This document shows positions 1 through 64,000 of a stretch of DNA of 64,000 nt, piece after piece. Every line of letters begins with the position of its first letter. The first letter of the stretch is position 1. Under the pieces are notes generated by a model. The model was not told the DNA's origin. It made no database searches and worked only from the letters and a program-made list of their open reading frames with translations. Source of the stretch: Pseudisothecium myosuroides (Eukaryota; Streptophyta; Bryopsida; Hypnales; Lembophyllaceae); the NCBI GenBank assembly GCA_951799445.1, contig OX637291.1, positions 498,501-562,500 of the forward strand, read 5' to 3'. The translations under genes and the position numbers were made by a program.

Positions 1-568
1 GACTCGGCTTCCCCTTCCCTACGTGCGACACGAGCTTCTTTACTATCCCGGCTAGAACTTTCCCCCAGTGAACTACCTTATCTTCTAAAGACCCAAAGAT
101 AGTGTTGGCCACCGTAACCGTAACTCGGGTGGGCTTTTCCGGATACATGATCGGAATCAAAAATTCCAACACCCGTTTCTGCCTAGCATCCTTACAGTCA
201 CTCACTGGGTATCCGTCTTTAGTGGTAACCGGATTGCGGAACTTCCCAATCCCGTACGTCTCTACCCGAGAACCTAATCCGGATCCGTCCTTCCCAAACC
301 CGTATACGTCAGCCCATACATCCGCCGTCCATGCTCCGGGTTGGCCTCTCGCAGTCAACTCGAACTGATTCGGGACTCCCGAGATCAGCTGCTCCAGCAT
401 CTCCGCGTTCTTAACATTCCACGGTCGGTGGATCAAACCTACGCACCCCATCCGGGTCAGATCTGTCTCTAACTCCTTCCGGTGCGTTGGATTGGCAGGA
501 ATAGCCGGTCTAACTATCCGAGCTGTGACAGAAGGTCGGCGCGCTACCGGTTTGCTGGACTTTGCCAT
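1..568 (-). CDS. LTR-encoded protein (LORF-B), N-terminal part, cut by window edge
   Basis: The reading frame is open from an ATG at 568 down to the window start. It encodes the N-terminal ~189 residues of the LORF-B protein and is nearly identical to the intact 633-aa copy at 50517-52418. The start is chosen by alignment to that copy (MAxSSKPVARRPS). It contains the conserved block PEKPTRVTVTVANTIFG found in all three LORF families. No stop or frameshift is visible in this portion. The function is unknown; see the entry at 50517 for the full architecture. Confidence 0.75.
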   Translation of the reverse strand, partial: MAKSSKPVARRPSVTARIVRPAIPANPTHRKELETDLTRMGCVGLIHRPWNVKNAEMLEQLISGVPNQFELTARGQPGAWTADVWADVYGFGKDGSGLGSRVETYGIGKFRNPVTTKDGYPVSDCKDARQKRVLEFLIPIMYPEKPTRVTVTVANTIFGSLEDKVVHWGKVLAGIVKKLVSHVGKGKPS

Positions 569-1038
569 AGTTTACCGACACTGACTACTAAATCCGGTGC
601 AATCGGCACCGACCTCACCCGTCTCTCCCTGTCGCGAAATCTAATTCACCACTCTTTCTCTCAGCTAAGTGCGCAAGACAATCAGCAAAGTGAAGAATGA
701 GGAAGATTAGGTCTGACGAGAGTTTAAGTACTAATCAAGCTGCCGACCGTTCCCCTTGGCGAACGGAAAGAGGTCCGTTCCCGTAACGGTTCCCTAGCGG
801 CGTAGGTCGGATACCTATTCCGTAGCTCGTTCCGATCCGACCTAACTCGGATTTAAGATCCGTTCCTGTTCTCGGAAGAACCCGGTTTACAGGATCTGAA
901 ATCTCGGATTCTAACTATCGGAATCTATTCGTATCCGAATCTAATTTCCTACTTCTTACCAAATTTTTGAAATTTTTTACTAACTCCTAACCTATTTCTA
1001 TGCTATCTTCCTTTATTCTAAGTTTCCGTGCTCCCACA
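1..1038 (-). mobile_element. Family B LTR (B0), truncated by window start
   Basis: This is the 5' part of a family B LTR read on the minus strand. Its start, the reverse complement of TGTGGGAGCACGG, lies at 1038 and matches the start of the intact copy at 50046. It is inserted in a family A LTR: the sequence from 1039 on (GTAGTTCCGG...) continues the post-ORF half of LTR A exactly where the A reference reads ATGGTAGTTCCGG. GTAGT (1039-1043) is therefore the expected target duplication, with its partner outside the window. Whether this is a solo LTR or the LTR of a longer element cannot be seen. Confidence 0.88.
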
Positions 1039-2117
1039 GTAGTTCCGGAAAAGGAATTTCCGGATGTGGGACCGGTAGTTCCGGACTTTTAGGAGTTTAA
1101 CGTTTTCCCGGTATTCCCAGAACGGTCTTCAGGGCCGTTGCCTTTTTCCTTTTTGTTTGGCCGTTGGCCGGTTTTTCTGATGGCTGTTTGGGCTGCCGTT
1201 TTTTGGTTTTTTAAGGGCATGCCGGCTTGTTGGCCTGTCATTCCTTTTCCTTGTTCATTTAATCTGAAGCATTCAGGAAAGCACTGGTTGGATTATTCTC
1301 TTGCGTATCGCGTCTATAGTCACTTGTGTGGATGTGTAAGTGAGAGTGTGCAAGGGGAGGAGTCCGGATTCGTGGACTGCCGGATTAGGCTAAGTGTGTC
1401 TTGCAGATGAGTTTTTAGACTTGCGCAGTGAGAAAGTGGCGCCTTTAAATCGCTGGTACGGTGATCCGGTGGAGACCAAGGAGTGGTCCGGAAGCTAGTC
1501 CGGAATTCGCAAGGGCGGTTCCGTGCGGAGATAGGCAACCGCCAGAGGAATATTTCCATCCATCCGGAAGGCTAGTCAACCTCATGAGCGGTCGAGAGCT
1601 AGGAAGTCATTCCCTTAGTTCCGGAAGTCCGATATCCGTCGTTGTAGTAAGGAGGACCTAACGCTACCCTGTGTGACCAGCTTTCCGGATAGGCCATCCG
1701 GGATGTTGTGAGGACGCCACCCTGTTTACTCAACTAGATCTATTCTTGGATTGTGTTTTGTTTTATGTTAATAGAGTTTATGTCAGATACGGAGTGGTGC
1801 AGTTCCCTACCCCTCGGAAAGAGCAAGTGAGGAACCCTCTGAGGGTAAAACAGAGGTATCAAAAACCAACTTGTTAGAAAGACGGAACCGGAAGATTGGG
1901 TAGAGCCGGATCCGGAAGAGAATCCGGAAAGGAAGTAGTTCCGGAAAAGAGTTTGTGTGTTGAAAAGACCCCTCTCAAGGTGGTCAAAATCCGGAAACTT
2001 AGAGGTCTAGAAACACTAATTTTGAAGCAACGTCTAGAATCTCCTGGGACGATAACTTGTGTCATTTTAGCACGTTTTGTTGTTAAAGATACTTACGCCT
2101 AGATTACGCGTACGACA
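1039..2117 (+). mobile_element. Family A LTR (A0), 3' part, interrupted by B0
   Basis: This is the post-ORF, non-coding half of a family A LTR. It matches 33345-34424 of the full-length element and ends in ...GCGTACGACA at 2117. Its 5' part, including the LORF, must lie left of the window beyond B0. The sequence following the end is CAGGC, presumably one half of the target duplication. Small ORFs inside it (for example 1138-1410) occur in every A copy but lie in GC-skewed LTR sequence and are not supported as genes. Confidence 0.9.
1836..1856 (+). other. Conserved RNA-hairpin candidate of LTR A
   Basis: Stem CCTCTG/CAGAGG with loop AGGGTAAAA, about 280 bp before the LTR end. The same structure sits at the equivalent place in A1 (8896-8916, minus), both LTRs of A2, B1, B2, C1 and C2. 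In family B the stem is CCCCTG/CAGGGG, a compensatory pair change. Confidence 0.55.
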
Positions 2118-2162
2118 CAGGCAAATGCACGTGGTTTTTCAGAGCACTATCTCTGTAAAACC

Positions 2163-2453
2163 ATGGACGAAAGCAGCTGGGACATCAGCGCCACCTTGGC
2201 GGCAGAGGACGTCATAGCGTGGAGGGGAAAGAAGAAGCAGCACTTGTACATCTGGTTCATGTTCGAGTCAACGTCCTGCGGGTGTCGCGCCAAAATTCTT
2301 GAAGAGCGGAAGTTGAAGAGACTCTTTGACGCTCTGGAGTACTATGATCGGCAGGACCAGACAGTCATAGCCCGCTCTGCCGCCGTTCTCCTCACAGATG
2401 CCGAAGGGTTCCACATGATTGTGGCTCACATAGAGAAACGAAGTCAAAGCTAG
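2163..2453 (+). CDS. Possible upstream exon of the FCP1-like gene
   Basis: A 96-codon open frame begins at ATG 2163 just after the A0 LTR end and ends in TAG. Its composition looks coding (MDESSWDISATLAAEDV..., charged and free of low complexity), and a GT donor follows the stop (CTAG|GTTGTG). I could not join it in frame to the exon at 2569: the frame the splice would need carries a stop close upstream. It is either a separate small gene, an exon of a decayed 5' end separated from its promoter by A0, or a chance ORF. No domain is recognised. Confidence 0.35.
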   Translation: MDESSWDISATLAAEDVIAWRGKKKQHLYIWFMFESTSCGCRAKILEERKLKRLFDALEYYDRQDQTVIARSAAVLLTDAEGFHMIVAHIEKRSQS

Positions 2454-2568
2454 GTTGTGGGACTAGCACGTTGTAAACTACATGGCAGGGCCCGAAGACT
2501 TCTTCCCTCAAGCTCCGGTCGGAGACGGGTACTAACAATGTCTTTGTTGTCTTCATTTTTGGGCACAG

Positions 2569-5500
2569 CAAAGAGCACGACCGGCGGACTTGCTTCAAAA
2601 GCTTCTTCCCGGGATTGGACCGCCTGACTCAGGTGTACAAGGCGGAAGATATGCAGGACGACTACCCTTACTGGCGTCGGCAGCAGATGCCGTATCTGAA
2701 GATCAGCAGTGCGTTGATTCTATTCGAAGGACTAGCTTGCAGCGACTATGTCTTTGTCAATGTCAACGGGGGTCCGGAGTTCACATATCTGGGCTTGGTA
2801 TGCACTACAACGATTGTCTTTTCTTTTGTTCTTCTGATAATCTCAATTTTGATTTTGGGGATGTGAATGTCACTAATATCCGGCTGTTGTATTTCAATAT
2901 TCGGAAGGTGGAAAAGTGCTGGAAGTTGTAAATTCAGCGGAAGCTAAGACGTTAAGTCAGGTCTTCGCCAAGCAGATTTGGGATGACAAACATGCGCAGG
3001 CGGCACCCCTTCCTCTTCCGGAGGCCGAACACGAGGACGAGGAAGTTGAGAGTGATGATGAAGATGCTGTACTCGAAGACATCACCCAACACAGACCGGG
3101 TTTAGGAACAAGGTCGGTTGAGCACCCTAAGGTTAGTGTGCATTATTTGCTGAACCATCGTGATATCTCCGGACGTTGGGCAACGTATATCTCTCGCATG
3201 CTAATCTGGGAGGGCAAACTGAGCTCAATTGTGGTGGGATATTGCCTTCCTCGCAGGCGAAATCTCCGACTCCCTCCCCCCGGCGAGAGCAGCTAATTGA
3301 TCCGCCAAGTGCAACAGAGGATACAGACAAAGTTCCTGAAGTTCATTCGGCGCAGGCGGAGCTGGCAGATCTGACAGAGGAGCATGAGAGTATTGCAGAG
3401 CCGTTACCAGCCGAACAAATTGTAATTCCAATATCGAGCGGGTCGTCAGGCGAAGTGAATTCAGGGATCCAATTAACGGACCTAAGGATATCCAAGAGGA
3501 AGCCGCTTAAGACGCCGGTCAAGGAACCCGACACCGCAAAGGATACTGGGAGCACAAAGGCGGCCAAGCGAGCGCGGAAGACAGTAGGCAAAAATTGGAA
3601 GGGGGGGACCTCCAAGTGGACTCCAAGTAAGTCGTTGGTGCAGCGCAAACAGTCGCCAGCGAAGCCGACTGGGAGTCCCAATCCCGAAGCATTAGTTGTG
3701 GTAGAAGCGCTTCTGACTTGTGCCTTGGGACCGTTACCATCGAGGCCTGACAAGTCGACTCAGCCGCAACAGGAGGATGCGCAGGCATCTCGTGCTTCAG
3801 GAGCTGACAGACAGCTTCTGGACCTCAACTTATTAACCCTGGAAGACACTCACCGACCAGCATCGGGGGATCCCACGATGACGAACGAGTCACGGGTCAA
3901 GAGCGGGGAGGATGTGGCCGACCTCAGCGAGGGGAGAAAAGAGTCGAAGGGGGATGATGACCACCTCGGATCGGGGGATCCCACGACGAGCCATGCATTA
4001 CCTGTCGAGACTGAGTTAGCTGTCTCTCGATGTGGTGCAGGGAAGGATGACCAAGGCCGGACACCGGGACCTGAAGGATCGGGGGATCCCACAATCGTTG
4101 AAGAGTCAGTGGTCTCAATTCATCATGGAGATCTGGCAGAGAGCGAGGGGGGTGAACACCAGGAAGGAGTGGTTGCATTGTCTTCGTCGGGGGATCCCAC
4201 GACTGTACCAGAGCGATTGCTCCCGCCGATGGGCATCACGGTTGCTGTACTGAACGACACCCTTGTTGACTTGGTCCCCCTGAGTCCCAAACCTGTTCCT
4301 GGAAGGAAGAGTAAACCTGTCATAGGGCGGGCGAGGATTGTCGACATTGCTTCACTGGCCTCCAGTGTTCCATTGGAGGTTGCAGGAGAGGTGGTTCCTG
4401 ATGACGGTGAGTGCAATTCTGACAAAGTGCTAGAGGCCTTACCTTACGAGGCCGAAGAAATAATGAAGTTCTGTCTTGTCGATCGTATGAGAGCATTTGG
4501 TCATTTACCGAGTCTAAACCACTATGGGAAGAAGCATCTCGATACCAACAAGGAAATTCATTTGGAATCCGTAAGGCGAGCGAACTGTTTCCTTTACAAG
4601 CCCGTCTTTAAATGGATATTTCAGGATGGTCCGTGTGCAGTGTATGAAGGAGGGGATCCACCTGATGCAGATGAAGAGTGGGAGGCAGTGCAATTCGGCG
4701 TTAAAGGAAGGAGGGTGGTGCCTTTGAGCGACGATGAGCTTGAGCCAGGATCTTTGAGTGGTGACCAGGGGGAAAGAGGACCAGTGAGCGCCAACGAGAG
4801 AGGAAAGGGGAAAATGCTCGTCAAGAGGAGGGGGGAAGGATCAGTGAGCGGCGGCAAGAGGGAAAGAGGACGATTGGGCGACGAAAGGAGGGCGGAAGGG
4901 TTGCCAGCTTGTAGCGTCCGAGCTCCCGCAGGTAACATGCCTAAATTATTGTCAATGTACATACGAGATAACGAATCTTGAATTGGCCGGTCACTGACTC
5001 TGTGCTTCTCTTGTATTCTGCAGTTTTTCGAGTGCTTGCTGAACCGGTGGCGAAGTCGTCGAATCAGGTAAAAAGGCGGCGGTATTATGTGGTCCTTGAC
5101 CTTAATGGAGTTCTTGTTCACAGGTCATTCAATGAGTTGAACAGACGCATCATAACACTTCGACCGAATGTTGGTCAATTACTTGACTTTGTGCACAGAC
5201 ATACAAACATTGCATTCTGGAGCAGTATGACACCGGCAAATGTGACGAAGGTATTGAATCAAATGCTGCCGGGGACGTCTGTTAAGGCGAAGGACGTGCC
5301 TGTTCTCACGCAAGAAGACTGCACAAAGTGGTCCTACAGAGACCCCAAACACCCGGACAGGCCCTACTTCGTGAAGGATCTAAATCATTTCGCCACTAAG
5401 CTGGGTTTGAGGTCAACAGAGAATGTTCTCCTCGTTGATGACAATCCACTTAAAAACCTCCTGAACGATTGTCATAGCGCCATTTTCCCCCGCAAATTTG

Positions 5501-5676
5501 AAGGGGACAAGAAAGAGCAGTACCTTGTGGAGGTGCTCAGTCCTTGGCTCGCAGGTCTGTTTAAGTCACAGGAAGCTGTGCCGGCGTATGCCAAGAAGCA
5601 TCCGCTCCACAATGGTCTGCCACCGGCGGTCCCGTTGACCAGACCGGGGTCTGACATTTTGAGGGCAATAGTTTAG
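2569..5676 (+). CDS. FCP1/NIF-domain (HAD-type phosphatase-like) gene, multi-exon
   Basis: Proposed exons are 2569-2797, 2961-3131, 3257-4931 and 5024-5676. The last two junctions are phase-consistent with good GT-AG signals (CCTAAG|GTTAGT to CGCAG|GCG, and CCGCAG|GTAAC to TTCTGCAG|TT). The 2797-2961 junction is less certain because the more obvious acceptor at 2907 breaks the frame. The long third exon encodes a disordered, acidic, Ser/Pro-rich region with four 36-residue repeats. The last exon encodes an NLI-interacting-factor/FCP1 domain: nucleophile motif VVLDLNGVLV, then FWSSMTP, then a Lys motif, then LLVDDNPLKN. FCP1-type enzymes dephosphorylate Ser/Thr in targets such as the RNA polymerase II CTD. 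Here the second Asp of DxD is Asn, so activity is uncertain. The locus may have lost its 5' end to the A0 insertion. Confidence 0.72.
3863..4200 (+). repeat. Four 108-bp coding repeats with an invariant box
   Basis: The box TCGGGGGATCCCAC recurs at 3863, 3971, 4079 and 4187, exactly 108 bp (36 codons) apart, in frame. It encodes SGDPT at the head of each unit. The remainder of each unit is strongly diverged. The box contains the palindrome GGGATCCC. Confidence 0.85.
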
Positions 5677-5857
5677 TTTTGGTTTTTCTTCCTCGACGGA
5701 CTTCATCATGATATCTCACGATCTCCTTATGGCGTGCATATTATTGCTTGTAGCTTAAAACTCTTGAACATACTGTAAATATTGTAAATGCATTTTTGAA
5801 ATACTGGACATTCTTTGTTTGTAGGAGGCATTGATTCAGCCTCGTAGTAAATGTGAA

Positions 5858-5863
5858 AATAAA
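5858..5863 (+). terminator. Poly(A) signal candidate of the FCP1-like gene
   Basis: An AATAAA lies 182 bp after the stop codon in an AT-rich, otherwise featureless 3' flank (5677-6134), followed by a T-run. This is a plausible 3' end for the FCP1-like transcript. No other feature is seen in this stretch up to the B1 insertion. Confidence 0.45.
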
Positions 5864-6605
5864 TTTTTTTCCTAAATGCCTTTGATTAAGATAATTATGA
5901 GTTCGAAGGGATCACCTCGACCTTGACTATTAATCCGCGTGCATGCACATCTAGAGATCTAATGGTATACCATGGAAGTGGATTCTATCGGTAGATCGGA
6001 CTGTTCTGGGCATTTATCCTTGTCCTTTAAATCTAATGTGAATGCATTTCCGGTGCATGACCCTCACTTAGAATTGTTTTCTTACTCTTCTTTCGCAGCT
6101 TTAATCTAAATTTGGTTCTGAAATTGTTTATCATTGTGGAAGCACGTAAACTTAGAATAAAGGAAGATAGCATAGAAATAGGTTAGGAGTTAGTTAAAAG
6201 TTTCAAAACTTTGGTAAGAAGTAGGAAATTAGATTCGGATACAGATATATTCCGGATAGTTAGAATCCGAGATTGCAGATCTTGTAAACCGGGTTTTTCC
6301 GAGAACAGGAACAGATCTTAAATCCGAGTTAGGTCGGATCGGAACGAGCTACGGAATAGGTATCCGACCTACGCCGCTAGAGAACCGTTACGAAAACGGA
6401 CCTCTTTCCGTTCGCCAAAGGGAACGGTCGGCAGCTCGACTAGTACTTAAACTCTCGTCAGACCTAATCTTCCTCATTCTTCACTTTGCTGATTGTCTTG
6501 CGCACTTAGCTGAGAGAAAGAGTGGTGAATTAGATTTCGCGACAGGGAGAGACGGGTGAGGTCGGTGCCGATTGCACCGGATTTAGTAGTTGGTGTCGGT
6601 AAACT

Positions 6606-8507
6606 ATGGCGGAGTCCAGCAAACCGGTAGCACGCCGACCTTCTGTCATAGCTCGGATAGTTAGACCGGCTATTCCTGCCGACCCAACGCACCGGAAGGA
6701 GTTAGAGACAGATCTGACCCGGATGGGGTCCGTAGGTTTGATCCACCGACCGTGGAATGTTAAGAACGCGGAGATGCTGGAGCAGCTGATCTCGGGAGTC
6801 CCGAATCAGTTCGAGTTGACTGCGAGAGGCCAACCCGGAGCATGGACGGCGGATGTATGGGCTGACGTATACGGGTTTGGGAAGGACGGATCCGGATTAG
6901 GTTCTCGGGTAGAGACGTACGGGATTGGGAAGTTCCGCAATCCGGTTACCACTAAAGACGGATACCCAGTGAGTGACTGTAAGGATGCTAGGCAGAAACG
7001 GATGTTGGAATTTTTGATTCCGATCATGTATCCGGAAAAGCCCACCCGAGTTACGGTTACGGTGGCCAACACTATCTTTGGGTCTTTAGAAGATAAGGTA
7101 GTTCACTGGGGGAAAGTTCTAGCCGGGATAGTAAAGAAGCTCGTGTCGCACGTAGGGAAGGGGAAGCCAAGCCTTCTCAGTCCGTACCTGTTTCACCTGT
7201 ATCACCATCAGGAGGTGCTGACGAGTGAAGAGATGGTGATTTACAACACCGGATTGGAAATCGTGAAGTACGGTCTCACGCACGAGATTCCACCGGATAC
7301 TCCAATCGAGGGAGAGGAGGAGGAAGAAGAAGAAGATGAGGACGAGGAAGAAGAACCGCAGCCGCAGGACCTGGTCGACAAGCGGGAGAAGAGAAGGAAG
7401 TCGACCAATCCGAACTCGAGGGTGGAACAGCTGACCCCGGAAAAGGGAGAGCCGAGTCAACCCCCGGAACCGGAATCGCAGTCGGACTTCTTCGACGCCG
7501 GAACGCGGTGGATGGAGGAGGCCAAGCACATGTATTTCGGCATGTCGGACATGATCCTGGGGATTGCTGCAGAGTTGAAGGTGGAGCCGGAAGATATCAT
7601 AAATCAGATCCGGAAACTACCGAGCCCGGATCTGCTTTGTGAGAAGGACGAGAGGATCAAGAACTTGGAGAAGGAAAAGGATGACCTGTTATGTCGGGTG
7701 AACTGGGCGGATATGGATGCCGCAGTTGCACGGCAGAAGGAGGCGGAAGCTCTCCAACTCGTCCACAATCTGACCGCGTTGGTGGAGCAGCCCGCGGAAG
7801 TTGTTGTCAAATCCCGACTCTTCACCAATCAGCTGAGTGGCATAGGCCACTTATCCGGGTCCAAGGTGGTAACTATTTTGGTGGACTACCAGGCCCGGAT
7901 GGAAGGTATTTTGAAGGAGATGGCGCAACTGTTGGGGCACCTTGACCCGAACAAACCCTTGGACTTCACCCACTTTCCGGAGCTGCCCAACGTCGACTTG
8001 TTGAAGACGCCTCAGAAGCCGGGGTCAGGGATGAGTTTACCCGCATCCCCAAGACCTACTCCAGGTCAGGCACGGATCCAGACAAAGACCACGAAGTTCG
8101 GCCAGACGAGGAGTGTCTAGTCGATTCCGGTAGGAGCAGGGAGTTCTGTTCCGGCATCCGGGACATCCGTCCGGAGCGATTTAATCCATCGGATGGGGGC
8201 CTTGTCGAATCCGGCTCGGACCAATCCGATCGACTTTACTCACATGCAGAAGGCATCGCCCAAGAAGAATACAACACCAATTCAGCTGGACGATTCGCCA
8301 GAGAAAGAGACCAGAGTGGAGATGATCCAAGAGTCCAAGAAGGGGGAATTCACTTCCGGCGATGAGACGGAATTGGATGACGACCCGCCGCCGATCCAAC
8401 GGAAGATTCCGACCCGAGCAGCAACGAAGTCTACTCCACCGAAAGGGAGCAGGAAACCACCTGCAGGGCCAAGTAGCAGCGCGAAGAAATCAAAGCGGGG
8501 AAAGTAA
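6606..8507 (+). pseudogene. LORF-B of B1, truncated by a nonsense codon
   Basis: This is the LTR-encoded ORF of family B, aligned end to end with the intact 633-aa copy at 50517. The frame is kept throughout, but a TAG at 8118-8120 stands where B2 has CAG. That stops translation at 504 aa and removes the candidate SUMO-interacting motif and the basic C-terminal tail. Downstream codons to 8507 remain open and similar to B2. The single C-to-T change suggests recent loss, possibly by deamination of a methylated cytosine. The segment 8193-8507 is the in-frame remainder and not a separate gene. Confidence 0.85.
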
Positions 8508-8895
8508 TTAGTATGTTTGCAGTTTTAGGATTTTTAATCTGGAGCGGATTTTCCGTGCGTGGGGCCCGGTTCCGGATTCTTAGGAGTAGTTGACTTTGAA
8601 CTTTCCGGATATTACGGTTGGTTATTGATTGGTTGTCGTGCGCGTAATCTAGGTGTAAGTATCTTTAACCACAAAAACGTGCTAAGATGACACAAGTTAT
8701 CGTCCCAGGAGATTCCAGACGTTGCTTCAAAATTAGTTTCTCGAGACCCCTAAGTTTCCGGACTTTGACCACCTTGAGAGGGGTCCTTTCAACACAGAAA
8801 CACTTTTCCGGAACTACTTCCTTTCCGGATTCTCTTCCGGATCCGGCCCTATCCAATATTCCGGTTCCGTCTTTCTAACAAGTTGGTTTTCGATA

Positions 8896-8916
8896 CCTCT
8901 GTTTTACCCTCAGAGG
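8896..8916 (-). other. Conserved RNA-hairpin candidate (A1)
   Basis: The family A form of the hairpin (stem CCTCTG/CAGAGG, loop AGGGTAAAA) on the minus strand, in the same position relative to the LTR end as in the other copies. Confidence 0.55.
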
Positions 8917-9766
8917 GTTCCTCTCTTGCTCTTTCCGAGGGGTAGGGAACTGCACCACTCCGTATCTGACATAAACTTTGATAACATAAAACAAAATACA
9001 ACCCAAGAATAGATCTAGTTGAGTAAACAGGGTGGCCTCCTGACAACATTCCGGATGGCCTATCCGGAAAGCTGGTCACACAGGGTAGCGTTAGGTCCTC
9101 CTTACTACAACGACGGATACCGGACTTCCGGAACTAAGGGAATGACTTCCTAGCTCTCGACCGCTCATGAGGTTGACTAGCCTTCCGGACGGGTGGAAAT
9201 ATTCCTCTGGCGGTTGCCTATCTCCGCACGGAACCGCCCCTGCGAATTCCGGACTAGCTTCCGGACCACTCCTTGGTCTCCACCGGATTACCGTACCAGC
9301 GTTTTAAAGGCGCCACTTTCTCACTGCGCAAGTCTAAAAACTCATCTGCAAGACACACTTAGCCTAATCCGGCAGTCCACGAATCCGGACTCCTCCCCCT
9401 TGCACACTCTCACTTACACATCCACACAAGTGACCATAGACGCGATACGCAAGAGAATAATCCAACGAGTGCTTTCCTGAATGCTTTAGATTAAATGAAC
9501 AAGGAAAAAGGAATGACAGGCCAACAAACCGGCCTGCCCTTAAAAACCCACAAAAAGGCAGCCCAAAACGGCCACCAGAAAACCGGCCAACAGCCAACTA
9601 AAAAGCAAAAAGGCAACGGCCCTGAAGACCGTTCCGGGAAAACTGCAAAACCGTTTAACTCCTAAAAGTCCGGAACTACTGGGCCTACATCCGGAAAATC
9701 CGGTTCCGGAACTACCATCCTGGTAAGAATCCTAACTACAATTACTGCTACTGCTACCCTAGATAG

Positions 9767-11665
9767 TCATTTATTTCTCTTAGCCTTCTTTACAGACGTG
9801 CCACCCTGAGCTGGCGATCCACCTGTCTTCTGGGGTGGGGTGTTCTTCGTCTTCGACCTGGTCCGGGGAGGCTGCAACTCTTCCTCCTCCGATTGAGTCG
9901 TATCCCCCTCTTCCGATTCCGGGTCCGTCTCGCTCAGTAGCCGTCGTCCCCTTGGTTTCGGAACAGTAAGATCGATGAGCTGGGACGGTGGCGGTGTCTG
10001 GAGAAAGGGCTGGAGCATGTGGGTGAAACTCACCGGATCCGTCCGGGCTGGATTCAACACCGTTCCGGGTAAAGCTGGTTCCCGGAAAGTAGAACCCACC
10101 GGTCTGTCGGGGAACAGATTTGCTACGGACGCAGTTCTTCCGACTGGGACGCCTAAGACAACATCTTTTACTGGAGTGGAGGCCGCAAACTGCTTCACCA
10201 GCGACCTCCTCTTCTGTGCCGATGCTGTTCCGGCTTGCGACGTTCCGGCGATTGTCTTGCTCTTTGCCGGAGAAGGCTGGTTCTGTGCCCCTCCTTCTTG
10301 GAGATCCTGACCTAGGTCAAAAAGGCCTTGGTCTAACCCCTCAAGCGGATCCAAGTTTCCCAACAGTTGCCGGACTTCCTTGAGCATTCCCTCAATCCGG
10401 ACTTCAAAATCCACAAGGATGCTCACCACCTTCGATCCCGCCACGTGACCATCCTTCACCATGTGATTATTCCAGAGTGTAGCTCTGGCAAGAATATCCG
10501 CCGGAGTGTCAAACAGACTTCTGACATTCCGGACCAGATCGAGGGCTTCTCCCTCTTTTGTTTCAGCGGCCATCCTCTCCTTCTCCGACCACGCAGCTTG
10601 TTCTCGAAACCGGTCCCGTTCTTGCTCCAAGGTCAGAATCCGGTCCTCCAGCTGCTTCACCGCTTCCGGATCTGGCCTTTCCGCCAACGCCACCAGGATT
10701 TGGGTTTCTTCCTTCACACCCAATTTCTCGCACATTTGCCGGATCAGCGCCGACATCCGCTCATTCTGTGCCCGGGTAGCTAACAGCCATTTGATGGTGG
10801 CCTCTAGCTGATCCGTTTCCGGAAGTGGTTCTCGGGGCTTCTCTTCCTCCTCGGCTTCTTGCTTACCCCGCGCACCCCGATCAGTCGATTTCCGGCGCGT
10901 CCCTCCAACGTTTGGTGATGCCTGCTCCGGTTCTGGTTCCTCTTCTTCCGGCTCGAGCTCATCCGGTTCATCTTCGGCGGGAAGTCCATACCTCAACAAA
11001 TTCTCGCCCTTCCGGTATATGGTCATTTCCGGTCCGGCCAGTGCATCCTCGGAGTGATACAGATGGAAAAGATAGGGGCTAATCGGACTTGACTTCTTGT
11101 TCGCGATATTGACCGCTAACTTTTCCACTACGGAGTGAATGATCACTCCCCAGCTGACCGGCCTGGGAGCCGGATTCTCTCTATCTCCCAACGCTCCGAA
11201 AATGGTGTTTGCCACGGTCATTGTAATCCGGGTGGGCTTTTCCGGATACAAGATAGGGATGAGGAATGCTAACAACTGCCCATCCCGTGGACTCTTATAA
11301 TCACTCGCGGTGTTTCCCTCCTTGGAATCCGCATGACTCCGGAATACCTCCACGGCGTAAGTATCCGTCCGGGACGCCATTCCGGAACCCCTGCTCGGCG
11401 TAAAGTATGCCTTCGCCCACAACTCCGGAGTCCAGGCCCTAGATCGACCCCTAATCGTCAAATCGAACTGATTACCTACTCCGGAAACCAGCTCATCAAT
11501 CATCTCTTCACTCCGGACGTTCCATGGACGTTTTACCAATCCTAAACACCCCATGATTTCTAGGTCCTCTTCTAACTCCTTCAGGCGCTCCGGATCCGAT
11601 GGGACAACCGGACGTACGCCCCGGGCTGTCACTACCGACCTCCGGGATCGACTCGCTTCTGCCAT
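9767..11665 (-). CDS. LTR-encoded protein LORF-A (solo LTR A1)
   Basis: An intact 632-codon ORF encoded entirely within an LTR. The start ATG at 11665 (MAEASRSRRS) is preferred to the longer GTG-initiated frame because families B and C start at the same place. In order it has: a basic N-terminus; a conserved globular domain of ~200 residues with PEKPTRITMTVANTIFG and SPYLFHLYH; an acidic Glu/Pro stretch; a coiled-coil segment rich in Glu/Arg; a second conserved block (GSKVVSILVDFEVRIEGMLKE); a LIDLT motif; and a basic tail (KKAKRNK). Differences from A2 include D-to-Y in the ASDCK region and R for Q near the tail. The function is unknown. It is neither gag nor pol, having no zinc knuckle or RT/IN motif. 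Confidence 0.82.
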   Translation of the reverse strand: MAEASRSRRSVVTARGVRPVVPSDPERLKELEEDLEIMGCLGLVKRPWNVRSEEMIDELVSGVGNQFDLTIRGRSRAWTPELWAKAYFTPSRGSGMASRTDTYAVEVFRSHADSKEGNTASDYKSPRDGQLLAFLIPILYPEKPTRITMTVANTIFGALGDRENPAPRPVSWGVIIHSVVEKLAVNIANKKSSPISPYLFHLYHSEDALAGPEMTIYRKGENLLRYGLPAEDEPDELEPEEEEPEPEQASPNVGGTRRKSTDRGARGKQEAEEEEKPREPLPETDQLEATIKWLLATRAQNERMSALIRQMCEKLGVKEETQILVALAERPDPEAVKQLEDRILTLEQERDRFREQAAWSEKERMAAETKEGEALDLVRNVRSLFDTPADILARATLWNNHMVKDGHVAGSKVVSILVDFEVRIEGMLKEVRQLLGNLDPLEGLDQGLFDLGQDLQEGGAQNQPSPAKSKTIAGTSQAGTASAQKRRSLVKQFAASTPVKDVVLGVPVGRTASVANLFPDRPVGSTFREPALPGTVLNPARTDPVSFTHMLQPFLQTPPPSQLIDLTVPKPRGRRLLSETDPESEEGDTTQSEEEELQPPRTRSKTKNTPPQKTGGSPAQGGTSVKKAKRNK

Positions 11666-12826
11666 CTCACCGACTGCTAGGACAATCCAGTGCAATCGGC
11701 ACCTTCCTCCCTTTCTCTCCCTAACACGCCCTAACTCACCACTCTTTCTCTCTTCTAACGCACCGTGGAAGAACACGGGTAAAAGAGACTGAATGAGGCT
11801 GGCGGTGGGGTTTAAGTACCTGTCGGAACCCTAAGTTCCCGCCGCCAAAAACGTTCCCGTAAGTTCCCTAGCCGGAACCTAGGCGGTAGGTCCCTACGAT
11901 CCGGAACTTTCCGGAACTTTCCGGCTACGGTTTCCGGCTGGCTGCGTAACCTATTTAGAGTTTTATCCTTTCTACCTAGAAACTAATTTCTATTTCTAAT
12001 ATCTAAGTCCTAACTTGGTATTTAAATGCAAAAATTGAAAAAGTTCTGCTATTTTTATCTCCACTAAATTGCTAATTGGGACTTTCCGGATGATACGTAC
12101 TCCCACATTGGTCACCTGGATTTTCAGGTGTTCTTTTTTTGGCTTTTTGTTTGGGTTTTTAAGTGGAGGGCAGCTTGTTGCCCTTTCATTCCATCCTTGC
12201 CCATTTTGTGTGCATTAGTTTATGTTCATATTCTCTTTTTCTAATCTGAGCCACTAAGTGGACATTCGGATTTCTGGCTATGTGTGCGTTTTCTTGAGTT
12301 GTTTATGAATGGTGAAAGTGCGAGAGAGGGCGGATGAGGGGGAATCTGGGTTGAGAACTAGTCGGACCTGTTTTGAGCGAGTAAGTTTGTGAGGAAGCTT
12401 CACTAGACTTGTGAGTAAGGACTTGTGCGTGGTACCTTTAAATTGCCGTAACGGTGATCCAGTTTTAAGGAGTGGTGCGGATGCGAGTCCGGAATCCAGG
12501 GAGGGTTCCGAGCGGAGATAAGCGACCGCCAGCGGAAAATCCCCACTCACCGGAAGGTCTGCCAACCATAGGATCAGTCTCGTAGATAGATGCACGAATC
12601 TCTTCCAGTTCCGGCTGTCTTGATCTGTCGTTGTAGTAAAGGTGGAAGGATGCAATTCTGAGTGACCTGTTTTCCGGGCAAGCTACCCGGGGAATTGTGA
12701 GGATTGTTACTTTCTCTACTCTGCAATAAAAACTCGGTTAGGATTGTTTTGTGTGAAGTTTTGCGCAGAGAAATAGATGCCTATGAGTGGTGCGTTCCTA
12801 CCCCTCTAAAAGATCAAATGCGGATA

Positions 12827-12845
12827 CCCTGAGGGTAAAACAGGG
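12827..12845 (+). other. Conserved RNA-hairpin candidate (B1)
   Basis: Stem CCCTG/CAGGG with loop AGGGTAAAA. It is the family B form and is one pair shorter than in B2, where it reads CCCCTG/CAGGGG. Confidence 0.5.
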
Positions 12846-13118
12846 GAATAGAAAACCAGATGAAGTCGAGAAGTGAGACCCGGAATCCGGATCATACCGG
12901 AAACCGGAAAGAGATAAATCCGGATTGGGATCCGGAAAACCATTGTGTAAGAAATAGGAAAAGAAAGAGGTGTTGCTTGGGTTTTTGGTTGTTTTGATTA
13001 AGACTCGGATACTTCTTAGCTTGCTGAAACATACTAGAATCTCCTGGGACGATATTTCGTGTTATCTTACCATCATTTTGGTGTTAAGGATACTTACGCC
13101 TAGATTGCGCGTACGACA

Positions 13119-13775
13119 ATCATATTACTCGGAAGAGTGGAATTTTTTGAACACTTCATTAGATTTTAACACTGGGCGTCATCATCTTGCGCGGCAAGCT
13201 TCATCAAGAGATCGCACGATACGACGTGACGTGTGAACATTGAAATGTCGTTTCCGTCCTTGTATTGTCTCATGATGTTGTTTTTGTACTTGTGGATGAC
13301 AGTGAAGTTGTAGTTGTGCTTCTACTGTTTGTTTGGGAGTTCTCCTGCAATTCCGGTTTGCTGAAGTACGGATTTGAAATTGATAATTTTGTCCTCTCTC
13401 TTCGGCTTGATCGAAAGATCTCACAATAATTTTACCTTGCATCGAATTATTAGTCTTAGGCGGATTATGTAATGTCCATTTTTGTTGCTTCAATCGAATG
13501 CAATTGAATTTCTGCTGCGTAACTTCCTTTGCTCGAGTTTTTTCGATCTTCTAGTATGTCACCCTAAACCTTTTTTTGTATTTGACGCGAATCCTAAATC
13601 TCCATCCCTTGTTAGTGCTGTATTCTGGGCTGCAGTGATACCGTAGAAGTATTGCTAATTTCCTTGTACTATGCAGCAAATAAGACATTCAGTCGCTGTT
13701 CTTCAAATAACTACCCATGCGTGTTTTCAATTAGCGGTTCTGTTGTATTGCATATTGGTCGGGGGATCTCACGAT
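13119..13775 (+). pseudogene. Remnant between B1 and C1, probable 5' part of second FCP1-like locus
   Basis: This non-LTR stretch begins with the ATCAT duplication of B1 and ends with the ACGAT duplication of C1 (13771-13775). It has no long ORF. Just before C1 it carries TCGGGGGATCTCAC (13757-13770), a near-exact copy of the 14-bp box repeated in the FCP1-like gene at 3863-4200. With the FCP1-like exon on the other side of C1, this suggests a decayed paralogue cut in two by the retroelement. A tract ending in TACTATGCAG near 13676 could be an old splice acceptor. Otherwise nothing is recognised. Confidence 0.45.
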
Positions 13776-14007
13776 TGTCGCAAGGTAAATTTTTGGTTTT
13801 TTGTAAGTTATCTAAATCTTGGAACGGAAACCGTGATCTGGGATCCGGATTCAAGCAAGAGGTAACCGATAACCGGAAATTATCTAACGGAACGGAATAG
13901 GTGACAATCCGGATTTGATCTCAATCTGAACCGAATTAGAGTTGGAGCGGATCTGAGTTGGAACGGATTGGGTCAGGAACGGATTTGGTCATGATGACAG
14001 ATCAGAC

Positions 14008-14015
14008 TATATATG
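14008..14015 (+). promoter_or_regulatory. TATA box of LTR C
   Basis: TATATATG lies 232 bp into the LTR and 283 bp before the LORF-C start. In families A and B the equivalent place has the weaker conserved string GTACTTAAAC (31240-31249 and 50354-50363), 150-165 bp before the ORF. Confidence 0.6.
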
Positions 14016-14290
14016 GGCTGACCAATCCAGTGGCCACTCTTTTTCAATCTTCATTTGCGGAGATCTCGCTCCAGCGTGTACTTAGCCTCTCTTCCCAGCG
14101 TTTTGCTTTCTTATTTTGAGTTGGTTTGTGTGTGCGTGTTAGTGTGTTAGGGCGCGCAGCGCTTTAGTGTGCGTTGCAGGTTTAGAGGTATTCCGGTTGA
14201 GATCGGAAGAGCGAAGGTGAGAAACGGGACGTGCGGCTAGGAGAGGGAAAGGTAGCCACAGTCAGGATCCGGTTAGCACAGTTCGTATCC

Positions 14291-16060
14291 ATGCCTCAGC
14301 TCCGTAAGAGTAGAGCAGGGCCGTCCAGTTCCTCCGCAGCAGAAGTAAAACTCCGGAAGGTGTGTCCGGTTATTCCAACGGACGAGAAGGAAAAGGACAA
14401 CCTGATAGAGGATTTGGCCAAAATGGGCTGCGGAGGACTGATCGATAAACCCTGGGAGTTTAGGGAGGAGCAGATGATTCGAGAGTTACTCGGAAAGCTC
14501 TCCAACCAGTTTGAGAGAACTCTCCGCGGAAGTCCGGGCAACTGGACGGAGGAGATGTGGAAGGCCGTGTATGAATTCCAGTCTGGAAGGCGAGGGATGG
14601 CCTCTTCGAAGGAGGGATACACTAAGGGGAAATTCCGGTGCAACGTGGACTCCAAGGATGGGCATGCGGTGGCAGATTGTCTGGACGACCGGCATCGGAA
14701 CCTCCTACAGTTCCTGGTTCCGATCATCCACCCGGAGAAGCCAACGAGGGTGACCATCGCCATCGGGAACCTCATTTTCGGAGCCCTGAGCGGGGAACGA
14801 AAAGTGGACTGGGCCAGGATTTTGTTCGACCTGGTCAACCGGCTAATTCCGAAGATCGGAGGAAGTAGACCGACTCCGTTGAGTCCCTACCTCGTCCATC
14901 TGTACAAGCACAATCAACTCCTCACGGATACGGAGGAGAAGGAGTGGAAGATACATGAGTCACTCCTGAAATATGGGGAATCGGAATCGGAAGAAGAAGA
15001 ACAGGAAGAAGTATCCGGTTCCGAGGAGGAAGAAGAGGAAGAGGAGGAGCTACACCGGCCGCAGCACAAGCGACAGAAGATGACGCCTCCTCACCGGAGA
15101 GGAACCCCAACCCCTCCGGCTGAGACCTCCAACCCAGGGAAGAAACCGATTTGTAGAGAACCGGGTCCTTCCGGATCGGATCCGACGGATCCGTTCAACC
15201 AGCTGATCAACATCCTGAGTGATGTGAGAGCAGACTGGACGGTGAAGAAGCTGGTTCTGAATCAGATCAGCGAGCTGGTGGGAGCACCAGTAAACAGCAA
15301 CCTGGCAGGAGTGGTTGCAGATTTTATCTCCAGCCCGGATGAGATCCGGAAGCAAGAAGCGGAGATCCGACGACTCCAGGAGGAGAACGAGTCATTGAAG
15401 ACGGAAATGTTGCTCCTCAAGGAGGACATGGCTACCACCCGGGAGATGGCAGAGGCTACCCGGAAAGTAGCGGAGGACGTGAAGGCCACATTCGGAGCGA
15501 CCGGAGAGGCCGTCACCAAGTCAAAGCTGTTTGACGAGGGAGTCCTCAAGGAGAATAAGATATCCGGGACCAGGTTGGTCCATATTTTGACAGACTACTC
15601 CGAGAAGGTGGAGTTAGTCATGATGGACGCACGAGAGGTTGCAAACCGGATGGAGGAGAGCAGCAGAAAGCTGAACGGAGTGACGTTGTCACGGTCGTTC
15701 CATCTGTCCGACCTTTCAATGCCCGGATCTTTTCCGAACGTGGGCATTCAGACGGAAGGAAAGGATCGGACTCCCCAGTCCAAGAAGAGTGGGAGGAAAC
15801 TCGCGCACACCATCAACCTGGATTCGTCACCGGATCTCCCAGAACGTGAAACAGGGGAGCGGAATCGGAACCTGACGGACGTTTTCAAGCAGCTTGGAAC
15901 GGAACCGCCCAGAAGTCCCACACTGAACCCGGGGAAAGATCAAAGTATGGATCTGACCCCAGATCAGGGTGAGGATCAAGAACAGAGCGTGCACCAAGGC
16001 GAAGACGAAGTAATGGACGAAGAAACGGATCAAGGAGTAGATCCGGTTATGGTAGGATAG
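14291..16060 (+). CDS. LTR-encoded protein LORF-C
   Basis: An intact 589-codon ORF within solo LTR C1. The ATG at 14291 (MPQLRKSRAG) is preferred over an in-frame GTG 20 codons upstream. It is a diverged homologue of LORF-A and LORF-B. It shares the N-terminal domain (GCGGLIDKPWEF, HPEKPTRVTIAIGNLIFGAL, LSPYLVHLYKHN), a long Glu-rich stretch (~residues 230-255), a coiled coil rich in Glu/Arg (~360-410), the block SGTRLVHILTDYSEKVE, and a Ser/acidic INLDSSPD motif at ~508. Unlike A and B, the tail is acidic and repetitive (DQGEDQEQ...) with no basic end. Strong divergence from A/B with an unbroken frame suggests selection on the protein. The function is unknown. Confidence 0.82.
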   Translation: MPQLRKSRAGPSSSSAAEVKLRKVCPVIPTDEKEKDNLIEDLAKMGCGGLIDKPWEFREEQMIRELLGKLSNQFERTLRGSPGNWTEEMWKAVYEFQSGRRGMASSKEGYTKGKFRCNVDSKDGHAVADCLDDRHRNLLQFLVPIIHPEKPTRVTIAIGNLIFGALSGERKVDWARILFDLVNRLIPKIGGSRPTPLSPYLVHLYKHNQLLTDTEEKEWKIHESLLKYGESESEEEEQEEVSGSEEEEEEEEELHRPQHKRQKMTPPHRRGTPTPPAETSNPGKKPICREPGPSGSDPTDPFNQLINILSDVRADWTVKKLVLNQISELVGAPVNSNLAGVVADFISSPDEIRKQEAEIRRLQEENESLKTEMLLLKEDMATTREMAEATRKVAEDVKATFGATGEAVTKSKLFDEGVLKENKISGTRLVHILTDYSEKVELVMMDAREVANRMEESSRKLNGVTLSRSFHLSDLSMPGSFPNVGIQTEGKDRTPQSKKSGRKLAHTINLDSSPDLPERETGERNRNLTDVFKQLGTEPPRSPTLNPGKDQSMDLTPDQGEDQEQSVHQGEDEVMDEETDQGVDPVMVG

Positions 16061-16883
16061 TTAGGATTTTAGTTGTAAATATTTGTTAGTTAGGACCGGA
16101 CCGGATTTGATCCGGATGTGTCTGGTCTAGATCGGATGTTTTCCGGTCTGGCCGGCTCGGCAGGGACCGAAAGTTCCGCGCGGACTTTCCGGGCCGCTTT
16201 GTGTTGACTTTTTGAGTTTTAAAATGTATATAGTCAGTCTCTGCGAAGGAGACTGGGAGTCTTTTCCCTTGAGTTTTTGTGCATTTTCTATTGATTGCTT
16301 GTTGTACGTCTCTCCCGCGCGTGGCAGAGCTGTTTTGATGAGGAGTTAGGAAAATGTGTGCAGATTCTAGAGAGATTTCTCCCCTTGGTGTGTTTGTTTT
16401 GTTCTTATGTGTATGTGAGTAGGTTTTCTAAGTGTTGGGAGCGGATTTCAGTTCCTCAGCGCCTCTACAGTTCATGATTCCGGGCGAGAAAACCGTTGTT
16501 AGGCTAGGCGGATAGGGAAGGAGTCCTTAAACGCGCTAGAACTCTTGGATAGGAAATCCGGTTGAGTGCCCGATCTCCCGTGAGGTCTCGCTGCCCTAGT
16601 TGGTAAACGGAAGGACTTTAGTTGATGTTGGAACGGACGAGTTCGCTTGTAACCACCTAACTCCGCACGAAGGGAACTTGGCATCAAGGTCGTTGTAGTA
16701 TGAGAGGATCGTACGGGGGGTCTTTGTGTGACCTGCCAACCGGATCGCTGTCTGGGTGGCTGTGAGAGATCAAACCGGATCCGCGCTAGTATAGGAGGTA
16801 GTGGATTAGAGAAGTGGGTCTTCAGCCACTATAAGTCACGGAAGGAGTGGCGGGCCTGCCACTTTCAAAAGCAAGCGGCAAAC

Positions 16884-16904
16884 CCTCTGATGGTAAAACA
16901 GAGG
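16884..16904 (+). other. Conserved RNA-hairpin candidate (C1)
   Basis: Stem CCTCTG/CAGAGG, loop ATGGTAAAA. It sits at the same LTR position as in A and B although the surrounding sequence has diverged. A second C copy is at 63930-63950 on the minus strand. Confidence 0.55.
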
Positions 16905-17327
16905 CAAAACTAAACCGGAGTAGAGTGAGAGTACGTGTGAAAGGACCGGATCGGATCGGTCTAGAGGAGTTCCAGGATCAGAAGTGGTAGGATCCTGGGT
17001 TTTGGTAGTTTGACAGGACCGAATAGCTTGACAGGCCGGAAGAAATAGAGAGCGGTCTGGTCGTTGTTTTCGGTGTGTTGTTGTTTCCGGTTTTAGATCT
17101 AGGACCGGAATGTAGAAATTGGATACTAGCTGAGCTTAAGTTGGGAATAGAGCTAGACACTTCACAGAATCTCGTGGGTTCGATCTTTAGAGTCATTTTG
17201 TTATGCTTTAAAGTGGTTTTTGGGAGTATAACAGGGAATTCGCTTACTCTGTGCTGCGACAACGATCAATTGACGTCGTTTTCTGTATGTACATGTCTGC
17301 GTGCTGAGGCTTACTTGGTCTTTGCAG

Positions 17328-17810
17328 AAGGCGATGCTCTTAGTACTAACAGGGGATCTCTGCGTGAAGGGCGGTGTGGCGGATCTCCCACAGAATATTG
17401 AAATTTGGCCCGGCTTCCGTGGTCTTCTCCGACATTTCGTTCAAAAAACTCACTGTGGTTTGTGGTCCGCAATGCAACCTTCAACACTGGCCACTCTTCT
17501 TCGACGTATTCTACCGCCGGAAATTCTGTCAAGGTTTCTATTTTTTGCCGGGTCTGACAATCCACGAAAGAACCAGGTGTATCCCCATCGTCGTGCAATA
17601 CTGAAGACTGTCTTGAACATTCCTCGGACGCGCAGGGTACTCTTGAATAACAATTTTGTAATGCTTGTCCTAGATCCTCTTGATTGGGCACGTCCACACT
17701 TGCTTCGACCAGCGTTGCATGTGAGGGATGATGTAGATCCTGTAGAGTTAGATCGTCCGCACATTATAGCACCGCCTTTTGATTGGTCTTGGGCCCCAAA
17801 AAACATGTAG
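17328..17810 (+). pseudogene. FCP1/NIF-like exon with lost catalytic residues
   Basis: The exon begins after a clear acceptor (GGTCTTTGCAG|AAGGCG) and runs 160 codons to TAG. It aligns in layout with the FCP1-like domain at 5024-5676: LLVLTGDLCVK replaces VVLDLNGVLV, CGLWSAMQPST matches FWSSMTPAN, and RVLLNNNFVMLVLD replaces VLLVDDNPLKNLL. The nucleophile Asp and the acidic DD pair that hold Mg2+ in HAD phosphatases are therefore absent. It is either a pseudo-phosphatase or a decaying paralogue. Its upstream exons are separated from it by C1, so it is probably not expressed as before. Confidence 0.55.
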
Positions 17811-18333
17811 TTGGAAGTAGACTAGCTGGGTTATTTATCATAATTATGCCTATAAGGCACCTGTTTGTTGCATCCAAATGATTATATAAGTGGCGAATCC
17901 ACCTTTTCTATCTGACTGTGATTACACCTTACCAAATGTCTGTAATTGCATTATGTTGCTTCATCCATTCTTTTGTGTTATGTGATACTTTGGGAAGTAT
18001 CTTCTGAGCTCTCCCGATCTGTGATGTCGCATATTAATGCAACCCCGGATACAAATGTACCGCTTACAGCAAATGTCGGAGTTGACATCATCTCAAATTC
18101 ATTGATTTGTTTGAACACTCTATCCCGAAGGAGTATATTTCCTTGCATCGGGAAATCTCCAGACCACTTAGCATCCCAAAGCGATTTAAATCTCCTTTGA
18201 ACGGCATTACGGACTCATTGTACATACCATCGGGAAGATCTCCCGATGGACAGGACCTTCACAAAGTCCAAAATTCCCCGTAAATTCCAAAAGTAGTTAA
18301 ATATGGCATGAAGTATACTTACCAACTATATTT
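17811..18333. other. Intergenic, possible minus-strand exon traces
   Basis: No convincing gene. On the minus strand a short open frame at about 18195-17985 reads plausibly (RRFKSLWDAKWSGDFPMQ...), and a donor-like ATG|GTATGT lies near 18228. Both could be exons of the pseudogene at 18334-18807. An imperfect palindrome around CATCGGGAAGATCTCCCGATG is near 18228-18248. Confidence 0.25.
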
Positions 18334-18807
18334 TCATTGCAAACCAAGACCGCTGCCAGAACTGCAGGTCGGAGAGGACTCCAAATTTGAACGCCTACAT
18401 TTTTGGGGGGAAGTTCCAAACACAGCTCTGTTGACTACCTTCGTGTTTAAGTTAGTACTTGCTGGACGAACTAGACTAACAGAAGTGTCTTCACTTCTGG
18501 TGCACATTTGCTGCTCATCAGCCCTTGCCCTCCATTCACTTCTAGGGGTCTCAAAGACTTGGGATAGACTATTAGCTGACCCTAAACCATGTTCTTATTG
18601 TATTGATTCTATGACTGTTGTCAAGGAAGCAAGGTCTAAAGTATTATGAACGAAAGGATAGTACTCTGGGATTGTATGTTGAACTAACGTTGAAGTACGG
18701 GGCCGAAAGTACTTGGTGATTTCTGTTTGCACCAGCATTTTGTTCCGACCTGTCAACATCTCAACATGCAACTTCTGACTGTAATCGTGAATTGCGAATC
18801 TCACAGG
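18334..18807 (-). pseudogene. Unrecognised exon with one in-frame stop
   Basis: On the minus strand an acceptor (TTGTGTTGTAG) precedes a frame starting PVRFAIHDYSQKLHVEM that stays open to 18334, apart from one TAA at 18597-18595. Before the stop it encodes ~70 residues of ordinary composition. After it are 86 residues rich in Ser/Arg. The frame is unbroken across the stop, so it looks like a protein exon with a nonsense mutation. I do not recognise the family. Plus-strand ORFs over this region are taken as shadows. Confidence 0.35.
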
Positions 18808-21162
18808 CTACAACACAAAATCAAACACCAAATTCTCTCGGAAGCTATGAACTGAAGACAATCTCTCGAAGAATACGAACAAAAAAAAAGATACCCTAAA
18901 CAGAAAGAGGGACTGCACAATCTACACAGAGAGACGGCTCGGGTGTGGCACAATCTACCCTAAACCATGATAAAATTTCTCTATCCATTGGATTGCAAAT
19001 TCCACTAAATTTGAGCGCATTGAATGGTCTAGATTAATCGAGCTTCATATTTTACACAACTCCGTGATCTATTGAGCCTGAAATGGAATCATGCATGGCA
19101 GATTAACGCCGCCAACCCTGAAGAGTAGCCAAAATAATCTCAAAGCCACGAATACACTGACATCAGGTGCGCGCACTTTCTGCAAAAAGCAACGGAACAG
19201 CTGGTATGTTTAATGCATCTCAATAGCAGGCATAAAGTTTGCTATTGTTTGTTCTGTTTTAGCAGGGATAAAGTTGTATTTCTTTGTTGTATTAACGTGA
19301 AAGAACATTAATAGAATGTGGTCGTAATGGAGTCGCCAACGTCGTAGGGAATTCTTGTACTGTAGCGTAGAAGTCAAGCCGCCCATGTACATGCCACCCA
19401 TTTTTAGAGCACTTTTGAGGCATGCATAGGATTTTAATTTTCAATTATTTTAGGCAATGCAAAATGCGATAATCACTAGAAGGATGAAGCATTTACATGC
19501 ATAGCAATTTATAGATGAAATTTCATTATTCATCCAAAATAATGTACGTTCATCCAAAATAGAGTTATACTGTTCCAATATTTGGTAGTGCATTACCAAT
19601 TTCATCCAATAATAAATATATATATTTTATTAAATATTCCAAAAAAAAATTCATCGCTAGTGATGCGCTATCAAGTATTGACACGTGAGGATGGTCTTTG
19701 TCTTTGTTTGTTTTTCTAGAGTTTTATATTGATAAATCAAGGTCTACACATAAAGATGATCAATGGTAGTTGATAATATTCATATATTGTTTAGATACTA
19801 AATGTTGAAGATCTACATATATGTGCAATATCCATGAAGATGTGCAACATCCACAAAGATCTATGATACATGATATTTTAAAGAAATTATTAAGTAATAA
19901 AATGTAAGGTGTAGATTAATAATAAAAAATATATATATATTTAATTTGGAATTTTAAGAGTGAAGTTAGTTCATGAAATATTTGTAGTCTTTCAACACTA
20001 TATAAAAACTTCTATATAGGAAAATTGTAGCACTTGTAGACCTTAAGGAACACACTTTTGAATCAAAAAATTTCCTCTTCTACTATTCTTAGAACAATAT
20101 TAAATTATAGTCCATCCTTGAGCACAACACAAATATTTTTTAAACCAATATTAAAACTTCTTATGTATTTTGATGTATTCCAAACAACCAAACATGTATC
20201 TAAAGAAGTTGATTTGAAAATATAACCACATAGCGCTCTTCGTTTAATTAAAATATGAATATTTCATGTTCACATGTTTGCCATTTGAAATAATCTTAGT
20301 ATACAAAAGGACATTTGAAATTTTTAACTTCTGAATATTATAATAAATAAAAAATATTTTAAATTTTAGTAATGGAGTGCTTTTCCACTATATCATTTCT
20401 TTGTTATATCACCATTTTTTTTAAAATTAATCACATTATTTTTTATTAGGTAATGGTTGCTTTTTTAATCTTTGAAAAAGCTGACCTGTTGGTTTTCAAG
20501 CAAAAAGATGAGCTTAGGTTAAGAACTTATGTTTCATTGTCAAAAACAAACATTGCAAGCCAAAACTATACTCAAATACTAGTCAAAAAGGACAAAAAAT
20601 AGCTATAATTCGTAGTACATGTTAAAAATTAGACGATTTTAAGAAAATTATAGTGCAGAAATTTTGGGTCTAACCCCTTTTTTGGTCCATTTGAGTGTGA
20701 TTTGACCCTATCGGAAATTGACGTTTGTGATAGTGCTACTTTGCTAAGAGTTCTAGCTTGACGTGAGTCGTTGTACTTTGTCAAACTCTTTTGAGGGGAC
20801 TTGTAATTCAACTCGCCTCGAGTTGAAATGCGGATACATTGGTTTTGAAATTGAGTGTAATATATTGTGATTATTGGGTTTTGTTGTAATGAAAATTTGC
20901 AATTGCAAGAAATTCGTATTGCGTTCCTACGTCGCATCTGAGGCTTCAGAGTGATAATTGTCTGTTGTATTCACGATTGGTGTTTACCAATATTCTTTTT
21001 CAGCATCTATGTTACTAGATACTGCTTTCTTACTTGTTATAGGGATATTAAAGTCGATTGAAGTTCAGTTTCATAAATGGTTGTGTGTGTTATATTTGAA
21101 ACGGAATTAGTACATACTATCATATCAGTCACTGATGTTTATGTGGTCCATGCACAGACATA
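18808..21162. other. AT-rich intergenic region
   Basis: No supported gene. From 19400 to 20640 it is strongly AT-rich with short A/T tracts and scattered TATA-like strings. The minus-strand frame at 20629-20937 has no supporting feature. From about 20900 the composition rises towards the pseudogene. A CAG at 21150-21160, just before the ATG at 21163, could be a 5'-UTR splice acceptor. Confidence 0.5.
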
Positions 21163-23994
21163 ATGGAGGTTGGAAGGCAAGTGGTACCAAAGTACTCTTC
21201 CGATGAAGGAGAGATTAACATTGTGCCTGAAGATGTTCTGGATATTCCTGACTATGAAGGCATCCCATGACGTCTTTGGATTACAAAGGTGGTCACTTTG
21301 CACAACGCGGCTAGTGTGGTAGTAGCTGAGGGGATTTGTCACAGCGTTAATTTTGACCTCGTTATTGGTTCTGATGGTCCCTTGGGAAATTCCCTTGTTG
21401 CCGTCCAAATCTCAAAGTCCCTGGTTGCTGATGTCGTTCTTGATGATTGGAGGTACTCTTTACGAGCATGGCCGATTAAACATGTGTACTTGAATGGGGC
21501 AAGCCTACGCGATCACGACCTCAGGGACGAGTACAACCGTCGGCAAGCTAGCCTCTTGCGGGCATCCTCCTTTGGGTCTAGACCGTATGCAAGCGTTGTC
21601 AGAAATCCTCCTGTTCAGACTTGTGTGAAGGCTAAGACATTGCTCACCCAAGCATCGATTAATTCAGTTTCAAGCAAAACGTGCTGCTCAAAGAACTGCG
21701 TTCAACCTTTTCCAAGGGAGAAGATTCAAGCATTTCGAGAACATATGTACCAGAACTCCACTTTCAAATTTCGGTACCACATGAAGTTGGATGTACATCG
21801 CCAAGTCCATCGTAATGGTGAAGGCAAGAGGGTGGTCACTATTGAAGGGATTGATGTTTGTTTGGCGGCATGGCGGCATATTGCTGGTGTCTTGGAGAGC
21901 ACCTTCCACCGTTTCCAAGGGTTTGCTGCCAAAGGTGAACAAGCTCAGCGTCACGGTAACTTGGGCACGCTCAAGCCTCGCAAACATACGTTGCAGGCCA
22001 CCGCTACGTTGAAGTGTGTCCTTGAGAAGTCGACGGACCATATGCCGCATCGCTCTCACACTCTTCCTTCAGGAGAGAAGGTGGTGTCAAAGATTTTGCC
22101 GGCTACCTTCAAATGGAAGGAGACTATTCCCAAGGTCAACACAGCGAACACTGTGTTTGGGTTAAAGGAAGTCTCTATTTCTAATATCAGCAAGATCAGG
22201 AAATTAAACTTCCCTGAATACAATGCCAAGAAGCCTGGAGATAATTTTGCACGTTGTGCAAAATGTGATAGATTGAAGACTTTGAAGAGGATCGCCGTTG
22301 TTGGCTTGCAACAGAAGTGGAGCCAAATCTTGGAGAAACATTTGGCTATAGCTCGTGCACATCGGGATCAGTGCTATGCCAATCGCTACGCGTCAAGTGC
22401 ATATCGTCATGAGTGCTTGACAATCATGCATGACAAAATGGATCATGCTAAAACGGCTTCTCCTGTGTTCTCGCACAAGAGCAAGCAACTTGATGGACTC
22501 ATGAAGCTATCGGTCTCTATGACAGGTATGATTGCCCACGGGCATGGTGATGTGCGTTACGCACATTACGGTCTTGATATCTTCCTCCATGACTCAAACT
22601 ACACGGTTGGGTCGTTAGCAAAGCTCTTGTAGGACCTCGAATTGCCTCCAAAGTATTCCTCTCGGGAATTGTTTGTTGGGTCGGGCTCAGCTCCTATATT
22701 TCGCGCGGTCTTGCAAGGATCTGATATGTGCAAGTCATCGCTTCGACCTGCTCCGAAAGTTGCAATTGCTGGAACTCGTCTTCCTTCGGTGCTAAACATA
22801 CAAATGGACAACGCCACGGGGGACAACAAAAATAGATTTGTATTTGCATTTTGGTCCCTTCTCGTTGCGAAGAAGGTCTTTCGTGAGGTTTATGTGAGTT
22901 TCATGTTGGTTGGTCACACGCATGACGACATTGACGCCTTGTTTGGAAGATGGAGTATGCACTTGAAAAAAGATAACTTCCCAACCATCCCATCTCTCAT
23001 CACGAAGTCCTTTATGGATGTGGACTCCGTTCCTACAATTCCTCATCTTATTGAGGAGGTACCTGATTTCAAAGCCTTCATAGAAGGCTCGCTTCTCGTA
23101 GGGGAGGATGCACTTGTTGGCCATACAAAGGCACAACAGTTCAAGTTTTATTTGAATTCTGCTGGTGTTCCTATCATGAAGTACAAGCTGTATTGCACGG
23201 ATAGTGATTGGCTCCCACAAGAAGGTGGAGGGATCAAAATGTGGCAAGAGGATTCCGAAGGACGTAGCCTATAGCCTCGTGGGGAGTCGCTGCCTGTTGT
23301 CCACCTTCCAATGCGCGGCGTGGACGACATTTATAAGGGTTTATCTGGGTTCATCAAATATTGGGAGGCAATATGGGATGAAGACGGAAGTGGAGAGTAC
23401 AGGAGACATTTTGAACATTTGGTGTTTTATTGGCGGGCTGTAAATGCAGCTTTGAAGGAGTCGATCGAACCGGCTATTTCGTTGAAGGATGGATTCTGGC
23501 CTTCTTCTCGAATTGAAAGAACAGAGGGGGATGAGCTGGATGAAGATGGTGAAGTTCATGAGGACTTTGCTGAGGATGATGCCTTTGTGGGGCAACTCCG
23601 CAATCGCCCATTGCTGTCTTTTTGAGTGGCGCGTGATGTTTACAAGGGGTATGTCGTCGCCCTTCGACCGGAGGATACAAAACCTGTATGGATTGCTCTA
23701 GCCTTGTCCGATCCTTTTACAAATCCAATCCATCCCAATTGTGTACTCATTCAGTACTTGAAGCCCACGGCACGAGAGCGAGATATCCAAGCATCCTATT
23801 CTGGATGGGACTCTGCCAAAGGATTGCGTTGGAGAGTGAACCATGATGAGGATCCGGTCTGGGAAGACACAAAAGGTCTACTCACGGCATGGAAGTCTCG
23901 GGTGAAGAAGGACAAAGTGGATCCTATTTATAAAATCCCATTGACTCAAGTTGATATCATCAAAGAGAGTTTGGCTTCAAACCCCTCTGATTAA
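21163..23994 (+). pseudogene. Long DUF7869-like gene with four in-frame stops
   Basis: A single reading frame of 944 codons runs from ATG 21163 to TAA 23994 with no frameshift, interrupted only by TGA 21268, TAG 22630, TAG 23272 and TGA 23623. The protein has a CCSKNC-type Cys cluster followed by a FPREKIQAFREH region, a basic middle part, and a signature block near 22805 (MDNATGDNKN, VGHTHDDIDALFGRW, FPTIPSL). From memory this block belongs to large families of DUF7869-type proteins in non-seed plants and some other eukaryotes, function unknown. The spaced acidic residues (D...N, HTHDDID) are reminiscent of RNase-H-fold transposases, which is inference only. All four stops can be explained by C-to-T or G-to-A change. 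Confidence 0.75.
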
Positions 23995-24328
23995 GCATAT
24001 ACGGGATACTATAGAGATATTTTGTAGTATTTTAACCTACGCTTAATAATTTATATTTGATGTTCTATTTCGTGGTTTTGCTTTGCATACCCACAAATGA
24101 TTTTATACGGTTTTATACGTTTTTTATAGAGTAGATGGTATATTTTGGAATATTAAGAATGATTTGATTTCATTGATTTCTATGGGAACATCTATTTTAT
24201 ATTGTACAAAGTACTTTGCAGAGCAAGTGCTTTTATACATAGTATTTAATATATTTACAATTACATTATACATTTATTTCTATATGTATTGACATCATTT
24301 CTCGCATCATTTTTGTTATGTGTGTATA
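23995..24328. other. Short AT-rich spacer
   Basis: 3' flank of the pseudogene. It is AT-rich with no gene or repeat landmark seen before the D1 repeat begins near 24329. Confidence 0.5.
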
Positions 24329-25567
24329 TGAGTCTTCAAATTAGCACTTAGAGCTCTGGGTTTATTTTTCGCGATTTATTGTTAGTTTTTAGTGTTAATT
24401 CATGCAAAATAGCATGAATTAGTAGTTGAGAGGAGTTTGGTAGAAGTCCCTACCAGATTAGTGAGGAGTCTTCCTAAAATCATGGAAAGCACAAAATACT
24501 CTACTTTTCTATGTTTAGGTCTTAGTTTAGTATCTTAGAGTCCATATTTATGTTTTAGAGAGATGTGAGGATGTGAGAATTAGCCAGTTCTAGTGTCCTG
24601 TCCATGTAAAACTCGACATGTGAGCACATGTGACAGCCTGGCTGAATCATAAGAGTCTATGTTCAAGTTTAGAAGTGTCTAGATCCAATTCATGTGGAAT
24701 TTGGACTAGTTATGCAAAGACCTACAAATGTTGAAGAATACGAACCAGAATGCAAAATAGAAGAAGGGCAAGGTGATTGGAACTTACAAAAAGTTGCTTT
24801 TAGGGTAAAAGCATGCCAAGAAATCAACAGGGAAGCTAATCATCCACAACAAACCTCGGTACCAAATTAATTTCCCCCTCGGGGGAAAAGTATTAAAGAA
24901 CTACTAAATTTAGCATCCTTATTGGAGGTTTGGTTTTGCCCTTACCTTTTGGACTTCCTAGAAGATTGCCCAAAAGTTTCGGGATTTTACAAAACTCCAC
25001 GATGACTCCATGGGAAGTCAACCGCCTTTGAAACTGATGGTAATTTCCTAGAAATTACCCAGAGTGCGGTAAAATCTCACTAAAAATTAGATTAGAGTTT
25101 TATATATAAAATAAGCAATCAGTCAAGTTTGAAGACTTTCTGATAGTCAGAAGTACCAGAATCGGCAACGACATCGAATTTCACAAAAATTTACTATATG
25201 GCGGCGGGTTGACCGGCGAACCAGGAGCTAGCGGTGTCCGAATGTCGCAAACAAGGAGTCTTTTCTTACTCTCACAAACCTTCCAAGCAACCCTAGCTAG
25301 TCAATTTCCTTGGAAATTGCAAATTCCAATAGTTGGAGTTTTGACTTTTCTTTGGAATTACCGTTAGTGGTTTTTACAAGTATTTACAGCCTGGAAGAAG
25401 GGGGTACGGAATCCCCTAGGCTAATTGGGGTCTTCTGAACGCAATGGCGCAATCCGTTTGGCATTTTGAGCTTTTCTCCAAAAGTTAGAGCGATTATAGC
25501 AATAGAGTAGAAAGTTAGAAGTAATTTAAGTTTTTTCCTAGGTAGTTAAAGTTGACTTTTGAGGAAG

Positions 25568-25638
25568 CTTGGAGTGCACTCCAAGTCTCCAAGACTTACT
25601 TGGAAAGTACTCCAAGCTTGCTTGGGGAGTACTCCAAG
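25568..25638 (+). promoter_or_regulatory. Three 18-bp palindromes upstream of D1 TATA box
   Basis: CTTGGAGTGCACTCCAAG (25568-25585), CTTGGAAAGTACTCCAAG (25599-25616) and CTTGGGGAGTACTCCAAG (25621-25638). All are variants of one inverted-repeat site ending 12 bp before the TATA box. Copies D2 and D3 have unrelated sequence here, so this is a subfamily-specific promoter module. Confidence 0.5.
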
Positions 25639-25650
25639 TCCTTGGGAGGG

Positions 25651-25658
25651 TATAAAAG
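25651..25658 (+). promoter_or_regulatory. TATA box of D1
   Basis: TATAAAAG is followed by GGCCTCCC and a CT-rich tract. The other copies have TATATAAGGCC at the corresponding position (29964-29971 minus; 45150-45157 plus). Confidence 0.6.
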
Positions 25659-26586
25659 GGCCTCCCTTCTTCTCAGTACGCACCTCCTCTTTTGTTCTCG
25701 GGGTTTGGCCGCCTTGTGGCCAAACCTCTCTTCTCTTCTTGTGCGAAACCTCTGGCACATTTTCTTCTCTAAGTTCTGGCCACTAGGGCCACATTTTATG
25801 ATTCTCTTTGTATCTCGAGCGTTGGGTCGCAACTCTGGTGTTTTTTGAAGCTTTCTTGAAGGACGTGGAGGTCCCTTCAAGTAGCAACTTTGTACTTTTG
25901 TGTGTTGGAAGTTTAGTCTTTTAAATTCTTTGTTTTCTTTTATTGTTGAGTTCCATACTAATCCTAAGGACATTCTAACCGAATTCTGGCGATGCCGTTA
26001 GTTAGAATCCCTTAAAGCTTGCATTCAAAATGTTGTTGTGATCTTGTACTCGCTTCTTGAGTACATATTGATATTATTTGGAGAGATTTTGGGTTGGAAC
26101 CAAAACTCTTAAGGTCCACGTACTAAGTATTGCTAAGTGAGAGAAGTTGGGTTGGATCCAACTCTCTAAAGTCAGTTTTTAACTAATTGTTGTCCGAGAA
26201 TTTGGTGCTAACCCACCATACGGCAAAGCTTTCGCCCCTTTCCTAATTTTCAAAAGCTAGAATCAACTACATCTAGCCTTTGATCATTCTGACAGCAAAG
26301 CTTTGATTTGCAAACCTTGTTGAACTTGCGTGAGGATTGATTGCTGTTTTTAAAAGTTATTAGGAATGGACAGAACTGTGAGAGCTTTTCTAAAACAACA
26401 ATTGAACTGAGAGTTGTTTCTGCAAGCCATTGTTGTTGTTTTTGAGCATTCATAGACTGAAGAGAGAGAGAGAGGAAGCCCCTCTTAAGCGGCTTTCTTT
26501 GACAAGGAGTGACGTCATAACGATCAGGTAACGAATTATTTTGGTTGACTTTCTTGTCATTTATTATAGTAACTTCAAAAATTACT

Positions 26587-26756
26587 GTGGTAATGTTTGA
26601 AGTTATTGGAAAAAGTTACCGTTGTAGTATTTGAAGTTATTGGGAAAAGTTACTGTGGTAATGTTTGAAGTTACTGGGAAAAGTTACCGTGGTAATATTT
26701 GAAGTTACTGGAAAAAATTACTGTGGTAGTTTTAGAAGTTACTAAAAATAGTCATT
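26587..26756 (+). repeat. 34-bp minisatellite
   Basis: Five units start at 26587, 26621, 26655, 26689 and 26723, spaced exactly 34 bp, with core GTGGTAATGTTTGAAGTTA. Degenerate half units extend to about 26815. A hairpin, GATGGATGAAGTTT with its complement AAACTTCATCC, follows at 26843-26893. Confidence 0.75.
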
Positions 26757-27110
26757 TAAAGTTATTGAGACAATTATTGTGGGAAGTTTTTAAAGTAGTT
26801 ATTGTGGTAGATTAGAGTTAGATTATTAGGTCATAAGGTATTGATGGATGAAGTTTATAGATTAGTCTAAAAAAAAAACTTCATCCATTGATAACTTCTA
26901 TTAGGAGTGTTTGTTTTTAGATTTCTTTATCATGTTGGAAAGGGTAAAGTAAGCCCTACATCTTAGTTTGTTTAACTTTTTTGCTTGACTAATTCATATT
27001 GGGCTATTGGCTCTCAGTTTTGGTTGGCATAGCCAAAACTGGACCTTAGGTACTAATTTGTTTGGTTTGGTTAGTCACTGCCATTAGGAAAATTCAAAGT
27101 AGGAAATACA

Positions 27111-27241
27111 ACAAAGTGTCCATTGCTTGGAAGGCAAACACTTGACTAGTAATCACCCAACCAGGAATAAATCTCCAACGAAACAGCCGCTAGAGCCCGT
27201 GTGTAACTTTCTGACTCAAGGGTGGAGTTAGAAACACTCAC
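27111..27241 (+). repeat. Dispersed repeat G, copy 1
   Basis: About 130 bp highly similar to 49061-49193 (shared GCCGCTAGAGCCCGTGTGTA, then GGGTGGAGTTAGAAACACTC). Both copies lie downstream of GGATGAAGTTT hairpins and so may be the far end of one larger repeat. Confidence 0.6.
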
Positions 27242-27400
27242 AGTGTACCTTAAAAATAAATTGAAAATAGAATACGAGTGCAAAAATGGGTAGTGGGTAA
27301 GACCACTTTTTATTTTGTTAACGCATGAAGCACTTGTCACAATCCTGGGAATGGGGCTGGTTGGTTGTTACCACTTTCCTGCCTGCAGAGCTCATTGAGC

Positions 27401-27525
27401 AGCACCAAGTCATGTACATCTCATAGCCGCTCATACAAGGTCAATGGGAATCGAACCCAGACCGCCTAAATGAGATGAATAGCCTCTTACAACCAAATGA
27501 ACCAACCGTTCAGCTCATGACTTGG
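27401..27525 (-). mobile_element. tRNA-like SINE candidate flanked by 12-bp inverted repeat
   Basis: On the minus strand a B-box-like GGTTCGATTCC (27455-27445) follows an A-box-like TGGTTCATTTGG (27502-27491) at tRNA-like spacing (35 bases between). The pair is bracketed by CACCAAGTCATG (27401-27412) and CATGACTTGGTG (27514-27525). I see no intact tRNA fold, no poly(A) end and no second copy in the window. Confidence 0.35.
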
Positions 27526-28698
27526 TGTCCAACAAGGAACACAATAGGAATTTATATATAATAATAACTAAAATAATAATGAACCGTAGTTTGTACGAGG
27601 AGAATTGACGGCCCTCAACTCAAATTGTAATGGAATTTATACCTTATATCCCTACACCCAACTATCCTCAACTTAAAATTACTTGCACTGAACTTCAAAT
27701 TTTTGGCTTAGAAATGAACAATATTATTTTGGGAGGGTCCGAAACTCCCATTTTAATGAATATGATGTTCTCCCCATTCCCACAATGTTCCCGATGGTCC
27801 GCTCTCTGTCCTTGCTTCCTGATCTGGTCCCTCGCCTTCCTAGACCGGTTTTGATATTTTTTTAAAAGACTGACTGGTTCTGGACTTCTGGTATTTTCCA
27901 ATTACTGATCTGGTTCTGGTATTTTTCAAATATCGAACTGGTTCTGGTATTCAACTAAAACAACTAAGTGATAAAATAAATAAATATAAACTAAACGGAA
28001 GAAAACTAACTCACTCAAATTTCAACTAGCTAAAGGTTTTTTGGTTTCGGGTTTTTGGTATGATGCCTAAGTAAGGCAACTAAACTAAACGATATTTTTG
28101 GGTGTTTTGAGATAAACTAGCAAGCAAAACTAACATAAAGGCTAAACTAACAACTAAAGGTTTGAGGAATTTTCTAAAATAGAGCAACTAAACTAACGAA
28201 AGGGTTTTTTTAGGATTTTTGGGATAGAGTGGTAAACTAAACAAAACAACTAAAATTTGTGACTTGGTATGAAAGCAAAACAAACACATGAGCAAATTTC
28301 GGCGGAAGAAAGGGAGCCACTGAGCGTGAGTTCTTGGCTTAAGTAGCCAACACGCCGGGGGGGTTTTCCAATTATTCCTTCGACGTAAATTGGCTTAGGG
28401 TCAAAGCTTCGCCATGCAGGAGCGACCCTAGGCTAAACTTGTAAACTTATAGGTTCCAGTGGCTACAGGAATGTTTTAATTCTTAAAGGAGGTACACATA
28501 AAAGTGTTTAAACCAAACATTAAGGACTAAAATAATTCCCAAGGTATCAAATGGCTTTAATTCTTAATTGAGGTACACATGAAAGTGTTTAAACCGAAAA
28601 TTAGGAATCAAATCACACCAAACTTTGTTATACAACAAAGTTTGGGCGGTGTGTTGAGTATTAGAATCTTTTGGTAAAGACTAGCTTCACCGCTTTAA

Positions 28699-29631
28699 CC
28701 CTTAAAGGCCCAAGGCCTTTTTTCTGCCAAAAAACCATCAAAACTGCCATTTCTATAGCAAGGAGTAAAAAAAAATGAAAAATGTTTTTTTTGCACATTT
28801 AACCATAGAATCTTACACCTAACTAGTATGAAAATGTGTGGAAAAAATTTCAGAATTTTTGACCGCTCAGATTGCAAGATATCTGCGTTTAAAGTGGAAA
28901 ATACAAGTATTTCAATACATTGCGGGACTAGATTTTTTGACCTTAAACATTTTTCACTTCAAATTTTTGCACTACAGAGTTTTGTGCTTCAAATCTTTAT
29001 AGTGGAGAATTGATGTTGAGAGTCTAGGGAAAAAAAATATATTCAAAAAAACTTAATTATCATTCCCAAAAAATTTATTAAGTAGAAGTAGGTATGAGAT
29101 AGAAGGAAAATCTAAAACATTAATATATTTTAGATGGAATTAAAAAACACTAATCCCAATGGTGAGATTGTTCTAGCAAGTAAATTAAACCATGAAAATT
29201 TTTTTATTTTTTTAGTTGCAAAAATAGCATTTAGAAATGAATCCTACAAGTTATTTTTCAAGAAGATGCTCTGACTGCCCGAAAAACAAGAATGTCCATA
29301 ACTTTCTCATAACAAATCCAAATGAAATGTATCAAAGCTTTCCAGATAGACAAAAATATAATCTACAAGAAAAAAAATATTAAAAAAAAAAAATCAAATT
29401 TTTGCCAAATTTTTCTTGCTGCCCGAACTGCCCAGTTACGAAAAAAAGTAACATATTTGGCCATAACTTTTGACTCCTATTTCCAAATGTCCTGAAATTT
29501 AGTGCATATGCAAGATATTCCTCGCACCCACCTTCTCTTAAAATTTCAGCTTAAAATATGGAAATCTCTAGTCACACGGACTTGCCCAAAATTTCTATAC
29601 AGCCAAAAAACGCATGCCGGTCCTTTAGGGG
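28699..29631 (+). mobile_element. piggyBac-type MITE, copy F1
   Basis: 933 bp bounded by TTAA on both sides (28695-28698 and 29632-29635). Terminal inverted repeats are CCCTTAAAGG at the left and CCTTTAGGGG at the right. It is AT-rich without a transposase ORF. Its internal sequence is closely similar to F2. TTAA target duplication with ends starting CCC is the hallmark of piggyBac-superfamily elements, so this is most likely a non-autonomous derivative. Confidence 0.75.
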
Positions 29632-29963
29632 TTAAGAATTCTAGCTCAATGGTTGTTGCAAAAACACGAAATTAGTATGTTAACAAGGTATGCAAGTGTT
29701 GGGGGATGAAACCTCCCAAAAGTATAGTTTTAGTGTGGTATTGATGGTTTAAAAGGGAACCTCGAGTCCTTTAACCAGATCCTCCACTAAAAGAAAAAAA
29801 AGCAAGCAAAATGAGCAAAGATGACCAAAATTTGGCCTAACTAGTTGCTTCCGACAAAGCCGGTAAGCAAATTAAACAAGAAAGGAGAGTGTCTGTACTC
29901 CGACAGAGTGTCGATAGGCAAATAATGAAATAAAAGGGGGTATGAAAAACTTCGCGAGGAGGC

Positions 29964-29971
29964 CTTATATA
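29964..29971 (-). promoter_or_regulatory. TATA box of D2
   Basis: TATATAAG on the minus strand, followed by GCC, in a context nearly identical to D3 (45150-45157). Confidence 0.5.
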
Positions 29972-31239
29972 CTCGCTAGAAGGCCCCACCATTTAGTTTA
30001 CCATGAGATATTTGGTCTTCTTATTCAAAAACTACCCTAAACTAAATTCTAAACTACCCTAAGATATTTCCTAAATAATCTTTGTTTAATCTTTAGAATT
30101 TTCTAGAACAAGCCTTAATTAGCAAGGAAATCTTGTCCAAAATAAAATCTAAGATTTTCCCAAAGATATTTAAGAAATTAACTATTTTGACTTTGAGATA
30201 TTTTGCAAACAACCCTAGGATATTTCCAAATATTCTTAGTTTAATCTAAATTGGCTTTTAAAGGAAAGATTTGAAATCTTAACTAAATCCAATCTTCGAC
30301 TTTCACCAAGATATTTTGTGAAATAACCTTGAATTACCACTAATTACTCTAAAAAAGTCAATCTTACGGCTGAACTCTTCCTATCTTCTTGAGAACAACT
30401 CCAAATTGAAAACCGATTGCGCCTTCGCGTTCAGAAGACCCCGATTAGTTTAGGGGACTTCATTGCCCCCACTTCCAGGCTATAAATACTCGTAAAAACC
30501 ACTAACGATAACTTCAAAGAAAAGTCAAAATCCCAACTAATGGAATTTGAATTTTCCGAGAAAACTGACTGGCTAGGGTTGCCTGGAAGGTTTGTGAGAG
30601 AAAGAAAACATTCCTTGTTTGCGACATTCGGACACCGCCAGCTCCTGGTTCGCCGGTCAACTTGCCGCCATGTTGTAAATTTTTGTTAAATTCGATGTCG
30701 TTGCCGATTTTGGTACTTCTGGCTATCGGAAAGTCTTCAAACTTGATTGGTCGCTTATTTTATATATAAAACTCTCATCTAATTTTTAGTGAGATTTTAC
30801 CGCACTCTGGATAATTTCTAGGAAATTACCATCAGTTTCAAAGGCGGTTGACTTCCCATGGAGTCATCGTGGAGTTTTGTAAAATCCCGAAACTGTTGAG
30901 CATTCTTCTAGGAAGTGTCCAAAAGCTAAGGGCAAAACCAAACTGTGGGAGTACGTATCATCCGGAAAGTCCCAATTAGCAATTTAGTGGAGATAAAAGT
31001 AGCAGAACTTTTTCAATTTTTGCATTTAAATACCAAGTTAGGACTTAGATATTAGAAATAGAAATTAGTTTCTAGGTAGAAAGGATAAAACTCTAAATAG
31101 GTTACGCAGGCTGCCGGAAACCGTAGCCGGAAAGCCGGAAAGTTCCGGAAAGTTCCGGATCGTAGGGACCTACCGCCTAGGTTCCGGCTAGGGAACTTAC
31201 GGGAACGTTTTTGGCGGCGGGAACTTAGGGTTCCGACAG

Positions 31240-31249
31240 GTACTTAAAC
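31240..31249 (+). promoter_or_regulatory. TATA-like element of LTR A/B
   Basis: GTACTTAAAC is conserved in A2 (both LTRs), in A1 (minus strand near 11810) and in family B (50354-50363), always ~150-165 bp before the LORF start. It is the best candidate for the core promoter. No canonical TATAAA is present. Confidence 0.4.
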
Positions 31250-31393
31250 CCCACCGCCAGCCTCATTCAGTCTCTTTTACCCGTGTTCTTCCACGGTGCG
31301 TTAGAAGAGAGAAAGAGTGGTGAGTTAGGGCGTGTTAGGGAGAGAAAGGGAGGAAGGTGCCGATTGCACCGGATTGTCCTAGCAGTCGGTGAG

Positions 31394-33292
31394 ATGGCGG
31401 AAGCGAGTCGATCCCGGAGGTCGGTAGTGACAGCCCGGGGCGTACGTCCGGTTGTCCCATCGGATCCGGAGCGCCTGAAGGAGTTAGAAGAGGACCTAGA
31501 AATCATGGGGTGTTTAGGATTGGTAAAACGTCCATGGAACGTCCGGAGTGAAGAGATGATTGATGAGCTGGTTTCCGGAGTAGGTAATCAGTTCGATTTG
31601 ACGATTAGGGGTCGATCTAGGGCCTGGACTCCGGAGTTGTGGGCGAAGGCATACTTTACGCAGAGCAGGGGTTCCGGAATGGCGTCCCGGACGGATACTT
31701 ACGCCGTGGAGGTATTCCGGAGTCATGCGGATTCCAAGGAGGGAAACACCGCGAGTGATTGTAAGAGTCCACGGGATGGGCAGTTGTTAGCATTCCTCAT
31801 CCCTATTTTGTATCCGGAAAAGCCCACCCGGATTACAATGACCGTGGCAAACACCATTTTCGGAGCGCTGGGAGATAGAGAGAATCCGGCTCCCAGGCCG
31901 GTCAGCTGGGGAGTGATCATTCACTCCGTAGTGGAAAAGTTAGCGGTCAATATCGCGAACAAGAAGTCAAGTCCGATTAGCCCCTATCTTTTCCATCTGT
32001 ATCACTCCGAGGATGCACTGGCCGGACCGGAAATGACCATATACCGGAAGGGCGAGAATTTGTTGAGGTATGGACTTCCCGCCGAAGATGAACCGGATGA
32101 GCTCGAGCCGGAAGAAGAGGAACCAGAACCGGAGCAGGCATCACCAAACGTTGGAGGGACGCGCCGGAAATCGACTGATCGGGGTGCGCGGGGTAAGCAA
32201 GAAGCCGAGGAGGAAGAGAAGCCCCGAGAACCACTTCCGGAAACGGATCAGCTAGAGGCCACCATCAAATGGCTGTTAGCTACCCGGGCACAGAATGAGC
32301 GGATGTCGGCGCTGATCCGGCAAATGTGCGAGAAATTGGGTGTGAAGGAAGAAACCCAAATCCTGGTGGCGTTGGCGGAAAGGCCAGATCCGGAAGCGGT
32401 GAAGCAGCTGGAGGACCGGATTCTGACCTTGGAGCAAGAACGGGACCGGTTTCGAGAACAAGCTGCGTGGTCGGAGAAGGAGAGGATGGCCGCTGAAACA
32501 AAAGAGGGAGAAGCCCTCGATCTGGTCCGGAATGTCAGAAGTCTGTTTGACACTCCGGCGGATATTCTTGCCAGAGCTACACTCTGGAATAATCACATGG
32601 TGAAGGATGGTCACGTGGCGGGATCGAAGGTGGTGAGCATCCTTGTGGATTTTGAAGTCCGGATTGAGGGAATGCTCAAGGAAGTCCGGCAACTGTTGGG
32701 AAACTTGGATCCGCTTGAGGGGTTAGACCAAGGCCTTTTTGACCTAGGTCAGGATCTCCAAGAAGGAGGGGCACAGAACCAGCCTTCTCCGGCAAAGAGC
32801 AAGACAATCGCCGGAACGTCGCAAGCCGGAACAGCATCGGCACAGAAGAGGAGGTCGCTGGTGAAGCAGTTTGCGGCCTCCACTCCAGTAAAAGATGTTG
32901 TCTTAGGCGTCCCAGTCGGAAGAACTGCGTCCGTAGCAAATCTGTTCCCCGACAGACCGGTGGGTTCTACTTTCCGGGAACCAGCTTTACCCGGAACGGT
33001 GTTGAATCCAGCCCGGACGGATCCGGTGAGTTTCACCCACATGCTCCAGCCCTTTCTCCAGACACCGCCACCGTCCCAGCTCATCGATCTTACTGTTCCG
33101 AAACCAAGGGGACGACGGCTACTGAGCGAGACGGACCCGGAATCGGAAGAGGGGGATACGACTCAATCGGAGGAGGAAGACTTGCAGCCTCCCCAAACCA
33201 GGTCGAAGACGAAGAACACCCCACCCCAGAAGACAGGTGGATCGCCAGCTCAGGGTGGCACGTCTATAAAGAAGGCTAAGAGAAATAAATGA
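31394..33292 (+). CDS. LTR-encoded protein LORF-A (5' LTR of A2)
   Basis: A 632-aa protein encoded inside the 5' LTR, identical in sequence to the 3'-LTR copy. The start ATG is at 31394; the upstream GTG frame is not conserved in B and C. The N-terminal domain (~residues 20-200) contains RPWNVRSEEMIDELV, YPEKPTRITMTVANTIFG and SPYLFHLYHSED. An acidic stretch follows at ~215-235, a coiled coil at ~320-390, a conserved block GSKVVSILVDFEVRIEGMLKE at ~420, LIDLT at 563-567 followed by Ser/Glu-rich residues, and the basic tail KKAKRNK. LIDLT plus acidic Ser context resembles a SUMO-interacting motif, and the tail resembles a nuclear signal. It is the first ORF of the presumed genomic RNA. It has no gag or env hallmarks. 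Remote resemblance of the N-terminal domain to the putative plant transposon protein domain is possible but unproven. Confidence 0.85.
   Translation: MAEASRSRRSVVTARGVRPVVPSDPERLKELEEDLEIMGCLGLVKRPWNVRSEEMIDELVSGVGNQFDLTIRGRSRAWTPELWAKAYFTQSRGSGMASRTDTYAVEVFRSHADSKEGNTASDCKSPRDGQLLAFLIPILYPEKPTRITMTVANTIFGALGDRENPAPRPVSWGVIIHSVVEKLAVNIANKKSSPISPYLFHLYHSEDALAGPEMTIYRKGENLLRYGLPAEDEPDELEPEEEEPEPEQASPNVGGTRRKSTDRGARGKQEAEEEEKPREPLPETDQLEATIKWLLATRAQNERMSALIRQMCEKLGVKEETQILVALAERPDPEAVKQLEDRILTLEQERDRFREQAAWSEKERMAAETKEGEALDLVRNVRSLFDTPADILARATLWNNHMVKDGHVAGSKVVSILVDFEVRIEGMLKEVRQLLGNLDPLEGLDQGLFDLGQDLQEGGAQNQPSPAKSKTIAGTSQAGTASAQKRRSLVKQFAASTPVKDVVLGVPVGRTASVANLFPDRPVGSTFREPALPGTVLNPARTDPVSFTHMLQPFLQTPPPSQLIDLTVPKPRGRRLLSETDPESEEGDTTQSEEEDLQPPQTRSKTKNTPPQKTGGSPAQGGTSIKKAKRNK
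33284..33289 (+). terminator. Poly(A) signal candidate overlapping LORF-A stop
   Basis: AATAAA directly precedes and overlaps the TGA of LORF-A; the 3' LTR has the same at 42749-42754. It could end a short LORF-only mRNA in the 5' LTR and the genomic RNA in the 3' LTR. Families B and C lack it at this place. Confidence 0.35.
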
Positions 33293-34141
33293 CTATCTAG
33301 GGTAGCAGTAGCAGTAATTGTAGTTAGGATTCTTACCAGGATGGTAGTTCCGGAACCGGATTTTCCGGATGTAGGCCCAGTAGTTCCGGACTTTTAGGAG
33401 TTAAACGGTTTTGCAGTTTTCCCGGAACGGTCTTCAGGGCCGTTGCCTTTTTGCTTTTTAGTTGGCCGTTGGCCGGTTTTCTGGTGGCCGTTTAGGTTGC
33501 CTTTTTGTGGGTTTTTAAGGGCAGGCCGGTTTGTTGGCCTGTCATTCCTTTTTCCTTGTTCATTTAATCTAAAGCATTCAGGAAAGCACTCGTTGGATTA
33601 TTCTCTTGCGTATCGCGTCTATAGTCACTTGTGTGGATGTGTAAGTGAGAGTGTGCAAGGGGGAGGAGTCCGGATTCGTGGACTGCCGGATTAGGCTAAG
33701 TGTGTCTTGCAGATGAGTTTTTAGACTTGCGCAGTGAGAAAGTGGCGCCTTTAAAACGCTGGTACGGTAATCCGGTGGAGACCAAGGAGTGGTCCGGAAG
33801 CTAGTCCGGAATTCGCAGGGGCGGTTCCGTGCGGAGATAGGCAACCGCCAGAGGAATATTTCCACCCGTCCGGAAGGCTAGTCAACCTCATGAGCGGTCG
33901 AGAGCTAGGAAGTCATTCCCTTAGTTCCGGAAGTCCGGTATCCGTCGTTGTAGTAAGGAGGACCTAACGCTACCCTGTGTGACCAGCTTACCGGATAGGC
34001 CATCCGGAATGTTGTGAGGGGGCCACCCTATTTACTCAACTAGATTTATTCTTGGGTTGTGTTTTGTTTTATGTTATTAGAGTTTATGTCAGATACGGAG
34101 TGGTGCAGTTCCCTACCCCTCGGAAAGAGCAAGTGAGGAAC

Positions 34142-34162
34142 CCTCTGAGGGTAAAACAGAGG
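34142..34162 (+). other. Conserved RNA-hairpin candidate (A2, 5' LTR)
   Basis: Stem CCTCTG/CAGAGG, loop AGGGTAAAA, 282 bp from the LTR start of the tail to PBS side; repeated at 43607-43627 in the 3' LTR. Being upstream of the PBS it would lie in the 5' leader of the genomic RNA, where packaging or translation signals are expected. Confidence 0.55.
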
Positions 34163-34428
34163 TATCGAAAACCAACTTGTTAGAAAGACGGAACCGGAAT
34201 ATTGGATAGGGCCGGATCCGGAAGAGAATCCGGAAAGGAAGTAGTTCCGGAAAAGTGTTTGTGTGTTGAAAGGACCCCTCTCAAGGTGGTCAAAGTCCGG
34301 AAACTTAGAGGTCTCGAGAAACTAATTTTGAAGCAACGTCTGGAATCTCCTGGGACGATAACTTGTGTCATCTTAGCACGTTTTTGTGGTTAAAGATACT
34401 TACACCTAGATTACGCGCACGACACTTT

Positions 34429-34446
34429 TGGTGCCGCTGCCGGGGA
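34429..34446 (+). other. Primer-binding site, tRNA-Asp type
   Basis: TGGTGCCGCTGCCGGGGA lies 4 bp after the 5' LTR. It matches the complement of the plant tRNA-Asp 3' end (TGGCGCCGTTGCCGGGGA, quoted from knowledge) at 16 of 18 positions. The same primer type is used by plant Athila-like elements. Confidence 0.85.
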
Positions 34447-34590
34447 TTCTGATAGATTGTTCTGAAATTAGAAAATTTGCAAAGAGACCTTTAGTCGAAA
34501 AGAACAGGAGTTGATAAACGAGTTAGCAGTGTGGATCCGTATCCCCAAATTGATGAAGTAGATCTTGAAAGAGTACCTACCTCGTACTTC

Positions 34591-36255
34591 ATGAGTAGAC
34601 CTCAGAGAGGAATTCCAGCCGGAAGACGTTCCGGAAGATTAGAAGAGGCTGCTGCTAGAAGACCGGTAGTACCCGGAATCCCTAGTTTTGGTAGAGGTTC
34701 CGAAGCTATTTCAGCATCAGAATCAGAAGAAGATTTGGTACATGTTGCTAGGCGAAATCTTAGTGAAACCCCAAGTCCCACCAATCAGGAACCAGTTACG
34801 AATCCGGATAATATAGAACCGGAACCGGATAGAGAACCCACGCCGGTAGATTCAGAAGAGGAGATATCCTCTGACGAAGCCGAACCGATGGTGACATCCA
34901 CACGCCTAAAATATGGTAAATTTACGGGCGATGGTACTACGGATGTGGATGACTGGATGGGAGAGTTTGAGGCCACCGCCGTAGCCAACCAAGAGGATCC
35001 AGCCTCTAGACAGCGTGTCTTCCAAGGATTACTGAAAGGGGAAGCGTTGAAGTGGTATCAGGATGTTCCGGAAATTATCCGGAATAACTGGGAGGACCTT
35101 ACAGATGCGTTTCTTCGGACATTCCGGGAAGTTGGAGGGGAGGCTAGAGCTCTAGGAAGGTTGAGTAAAATATCAATGCGATCATCTGAATCAGTCAGGA
35201 AGTATGGCCAGAGGGTGAAAGCATTGATGAAGAAACTGACAACGGATGTGTCCCCTAGCATACAAGTAGAGTGGTATGTGGCAGGATTTCCGGAAGAAAT
35301 GGGATTCCAAATCCGGCAGGCTCGACCCGCCACGTTACGAGAAGCTATGGAGACAGCTCAGAATTACGAAAACTCCGCCCAGTCACTAAGAAGATCCATC
35401 AAGAAGAGCGAAAGAAGAGAGAACCGGAGCAAGAAGCATCAGAAGAAGGAGAGAAGGAGACGGAAGTATTCCGATTCGGAATCTCCAAGTTCCGGAACCG
35501 GAACAGAAGCGTCGACCAGCAACACGGAGAGTTCCGGAGCTGAACAAGAAACGTCAAGTAGACGGTCTTCACGAGGTCGGGATGAGAAGATGGACCGCGG
35601 TAAGAGAGTGATCAAAGTCAAGGTGGAAGAAGAGGACTCCAAGAAATTCATGAAGAACCTCCAGGAGACGTTGGACGCCATCAAAGTCAACATCGCGGAA
35701 AACCGGAAGCCAAGACGGATCGTACCAACAACACGGACGAATGTCTGGTGTCCAAGGTGCGGACGACCCGGCCATTTCGCAAGCGAATGTCCTCAAGGAC
35801 CCCAGAAGCAGATCCACTATGTGGATGAGGAGGGAGTTTACTACACCCTACCGGAGGAAGAATACGAGGAGGAAGTCAATCCGGTATTCCAAGTCCAGAC
35901 GGGTTACGGAAGAGGAAGGGCACCTCAGCAACTGATCCGGACCAACGTGTTTCCACGACCCGGAGCAGGCACATCTAGTCCAGGTAACTTCCCACCTTCC
36001 AGGTTTCCTCCCGGAACTTGTTTCATTTGTGGAAGTCCTGAGCATTACGCCAACACTTGTCCTCACAAAGGGCTTGGTCAAGGAGCACCCCTTGTTCTAC
36101 CTTGTCAGAATTGTGGAGAGTACGGGCACGGACTTCGTGATTGCCCTAGCCCGCAGCAGGCTAGAACCATTTACAAACAAGTAGAAGTTCCACCTCGGGA
36201 TCAAACCGGACTCAATTACGGTTCTAAGACCGGAATCGAGAATCCGGATAAATGA
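34591..36255 (+). CDS. gag: Gag polyprotein of A2
   Basis: This frame is open from 34495. The first ATG is 34591 (MSRPQRGIP) and an in-frame GTG at 34531 would add 20 residues. It contains a retrotransposon gag (capsid-like) domain (~residues 105-260: KYGKFTGDGTTDVDDWMGEF, LKGEALKWYQDV, YVAGFPEEM), a long Lys/Arg/Glu/Ser-rich linker, and three CCHC zinc knuckles: CPRCGRPGHFASEC at ~387, CFICGSPEHYANTC at ~477 and CQNCGEYGHGLRDC at ~505. It packages the genomic RNA into virus-like particles in the cytoplasm. It ends at TGA 36253, and pol continues in the same frame. Confidence 0.92.
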   Translation: MSRPQRGIPAGRRSGRLEEAAARRPVVPGIPSFGRGSEAISASESEEDLVHVARRNLSETPSPTNQEPVTNPDNIEPEPDREPTPVDSEEEISSDEAEPMVTSTRLKYGKFTGDGTTDVDDWMGEFEATAVANQEDPASRQRVFQGLLKGEALKWYQDVPEIIRNNWEDLTDAFLRTFREVGGEARALGRLSKISMRSSESVRKYGQRVKALMKKLTTDVSPSIQVEWYVAGFPEEMGFQIRQARPATLREAMETAQNYENSAQSLRRSIKKSERRENRSKKHQKKERRRRKYSDSESPSSGTGTEASTSNTESSGAEQETSSRRSSRGRDEKMDRGKRVIKVKVEEEDSKKFMKNLQETLDAIKVNIAENRKPRRIVPTTRTNVWCPRCGRPGHFASECPQGPQKQIHYVDEEGVYYTLPEEEYEEEVNPVFQVQTGYGRGRAPQQLIRTNVFPRPGAGTSSPGNFPPSRFPPGTCFICGSPEHYANTCPHKGLGQGAPLVLPCQNCGEYGHGLRDCPSPQQARTIYKQVEVPPRDQTGLNYGSKTGIENPDK

Positions 36256-36258
36256 CAA
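36253..36258 (+). promoter_or_regulatory. In-frame TGA between gag and pol (readthrough candidate)
   Basis: TGA followed by CAA is the only stop in a 1956-codon frame from 34531 to 40398. Pol has no ATG close after it (its next codons are CAA CCA AGG GTG). Pol is therefore most simply made by stop-codon readthrough as a Gag-Pol fusion. Confidence 0.55.
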
Positions 36259-39200
36259 CCAAGGGTGGAACTTCCGGAGAAACAAGTAGAAGTAGTTCAT
36301 AGAGTAGAGACCCGGAGTTCCACCAAGAACCGGGATGAAAAGCGTAGGAAAAGAGAGAAGAAACGGAAAGAAGAATCCGGATTAGGTACTCTGCACGAGG
36401 TACCGGATTCGAGTGATTCTGATCGCTCAGTAGTTCAGCCAGTACTACACCCAGTAGTAGAATTAGAAAAAGGGGTGGCTCGCCGCCCCCTTTCTATCGA
36501 TATTAGTGATCAAATCAGGACGAGTCTAAGAGATTCCGTAGTAATCCCGGAAATTATTCCGAGAAAAGTCACATTTGATGAGGTTCCGGTTGTGATCAAT
36601 CCGGAACTCAAGGTGGACGAGTATGATATCCTGCAAGATATCAAAGATCAGAAGGCCAATGTCACCATTGGGCAGCTTCTGCACGACAACGCCAATTACC
36701 AGAAGATGATCCGGGAGGCCTGGACCAAGAAACGGAGAAGAAGACTAAAGTTACCTTCGGTTGCTGTCAACTTTTCCCAAGTGGAGGATTACGGAGCACC
36801 TGAATTGGAAGTTGAAGTAGGAGGATGCATGATACCTGCAGTACCGGTCGATGGAGGATCCGGAGTCAACTTGATGTTGGAAGAAACAGCATTTGACCTT
36901 GGATATACGTCCTTCCAAGCCACCGACCAAGTACTCCGGATGGCGGATCAGTCTCGTGTGCATCCGGTAGGAAGGCTATCACAAGTTCCTACCCGGATAG
37001 GTACGGTTACCTACCTCCTAAACTATGTGATTATTCGGGTCAATCAGGGAAAACCCTTCCCCATGTTGCTTGGAAGACCATGGCTGTATGCAGCCAGAGT
37101 CTTAGCAGATTGGGGAGCCAAGGAATTTGTGATTGGGAAACCAGCAATCCGGATTCCCTGGAAACGCGTGGAGCATCTTGGAGAGACCAGCGAGTCAGAT
37201 GGATACACCACGGATTGGTCGGATCCGGAAGATTCAGATTCAGTCCCCAGCTATTTTACGTCGGCTACGGAAACTGATTTTGAGTTTCCGGAACCGATGG
37301 TAGAAATCGGAGCAGAGGAGCCGATTGATGAAGGGAACATTGTTCCACAAGAAGATCGATCCATGGGAGAAGTGGATGTGCCACTTTCCTTTGGATGGAT
37401 CAGACAGCAGATCATGGACGGTAGCATTCCGTCCATTGGTTTAAACGGACAGGATCCGGAAATCCCATGGAGTGACATTCAGGAGGGAGCAGAAGAGGCT
37501 ACGCCGAAAAGAATCAAGACTGTCGTAAGTCCTTCGGATTATGACAAGATCGAAGTTGTTTCCGGAAAGTCCTTCTTTCTCAGCAACTCCATGACGGAAT
37601 CGGAAAAGAAGGAGTACACTACCCTTCTTAAAGATTATATGGATGTGTTCGCCTGGGTAGCATCCGACTTAACGGGCATTCCGGCGGAACTAGAAGAGCA
37701 CCGGATCGACCTCACGGAAGGGGCAGTTCCGATTCGACAGCGCCAATACCGGCTAAATCCCAGATACTCAATCATGGTGAAAGAGGAGATTGACGCCTTG
37801 TTGGAGGCCGGATTCATATATCCAGTCCACAACTCGGAATGGGTTTCCCCAATCGTGGTCGTACCAAAGAAGGCCGGACCGGAAGGGAAGGTCAAGATCC
37901 GGGTATGTCAGGATTTCCGGAAGTTGAATACAGCTACCCGGAAAGACTACTTTCCTCTACCTTTTACTGATATTATCTTAGATCATGTTTCCGGAAACGA
38001 GTGCTATAGTTTCCTGGACGGATTCTCAGGGTATAATCAAGTCTTCATCCGGTTGATAGATCAACTAAAAACTACCTTTACGACAGAATGGGGAACTTTT
38101 GCTTTCACCCGGATGCCATTTGGGTTATGCAATGCTCCGGGAACGTTTCAGCGACTCATGATGGATATTTTTCGGGACTTCCTTAGGTACTTCTTGGAAG
38201 TATTCATCGATGATTTTGCAGTATTCTCGTCCCGGAAGGATCATCTTGAGTACTTACGAAAGACATTTCAAAGATGTAGAGAGACTAACCTCAAACTACA
38301 TCCGGGAAAATGCTTTTTCGGTATGCAATCCGGAATTTTGCTCGGACACGTAGTAAGCTGGAAAGGCTTAGAGGTCGACATAGATAAAGTAAAAGCTATG
38401 ATCGCCTTAGCCCCTCCAACCTGTGTACGGGAGATCCGTGGTTTTCTTGGATGCGTGGGGTACTATCGACGTTTTATTGAAGGATACGCCCGGAAGGCAA
38501 TCCCTTTGACGGAACTGTTGAAAAAGGATACGGATTTTACTTGGAATCCGGAAAGGCAGCAAGCGTTCGAAAGCTTGAAGGCAGCTTTGGTAAAAGCTCC
38601 AATTTTGTCTTCACCGGATTGGTGCAAGGATTTTCATGTAACCTTGGACGCTTCCGGATGGTGCCTAGGGGCCATTCTTTGGCAATATGACGAAAACCAA
38701 CGGGAGTGCCCATTGTACTATTCAAGCCGGCAAATGAGTTTGGCGGAACGGAAGTACACCACCACTGAAAGGGAAGCCTTGGCAGTGATTTATGCTTGCA
38801 AGAAATTCCGGCATTACTTGCTCGGATACCGGATCGTATTCCACACGGATCACGACTCTCTGAAGCACCTGGTAAACAAACCGGATCTTTCCGGACGAAT
38901 CGCAAGATGGGTACTGTTGCTCCAGGAGTTCAATTACGAGGTATTAGTCAAATCCGGAAAGTCCAATGCGAATGCTGACTTCTTGTCAAGACAAAGAGGA
39001 ACTAGTGCACTGGGAGATATTTCCGCCGATTTCCCGGATGAGTTTCCGGAAAAGGAGGAGGAAATGGTCTTCCATTTAGAAGAGGGAGACTCTTCAGACT
39101 TTCGGGATATCATTACGTATCTAACAGAACAACGATATCCGGAGGGGCTGAATCGAGAAGAGAAGAGCGTCTTCCAGAAAAAGGTGGCTCCTTACTCATT

Positions 39201-40398
39201 GATTAAGGGAACCTTGTTCAAAATGGGGGCAGATGACCAACTCCGAAGGTGCTTAGAGGCCAAGGAACGGAAGAAGGTGATGAGAGCCTTACATTCCGGA
39301 CTATCTGGAGGTCATTTCGCCACCATGACTACGGTAAACAGAATCCGGAACGCCGGATACTGGTGGCCGTATTTGATACGCGATGTCAAAGCGTATGTTG
39401 GGAGTTGTGACCAATGTCAACGGACGGGAGCACCCTCCTTCCGGAACCATTGGCCACTAACTCCTATCATTCCGTTAGCTCCATTTGAGAAATGGGGGAT
39501 TGACTTTATAGGTCCCATTTCTCCGGTGAGCGCCAGGAAGAAGAGATACATAATCCTAGCCACGGATTATGCCTCTAAATGGGTAGAAGCTCGTCTGACC
39601 CGGCATAATTCTGCCAAAACGGCCGCTTCTTTCCTATTTACGGAAATCATGATGCGATTTGGGCATCCGTTGGAGTTGGTCAGTGACAGGGGACTGCATT
39701 TCCTCAATGACGTCATCCAAGACATTACGGACCGGTACCTGATCAAGCACCGGAAGACCACACCTTACAATCCTAGGGCGAACGGATTGACGGAACGGGC
39801 CAACGGCATTGTGGAAAAAGCTTTACACAAAACGATTTCTGAAAACAAGACGGATTGGGACTTGAAGCTCCCATCAGCCGTCCATGCCTATAATACGTCA
39901 GACAAAAGCACAACCGGAAGGAGTCCCTTCTTCCTAGTGTTTGGACAGACGGCTGTTCATGGCATCGAGATGGAAGTCGAAACACACCGGATCATGGCAT
40001 CCCGGACTGCAATCCGGAACTGCGATCCGGAAATTCGACTGATGGCTATCGAAGATCTGGAGGAAGCTCGTGAAGTAGCGCTGGAGAAAAATAAGGAGGT
40101 GCAAGCCAAGAGAAAGGAAGACCATGACCGGAAACTCCCAAAGGAACACGGAGTCAAGGTGGGTGGCCTGGTTTTACTCTACGACAGTCGCTACCGGAAT
40201 TTTCCGGGTAAGTTTCATACCAGATGGATGGGGCCGTATAGGGTAGAATCTATCTACTCAAACGGATCCTTACAGTTGACGGATCTGCAAGGCGTATGGT
40301 TTGACACAAGGGTTAATAAAAACCGGGTCAAGAAGTACGAAGCAGATCCGGATTCGGAAGAAGAGGACGATGATGTTCGCGAGGACGCTCACATTTGA
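36256..40398 (+). CDS. pol: Pol polyprotein of A2 (PR-RT-RNaseH-IN)
   Basis: About 1380 codons in frame with gag, uninterrupted. With residue 1 at 36265: aspartic protease with an unusual active site VDGGSGVNLM (~195) and LGRPWLYAARVLADWG; reverse transcriptase (~490-720) with FRKLNTATRKDYFPLPF, SFLDGFSGYNQV, MPFGLCNAPGTFQ and catalytic FIDD (~647-650); RNase H (~790-915) with TLDASG, TEREALA, HTDHDSL and NADFLSR; and integrase with an HHCC zinc-binding region (~1010-1055) and a D,D(35)E core at about D1080, D1140 and E1176. The C-terminus ends in an acidic tail (DPDSEEEDDDVRED) with no chromodomain seen. All catalytic residues are present, so the element looks autonomous. Confidence 0.95.
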   Translation, partial: QPRVELPEKQVEVVHRVETRSSTKNRDEKRRKREKKRKEESGLGTLHEVPDSSDSDRSVVQPVLHPVVELEKGVARRPLSIDISDQIRTSLRDSVVIPEIIPRKVTFDEVPVVINPELKVDEYDILQDIKDQKANVTIGQLLHDNANYQKMIREAWTKKRRRRLKLPSVAVNFSQVEDYGAPELEVEVGGCMIPAVPVDGGSGVNLMLEETAFDLGYTSFQATDQVLRMADQSRVHPVGRLSQVPTRIGTVTYLLNYVIIRVNQGKPFPMLLGRPWLYAARVLADWGAKEFVIGKPAIRIPWKRVEHLGETSESDGYTTDWSDPEDSDSVPSYFTSATETDFEFPEPMVEIGAEEPIDEGNIVPQEDRSMGEVDVPLSFGWIRQQIMDGSIPSIGLNGQDPEIPWSDIQEGAEEATPKRIKTVVSPSDYDKIEVVSGKSFFLSNSMTESEKKEYTTLLKDYMDVFAWVASDLTGIPAELEEHRIDLTEGAVPIRQRQYRLNPRYSIMVKEEIDALLEAGFIYPVHNSEWVSPIVVVPKKAGPEGKVKIRVCQDFRKLNTATRKDYFPLPFTDIILDHVSGNECYSFLDGFSGYNQVFIRLIDQLKTTFTTEWGTFAFTRMPFGLCNAPGTFQRLMMDIFRDFLRYFLEVFIDDFAVFSSRKDHLEYLRKTFQRCRETNLKLHPGKCFFGMQSGILLGHVVSWKGLEVDIDKVKAMIALAPPTCVREIRGFLGCVGYYRRFIEGYARKAIPLTELLKKDTDFTWNPERQQAFESLKAALVKAPILSSPDWCKDFHVTLDASGWCLGAILWQYDENQRECPLYYSSRQMSLAERKYTTTEREALAVIYACKKFRHYLLGYRIVFHTDHDSLKHLVNKPDLSGRIARWVLLLQEFNYEVLVKSGKSNANADFLSRQRGTSALGDISADFPDEFPEKEEEMVFHLEEGDSSDFRDIITYLTEQRYPEGLNREEKSVFQKKVAPYSLIKGTLFKMGADDQLRRCLEAKERKKVMRALHSGLSGGHFATMTTVNRIRNAGYWWPYLIRDVKAYVGSCDQCQRTGAPSFRNHWPLTPIIPLAPFEKWGIDFIGPISPVSARKKRYIILATDYASKWVEARLTRHNSAKTAASFLFTEIMMRFGHPLELVSDRGLHFLNDVIQDITDRYLIKHRKTTPYNPRANGLTERANGIVEKALHKTISENKTDWDLKLPSAVHAYNTSDKSTTGRSPFFLVFGQTAVHGIEMEVETHRIMASRTAIRNCDPEIRLMAIEDLEEAREVALEKNKEVQAKRKEDHDRKLPKEHGVKVGGLVLLYDSRYRNFPGKFHTRWMGPYRVESIYSNGSLQLTDLQGVWFDTRVNKNRVKKYEADPDSEEEDDDVREDAHI

Positions 40399-40409
40399 AA
40401 ATGGGGTAA
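40397..40409 (+). other. Polypurine tract
   Basis: GAAAATGGGGTAA abuts the 3' LTR and overlaps the end of pol. It is the expected plus-strand primer, interrupted by single T residues. Confidence 0.6.
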
Positions 40410-43400
40410 TGTGGGAGTACGTATCATCCGGAAAGTCCCAATTAGCAATTTAGTGGAGATAAAAGTAGCAGAACTTTTTCAATTTTTGCATTTAAATACC
40501 AAGTTAGGACTTAGATATTAGAAATAGAAATTAGTTTCTAGGTAGAAAGGATAAACTCTAAATAGGTTACGCAGGCTGCCGGAAACCGTAGCCGGAAAGC
40601 CGGAAAGTTCCGGAAAGTTCCGGATCGTAGGGACCTACCGCCTAGGTTCCGGCTAGGGAACTTACGGGAACGTTTTTGGCGGCGGGAACTTAGGGTTCCG
40701 ACAGGTACTTAAACCCCACCGCCAGCCTCATTCAGTCTCTTTTACCCGTGTTCTTCCACGGTGCGTTAGAAGAGAGAAAGAGTGGTGAGTTAGGGCGTGT
40801 TAGGGAGAGAAAGGGAGGAAGGTGCCGATTGCACCGGATTGTCCTAGCAGTCGGTGAGATGGCGGAAGCGAGTCGATCCCGGAGGTCGGTAGTGACAGCC
40901 CGGGGCGTACGTCCGGTTGTCCCATCGGATCCGGAGCGCCTGAAGGAGTTAGAAGAGGACCTAGAAATCATGGGGTGTTTAGGATTGGTAAAACGTCCAT
41001 GGAACGTCCGGAGTGAAGAGATGATTGATGAGCTGGTTTCCGGAGTAGGTAATCAGTTCGATTTGACGATTAGGGGTCGATCTAGGGCCTGGACTCCGGA
41101 GTTGTGGGCGAAGGCATACTTTACGCAGAGCAGGGGTTCCGGAATGGCGTCCCGGACGGATACTTACGCCGTGGAGGTATTCCGGAGTCATGCGGATTCC
41201 AAGGAGGGAAACACCGCGAGTGATTGTAAGAGTCCACGGGATGGGCAGTTGTTAGCATTCCTCATCCCTATTTTGTATCCGGAAAAGCCCACCCGGATTA
41301 CAATGACCGTGGCAAACACCATTTTCGGAGCGCTGGGAGATAGAGAGAATCCGGCTCCCAGGCCGGTCAGCTGGGGAGTGATCATTCACTCCGTAGTGGA
41401 AAAGTTAGCGGTCAATATCGCGAACAAGAAGTCAAGTCCGATTAGCCCCTATCTTTTCCATCTATATCACTCCGAGGATGCACTGGCCGGACCGGAAATG
41501 ACCATATACCGGAAGGGCGAGAATTTGTTGAGGTATGGACTTCCCGCCGAAGATGAACCGGATGAGCTCGAGCCGGAAGAAGAGGAACCAGAACCGGAGC
41601 AGGCATCACCAAACGTTGGAGGGACGCGCCGGAAATCGACTGATCGGGGTGCGCGGGGTAAGCAAGAAGCCGAGGAGGAAGAGAAGCCCCGAGAACCACT
41701 TCCGGAAACGGATCAGCTAGAGGCCACCATCAAATGGCTGTTAGCTACCCGGGCACAGAATGAGCGGATGTCGGCGCTGATCCGGCAAATGTGCGAGAAA
41801 TTGGGTGTGAAGGAAGAAACCCAAATCCTGGTGGCGTTGGCGGAAAGGCCAGATCCGGAAGCGGTGAAGCAGCTGGAGGACCGGATTCTGACCTTGGAGC
41901 AAGAACGGGACCGGTTTCGAGAACAAGCTGCGTGGTCGGAGAAGGAGAGGATGGCCGCTGAAACAAAAGAGGGAGAAGCCCTCGATCTGGTCCGGAATGT
42001 CAGAAGTCTGTTTGACACTCCGGCGGATATTCTTGCCAGAGCTACACTCTGGAATAATCACATGGTGAAGGATGGTCACGTGGCGGGATCGAAGGTGGTG
42101 AGCATCCTTGTGGATTTTGAAGTCCGGATTGAGGGAATGCTCAAGGAAGTCCGGCAACTGTTGGGAAACTTGGATCCGCTTGAGGGGTTAGACCAAGGCC
42201 TTTTTGACCTAGGTCAGGATCTCCAAGAAGGAGGGGCACAGAACCAGCCTTCTCCGGCAAAGAGCAAGACAATCGCCGGAACGTCGCAAGCCGGAACAGC
42301 ATCGGCACAGAAGAGGAGGTCGCTGGTGAAGCAGTTTGCGGCCTCCACTCCAGTAAAAGATGTTGTCTTAGGCGTCCCAGTCGGAAGAACTGCGTCCGTA
42401 GCAAATCTGTTCCCCGACAGACCGGTGGGTTCTACTTTCCGGGAACCAGCTTTACCCGGAACGGTGTTGAATCCAGCCCGGACGGATCCGGTGAGTTTCA
42501 CCCACATGCTCCAGCCCTTTCTCCAGACACCGCCACCGTCCCAGCTCATCGATCTTACTGTTCCGAAACCAAGGGGACGACGGCTACTGAGCGAGACGGA
42601 CCCGGAATCGGAAGAGGGGGATACGACTCAATCGGAGGAGGAAGACTTGCAGCCTCCCCAAACCAGGTCGAAGACGAAGAACACCCCACCCCAGAAGACA
42701 GGTGGATCGCCAGCTCAGGGTGGCACGTCTATAAAGAAGGCTAAGAGAAATAAATGACTATCTAGGGTAGCAGTAGCAGTAATTGTAGTTAGGATTCTTA
42801 CCAGGATGGTAGTTCCGGAACCGGATTTTCCGGATGTAGGCCCAGTAGTTCCGGACTTTTAGGAGTTAAACGGTTTTGCAGTTTTCCCGGAACGGTCTTC
42901 AGGGCCGTTGCCTTTTTGCTTTTTAGTTGGCCGTTGGCCGGTTTTCTGGTGGCCGTTTAGGTTGCCTTTTTGTGGGTTTTTAAGGGCAGGCCGGTTTGTT
43001 GGCCTGTCATTCCTTTTTCCTTGTTCATTTAATCTAAAGCATTCAGGAAAGCACTCGTTGGATTATTCTCTTGCGTATCGCGTCTATAGTCACTTGTGTG
43101 GATGTGTAAGTGAGAGTGTGCAAGGGGGAGGAGTCCGGATTCGTGGACTGCCGGATTAGGCTAAGTGTGTCTTGCAGATGAGTTTTTAGACTTGCGCAGT
43201 GAGAAAGTGGCGCCTTTAAAACGCTGGTACGGTAATCCGGTGGAGACCAAGGAGTGGTCCGGAAGCTAGTCCGGAATTCGCAGGGGCGGTTCCGTGCGGA
43301 GATAGGCAACCGCCAGAGGAATATTTCCACCCGTCCGGAAGGCTAGTCAACCTCATGAGCGGTCGAGAGCTAGGAAGTCATTCCCTTAGTTCCGGAAGTC

Positions 43401-43889
43401 CGGTATCCGTCGTTGTAGTAAGGAGGACCTAACGCTACCCTGTGTGACCAGCTTACCGGATAGGCCATCCGGAATGTTGTGAGGGGGCCACCCTATTTAC
43501 TCAACTAGATTTATTCTTGGGTTGTGTTTTGTTTTATGTTATTAGAGTTTATGTCAGATACGGAGTGGTGCAGTTCCCTACCCCTCGGAAAGAGCAAGTG
43601 AGGAACCCTCTGAGGGTAAAACAGAGGTATCGAAAACCAACTTGTTAGAAAGACGGAACCGGAATATTGGATAGGGCCGGATCCGGAAGAGAATCCGGAA
43701 AGGAAGTAGTTCCGGAAAAGTGTTTGTGTGTTGAAAGGACCCCTCTCAAGGTGGTCAAAGTCCGGAAACTTAGAGGTCTCGAGAAACTAATTTTGAAGCA
43801 ACGTCTGGAATCTCCTGGGACGATAACTTGTGTCATCTTAGCACGTTTTTGTGGTTAAAGATACTTACACCTAGATTACGCGCACGACA
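40410..43889 (+). repeat. 3' LTR of A2
   Basis: 3480 bp, the same as the 5' LTR except for a one-base deletion in the A-run near 40555 and a synonymous change near 41465. The end GCGCACGACA is followed by the target duplication CAAAC. Confidence 0.97.
40859..42757 (+). CDS. LTR-encoded protein LORF-A (3' LTR of A2)
   Basis: Intact 632-codon duplicate of the 5'-LTR ORF with an identical protein. It is a by-product of LTR duplication, but it would also be transcribed from the 3' LTR promoter into flanking D2 DNA. Confidence 0.85.
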   Translation: MAEASRSRRSVVTARGVRPVVPSDPERLKELEEDLEIMGCLGLVKRPWNVRSEEMIDELVSGVGNQFDLTIRGRSRAWTPELWAKAYFTQSRGSGMASRTDTYAVEVFRSHADSKEGNTASDCKSPRDGQLLAFLIPILYPEKPTRITMTVANTIFGALGDRENPAPRPVSWGVIIHSVVEKLAVNIANKKSSPISPYLFHLYHSEDALAGPEMTIYRKGENLLRYGLPAEDEPDELEPEEEEPEPEQASPNVGGTRRKSTDRGARGKQEAEEEEKPREPLPETDQLEATIKWLLATRAQNERMSALIRQMCEKLGVKEETQILVALAERPDPEAVKQLEDRILTLEQERDRFREQAAWSEKERMAAETKEGEALDLVRNVRSLFDTPADILARATLWNNHMVKDGHVAGSKVVSILVDFEVRIEGMLKEVRQLLGNLDPLEGLDQGLFDLGQDLQEGGAQNQPSPAKSKTIAGTSQAGTASAQKRRSLVKQFAASTPVKDVVLGVPVGRTASVANLFPDRPVGSTFREPALPGTVLNPARTDPVSFTHMLQPFLQTPPPSQLIDLTVPKPRGRRLLSETDPESEEGDTTQSEEEDLQPPQTRSKTKNTPPQKTGGSPAQGGTSIKKAKRNK

Positions 43890-44495
43890 CAAACCTCTAA
43901 TAAGGATGCTAAATTTAGTAGTTTTTTAATAATTTCCGCCCGAGGGGGAAATTAATTTGGTACCGGGGTTTGTCGTGGATGATTAGCTCCGCTGTTGATC
44001 TCTTGGCATGCTTTTACCCTAAAAGCACCTTTTTGTGAGCTCCAATCACCTTGCCCTTCTTCTACTTTGCATTCTGGTTCGTATTCTTCAACATTTGCAA
44101 GTTTTCACATAACTAGTCCAAATTTTACATGAATTGGATTTAGATACTCCTAAACCTGAACATAGACTCTTATGATTCAGCCAGGCTGTCACATGTGCTC
44201 ACATGTCGAGTTTTACATGAACAGGACACTAGAATTGGCTAATTCTCACATCCTCACATCTCTCTAAAACGTAAATATGGACTCTAAGACACTAAACTAA
44301 GACTTGAACACAGAAAAACAGAGTATTTTGTTCTTTCCATGATTTTAGGAAGACTCCTCACTAATCTGGTAGGGACTTCTACCAAACTCCTCTCAACTAC
44401 TAATTCATGCTATTTTGCATGAATTAACACTAAAAACTAACAATAAATCGCAAAAAATAAACCCAAAGCTCCAAGTGCTAACTTGAAGGCTCACA
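43890..44495 (-). repeat. Family D repeat, copy D2, proximal part
   Basis: The start of D2 (reverse complement TGTGAGCCTTCAAG at 44495) up to the A2 insertion point. It matches D1 24329-24940 and continues at 30943. It directly abuts D3, which runs the opposite way. Confidence 0.6.
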
Positions 44496-45149
44496 ATGCC
44501 AAAAACAAGTAATGTTTTCTTACTCTCACAAACCTTCCAAGCAACCCTAGCCAGTTAGTTTTCTCGGGAAATTCAAATTCCATTAGTTGGAATTTTGACT
44601 TTTCTTCGAAGTTATCATTAGTGGTTTTTACAAGTATTTACAGCCTGGAAGAAGGGGGCAGGGGATCCCAAAGACTAATTGGGGTCTTCTAAACGCAATG
44701 GCGTAATTGGTTTTCAATTTGGAGTTGTTCTCAAGAAGATAGGAAGAATTCAGTCGTAAGTTTGACTTTTTTAGAGTAATTAGCGGTAATTCAAGGTTAA
44801 ATTACAAAATATCTTGGTAGAAATTGAAGATTGGATTTAGCTAAGATTTCAAATCTTCCTTTAAAAGACAATTTGGATTAAACTAAGAATATTTGGAAAT
44901 ATCCTAGGGTTAATCACAAAATATCTCAAGTTCAAAATAGTTAATTTCCTAAATATCTTTGGGAAAAATCTTAGATTTTATTTGGACAAGATTTCTTTGC
45001 TAATTAAAGCTTGTTCTAGAAATTTTTTAAGATTAAACAAAGATTATTTAGCAAATATCTTAGGGTAGTTTAGACTTTAGCTTAGGATAGTTTTTGAGTA
45101 AACACTAAATATCTTACGGTAAACTAAAGTGGTGGGGCCTTCTAGCGAG

Positions 45150-45157
45150 TATATAAG
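45150..45157 (+). promoter_or_regulatory. TATA box of D3
   Basis: TATATAAG followed by GCC, the same context as D2 on the opposite strand. Confidence 0.5.
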
Positions 45158-45990
45158 GCCCTCCTCCGAAGTTTCTCATACTCTATTAACCCATTATCTG
45201 TCAAAGTGTAGAGACTCTCTTTTGTTCACTTTGCTTACTGGTTTTGTCGGAAGCATTTAGTTAGACCAAATTTTGGTCATCTTTTGCTCATTTTGCTTCT
45301 TTGCCTTCTTTTAGTGAAGGAATTGGTTAGAGGACTCGAGGTTTCCTTTTCAACCATCAAAGCCACACTAAAATCATACTTTTGGGAGGTTTTATCCCCC
45401 AAAATTTGCATATATTGGTTGTGTATTAATTTTATGTTTTGCAACAGCTATTGAGTGAGAATTCTTAAGGTGGTGAAGCTAATCTTCACCGAAAGATTCT
45501 AACACTCAAAATACCAGCCAAACTTCGTTGTATAACAAAGTTTAGTTTGACTTAATTCCTAATTTTCAGTTTAAACATTTTCATGTGTACCTCATTTAGG
45601 AATTAAAACTATTGGAGACGTTGAAAATTTTTTTAATCCTTAATATTAGGTTTAAACACTTTCATGTGTACCTCCTTTACGAATTGAAACATTCTTGCAG
45701 CCACTTGGAACCATATTTCACAAGTTTTTCCTGGGGTAGCTCCCGTACGGCGGAGCTTTGACCTTTAAACTATTTACCTTAAAGGAAAAGTTGGGAAAAA
45801 TCCTTGACTTTTTGGGCCTACTTAAGCCAGAGAACCTCATCGAAAGGCTCCCTTTCTTTCCGCCGCAATTCACTCAAAGTTGCTTATACACTCATTGCCA
45901 AGTCATGGATGTTCGATGATAGTTTAGCTTTTGTTTTATTTTAGTTTTGTTTTGCTTTGTAATCCCCAAAAACCTTTGTTTAGTTTTGTT

Positions 45991-46182
45991 TTGCTTAGAT
46001 TATCCCAAAAATCTCAAAAACCTTAGTTTAGTTTAGTTTTGCTTAGATTATCCCCAAAGTCCCAAAAACCTTAGTTTTGTTTTGTTTTGCTTAGATTATT
46101 CCAAAAATTCCCAAAACCTTAGTTTAGTTTTATTTTGCTTAGAATTTATTTACAAAAATCTCAAAAATATTAGTCTAGTTAA
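45991..46182 (+). repeat. 48-bp tandem repeat
   Basis: Four units with TTGCTTAGATTAT-type cores at 45991, 46039, 46087 and 46135, spaced exactly 48 bp. It lies in the downstream part of D3. Confidence 0.75.
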
Positions 46183-46570
46183 CTCAATTAGTTGTCTTAA
46201 GATTTTTAAATTAGTCCAGCAATTCAGATTTTCGAACCAATCCAGCATTCAGATTTCCGAACCAATCTAGTAGCCAGATTACGAGCTAGTTCAACAGTCA
46301 AGGCGTGGCAGGGTATCGGAAGGGCGCAGCCGGGTATCAGAGGGCACGGCCGGATATTGGAGGGGCAGTCACAAAATCAGAAGACGAAGATCACGAAACC
46401 AGAAGACAAGATTACGAAACCAGAAGACGAACAAGGCTGGACGGGGGCAGCCCACGCCTTGCCACGTATCCAGCAAGGGGGTTCGGAGTGTTGGACAATC
46501 CTTCGAGAGTTGGACGAAGGCTTAGTTAAAAATTTCGGAACTCTCAAACGTAAATCAAACTAAGGTCAGG

Positions 46571-47830
46571 CTGTTGCTCGCCACACCAATCAATTTTGGT
46601 TTTTGTGCTAAAATTTGGCCCATCACTCTCAAAATTCAAGACTAACTATATGCGCACGAACTCACAAAAACTCCATAGCCATCTCCCAAATGACAACAAA
46701 ACTCGAGTTGAAACACACTTAAAGAAGACGAAGTGGCGGCTTGAGAAGGAATTAGGAATAGAAAACTAATATTTCTAACGAATCTAACTATTCACGTGGA
46801 TTTTATTTTTGTCTTGTTGTGCTTTTCCTATTCATTTATTATTCATTTTGGATTTGTTTTGGGTTTTTTATTCCGTTACTATTCATTTCCTATTCATTGC
46901 GGGACAAATTGTTTTTTTTTATTCTTTTCTTTACTATTCATTTACTATTCATTTGGAATAGTTCTTTGGTTTTATTCCTTTTACTATTGAAGAATTTGTT
47001 TTTTTCTATCAATTAAGATTTGTAGAAGGAATTAGTAGGTTGAATGTTGATTTAGGTTTTGTTTTATTAGGCCTAACAAGCCAAATAGAAAAAGACAAAA
47101 AGTCAACAAAAATATTAGATTAATCCAACAAAAATTAACAAACTAATGAATAACAAATATTCATTGGAACATTATTAAATTGGACGATATTAATCTTTTA
47201 ATTTAATTCTTGAATAAAATAAACCTTCAAGGTAATTGGCAATAGGGCCTTTAAGTTATTTTATTCTAAAAAATTGTTTCAAAACCAACTAGAACCATTA
47301 GAAATTTAACATAAATTCCTAAAGTCAAAGGACTTAGGTTAAATACTTTCAACTAACCATCTTTTTTAGGAAATTAGCCATAAAGAATGTAGGAAAGGGA
47401 TTTTTCCAACATTCTGACACCAAATTTCCATCACACAGGCGAATCACACATGATGGAGGACAACGAATACTTCGAATCGATTATACTGGTCATGTGCGAT
47501 GACGAAACTATGGCATCGATGGACACAGAGGTATGTTAGTTATTCTCTTTTTTTTTGCTTTTTTTTTTCCTTTAAATTGAAATTAGAATCGTTGCTTTTA
47601 GAAATTAGCTTTTAGATTAGAATTTTAGGATTTAAGTTAGAATTTAGAACTTGATAGGTAATTTTTTAAATTTTTCCAAAACTGAATCACACTTAAAAAT
47701 TAACCAAAGAACAAAAAAATTATTAACAATTAAACTCAACCATAAAGTGGATGAAAGCTTAAGGAATCTTTAAGGAATATTTTAAGGTGGATGAAAGTTT
47801 AAGGAATATTTATTTTTGGTATAAGGTAAA
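46571..47830. other. AT-rich non-coding region
   Basis: No gene seen. At 46800-46990 there are irregular repeats of TTACTATTCATTT-like strings. 47100-47400 and 47530-47830 are AT-rich. A short exon-like stretch around 47450-47535 (ATGATGGAGGACAACGAATAC... ending in a GTATGT donor) is too short to call. Confidence 0.45.
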
Positions 47831-47831
47831 T

Positions 47832-48850
47832 GCACCACTGTGTAGATGCTTGAAGTGGCTTCCCAGACGTATCTTTAACTTTGTCATCGGGTTTTCGAAG
47901 TGGCAGCAATGGATGGATGAAGTTTGAACAAAATAAACTTCATCCGCCTATAACTCGTGCATGCGGCGTCCAATCCGAGAGTGCCACATCATCTTGGAAT
48001 CCTAAGAGCAAGACCTACGTCATTGTCCAGTCAAAAATTAATCGCCCTTCTTTGTATAGAGGCCCAAACGTAGACCCCTTGTCTTTGGACCCCAGTAAAA
48101 GTCTATTTTTAGCCTAAAAAATCGCACCATTGTGTAGATTTGTGAAGTGGCTTTCTAAAAGTGTTTTCATCTTTATCGTCCGATTCTTGAAGTGGTGGCA
48201 ATGGATGGATGAAGTTTGAAAAACCAAACTTCATCCGCCTATAACTCATCCATATGACGTCCAGTCCAAGAGTGCCACATCATCCTGGAATCCTAAGAGC
48301 AAAACCTACGTCATCGTCCAATCGAAAATCAATCGCCCTTTTTGTAGAGGCCCAAATGTAGACCCCTTGTCTTTGGACCCTAGTAAAAATCTATTTTTAG
48401 CCAAAAAAATTGCACCAAATGTTGTGTAGATGCTTGAAGTGACTTTCCAAAAGTGTCTTCATCTTTATCATCCGATTCTTGAAGTGGTCGCAATGGATGG
48501 ATGAAGTTTCAAAAACCAAACTTCATCCGCCTATAATTCATCCATATGACATCCAATCCAAGAGTGACACATCATCCTGGAACCCCATAAAGAAGACCTA
48601 CATCATCATCCAATCCAAATGGAAACGCCCTTCTTCATGCAAAAACTCAAATGGAGACCCTCGTGTTTGGATCCCCGTGAACATCTATTTTTGGCCTAAA
48701 GTCAATGCATCCCCTTGCAGATGCTTCAAAACCCTTTCCAAAATGGTCCTACACTTCATCATCGGATTCTCCAAATAGCGGCAAGCAATGGATGATTTGC
48801 TATTCTAGATTAGTGGATGAAGTTTTAGCCAATAAAGGGTCGAACTTCGA
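47832..48850 (+). repeat. ~290-bp tandem repeat with internal hairpins
   Basis: Units start at 47832 (GCACCACTGTGTAGATGC), 48124, 48412 and 48707, spaced 292, 288 and 295 bp. The last unit is more diverged. Each of the first three carries GGATGAAGTTT followed within ~12 bp by AAACTTCATCC, a stable inverted repeat. Short ORFs here repeat with the unit and are not genes. Confidence 0.8.
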
Positions 48851-49060
48851 CCGTGGTAACTTTTGCTAGGAATCTCGGAATCTAACTTTCTTTACCATTT
48901 TAGGAAGATAAAATTTTATTCTAAAAGGATGCTTAGATACAATTTTAGTTAGATGAGATTTTGTTTTCTTTTTTTTCCATTTTACTTAACCATAACTTTT
49001 TTAACTAGTTAACAAATAGTTTTTCTCAGAATTAGTGAATTTTTACAGGATTATCAGTCA

Positions 49061-49193
49061 CAAAAAGTGTCCATTTCTTGAAAGGCAAACACTTAATTAG
49101 GAACCACCCAATTAGGAGTAAATCTCCAACGAAATAGCCGCTAGAGCCCGTGTGTAACTTTTTGACTCAAAGGGTGGAGTTAGAAACACTCAC
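49061..49193 (+). repeat. Dispersed repeat G, copy 2
   Basis: Matches 27111-27241 with few differences. Between it and 49502 I see no gene. ORFs at 49150-49551 have no support. Confidence 0.6.
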
Positions 49194-50516
49194 AAGCCGC
49201 CACACCGTGAGGGTGATGGGTGGAAGTACCCCTGGCGGGAAGGTACAATTGGAGTTCAAATTATCCAGTTGCGTACAATTTGTCTCCATTCAAACAAAGA
49301 TTCTCATTTGCAATAGACTTGAGGCATACATTTGAGCACAGTTGAGAGCCTCGATGGAGAATTGTCAACCTCGTGCCCAGGTGTGTGCAGTCACCTTGCA
49401 CACTACACACAATGACAACGGTGAGTGGATTTCTACTCGATATGAAAGATTGTCATGGGTGAGGCTTAATCCAGAAAGGGTCGGCAGTTGGGCTAGAGAG
49501 TCTGAGCTCCCAAGTTGTCACTTAGGACTCATAGATTTTCTTTTGTTTTAAACCGCAATTTAGAATAGATAAAACTATACAAAAAGCCATAAAAAGAGTG
49601 TATAACCAAAATAGGGTTGTAACATGCCCATTATAGTATTTGGTCTAGATTTGATTGTATACGTAGAACTCCCCCAAAACTAGTTTGGCATTAGCTAGAA
49701 AACATCATAATTTGCAGGTTGAGTCACGCGGCCTCTTAAGGACTGATTCCCCTATGAATGTGGCAACTCATGGCTAGATCGGTCCAAGGGATCCCCAGCG
49801 AGGCCAATAGGTCGGATCTTAGAGTTAGGTTTCGAATTCCCCATTAGATTTTTGAATTGGTAGAAACCCCAATTGTTAGTCTGCAAGTGCCACAACCAAA
49901 GATGGGAGGCCAGGGAGGAATCTACGGGCCAACGAAGGGGTCCAAAATAACTCCCCGGCCAGGAGTTCAAATGCGAATACAATTCGCCAAGATTTTCTCA
50001 CCATCGAAAAATTCCCTATTTCACCAACGGCTCTAAAGGAGGAGCTGTGGGAGCACGGAAACTTAGAATAAAGGAAGAGAGCATAGAAATAGGTTAGGAG
50101 TTAGTTAAAAATTTCAAAACTTTGGTAAGAAGTAGGAAATTAGATTCGGATACAGATATATTCCGGATAGTTAGAATCCGAGATTGCAGATCCTGTAAAC
50201 CGGGTTTTTCCGAGAACAGGAACGGATCTTAAATCCGAGTTAGGTCGGATCGGAACGAGCTACGGAATAGGTATCCGACCTACGCCGCTAGGGAATCGTT
50301 ACGGGAACGGACCTCTTTCCGTTCGCCAAGGGGAACGGTCGGCAGCTCGACTAGTACTTAAACTCTCGTCAGACCTAATCTTCCTCATTCTTCACTTTGC
50401 TGATTGTCTTGCGCACTTAGCTGAGAGAAAGAGTGGTGAGTTAGAGATCGCGACAGGGACAGACGGGTGAGGTCGGTGCCGATTGCACCGGATTTAGTAG
50501 TCCGTGTCGGTAAACT

Positions 50517-52418
50517 ATGGCGGAGTCCAGCAAACCGGTAGCGCGCCGACCTTCTGTCACAGCTCAGATAGTTAGACCGGCTATTCCTGCCGACCCAACG
50601 CACCGGAAGGAGTTAGAGACAGATCTGACCCGGATGGGGTGCGTAGGTTTGATCCACCGACCGTGGAATGTTAAGAACGCGGAGATGCTGGAGCAGCTGA
50701 TTTCGGAAGTCCCGAATCAGTTCGAGTTGACTGTGAGAGGCCAACCCGGAGCATGGACGACGGATGTATGGGCTGACGTATACGGGTTTGGGAAGGACGG
50801 ATCCGGATTAGGTTCTCGGGTAGAGACGTACGGGATTGGGAAGTTCCGCAATCCGGTTACCACTAAAGACGGATACCCAGTGAGTGACTGTAAGGATGCT
50901 AGGCAGAAACGGGTGTTGGAATTTTTGATTCCGATCATGTATCCGGAAAAGCCCACCCGAGTTACGGTTACGGTGGCCAACACTATCTTTGGGTCTTTAG
51001 AAGATAAGGTAGTTCACTGGGGGAAAGTTCTAGCCGGGATAGTAAAGAAGCTCGTGTCGCACGTAGGGAAGGGGAAGCCAAGCCTTCTCAGTCCGTACCT
51101 GTTTCACCTGTATCACCATCAAGAGGTGCTGACGAGTGAAGAGATGGTGATTTACAACACCGGATTGGAAATCGTGAAGTACGGTCTCACGCACGAGATT
51201 CCACCAGATACTCCGATCGAGGGAGAGGAGGAGGAAGAAGAAGAAGATGAGGACGAGGAAGAAGAACCGCAGCCGCAGGATCTGGTCGACAAGCGGGAGA
51301 AGAGAAGGAAGTTGACCAATCCGAACTCGAGGGTGGAACAGCTGACCCCGGAAAAGGGAGAGCCGAGTCAACCCCCGGAACCAGAACCGCAGTCGGACTT
51401 CTTCGACGCCGGAACGCAGTGGATGGAGGAGGCCAAACACATGTATTTCGGCATGTCGGACATGATCCTGGGGATTGCTGCAGAGTTGAAGGTGGAGCCG
51501 GAAGATATCATAAATCAGATCCGGAAACTACCGAGCCCGGATCTGTTTCGTGAGAAGGACGAGAGGATCAAGAACTTGGAGAAGGAAAAGGATGACCTGT
51601 TAGGTCGGGTAAACTGGGCGGATACAGATGCCGCAGTTGCACGGCAGAAGGAGGCGGAGGCTCTCCAACTCGTCCACAATCTGACCGCGTTGGTGGAGCA
51701 GCCCGCGGAAGCTGTGGTCAAATCCCGACTCTTCACCAATCAGCTGAGTGGCATAGGCCACTTATCCGGGTCCAAGGTGGTAACTATTTTGGTGGACTAC
51801 CAGGCCCGGATGGAAGGTATTTTGAAGGAGATGGCGCAACTGTTGGGGCACCTTGACCCGAACAAGCCCTTGGACTTCACCCACTTTCCGGAGCTGCCCA
51901 ATGTCGACTTGTTGAAAACGCCCCAGAAGCCAGGGGCAGGGATGAGTTTACCGGCATCCCCAAGACCTACTCCAGGTCAGGCACGGATCCAGACGAAGAC
52001 CACAAAGTTCGGCCAGACGAGGAGTGTCCAGTCGATTCCGGTAGGAGCAGGGAGTTCCGTTCCGGCATCCGGGACATCCGTCCGGAGCAATTTAATCCAC
52101 CGGATGGGGGCCTTGTCGAATCCGGCTCGGACCAATCCGATCGACTTTACTCACATGCAGAAGGCATCGCCCAAGAGGAATACAACACCGATTCAGCTGG
52201 ACGATTCGCCAGAGAAAGAGACCAGAGTGGAGATGATCCAAGAGTCCGAGAAGGGGGAATTCACTTCCGGCGATGAGACGGAATCGGATGACGACCCGCC
52301 GCCGATCCAGCGGAAGATTCCGACCCGGGCTGCAACGAAGTCTACTCCACCGAAAGGGAGCAGGAAACCACTTGCAGGGCCAAGTAGCAGCGCGAAGAAA
52401 TCAAAGCGGGGAAAGTAA
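50517..52418 (+). CDS. LTR-encoded protein LORF-B (intact)
   Basis: 633 aa from ATG 50517 (MAESSKPVARR). It has the same architecture as LORF-A: a basic N-terminus; a conserved domain with LIHRPWNVKNAEMLEQLI, YPEKPTRVTVTVANTIFG and SPYLFHLYHHQE; a Glu-rich run (~235-255); a predicted coiled coil (~345-395); the block GSKVVTILVDYQARMEGILKE; a shared NPARTNPIDFTHM block; a hydrophobic-acidic IQLDDSP motif at ~559-564 with a downstream Ser/Asp cluster; and a basic tail (KKSKRGK). No catalytic motif is recognised. Nuclear localisation and a role in transcription or silencing of the element are hypotheses. Other copies are truncated (B0) or nonsense-mutated (B1). Confidence 0.85.
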   Translation: MAESSKPVARRPSVTAQIVRPAIPADPTHRKELETDLTRMGCVGLIHRPWNVKNAEMLEQLISEVPNQFELTVRGQPGAWTTDVWADVYGFGKDGSGLGSRVETYGIGKFRNPVTTKDGYPVSDCKDARQKRVLEFLIPIMYPEKPTRVTVTVANTIFGSLEDKVVHWGKVLAGIVKKLVSHVGKGKPSLLSPYLFHLYHHQEVLTSEEMVIYNTGLEIVKYGLTHEIPPDTPIEGEEEEEEEDEDEEEEPQPQDLVDKREKRRKLTNPNSRVEQLTPEKGEPSQPPEPEPQSDFFDAGTQWMEEAKHMYFGMSDMILGIAAELKVEPEDIINQIRKLPSPDLFREKDERIKNLEKEKDDLLGRVNWADTDAAVARQKEAEALQLVHNLTALVEQPAEAVVKSRLFTNQLSGIGHLSGSKVVTILVDYQARMEGILKEMAQLLGHLDPNKPLDFTHFPELPNVDLLKTPQKPGAGMSLPASPRPTPGQARIQTKTTKFGQTRSVQSIPVGAGSSVPASGTSVRSNLIHRMGALSNPARTNPIDFTHMQKASPKRNTTPIQLDDSPEKETRVEMIQESEKGEFTSGDETESDDDPPPIQRKIPTRAATKSTPPKGSRKPLAGPSSSAKKSKRGK

Positions 52419-53258
52419 TTAGTATGTTTGCAGTTTTAGGATTTTTAATTTGGAGCGGATTTTCCGTGCGTGGGGCCCGGTTCCGGATTCTTAGGAGTAG
52501 TTGACTTTGAACTTTCCGGATATTACGGTTGGTTACTGATTGGTCACCTGGATTTTCAGGTGTTCTTTTTTTGGCTTTTTGTTTGGGTTTTTAAGTGGAG
52601 GGCAGCTTGTTGCCCTTTCATTCCAGCCTTGCCCATTTTGTGTGCATTAGTTTGTGTGCATATTCTCTTTTCTCTAATCTGAGCCACTAAGTGGACATTC
52701 GGATTTCTGGCTATGTGTGCGTTTTCTTGAGTTGTTTATGAATGGTGAAAGTGTGAGAGAGGGCGGGTGAGGGGGAATCCGGGTTGAAAATTAGTTGGAC
52801 CTGTTTTGAGCGAGTAAGTTTGTGAGGAAACTTTACTAGACTTGTGAGTAAGGACTTGTGCGTGGTACCTTTAAATTGCCGTAACGGTGATCCGGTTCTA
52901 AGGAGTGGTGCGGATGCGAGTCCGGAATCCAGGGAGGGTTCCGAGCGGAGATAAGCGACCGCCAGCGGAAAATCCCCACTCACCGGAAGGTCTGCCAACC
53001 ATAGGAATAGTCTGGTAGATGGATGCACGAATCTCTTCCAGTTCCGGCTGTCTTGATCTGTCGTTGTAGTAAAAGTGGAAGGATGCAATTCTGAGTGACC
53101 TGTTTTCCGGGCAAGCTACTCGGGGAATTGTGAGGATTGTTACTTTCTCTACTCTGCAATAAAAACTCGGTTAGGATTGTTTTGTGTGAAGTTTTGCGCA
53201 GAGAAATAGATGCCTATGAGTGGTGCGTTCCTACCCCTCTAAAGATCAAATGCAGACA

Positions 53259-53279
53259 CCCCTGAGGGTAAAACAGGGG
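53259..53279 (+). other. Conserved RNA-hairpin candidate (B2)
   Basis: Stem CCCCTG/CAGGGG with loop AGGGTAAAA. Compared with families A and C the third pair is C-G instead of T-A, keeping the stem intact. Confidence 0.55.
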
Positions 53280-54295
53280 AATAGAAAACCAGTTGAAGTT
53301 GAGAAGTGAGACCCGGAATCCGGATCATACCGGAAACAGGGAAGAGATAGATCCGGATTGGGATCCGGAAAACCATTGTGTAAGAAATAGGAAAAGAAAG
53401 AGGGGTTTGCTTGGGTTTTTGGTTGTTTTGATTAAGACTCGGATACTTCTTAGCTTGCTGAAACATACTAGAATCTCCTGGGACGATATTTCGTGTTATC
53501 TTACCATCATTTTGGTGTTAAGGATACTTACGCCTAGATTGCGCGTACGACAGGAGCCATTTGCGACCTTCACCGACTGAGCGTGTCAGGTGCTAACCGG
53601 GCCTGCATGCATTCCATGTGGCGCCATGAGAAGTCACGTGAGATTTTCCGACATTCTCTGACTTACAGAAGAACCTTCCACGGGCGGTCAACCGTACCTA
53701 ACCTCCAATGGGAATTTCTTGGAAATTTCTCGGGGTATGCTAAATTCTCACTAAAAATTGTATTAGCTTGGTTTATGCTAATAATGCACTCCACCAAGTT
53801 TTGCAACATTCCGATAGCGGCAAGTACCAGAACTGGCCAGATTCCTCGAAATTTACATATGTATCGGAATTACCGGTACCTTGACCGGCGCTCCGGGAGC
53901 GTCCGACAGCGAAATGAAGTCACTAAGGAGTCTTTTCCTACTCCCTTGCACCTACCGGGGACCACAGGCTAGTTACCTTTCTCAAATTAGGAAACCTCCA
54001 AGTTTTGAAAATTTACTCCAACTTGGTTTTTAATCTACGGTAGCTTCTGTTGGGGTTTTGGTATTGATATAGGGAATATAGGGCTTTTGGACTAAAAATG
54101 GTGTTCTAGAGCCAACGGCGCAATCCGTTTGGCATTTGAAGTTGAACTCCAAAAGTTAGGATGTTGGTCTAGCGTAGGGTAAAAAGTTAGTTTTGTAGGA
54201 GTAGGATGAAAATCTTGGAAGATAAGGATGAAAATCCAAGTCGATAAGATTACTATTAGGTCTTTAGAAGGGGAGGGGGTGAGCCCTTGAAAACC

Positions 54296-54303
54296 TATTT
54301 AAG
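54296..54303 (+). promoter_or_regulatory. TATA-like box of E1
   Basis: TATTTAAG precedes GGTTCCACTTCCCTCTCT. The matching place in E2 has TATAAG at 62084-62089 followed by GGCTCCATTTTTCTCTCT. Confidence 0.5.
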
Positions 54304-54683
54304 GGTTCCACTTCCCTCTCTAAAGTCACCCCCTTCATTTTGTTGTTGGGTCCATGGATCCAAGTTATTTTGGCTTTCTTTGGCATTTGAGGCCAAAGCT
54401 ACTCTACGGTGTTTTCAGAGCCTTTTTTGGACTCTATTGTTGTTGCTCTACTTTGCTTGCGTGTGCCGTGACATGTACTTGGGTCCCACTTTCGCGGGGT
54501 AGCCATTTTACCCCCATTGTGGTGATATTTTTGGTATTTTGGGTTCTTGAGGTTCTTGGGCACTACGGAGAGTTGTACTAACCCTAGTGGCAACCCCCAC
54601 CGTACCTTGGCGATGCCGCTTTGGGGGTCCCCTAGTGCGTGAGAGAGAGGGGCTTATTGTTGGGTTGTGATTAGTTAGATTAA

Positions 54684-55616
54684 CCCCTAAAGGCCCAAGG
54701 CCTTTTTTCTGCCAAAAAACAGTGAAAACTACCATTTCTATAGCAAACAGTAAAAAAAATTGAAAAATGATTCTTTTGCAAATCTAACCATAGGATCTTA
54801 CACCTAACTAGTATGAGAATGTGTGGAAAAAATTTCAGAATTTTTGACCGCACAGATTGCAAGAAATCTGCGTTTAAAGTGAAAAAAACAAGTTTTTCAG
54901 CACATTGCGGGACTAGATTTTTTGACTTTAAACATTTTTAATTTAAAATTTTTGCACTACAGAGTTTTGAGCTTTAAATCTTTATAGAGGAGAATTGAGT
55001 TGAGAGTCTAGGAAAAAAAAAGAAATTCAAAAAAACTTAATTATCATTCTTAAAAAAATTGTTAAGTAGAAGTAAGTATGAGATAGAAGGAAAATCTAAA
55101 ATATTAATATCTCTTAGATGGAATTAAAATTCATTAATCCCAAAGGAGAGATTGTTTGAGCAACTAAACTAAACCATGCAAAAAAAAAAATTGAAAAATT
55201 TGAAAGATTGCATTCAGAAATGAATCCTACAAGTTATTTTTTTCAAGAAGATGCTCTAACTGCCCGAAAAACAAGAATGTCGATAACTTTCTCATAACAT
55301 ATCCAAATGAAATGAATCAAAGCTTTCCGAATAGACAAAAATATAATCTATGAGGAAAAAAATATTTTAAAAAAAAATTCGAATTTTTTTCCATTTTTTT
55401 TTTGCTGCCCGAGCTGCCCGCCGTCCCCTGTTTTGAGCTTATTTGGTCATAACTTTTTTTCCCGGGCACCGATTGTGAAAAAAATTATATTCCCACAAAG
55501 CTTATCAGCTTTTCTATCTCCAAAAAAAGTTTCAAAAAATCACAAGAAAATTTCAGCTCGTAGGTACCTGCCCGAAAACGCATTTGTCCCCCAAAGGGAC
55601 AACGGTCCTTTAGGGG
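54684..55616 (+). mobile_element. piggyBac-type MITE, copy F2
   Basis: 933 bp between TTAA sites (54680-54683 and 55617-55620). Terminal inverted repeats CCCCTAAAGG and CCTTTAGGGG are perfect. The internal sequence is highly similar to F1, with no transposase. It is inserted in E1. Confidence 0.8.
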
Positions 55617-56087
55617 TTAACTAGACTCAGTGTCAGTTGCAAATGTCAGAGACGTAGGGACCTTAACCCCCCGTACAGTGAAGCTCTGGCCTACGCCACG
55701 TGGAACTTAGACCACTTCGCCGTATAACGGCGAAGCTTTGACCCTGACCATAGAAAAGTTTGTTGTGTTTTATAGAAAACCCCTTGAACGGCAAAGCTTT
55801 GAATTTAGAAAAGTTTGGAGTGTTTTACAAAGCCGTCAAGGACCGTTCTGGCGTTCTGTGTTAGTTTCCAAATATCCACCAGTGGATATCATAGTTAGTT
55901 TCAAAATATCCAAAACCTTACGTACCTTAGCTAAAGTTTCACCCTATAGCACCAACCCCAGTAGCGTACCATTAGCTCCCAACACCCATTAGTTTCCCAT
56001 TAGCTCCCAACATCCCATTAGTTATCGTTAGCTCCCAATAAACCCGATAGTCCCAAGCCTATCCATCGAGAGCCCAGTGCAACCCTA

Positions 56088-56255
56088 GAGTGCCCCAAAC
56101 ATACCCACCAAGAAGCCCAGTATACCTCTGGAGTGCCCCAGCATACCCACCGAGAAGCCCAGCAATCCCTGGAGTGCCCCAGCATACCCACCGAGAAGCC
56201 TAGCAGCCCTAGAGTGCCTCAGCATACCCACCAAGGAGCCTAGTGAGCCCTGAAG
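56088..56255 (+). repeat. ~42-bp tandem repeat in E1
   Basis: GAGTGCCYC units start at 56088, 56131, 56172 and 56213 with a CATACCCACCRAGAAGCC core, in the downstream part of E1. Confidence 0.7.
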
Positions 56256-56781
56256 GCCGGGTCCCGTGACAGCAAGGCCGGGTATCAGGCAGTGAGGGGG
56301 AGGGTTCAGCAAGCATTCGGGAAGAGGGTCCAGAAAGCATTCGGGAGGGAGGGTCCAGCAAGCATCAAGGTTGCACGGACATCCAGCGTCCACATCCATC
56401 CATTTTGGAGCGTCCGAGGTCATAGAGAATTTCCTCTATTCCAGACGAGCCCCGTTCAGTGGACGGGCGAGCGGGCGGGCGGACGGGCAGGTGGGAGAAA
56501 GGCATTACCCTACGCTCGGGTCAAATTCGTTAAAAAATAATTCAAAAATAAAATAAATATGGCATGTAGTATAATTTTCAGAAATTATAATGAGACATAA
56601 GTTGAAATCTCAAAAAAGACTTATGAAAACAAATTGAAATCTTAATAAGATCTTCATAAATGATGAAAAATGAAAAACAATATTGTCCATGTGTTTCAAA
56701 AAATAGAAAAAATAATATACAAGAATTTTTCATATTGAGACTTTGAGTATTATGCTGTAAAGCCTTGTTTGTGAAGCTTAA

Positions 56782-57716
56782 CCCCTAAAGGTCCAAACAC
56801 TGTTTTTTGACAACATAGCAATTTTGGGCAGCTCACTACGAGTGGAGTTTTTATTTTTTTCCTTTGAAATTTTCACACAAGATGTGCTCAAGGATTAGCT
56901 TTAAGGCCCAACAATTTTCATAACTTTTGATTACATAGTTAAAAAGTTATCGTATGATATGTAATTTTCCGTGTACGGCGAGCAGCCCGAGCAGCTCAAA
57001 AAAATTCTTTAAAAATCATTTTTTTAAATTTAAAAAAAAAAATTGGTTCTTTAGATTTATACGTACGTGGAAAGCTTTAAATCATTCCATTTGGATTAAT
57101 GAGTCCAAAGTTATGAGGATTTTTAGTTTGAGGGTAGTTTTAGAATTTCTACTCTAAAATAAACTTTGAAGTCCTTTATTTCACTCAATTTCCAATATTT
57201 TTGAAAAAAAATAAAAAAATTGGATGCAGATTATTTATTAGAACATTACAACCGTTGGGATTGGCATTGTTCAATTCCATAAATAAATTCTTAACAATTT
57301 AGTATTTTGAATCATTCTCTACTTCTTTCTACTTACTATTTTTTTATTATATGTTGTGCAATTCCAAATGATCTGAAAATTTTCAAGCATGTAGCCAACT
57401 TGCCTAAAAGAATGAATCCAAAGAGTAACCACCATTTTGGGCATTTTTTCATACAAATGTGACCTTGTGAAGTGCAGCTGCCCGGATTTTCGCAGGGACA
57501 AAAAAAGGATTTTTGTCAATTCAAACGCTAATATCTTCCAATCCGCATGGTGGAAAATTCTGAAATTTTTTCCACATCTTCTCAAACTAGTGTACTATAA
57601 GATCTTACGGTTACATGTGTCCAAAAATGTTTTTTTTCTAAAATTTGGTACTTGTATTAGAAATGGCAGTTTTGGAGCGATTTTGGTGAAAACATAGTCT
57701 CTGACCTTTAGACTCG
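56782..57716 (-). mobile_element. piggyBac-type MITE, copy F3, degraded
   Basis: Minus-strand copy. The left end has TTAA plus CCCCTAAAGG (56778-56791). The right end is decayed (CCTTTAGACTCGGGGGG) and its TTAA is gone. The internal sequence matches F1 in reverse (TGGAAAAAATTTCAGAATTTT region) but is clearly more diverged, so it is the oldest of the three. Confidence 0.6.
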
Positions 57717-58633
57717 GGGGGTGTACTACATAGTATGTTTATACATCACGTGCGTTCAAGGCCCTATAGTATGGGGCCTATGTAGGTAAATTTGGTGAAT
57801 TTGTGTAGGGCTATCTTTACCTAAATTTCTAAATTAGACTAATTATTTGTACCCTACCTTTCATTTAAATTTTTTTTTTGTATGAATTTTTGATACCCTA
57901 TGTTCATTATAAATGCCAAGTTCTAAGAGCTAGAAGTTTGTCACCAACATTATGGAATCAAAAGAGAGTTTATGATTAAAAATTTGGGACATGTGATGGA
58001 GTATTGTAGTGAACACGAAGTGAACATTTTCAAACAAAGGCCAAAAAAATAGAACTTTGAAACAGCAATTCCATTGACACACATTCAAACTGTCACTACT
58101 TCCTAGAGCAAATGCAAAGTAGAGTGGAACAGTTTCAAGCAGAGGCCACACAAACAGCACTTTGAACCTACAATTGAATTGAAACACATTCAAATTTCCT
58201 GCAACAAGTGCTAAGTAATATCCAGAGTAGAAACAATGCAAGAACATGTTCAAACCATACACGAAGGAATACTTGTAAGAATATACGGAGAAAATGCAAT
58301 GTGCACAAATGCAATGCATGTATTTAAAATACAACACATAGCAGGAAACTGTGGTCCAAAAACTGAAGTCTACACAAAGAAATATCCAATGTTATCCTCT
58401 GAAATGCAATGGGGAATTGCCTGCCTAGAAGGACCAAAAAATCCTGAATGACATCATGCAAAATAACCCAGTAGTTTGTGGAGTTCCTTGCTGAGGATAA
58501 TTTGCAGAACATCGTGCAAATAACCTGCACATTAAGACAACAGCAGCACAATGAAGCAAAATGATGGAACACCAAACAAAAATTTGAATATGCAAGAAAT
58601 CTAGAATTGTAAGATTGCAAACATTGCCTCACC
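57717..58633. other. Non-coding stretch, possible 3' exon or UTR of the minus-strand gene
   Basis: No firm gene. On the minus strand an acceptor-like TTAATGTGCAG near 58530 is followed by a short coding-like frame (HDVLQIILSKELHKLLGYFA) that ends in TGA. It may be a further exon of the ORF at 58634-59131, but the phases do not fit its present donor. Confidence 0.3.
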
Positions 58634-59131
58634 TCATCGCATTGCCGGGGTTACCCATACATTTGAGGAGAGAGCCTGCCCATCTTCCTTCCAAACTTGA
58701 ACTTCGTGTTGCCATCCGCTCCGAAGAATTCCTTGCAATAGATGTAGCTCTGTAGCCGATAGCTTGCCAAGTGGACTACTTCGCAGGTTTGCCAGGACTG
58801 CAACGTTTACTTTCCACGACTTTGTGAAAAAATGAACGTTCTTGTCAAATGCTTGAAGAATGTACTTCGCCTTCTTGGACGTAGATAAATCCACAACTGC
58901 CACCTTCAAGTCAAATAAGGCAAGTCGCAGCGCTGCGTACTGCAGGGTGGATCCTGCACACATATAAGCATCACGAGAAACACCTGCCAATGCAGGCAGC
59001 AAGCGCAACATTGCGCTCCGATTGACATGACGACGCTCAAAACGGAGCCACTCGCAATGAGACTCAAAAGAAAAGTCTAGGACAAAGTGCAACAACGCTT
59101 GAGTAAGAACCAGTTCTGCAACTGACCCCAT
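58634..59131 (-). CDS. Unrecognised 165-aa protein or exon
   Basis: The minus-strand frame is open from 59227 to the TGA at 58634. The first in-frame ATG in good context is 59131 (MGSVAELVLTQALLHF). Upstream is a good splice acceptor (TTTTTTCTGCTGCAG near 59240) paired with a possible donor GTAAGCC near 59327, which would be a 5'-UTR intron. A consensus donor (GATGAG|GTGAGG) lies just past the stop. The protein is helix-rich, with mixed hydrophobic and charged residues and no signal peptide, Cys motif or known domain that I recognise. It could be one exon of a larger gene whose frame is now broken by the stop. Confidence 0.45.
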   Translation of the reverse strand: MGSVAELVLTQALLHFVLDFSFESHCEWLRFERRHVNRSAMLRLLPALAGVSRDAYMCAGSTLQYAALRLALFDLKVAVVDLSTSKKAKYILQAFDKNVHFFTKSWKVNVAVLANLRSSPLGKLSATELHLLQGILRSGWQHEVQVWKEDGQALSSNVWVTPAMR

Positions 59132-59227
59132 GATCAGGCTGCCACTCCAACCCGGCGAAAAAAATGCAATGTAAGCACACAGGGACTCGCTAGCCGGAAG
59201 CACATACACTAACGTCAAGAACCAAGT

Positions 59228-60813
59228 TTACAAAGTCTGCAGCAGAAAAAAATGATGAGTTTAGCGCAGAACAAGAGAACACGAGAGGAATAACACACAT
59301 GCAAAACAGGCAAAGTAATCAGGGCTTACGCACGCAGCGAGATAGCACGAATTCTTGGTTTTTACCCTCAAACAAAATACAATGGACGATCACAACATCG
59401 GACAGGAGTTAGGGTCGAGGCAACTAACCTAAAGCGATTCTACCACACCCAAAACCCCAGCGATCTGTGCGGCAAAACCCATAACCAAAAATCAGCAACG
59501 ACAAGCGGAGAAAGCCGTTAAATTGGAGCGGTGATCGTCGCCAAGGAAAACCAGGAGGAGGCGCTAATTCAAAAATTCAGATTTAGCGACAACGTTCACC
59601 ATGCAAGCTAGGAAGCGCAGCAAGGTTCACAATTCAATGAAGGCAAAGACGGCGCAGGCAGATTAGGTGAAACTAGGAAATGCAAAGTCAAATTGTACAA
59701 GACAAATGCAATTACAAACAAAGTGGGGGAGAAGCTTACAAAGGAAGGCGCAACAAGATATCAGAGCGCGGTGCAGCCAAAAACACAATCCCAGCAGCGA
59801 AAAACTGAAGGAGAACCACAGGGTGTACATGTAATTGTGTGGGCTGAAGCATGTAAGAAAAACATATCTTGGCAAAGTGTCAAACTGAAGTGCGCCAGGG
59901 AACAACAAGAAGTGACTGACAGCAGGATTCCTGAATTCCAAATGTCTCATCTGAATCTTCCTATGATCTGGGAAGATCTCGCAAAGTGTCAATTCCAATG
60001 GATCTCATTATAGTAGGTTAGTGTAGATTTGAGGTTTTAATAAAATGGGTTACTGCTGATGTGGCACCCAAATTTGACAAAATGACTAAGGAAAAAAAAA
60101 TTGTGACATAAAATAAAAGGGGGCCTTGGTGTTCAGAAGTGCGTGTAAAGTTCAACACGTATTACCTGGCAATCCTTAGAAATTTAATGCCAATGTTCAA
60201 ATTCATTTATCCCTCCACAAGAAGTAATGAACCAAATACCCAAAAGAAAGTGGAATTAAAAAAAATGAGGTCGGGTATTTAAATCCCAAGCCCGATTAAT
60301 GTTTGGCTGCAGAGACCTGGCCAACAAAAAAAAAATAATGTGGTTGTTTGAAAATTTGTATTCCTCCCGTCTAAATAATGAACCAAACAGTTAGTAAGAA
60401 AGTTTAGGGAAAAAAAATGGGGAGTGAGTGTTCAATACCCAAACGCAATTAGTATTTAGGGTAATGAACCAAACAACCAATAAAAAGACATTAAAAAAAA
60501 TGGGGAGCGAGTGCTTAAAATCCAAAGGCAATTACTGTTTAGGTACAAAAAACAAGCCAACCTAAATAAAATAGTGTGCTTTTTTAAATGATAAGCTCCC
60601 TCCCATATAAGTAATTAAATCTGACTTATCAAAAATTAGTTGACGTTTACAGACATTGGTCTTTACAAAGAAAGAACTACATTCCCAGATGCATATAGTT
60701 CTCAGTGGCTAGCTGTGAGGTAAATTTTGTTTAAAATACAATACAGCAATTCATTTTGCGATCTAGAAAATGCAGTGTTCATGTACCTGCGAGGAATGAA
60801 CAAGAACAAAGTG
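59228..60813. other. Probable 5' region of the minus-strand gene, then AT-rich repeats
   Basis: 59228-59680 is of mixed composition and may be leader or promoter of the ORF at 58634. 60080-60640 is AT-rich with irregular repeats of an AATGAACCAAAC...GGGGAGYGAGTG type in three loose copies (about 60230, 60370 and 60460). ORFs at 59663-60013 are not supported. Confidence 0.4.
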
Positions 60814-63300
60814 TGAGCTCCCAATTTGTCACTTGGGACTCGTAGAATTATTTTTTTGGAAATTTGAAATTTAAAGTTGATAAAAGTATACAAAAAGTCA
60901 TAAAAAGAGTGTAGAACCAAAATAGAGTTGTATCATATCCATTATAGTATTTGGTCTAGATTTGTGTTTTCACTTACAATCCCCCCAAACCCTTGCCTAA
61001 AAATAGAGTAGAAATAACGAAAGAGCTAGATTTGGAGGATTAAAGTCACATAGCCCCAAAAGGGCTAAATCCCACCATGAATGTGGCAACTCATGGCTAA
61101 GTCGGTCCGAGGGATCTACAGCGAGGCCACTAGGTCGGGTCCTAGAATTAGATTTAGAATTCCCCATTAGATTGACGAATTCCCAAAAATCCCGATTGTT
61201 AGCATGCAGGAGCCACTAACGCGAGACCGGGCCCGTGGAGGAATCTGCAGCCCAAGGATGGTGTTCTCGGATAAATCCCATGCCAGGAGTCCAACGGCGA
61301 AATCGATTCGCCAAGATTCTTCTACCTGCAGAAGATTCTCGCACCGTCGCTAATTCGAGGAGATGGCCAGTTTAATCTTCATTGACCAATCATGTCAGGT
61401 CCGGAAATGCACCTATACGTCTTTCATGCAACTCCCTGAGAGGTCACGTGAAAATTCCCGACATCTTCCAACTTGCAGAAGAACCTTTTCCGGGTGGTCA
61501 ACCCTCCTAACCTCCAACGGGAATTTCATGGAAATTACCTAGGTTACAATAAAATCTCACTAAAAATTAGACTACCTTGTTTTATGTTAATAATGCGCTC
61601 CGTGAAGTTTCACGACATTCCGATAGCGGCAAGTACCCGAACCGGCGAGATTCCTCGGAAATTAACCACGTGGCGGGGTCCCCGCCACGTTGACCGGCAT
61701 CCCGGGACCATACGATGGCGAAACGAAGTCAATCAAGAGTCCTTCCCGACTCCCTTGCACCTACTGGAGACCCTAGGCTATTCACATTTCTCAAAAGAGG
61801 AGACCCCCAAGATCTAGGATTTTACCACGATTTGGTTTTTTAAACTAAATTAGCCTATGATGGATTTTTTGGCCTCGGTACGGGGGGCAAAGGGATCTAA
61901 GACTAAACACGGCGATCTGGAGCCAACGACGCAATCCGTTTGGTGATTGGAGCTAATCTCCAAAAGTTAGGATGTTGGTCCAGCATAGATGGTAGAAGTA
62001 GATTTTTAGGGATTAGGATGAAAATCCAAGTTGATAAGGTTACCTTAGAACTCTAGAAGGAGAATTGGGCCCTTGGAAACCAATATAAGGGCTCCATTTT
62101 TCTCTCTAGAACACCCCCAATTCTTATTTTGGGTCCATGGGTCCAAGTTATTTTGGATATTTTGGCGTTTTAAGCCAAAAACCTCTACGGTGTTTTCGGA
62201 GCACTTTTGGCTCCATTGTTGCTTATTTTCAAGCTTTGAAGGTCCTTGGGGGTCCTTCTATCTTGCTTTGTGTACTCTTTTGTGAAGTTTTTTGGTACCT
62301 TGTTGTAAGTGGAGAGCCTCTCTCTCTCTCTTGTACGTTTTGTGATCTAACTTGTGAAGTTTTAAGAGTCTTTTGGTATCTTGCACTAATCTTAAGCCAC
62401 CCCCCACCATACCTTGGCGATGCCGCTTTGAGGGGCCTTTAGCATGTGAGCTTTATGTTGCCACGTGGTCTTAACTCGTGTGTTCTTTCTTTGTGTTTTG
62501 TTCTTACACCCTCTTCTAACCTTCTCCTTGTTGAGTGGACCCCCCTCCGGGACGGCGAAGCTTTGACCATGTGTGTGTTTTCTTTAAAAGTTTAGTTTTT
62601 TCCCTCTTCTAAAGTTTCTCTCATTGTATGGACCCTCCTTGGAGACAGCAAAACTTTGAACTAGTGACAAAGTCAAAGTCCTAAAGCGTGTGTTAAAAGT
62701 GTAGACGGCGGAGCTTTGAACCCCCAGGGTGTCAAGAAGTCCTAAAGTTGGTGTTAAAACCAATTTAACGGCGAAGCTTTGCACCTCCCCCGTGTTTAGT
62801 TCCAAAGTCTAGTTTCCAAGACCTTTGTGGAAACCTCTAGAGTTTAGCTTCCAAGACATGTAGGTACCTTTGCATTTAGTGAGTTTAGTTATTCTCAAAG
62901 TTTCATTTAGTTTAGTTGTTTCCCAAAGTTTTATTTAGTCTAGTTGTTTTCCAAAGTTTTATTTAGTTTAGTTGTTTCCCAAAGTCTTAGTGAGTTAGTG
63001 CCCCCCAAAGTTTTATTTCCCCCTAGTTTAGCAAAATCCAGTCTTTATTTAGCCTTAGCAAAAATCCAGTCTTCATTTAGCCTTAGCAAAATCCAATCTT
63101 TTTTAGCCTTAGCAAAAATCCAGTTTCCAGAACCAGCATCTAGTTCAGCATCCAAAACCAGCATCCAGTCCAGCATCCAGACCAGCATCCCATCAGAAAT
63201 CAAAATTTTTTAAAAATTAAAAAATTAAAAATTAAATTATTGCCAATCCCCCAGCCAGCCAGTCAGAAAGGCCAGCTAGTCGGGAGGCCAGGCAGGCTCT
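60814..63300 (+). repeat. Family E LTR-like repeat, copy E2
   Basis: Begins TGAGCTCCCAATTTGTCACTTGGG. It has the conserved segments of E1 in order, a box at 61926 (ACGACGCAATCCGTTTGG), TATAAG at 62084-62089, then four AAGCTTTG-type motifs (62552-62783), short repeats of CCAAAGTTTTATTTAGT and CCTTAGCAAAATCCA (62880-63120), and CCAGCATCCAGA repeats (63125-63190). No gene. The 3' limit is uncertain; 63300-63572 is low-complexity sequence with nothing recognised. Confidence 0.55.
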
Positions 63301-63572
63301 CGGTACAGCAGTGGCAGCTGGGGCCACTCCGGCTCCTCCCCGGGTTTTTTTTTTATTCTCTCTTTTTCTTTTTTTTTGGTTTTCTCAAACCAGAACACAA
63401 ACAAAGACAAAGCAAACCAAAAGAATGTTGGACTAATTTAGTGCTAAGTGGGGGTGAAGTAGGATTAGGGCCAAAAATACAAAAGGGAGGAGGAAGAAGA
63501 GAGCGGAGCACCACCAAGCCTGCACACAAAATAGTTTTCTTCTCACCACTCACACCTACTCACAATGGAAGG

Positions 63573-64000
63573 TGTCGCAGCACAGAGTAAGCGCATTCCC
63601 TGTTATACTCCCAAAAACCACTTTAAAGCATAACAAAATGACTCTAAAGATCGAACCTACGAGATTCTGTGAAGTGTCTAGCTCTATTCCCAACTTAAGC
63701 TCAGCCAGTATCCAATTTCTACATTCCGGTCCTAGATCTAAAACCGGAAACAATAACACACCGAAAACAACGACCAAACCGCTCTCTATTTCTTCCGGCC
63801 TGTCAAGCTATTCGGTCCTGTCAAACTACCAAAACCCAGGATCCTACCACTTCTGATCCTGGAACTCCTCTAGACCGATCCGATCCGGTCCTTTCACACG
63901 TACTCTCACTCTACTCCGGTTTAGTTTTGCCTCTGTTTTACCATCAGAGGGTTTGCCGCTTGCTTTTGAAAGTGGCAGGCCCGCCACTCCTTCCGTGACT
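63573..64000 (-). mobile_element. Family C LTR (C2), 3' part, cut by window end
   Basis: Reverse complement of the end of LTR C (TGTCGCAGCACAGAG... at 63573), closely matching 17261 back to 16834 of C1 and including the hairpin at 63930-63950. GAAGG (63568-63572) is the expected left half of its target duplication. Confidence 0.9.

What the first reader, a model, noticed from the sequence alone, without database searches (positions are those of the whole stretch)
30944..43889. LTRs that encode a long protein, in three diverged retroelement families
LTRs are normally non-coding. Here every A, B and C LTR with enough sequence in view carries a ~590-633 codon ORF (LORF) at the same relative place, with matching domain order but strong divergence between families. 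Intact frames survive in A1, both LTRs of A2, B2 and C1; B0 is open as far as seen; only B1 is broken. A conserved protein inside a regulatory repeat means each solo LTR remains a promoter-plus-gene unit after gag-pol is lost. LTR-coded genes are known (for example sag of MMTV), but I know of none with this architecture in plant Ty3/gypsy elements.
Basis: partly seen in the sequence, partly recalled or inferred. Interest (0 to 1): 0.92.

Follow-up and report, generated by a model that had tools for sequence, protein, structure and literature searches.

The report
Moss retrotransposons with protein-coding LTRs
In what appears to be a moss, three related families of jumping genes carry a large protein gene inside the repeat at each of their ends, usually thought to hold only control signals, so even the repeat left behind when the rest is lost can keep a gene that evolution has preserved.

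Summary
The A, B and C LTRs (3.48-3.51 kb) each carry a frame of 632, 633 and 589 codons; none of 300 shuffles per LTR reaches the open stretch. They are true LTRs: A2 is a complete Ty3/gypsy element; 14 LORF-A pairs about 9.46 kb apart each enclose a pol match; 28 of 50 B loci examined are solo LTRs with perfect target duplications. LORF is under purifying selection (B family, internal branches, omega 0.26; window copies N 33, S 34 against about 2.6:1), yet its A-B dN is four times that of pol. 97 relatives are in public protein data. The helical N-domain, followed by coiled-coil-like helices, has no PDB match; it may be a remote relative of Transposase_32, a domain reported in an Athila extra ORF. 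New here: the palindrome TCCGGA is scattered 61 times through the A element, in coding frames beyond codon usage. Best reading, partly inferred: an accessory gene captured into the LTR, with its own promoter, acting on the family's DNA, perhaps against silencing. No RNA or binding data were available. The moss host is inferred from psaB. The papers searched showed no such plant LTR gene.

The parts
30944..34424 (+). A2 5' LTR (3481 bp)
   Evidence: 99.94% identical to 40410-43889; TG..CA ends, target duplication CAAAC outside the element
31394..33292 (+). LORF-A in the 5' LTR, 632 codons
34591..36255 (+). gag: Retrotrans_gag and CCHC knuckles (three stretches)
36265..40398 (+). pol: RT, RNase H, integrase H2C2 and rve; no chromodomain hit, no protease model hit
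40398..40409 (+). purine-rich tract before the 3' LTR
   Evidence: read; the same end precedes the three A 3' LTRs among 8 A loci examined
40410..43889 (+). A2 3' LTR (3480 bp)
40859..42757 (+). LORF-A in the 3' LTR; the ORF read from the first GTG differs by one base from the 5' copy
8634..12107 (-). A1 solo LTR, duplication TTGGT, inserted in B1; LORF intact at 9767-11665
6135..8633 (+). B1 solo LTR, first part (continues 12113-13118); LORF 6606-8507 with one in-frame TAG
12113..13118 (+). B1 solo LTR, second part; duplication ATCAT
50046..53552 (+). B2 solo LTR, duplication GGAGC
50517..52418 (+). LORF-B, 633 codons
1..1038 (-). B0 LTR, cut by the window edge; 189 LORF codons open
13776..17261 (+). 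C1 solo LTR, duplication ACGAT
14291..16060 (+). LORF-C, 589 codons
31241..31247 (+). TATA-like box P1 in A (B: 50355, C: 14079), 153, 162 and 212 bases before the LORF start
   Evidence: TACTTA at LTR position 298 (A), 310 (B), 304 (C); picked by eye; the word also occurs elsewhere in the A and B LTRs, and C has a TATATA at 14008
50376..50450 (+). most constrained non-coding stretch of the B LTR, between P1 and the LORF start
   Evidence: 8-11 changes per 30 bases against 29 expected, 47 copies
33750..33756 (+). TATA-like box P2 in A (B: 52870, C: 16525), downstream of LORF, at the start of the conserved 3' block
   Evidence: TTTAAA 675 (A) and 683 (B) bases, CCTTAAA 737 (C) bases from the LTR end; B window 52869-52898 has 12 changes against 29 expected; picked by eye, other T/A-rich boxes exist (A and B TTTTTAAG, C TATATA at 16227)
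33944..33955 (+). 12-mer GTCGTTGTAGTA, same in A, B and C LTRs
   Evidence: 7 occurrences in the window on both strands, all in LTR 3' parts
34426..34445 (+). primer-binding-site region (tRNA-Asp-like by recall)
   Evidence: like sequence after B and C 5' LTRs

Best explanation
LORF is a genuine accessory gene of a Ty3/gypsy lineage that lies inside the LTR, most likely in U3 as sag does in MMTV. SHOWN: a coding frame in true LTRs of three families; purifying selection; faster amino-acid divergence than pol; many solo LTRs that keep the gene; a TATA-like box and constrained leader before LORF; a second TATA-like box after it; a short palindromic motif scattered through the A element. INFERRED: (1) the protein descends from a Transposase_32-type ORF that sits between pol and the 3' LTR in Athila elements, and came into the LTR when the plus-strand priming site moved upstream of it, so that reverse transcription copied it into both LTRs; (2) P1 drives a LORF mRNA from full elements and solo LTRs alike, and P2 drives the gag-pol genomic RNA with a leader of about 650 bases; (3) LORF is a nuclear coiled-coil protein that acts in trans on the family's own DNA through the dispersed CCGG-core motif, keeping it expressible against host silencing. 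Separately: genuine selected gene 0.95; LTR location 0.98; U3 rather than R/U5 0.6; Transposase_32 ancestry 0.45 (lowered from 0.5 on checking, because the best shuffled control comes close); motif-directed anti-silencing 0.25.
For: Open frame against shuffles. 14 LORF-A pairs about 9.46 kb apart, each with a pol match between; C LORFs lie in six same-strand groups at 9.2-9.4 kb, and one C element shows PBS-like and purine-tract junctions. 28 of 50 B loci and 3 of 8 A loci are solo LTRs with 5/5 duplications. Selection: B internal branches N 151, S 269, omega 0.26 (0.20-0.34); terminal 0.52 (0.45-0.60); 5 against 44 new stops; window copies N 33, S 34, p 1e-4. Speed: LORF A-B dN 0.57, pol A-B dN 0.14. 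Relatives: 97 distinct protein ids. Fold: N-domain pLDDT 88, pTM 0.87, long helices after it. Transposase_32: its model finds three loci of another family in this genome, under its cut-off; of five proteins of that family scanned, L062 gives E 2.4e-5, L065 2e-5, L067 0.015, L066 0.035, L064 none; that family aligns colinearly with the LORF N-domain, E 0.001-0.0065. The domain is reported in a sunflower Athila 3' extra ORF (PMC11728184, passages). Motif. Boxes and constraint.
Against: No RNA, protein or methylation data. The B copies were picked by protein score, which favours low N. Between families dS is saturated or undefined; for pairs with C the middle and C-terminal parts have dN above 1 (1.01-1.33), so no useful ratio. 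The Transposase_32 link rests on weak values: hhalign probabilities 0.9-20%; in the shuffle control the real score is 25.0 and the best of 100 shuffles 24.1 (mean 13.9); LORF A, B and C show no PF20167 match at E 10. The TATA-like boxes were picked by eye. The strongest non-coding constraint lies before LORF, which also fits a main start there with LORF in R/U5. Motif retention is only suggestive: internal branches 2 of 606 against 132 of 7720 (p 0.004), but the internal-to-terminal contrast is not significant (p 0.14), and terminal branches show a weaker deficit too (p 0.01). TCCGGA excess is weak in LORF-B (5 against 1.7, 9 of 300 shuffles reach it) and absent in LORF-C (3 against 2.2, 120 of 300). 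The motif is oriented (CCGGAA 66, TTCCGG 33), which also fits an RNA-level role.
Confidence: 0.4

Rival explanations
1. LORF lies in R/U5: the main promoter is P1, LORF is the first gene of the genomic RNA, and a GTGAGT splice-donor-like site in its leader lets gag-pol be expressed by splicing LORF out.
For: The strongest non-coding constraint is the 75-base leader after P1; a 22-base leader block with GTGAGT is identical in A and B.
Against: A second TATA-like box at the start of the conserved 3' block; no clear acceptor before gag seen by eye, no splice-site scoring done; the block is not clear in C.
Confidence: 0.3
2. LORF is a structural or RNA-binding helper of replication (an extra Gag-like or packaging protein), and the CCGG-core motif acts in RNA.
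For: Motif is oriented, CCGGAA 66 against TTCCGG 33, and lies in coding RNA as well; coiled-coil-like helices and basic tail.
Against: No Gag or zinc-knuckle match in LORF A, B or C; solo LTRs keep the gene although they cannot make particles; the TCCGGA core is palindromic.
Confidence: 0.25
3. The protein is a captured or domesticated host gene under host selection.
For: Purifying selection; a dispersed family of perhaps related proteins elsewhere in the genome.
Against: The matches scored in the three LORF searches (66, 70 and 74, capped lists) are dispersed copies 91-100% alike; new stops fall mainly on terminal branches.
Confidence: 0.05
4. The open frame is a by-product of composition or very recent insertion, without function.
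For: The A copies scored are young (98-100% alike).
Against: 0 of 300 shuffles per LTR; codon-position pattern and omega; 97 relatives.
Confidence: 0.02

Closest known systems
MMTV sag (and nef at the 3' LTR of HIV): LTR-coded accessory genes of retroviruses
   Same: An accessory gene between the purine tract and R, so present in both LTRs (recall; MMTV papers seen in a search listing only).
   Different: No sequence relation found; animal retroviruses; here the LTR gene is about twice as long (recall for sag), occurs in three diverged families of a plant, and is often kept in solo LTRs.
Athila 3' additional ORF with Transposase_32 (PF20167)
   Same: Ty3/gypsy without chromodomain hit; extra ORF next to the 3' end of pol; Transposase_32-like N-domain (tentative); basic stretches.
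   Different: In Athila the ORF lies in the internal region (PMC11728184 passages; PMC7264820, part 1 of 3); here it is inside the LTR; LORF itself gives no PF20167 match.
Retrosat2/RIRE3 ORF0 elements of rice
   Same: LTRs over 3.2 kb and a fast-evolving extra ORF of unknown function (PMC3485330 passages).
   Different: ORF0 lies upstream of the gag-pol ORF, not within the LTR as described there; chromovirus lineage (recall).
VANDAL VANC anti-silencing proteins
   Same: Fast-evolving accessory protein beside a more conserved transposition enzyme; short family-specific DNA motif accumulated in the element (PMC5735166 passages).
   Different: DNA transposon; DUF1985, no such hit in LORF; VANC motifs sit in non-coding tandem repeats, while TCCGGA is dispersed and also in coding sequence; binding not shown here.

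Membership tests
Ty3/gypsy LTR retrotransposon | Two LTRs, 5-bp target duplication, PBS and purine tract | tested here: met
   PBS identity to a tRNA is recall
Ty3/gypsy LTR retrotransposon | gag with knuckles; pol order RT-RNase H-integrase | tested here: met
   protease gave no Pfam hit
Athila/Tat (OTA) or Phygy/Selgy lineage | Placement in an RT/RH/INT tree | not tested
   No reference set was at hand; only the absence of a chromodomain hit was seen; Athila-like RT is recall
LTR-coded accessory gene (sag-like) | Gene wholly inside the LTR | tested here: met
LTR-coded accessory gene (sag-like) | Gene lies in U3, expressed from its own or a spliced mRNA | not testable with these tools
   Only TATA-like boxes and constraint; no RNA
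Transposase_32 (PF20167) family | Match above Pfam's gathering score | tested here: not met
   no PF20167 match for LORF A, B or C at E 10; the bridging L062 protein is also below it (24.7 against 45 bits)
Transposase_32 (PF20167) family | Remote homology by profile comparison | tested here: inconclusive
   E 0.001-0.0065, hhalign probability 6-20%; real score 25.0, best of 100 column shuffles 24.1
Athila 3' additional ORF | ORF in the internal region between pol and the 3' LTR | tested here: not met
   LORF starts 450-515 bases inside the LTR
VANC anti-silencing system | DUF1985 domain | tested here: not met
   no DUF1985 match for LORF A, B or C at E 10
VANC anti-silencing system | Short DNA motif accumulated in the element | tested here: met
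   TCCGGA in A; related CCGG-core words in non-coding parts of B and C
VANC anti-silencing system | Motif concentrated in non-coding tandem repeats | tested here: not met
   dispersed in coding and non-coding sequence
VANC anti-silencing system | Protein binds the motif and lowers methylation | not testable with these tools
   needs binding and methylome data
Known protein fold in the PDB | Significant structural match of the N-domain | tested here: inconclusive

The most novel reading that the evidence does not exclude
An LTR-coded, self-recognising regulator: each LTR, solo LTRs included, is a complete gene for a protein that binds a CCGG-core motif which the element has spread through its whole sequence, coding frames included. 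The old solo LTRs would then act as a genome-wide reservoir of trans-acting helper genes that keep the remaining full elements from being silenced, with LORF and motif co-diverging between families (TCCGGA in A; more ATCCGG and ACCGGA in C).
Probability: 0.2. Interest if true: 0.93.

Novelty: new variant of a known kind. Interest (0 to 1): 0.76.

Why it matters
LTRs are usually treated as non-coding in annotation, so a conserved LTR gene would be masked or filed as a repeat. It changes what a solo LTR is: not only a leftover promoter but a possible gene source, kept in dozens of copies. It offers a plant counterpart to sag/nef-type LTR genes and, if the motif reading holds, a testable retroelement counter-silencing system.

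Tried and rejected
Chance open frame: rejected. Pfam, PDB-sequence and PDB/BFVD fold searches with LORF gave only coiled-coil or chance matches; the N-domain model alone was not run against BFVD. No relative was found in IMG/VR or prokaryote contigs by a pattern scan. The homologue search with L062 found nothing at E 0.001. YN00 dN/dS failed numerically on all 12 rows; NG86 dS is saturated or undefined between families, so family-level ratios are weak evidence. No paper in the searches made was found to describe a plant LTR-coded protein, but I saw listings and starts of abstracts, passages of PMC6317226, PMC7466625, PMC3485330, PMC5735166 and PMC11728184, the abstract and outline of PMC10398659, and part 1 of 3 of PMC7264820.

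A mistaken B0 start, one base late, was used (one codon set aside as a gap, 188 compared) and found. One search stopped with an error after its motif counts; its dN/dS part was redone.

Rows dropped: 3 of 50 B loci lacked a full LTR and were left out of the tree (47 used); gap codons and stop codons were skipped in pairwise counts. Of 66 A, 70 B and 74 C scored copies, LTR DNA was examined for 8 A (the best 8) and 50 B (the best 30 and 20 of the next 23); for C only two short junction pieces. Two B loci (L020, L034) share their flanks and are a duplicated segment, both counted.
Full report
THE THING. A2 is a complete element: LTRs 30944-34424 and 40410-43889, 99.94% identical, duplication CAAAC, a primer-site region after the 5' LTR and a purine tract before the 3' LTR, gag with CCHC knuckles and pol with RT, RNase H and integrase. 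A1, B1, B2 and C1 are solo LTRs with perfect 5-bp duplications. Each of the three families carries LORF: 632 (A), 633 (B) and 589 (C) codons. Over each LTR the longest open stretch (687, 634, 619 codons) is above all 300 dinucleotide shuffles (highest 374). The LORFs of the two A2 LTRs, read from the first GTG, differ by one base.

NOT A LOCAL ODDITY. tblastn in the host genome scored 66 LORF-A, 70 LORF-B and 74 LORF-C copies; the lists are capped, so these are lower bounds. By my count of the rows 57 of 66, 25 of 70 and 55 of 74 have no stop. In the A list 14 same-strand pairs lie about 9.46 kb apart, and each of the 14 encloses a pol match. C shows six same-strand groups at 9.2-9.4 kb, one a triple. 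Of 58 loci examined (8 A, 50 B), A gave 3 solo LTRs with 5/5 duplications, 2 5' LTRs and 3 3' LTRs; B gave 28 solo 5/5 (two of them one duplicated segment), 8 solo 4/5, 3 5' LTRs, 8 without duplication (one of these, L042, followed by the internal-start bases CTTTT) and 3 incomplete. One C element shows a PBS-like and a purine-tract junction, and its internal 3' end resembles that of A. The pol of one B element is 78% identical to A's. So LORF stands in the LTR in all three families.

SELECTION. Between families NG86 dS is saturated or undefined; A-B dN is 0.57 overall and 0.40 in the N-domain. In pairs with C the middle and C-terminal parts have dN above 1 and mostly no dS, so they say nothing. 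On a tree of 47 B LTRs, changes on internal branches give N 151 and S 269 (287.2 N expected from the mutation spectrum), omega 0.26 (0.20-0.34) with 5 new stops; terminal branches give N 605 and S 653, omega 0.52 (0.45-0.60), with 44 stops (N:S contrast p 1.6e-5, stops p 0.012). These copies were chosen by protein score, which biases omega down. Three copies found in the window by DNA (B1, B0, A1) pool to N 33 and S 34 against about 2.6:1 expected, p 1e-4; this has no protein-score bias but is small and pools unlike pairs (B1 22:26, B0 6:4, A1 5:4). LORF thus evolves under constraint, but its A-B dN is four times that of pol (0.57 against 0.14).

THE PROTEIN. Two searches of 5.8 billion proteins list 25 and 77 relatives, 97 distinct ids, from metagenome and ENA contigs without named hosts; only the 7995 candidates sharing most words were scored each time. 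Whether they too lie in LTRs is not known. AlphaFold2 gives a confident helical N-domain (pLDDT 88, pTM 0.87), long coiled-coil-like helices at about residues 286-435 and long disordered parts; many members end in a basic tail. There is no Pfam match of note and no PDB fold match. The PF20167 (Transposase_32) model marks three loci of a different dispersed protein family in this genome, below its cut-off. Of five proteins of that family scanned, L062 gives E 2.4e-5, L065 2e-5, L067 0.015, L066 0.035 and L064 no match. That family's profile aligns colinearly with the LORF N-domain: E 0.0011, probability 20%; E 0.0065, probability 6%, score 25.0 against a mean of 13.9 and a best of 24.1 in 100 column shuffles; with L062 and L061 alone E 0.022 and 0.059. 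I call this tentative homology. A sunflower study reports partial similarity of an Athila 3' extra ORF to Transposase_32, related to Athila ORF1 (PMC11728184, passages).

CIS SIGNALS. A TATA-like TACTTA stands at LTR positions 298, 310 and 304 in A, B and C; a second TATA-like box (TTTAAA, TTTAAA, CCTTAAA) 675, 683 and 737 bases before the LTR end. Both were picked by eye, and other such words exist in the LTRs (for instance TATATA in C at 14008 and 16227). In the B family the lowest non-coding change counts fall between the first box and the LORF start (8-11 changes per 30 bases against 29), with further low windows, among others just after the LORF stop and at the second box. A 12-mer GTCGTTGTAGTA occurs seven times in the window, all in LTR 3' parts; it looks like the start of plant tRNA-Asp (recall).

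A NEW OBSERVATION. The palindrome TCCGGA occurs 16 times in the non-coding parts of the A LTR against 0.6 in dinucleotide shuffles, and 0.12 per kb in the rest of the window. Over the A element (one LTR plus internal, 9.47 kb) there are 61, with 21.5 expected from a second-order Markov model. In coding sequence it exceeds every one of 300 synonymous-codon shuffles in LORF-A (11 against 2.3), gag (9 against 1.5) and pol (25 against 6.4), in all three phases. In LORF-B the excess is weak (5 against 1.7; 9 of 300 reach it) and in LORF-C absent (3 against 2.2), where ATCCGG and ACCGGA are in excess. B has 18 in 6.0 kb of internal DNA (Markov-2 expectation 9.6) and a mean of 11.9 per LTR over 47 copies; 78 kb of flanks of 55 LTR loci have 0.86 per kb, B LTRs 3.42. 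In non-coding C the enriched words are ATCCGG (12 against 0.7) and ACCGGA (13 against 0.8, both strands). On internal branches of the B tree CpGs in TCCGGA are lost less often (2 of 606) than other CpGs (132 of 7720, p 0.004), but terminal branches show a weaker deficit too (29 of 609 against 596 of 7918, p 0.01) and the internal-terminal contrast is not significant (p 0.14).

HOW IT MAY WORK. The order of parts suggests a U3-located gene with its own promoter, and a second promoter for the genomic RNA. A natural origin is an Athila-type ORF between pol and the 3' LTR, taken into the LTR when plus-strand priming began upstream of it. A fast-evolving, probably nuclear protein coded beside a motif spread through the element recalls the VANC system of VANDAL transposons, where a fast-evolving protein binds a short accumulated motif and removes methylation (PMC5735166, passages). 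The likeness is of logic, not of membership: no DUF1985, and the motif is dispersed, not in tandem repeats. All steps from transcript to effect are inferred.

HOST. A 299-residue plastid psaB piece (contig C222) matches PDB entries 7ksq, 6l35 and 8htu best (691.5 bits; next 682.7, then 669.5; 60 of 174 matches shown). These are Physcomitrium photosystem I entries by recall, so the host is most likely a moss. The contig lengths seen imply that contigs C1 to C11 hold nearly all of the 388 Mb, which would fit n = 11; the length of C4 was not seen. Species not determined.

LITERATURE. Vicient and Casacuberta (part 1 of 3) and REXdb (passages) speak of extra ORFs of the internal region in what I saw. 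No search listing named a plant LTR-coded protein (calls listed under Tried and rejected). Absence from this open-access library is weak evidence.

Noticed in passing
30944-40409 and B, C LTRs: TCCGGA and related CCGG-core words are strongly over-represented, in A through coding and non-coding parts.
   Followed up: partly
33944, 43409, 53060, 16689, 12627, 1638, 9103 (minus): A 12-mer GTCGTTGTAGTA, like the 5' end of plant tRNA-Asp (recall), occurs seven times in the window, all in LTR 3' parts.
   Followed up: no
34143-34162, 53260-53279, 16885-16904: A hairpin-like block (CTCTGAGGGTAAAACAGAGG and variants) is conserved in all three families.
   Followed up: no
50423-50444 and 31307-31328: A 22-base leader block with GTGAGT, splice-donor-like, is identical in A and B.
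   Followed up: no
contig C11 of G000: 19 of 70 scored LORF-B matches lie on the 16.9-Mb contig C11 (p 1e-10), perhaps a heterochromatic or sex chromosome.
   Followed up: no
one search list: Stops inside LORF-B copies are mostly TAG, as expected from CAG decay at methylated CHG sites (inference).
   Followed up: no
L061, L062 and one search list: A second dispersed protein family with Transposase_32-like N-domains, including 975-codon open frames at several sites.
   Followed up: partly
G000:C5:4259969-4280469: Three LORF-C copies spaced 9367 bases each: looks like a tandem LTR-internal-LTR-internal-LTR array.
   Followed up: no
1039-2117: 3' end of a further A-like LTR, 94% identical, next to B0.
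   Followed up: no
21289-23274: Two adjacent ORFs with DUF7869, probably another transposon gene.
   Followed up: no
4978-5676: NLI-interacting-factor-like phosphatase domain ORF beside a long ORF without Pfam match, 3176-4981.
   Followed up: no
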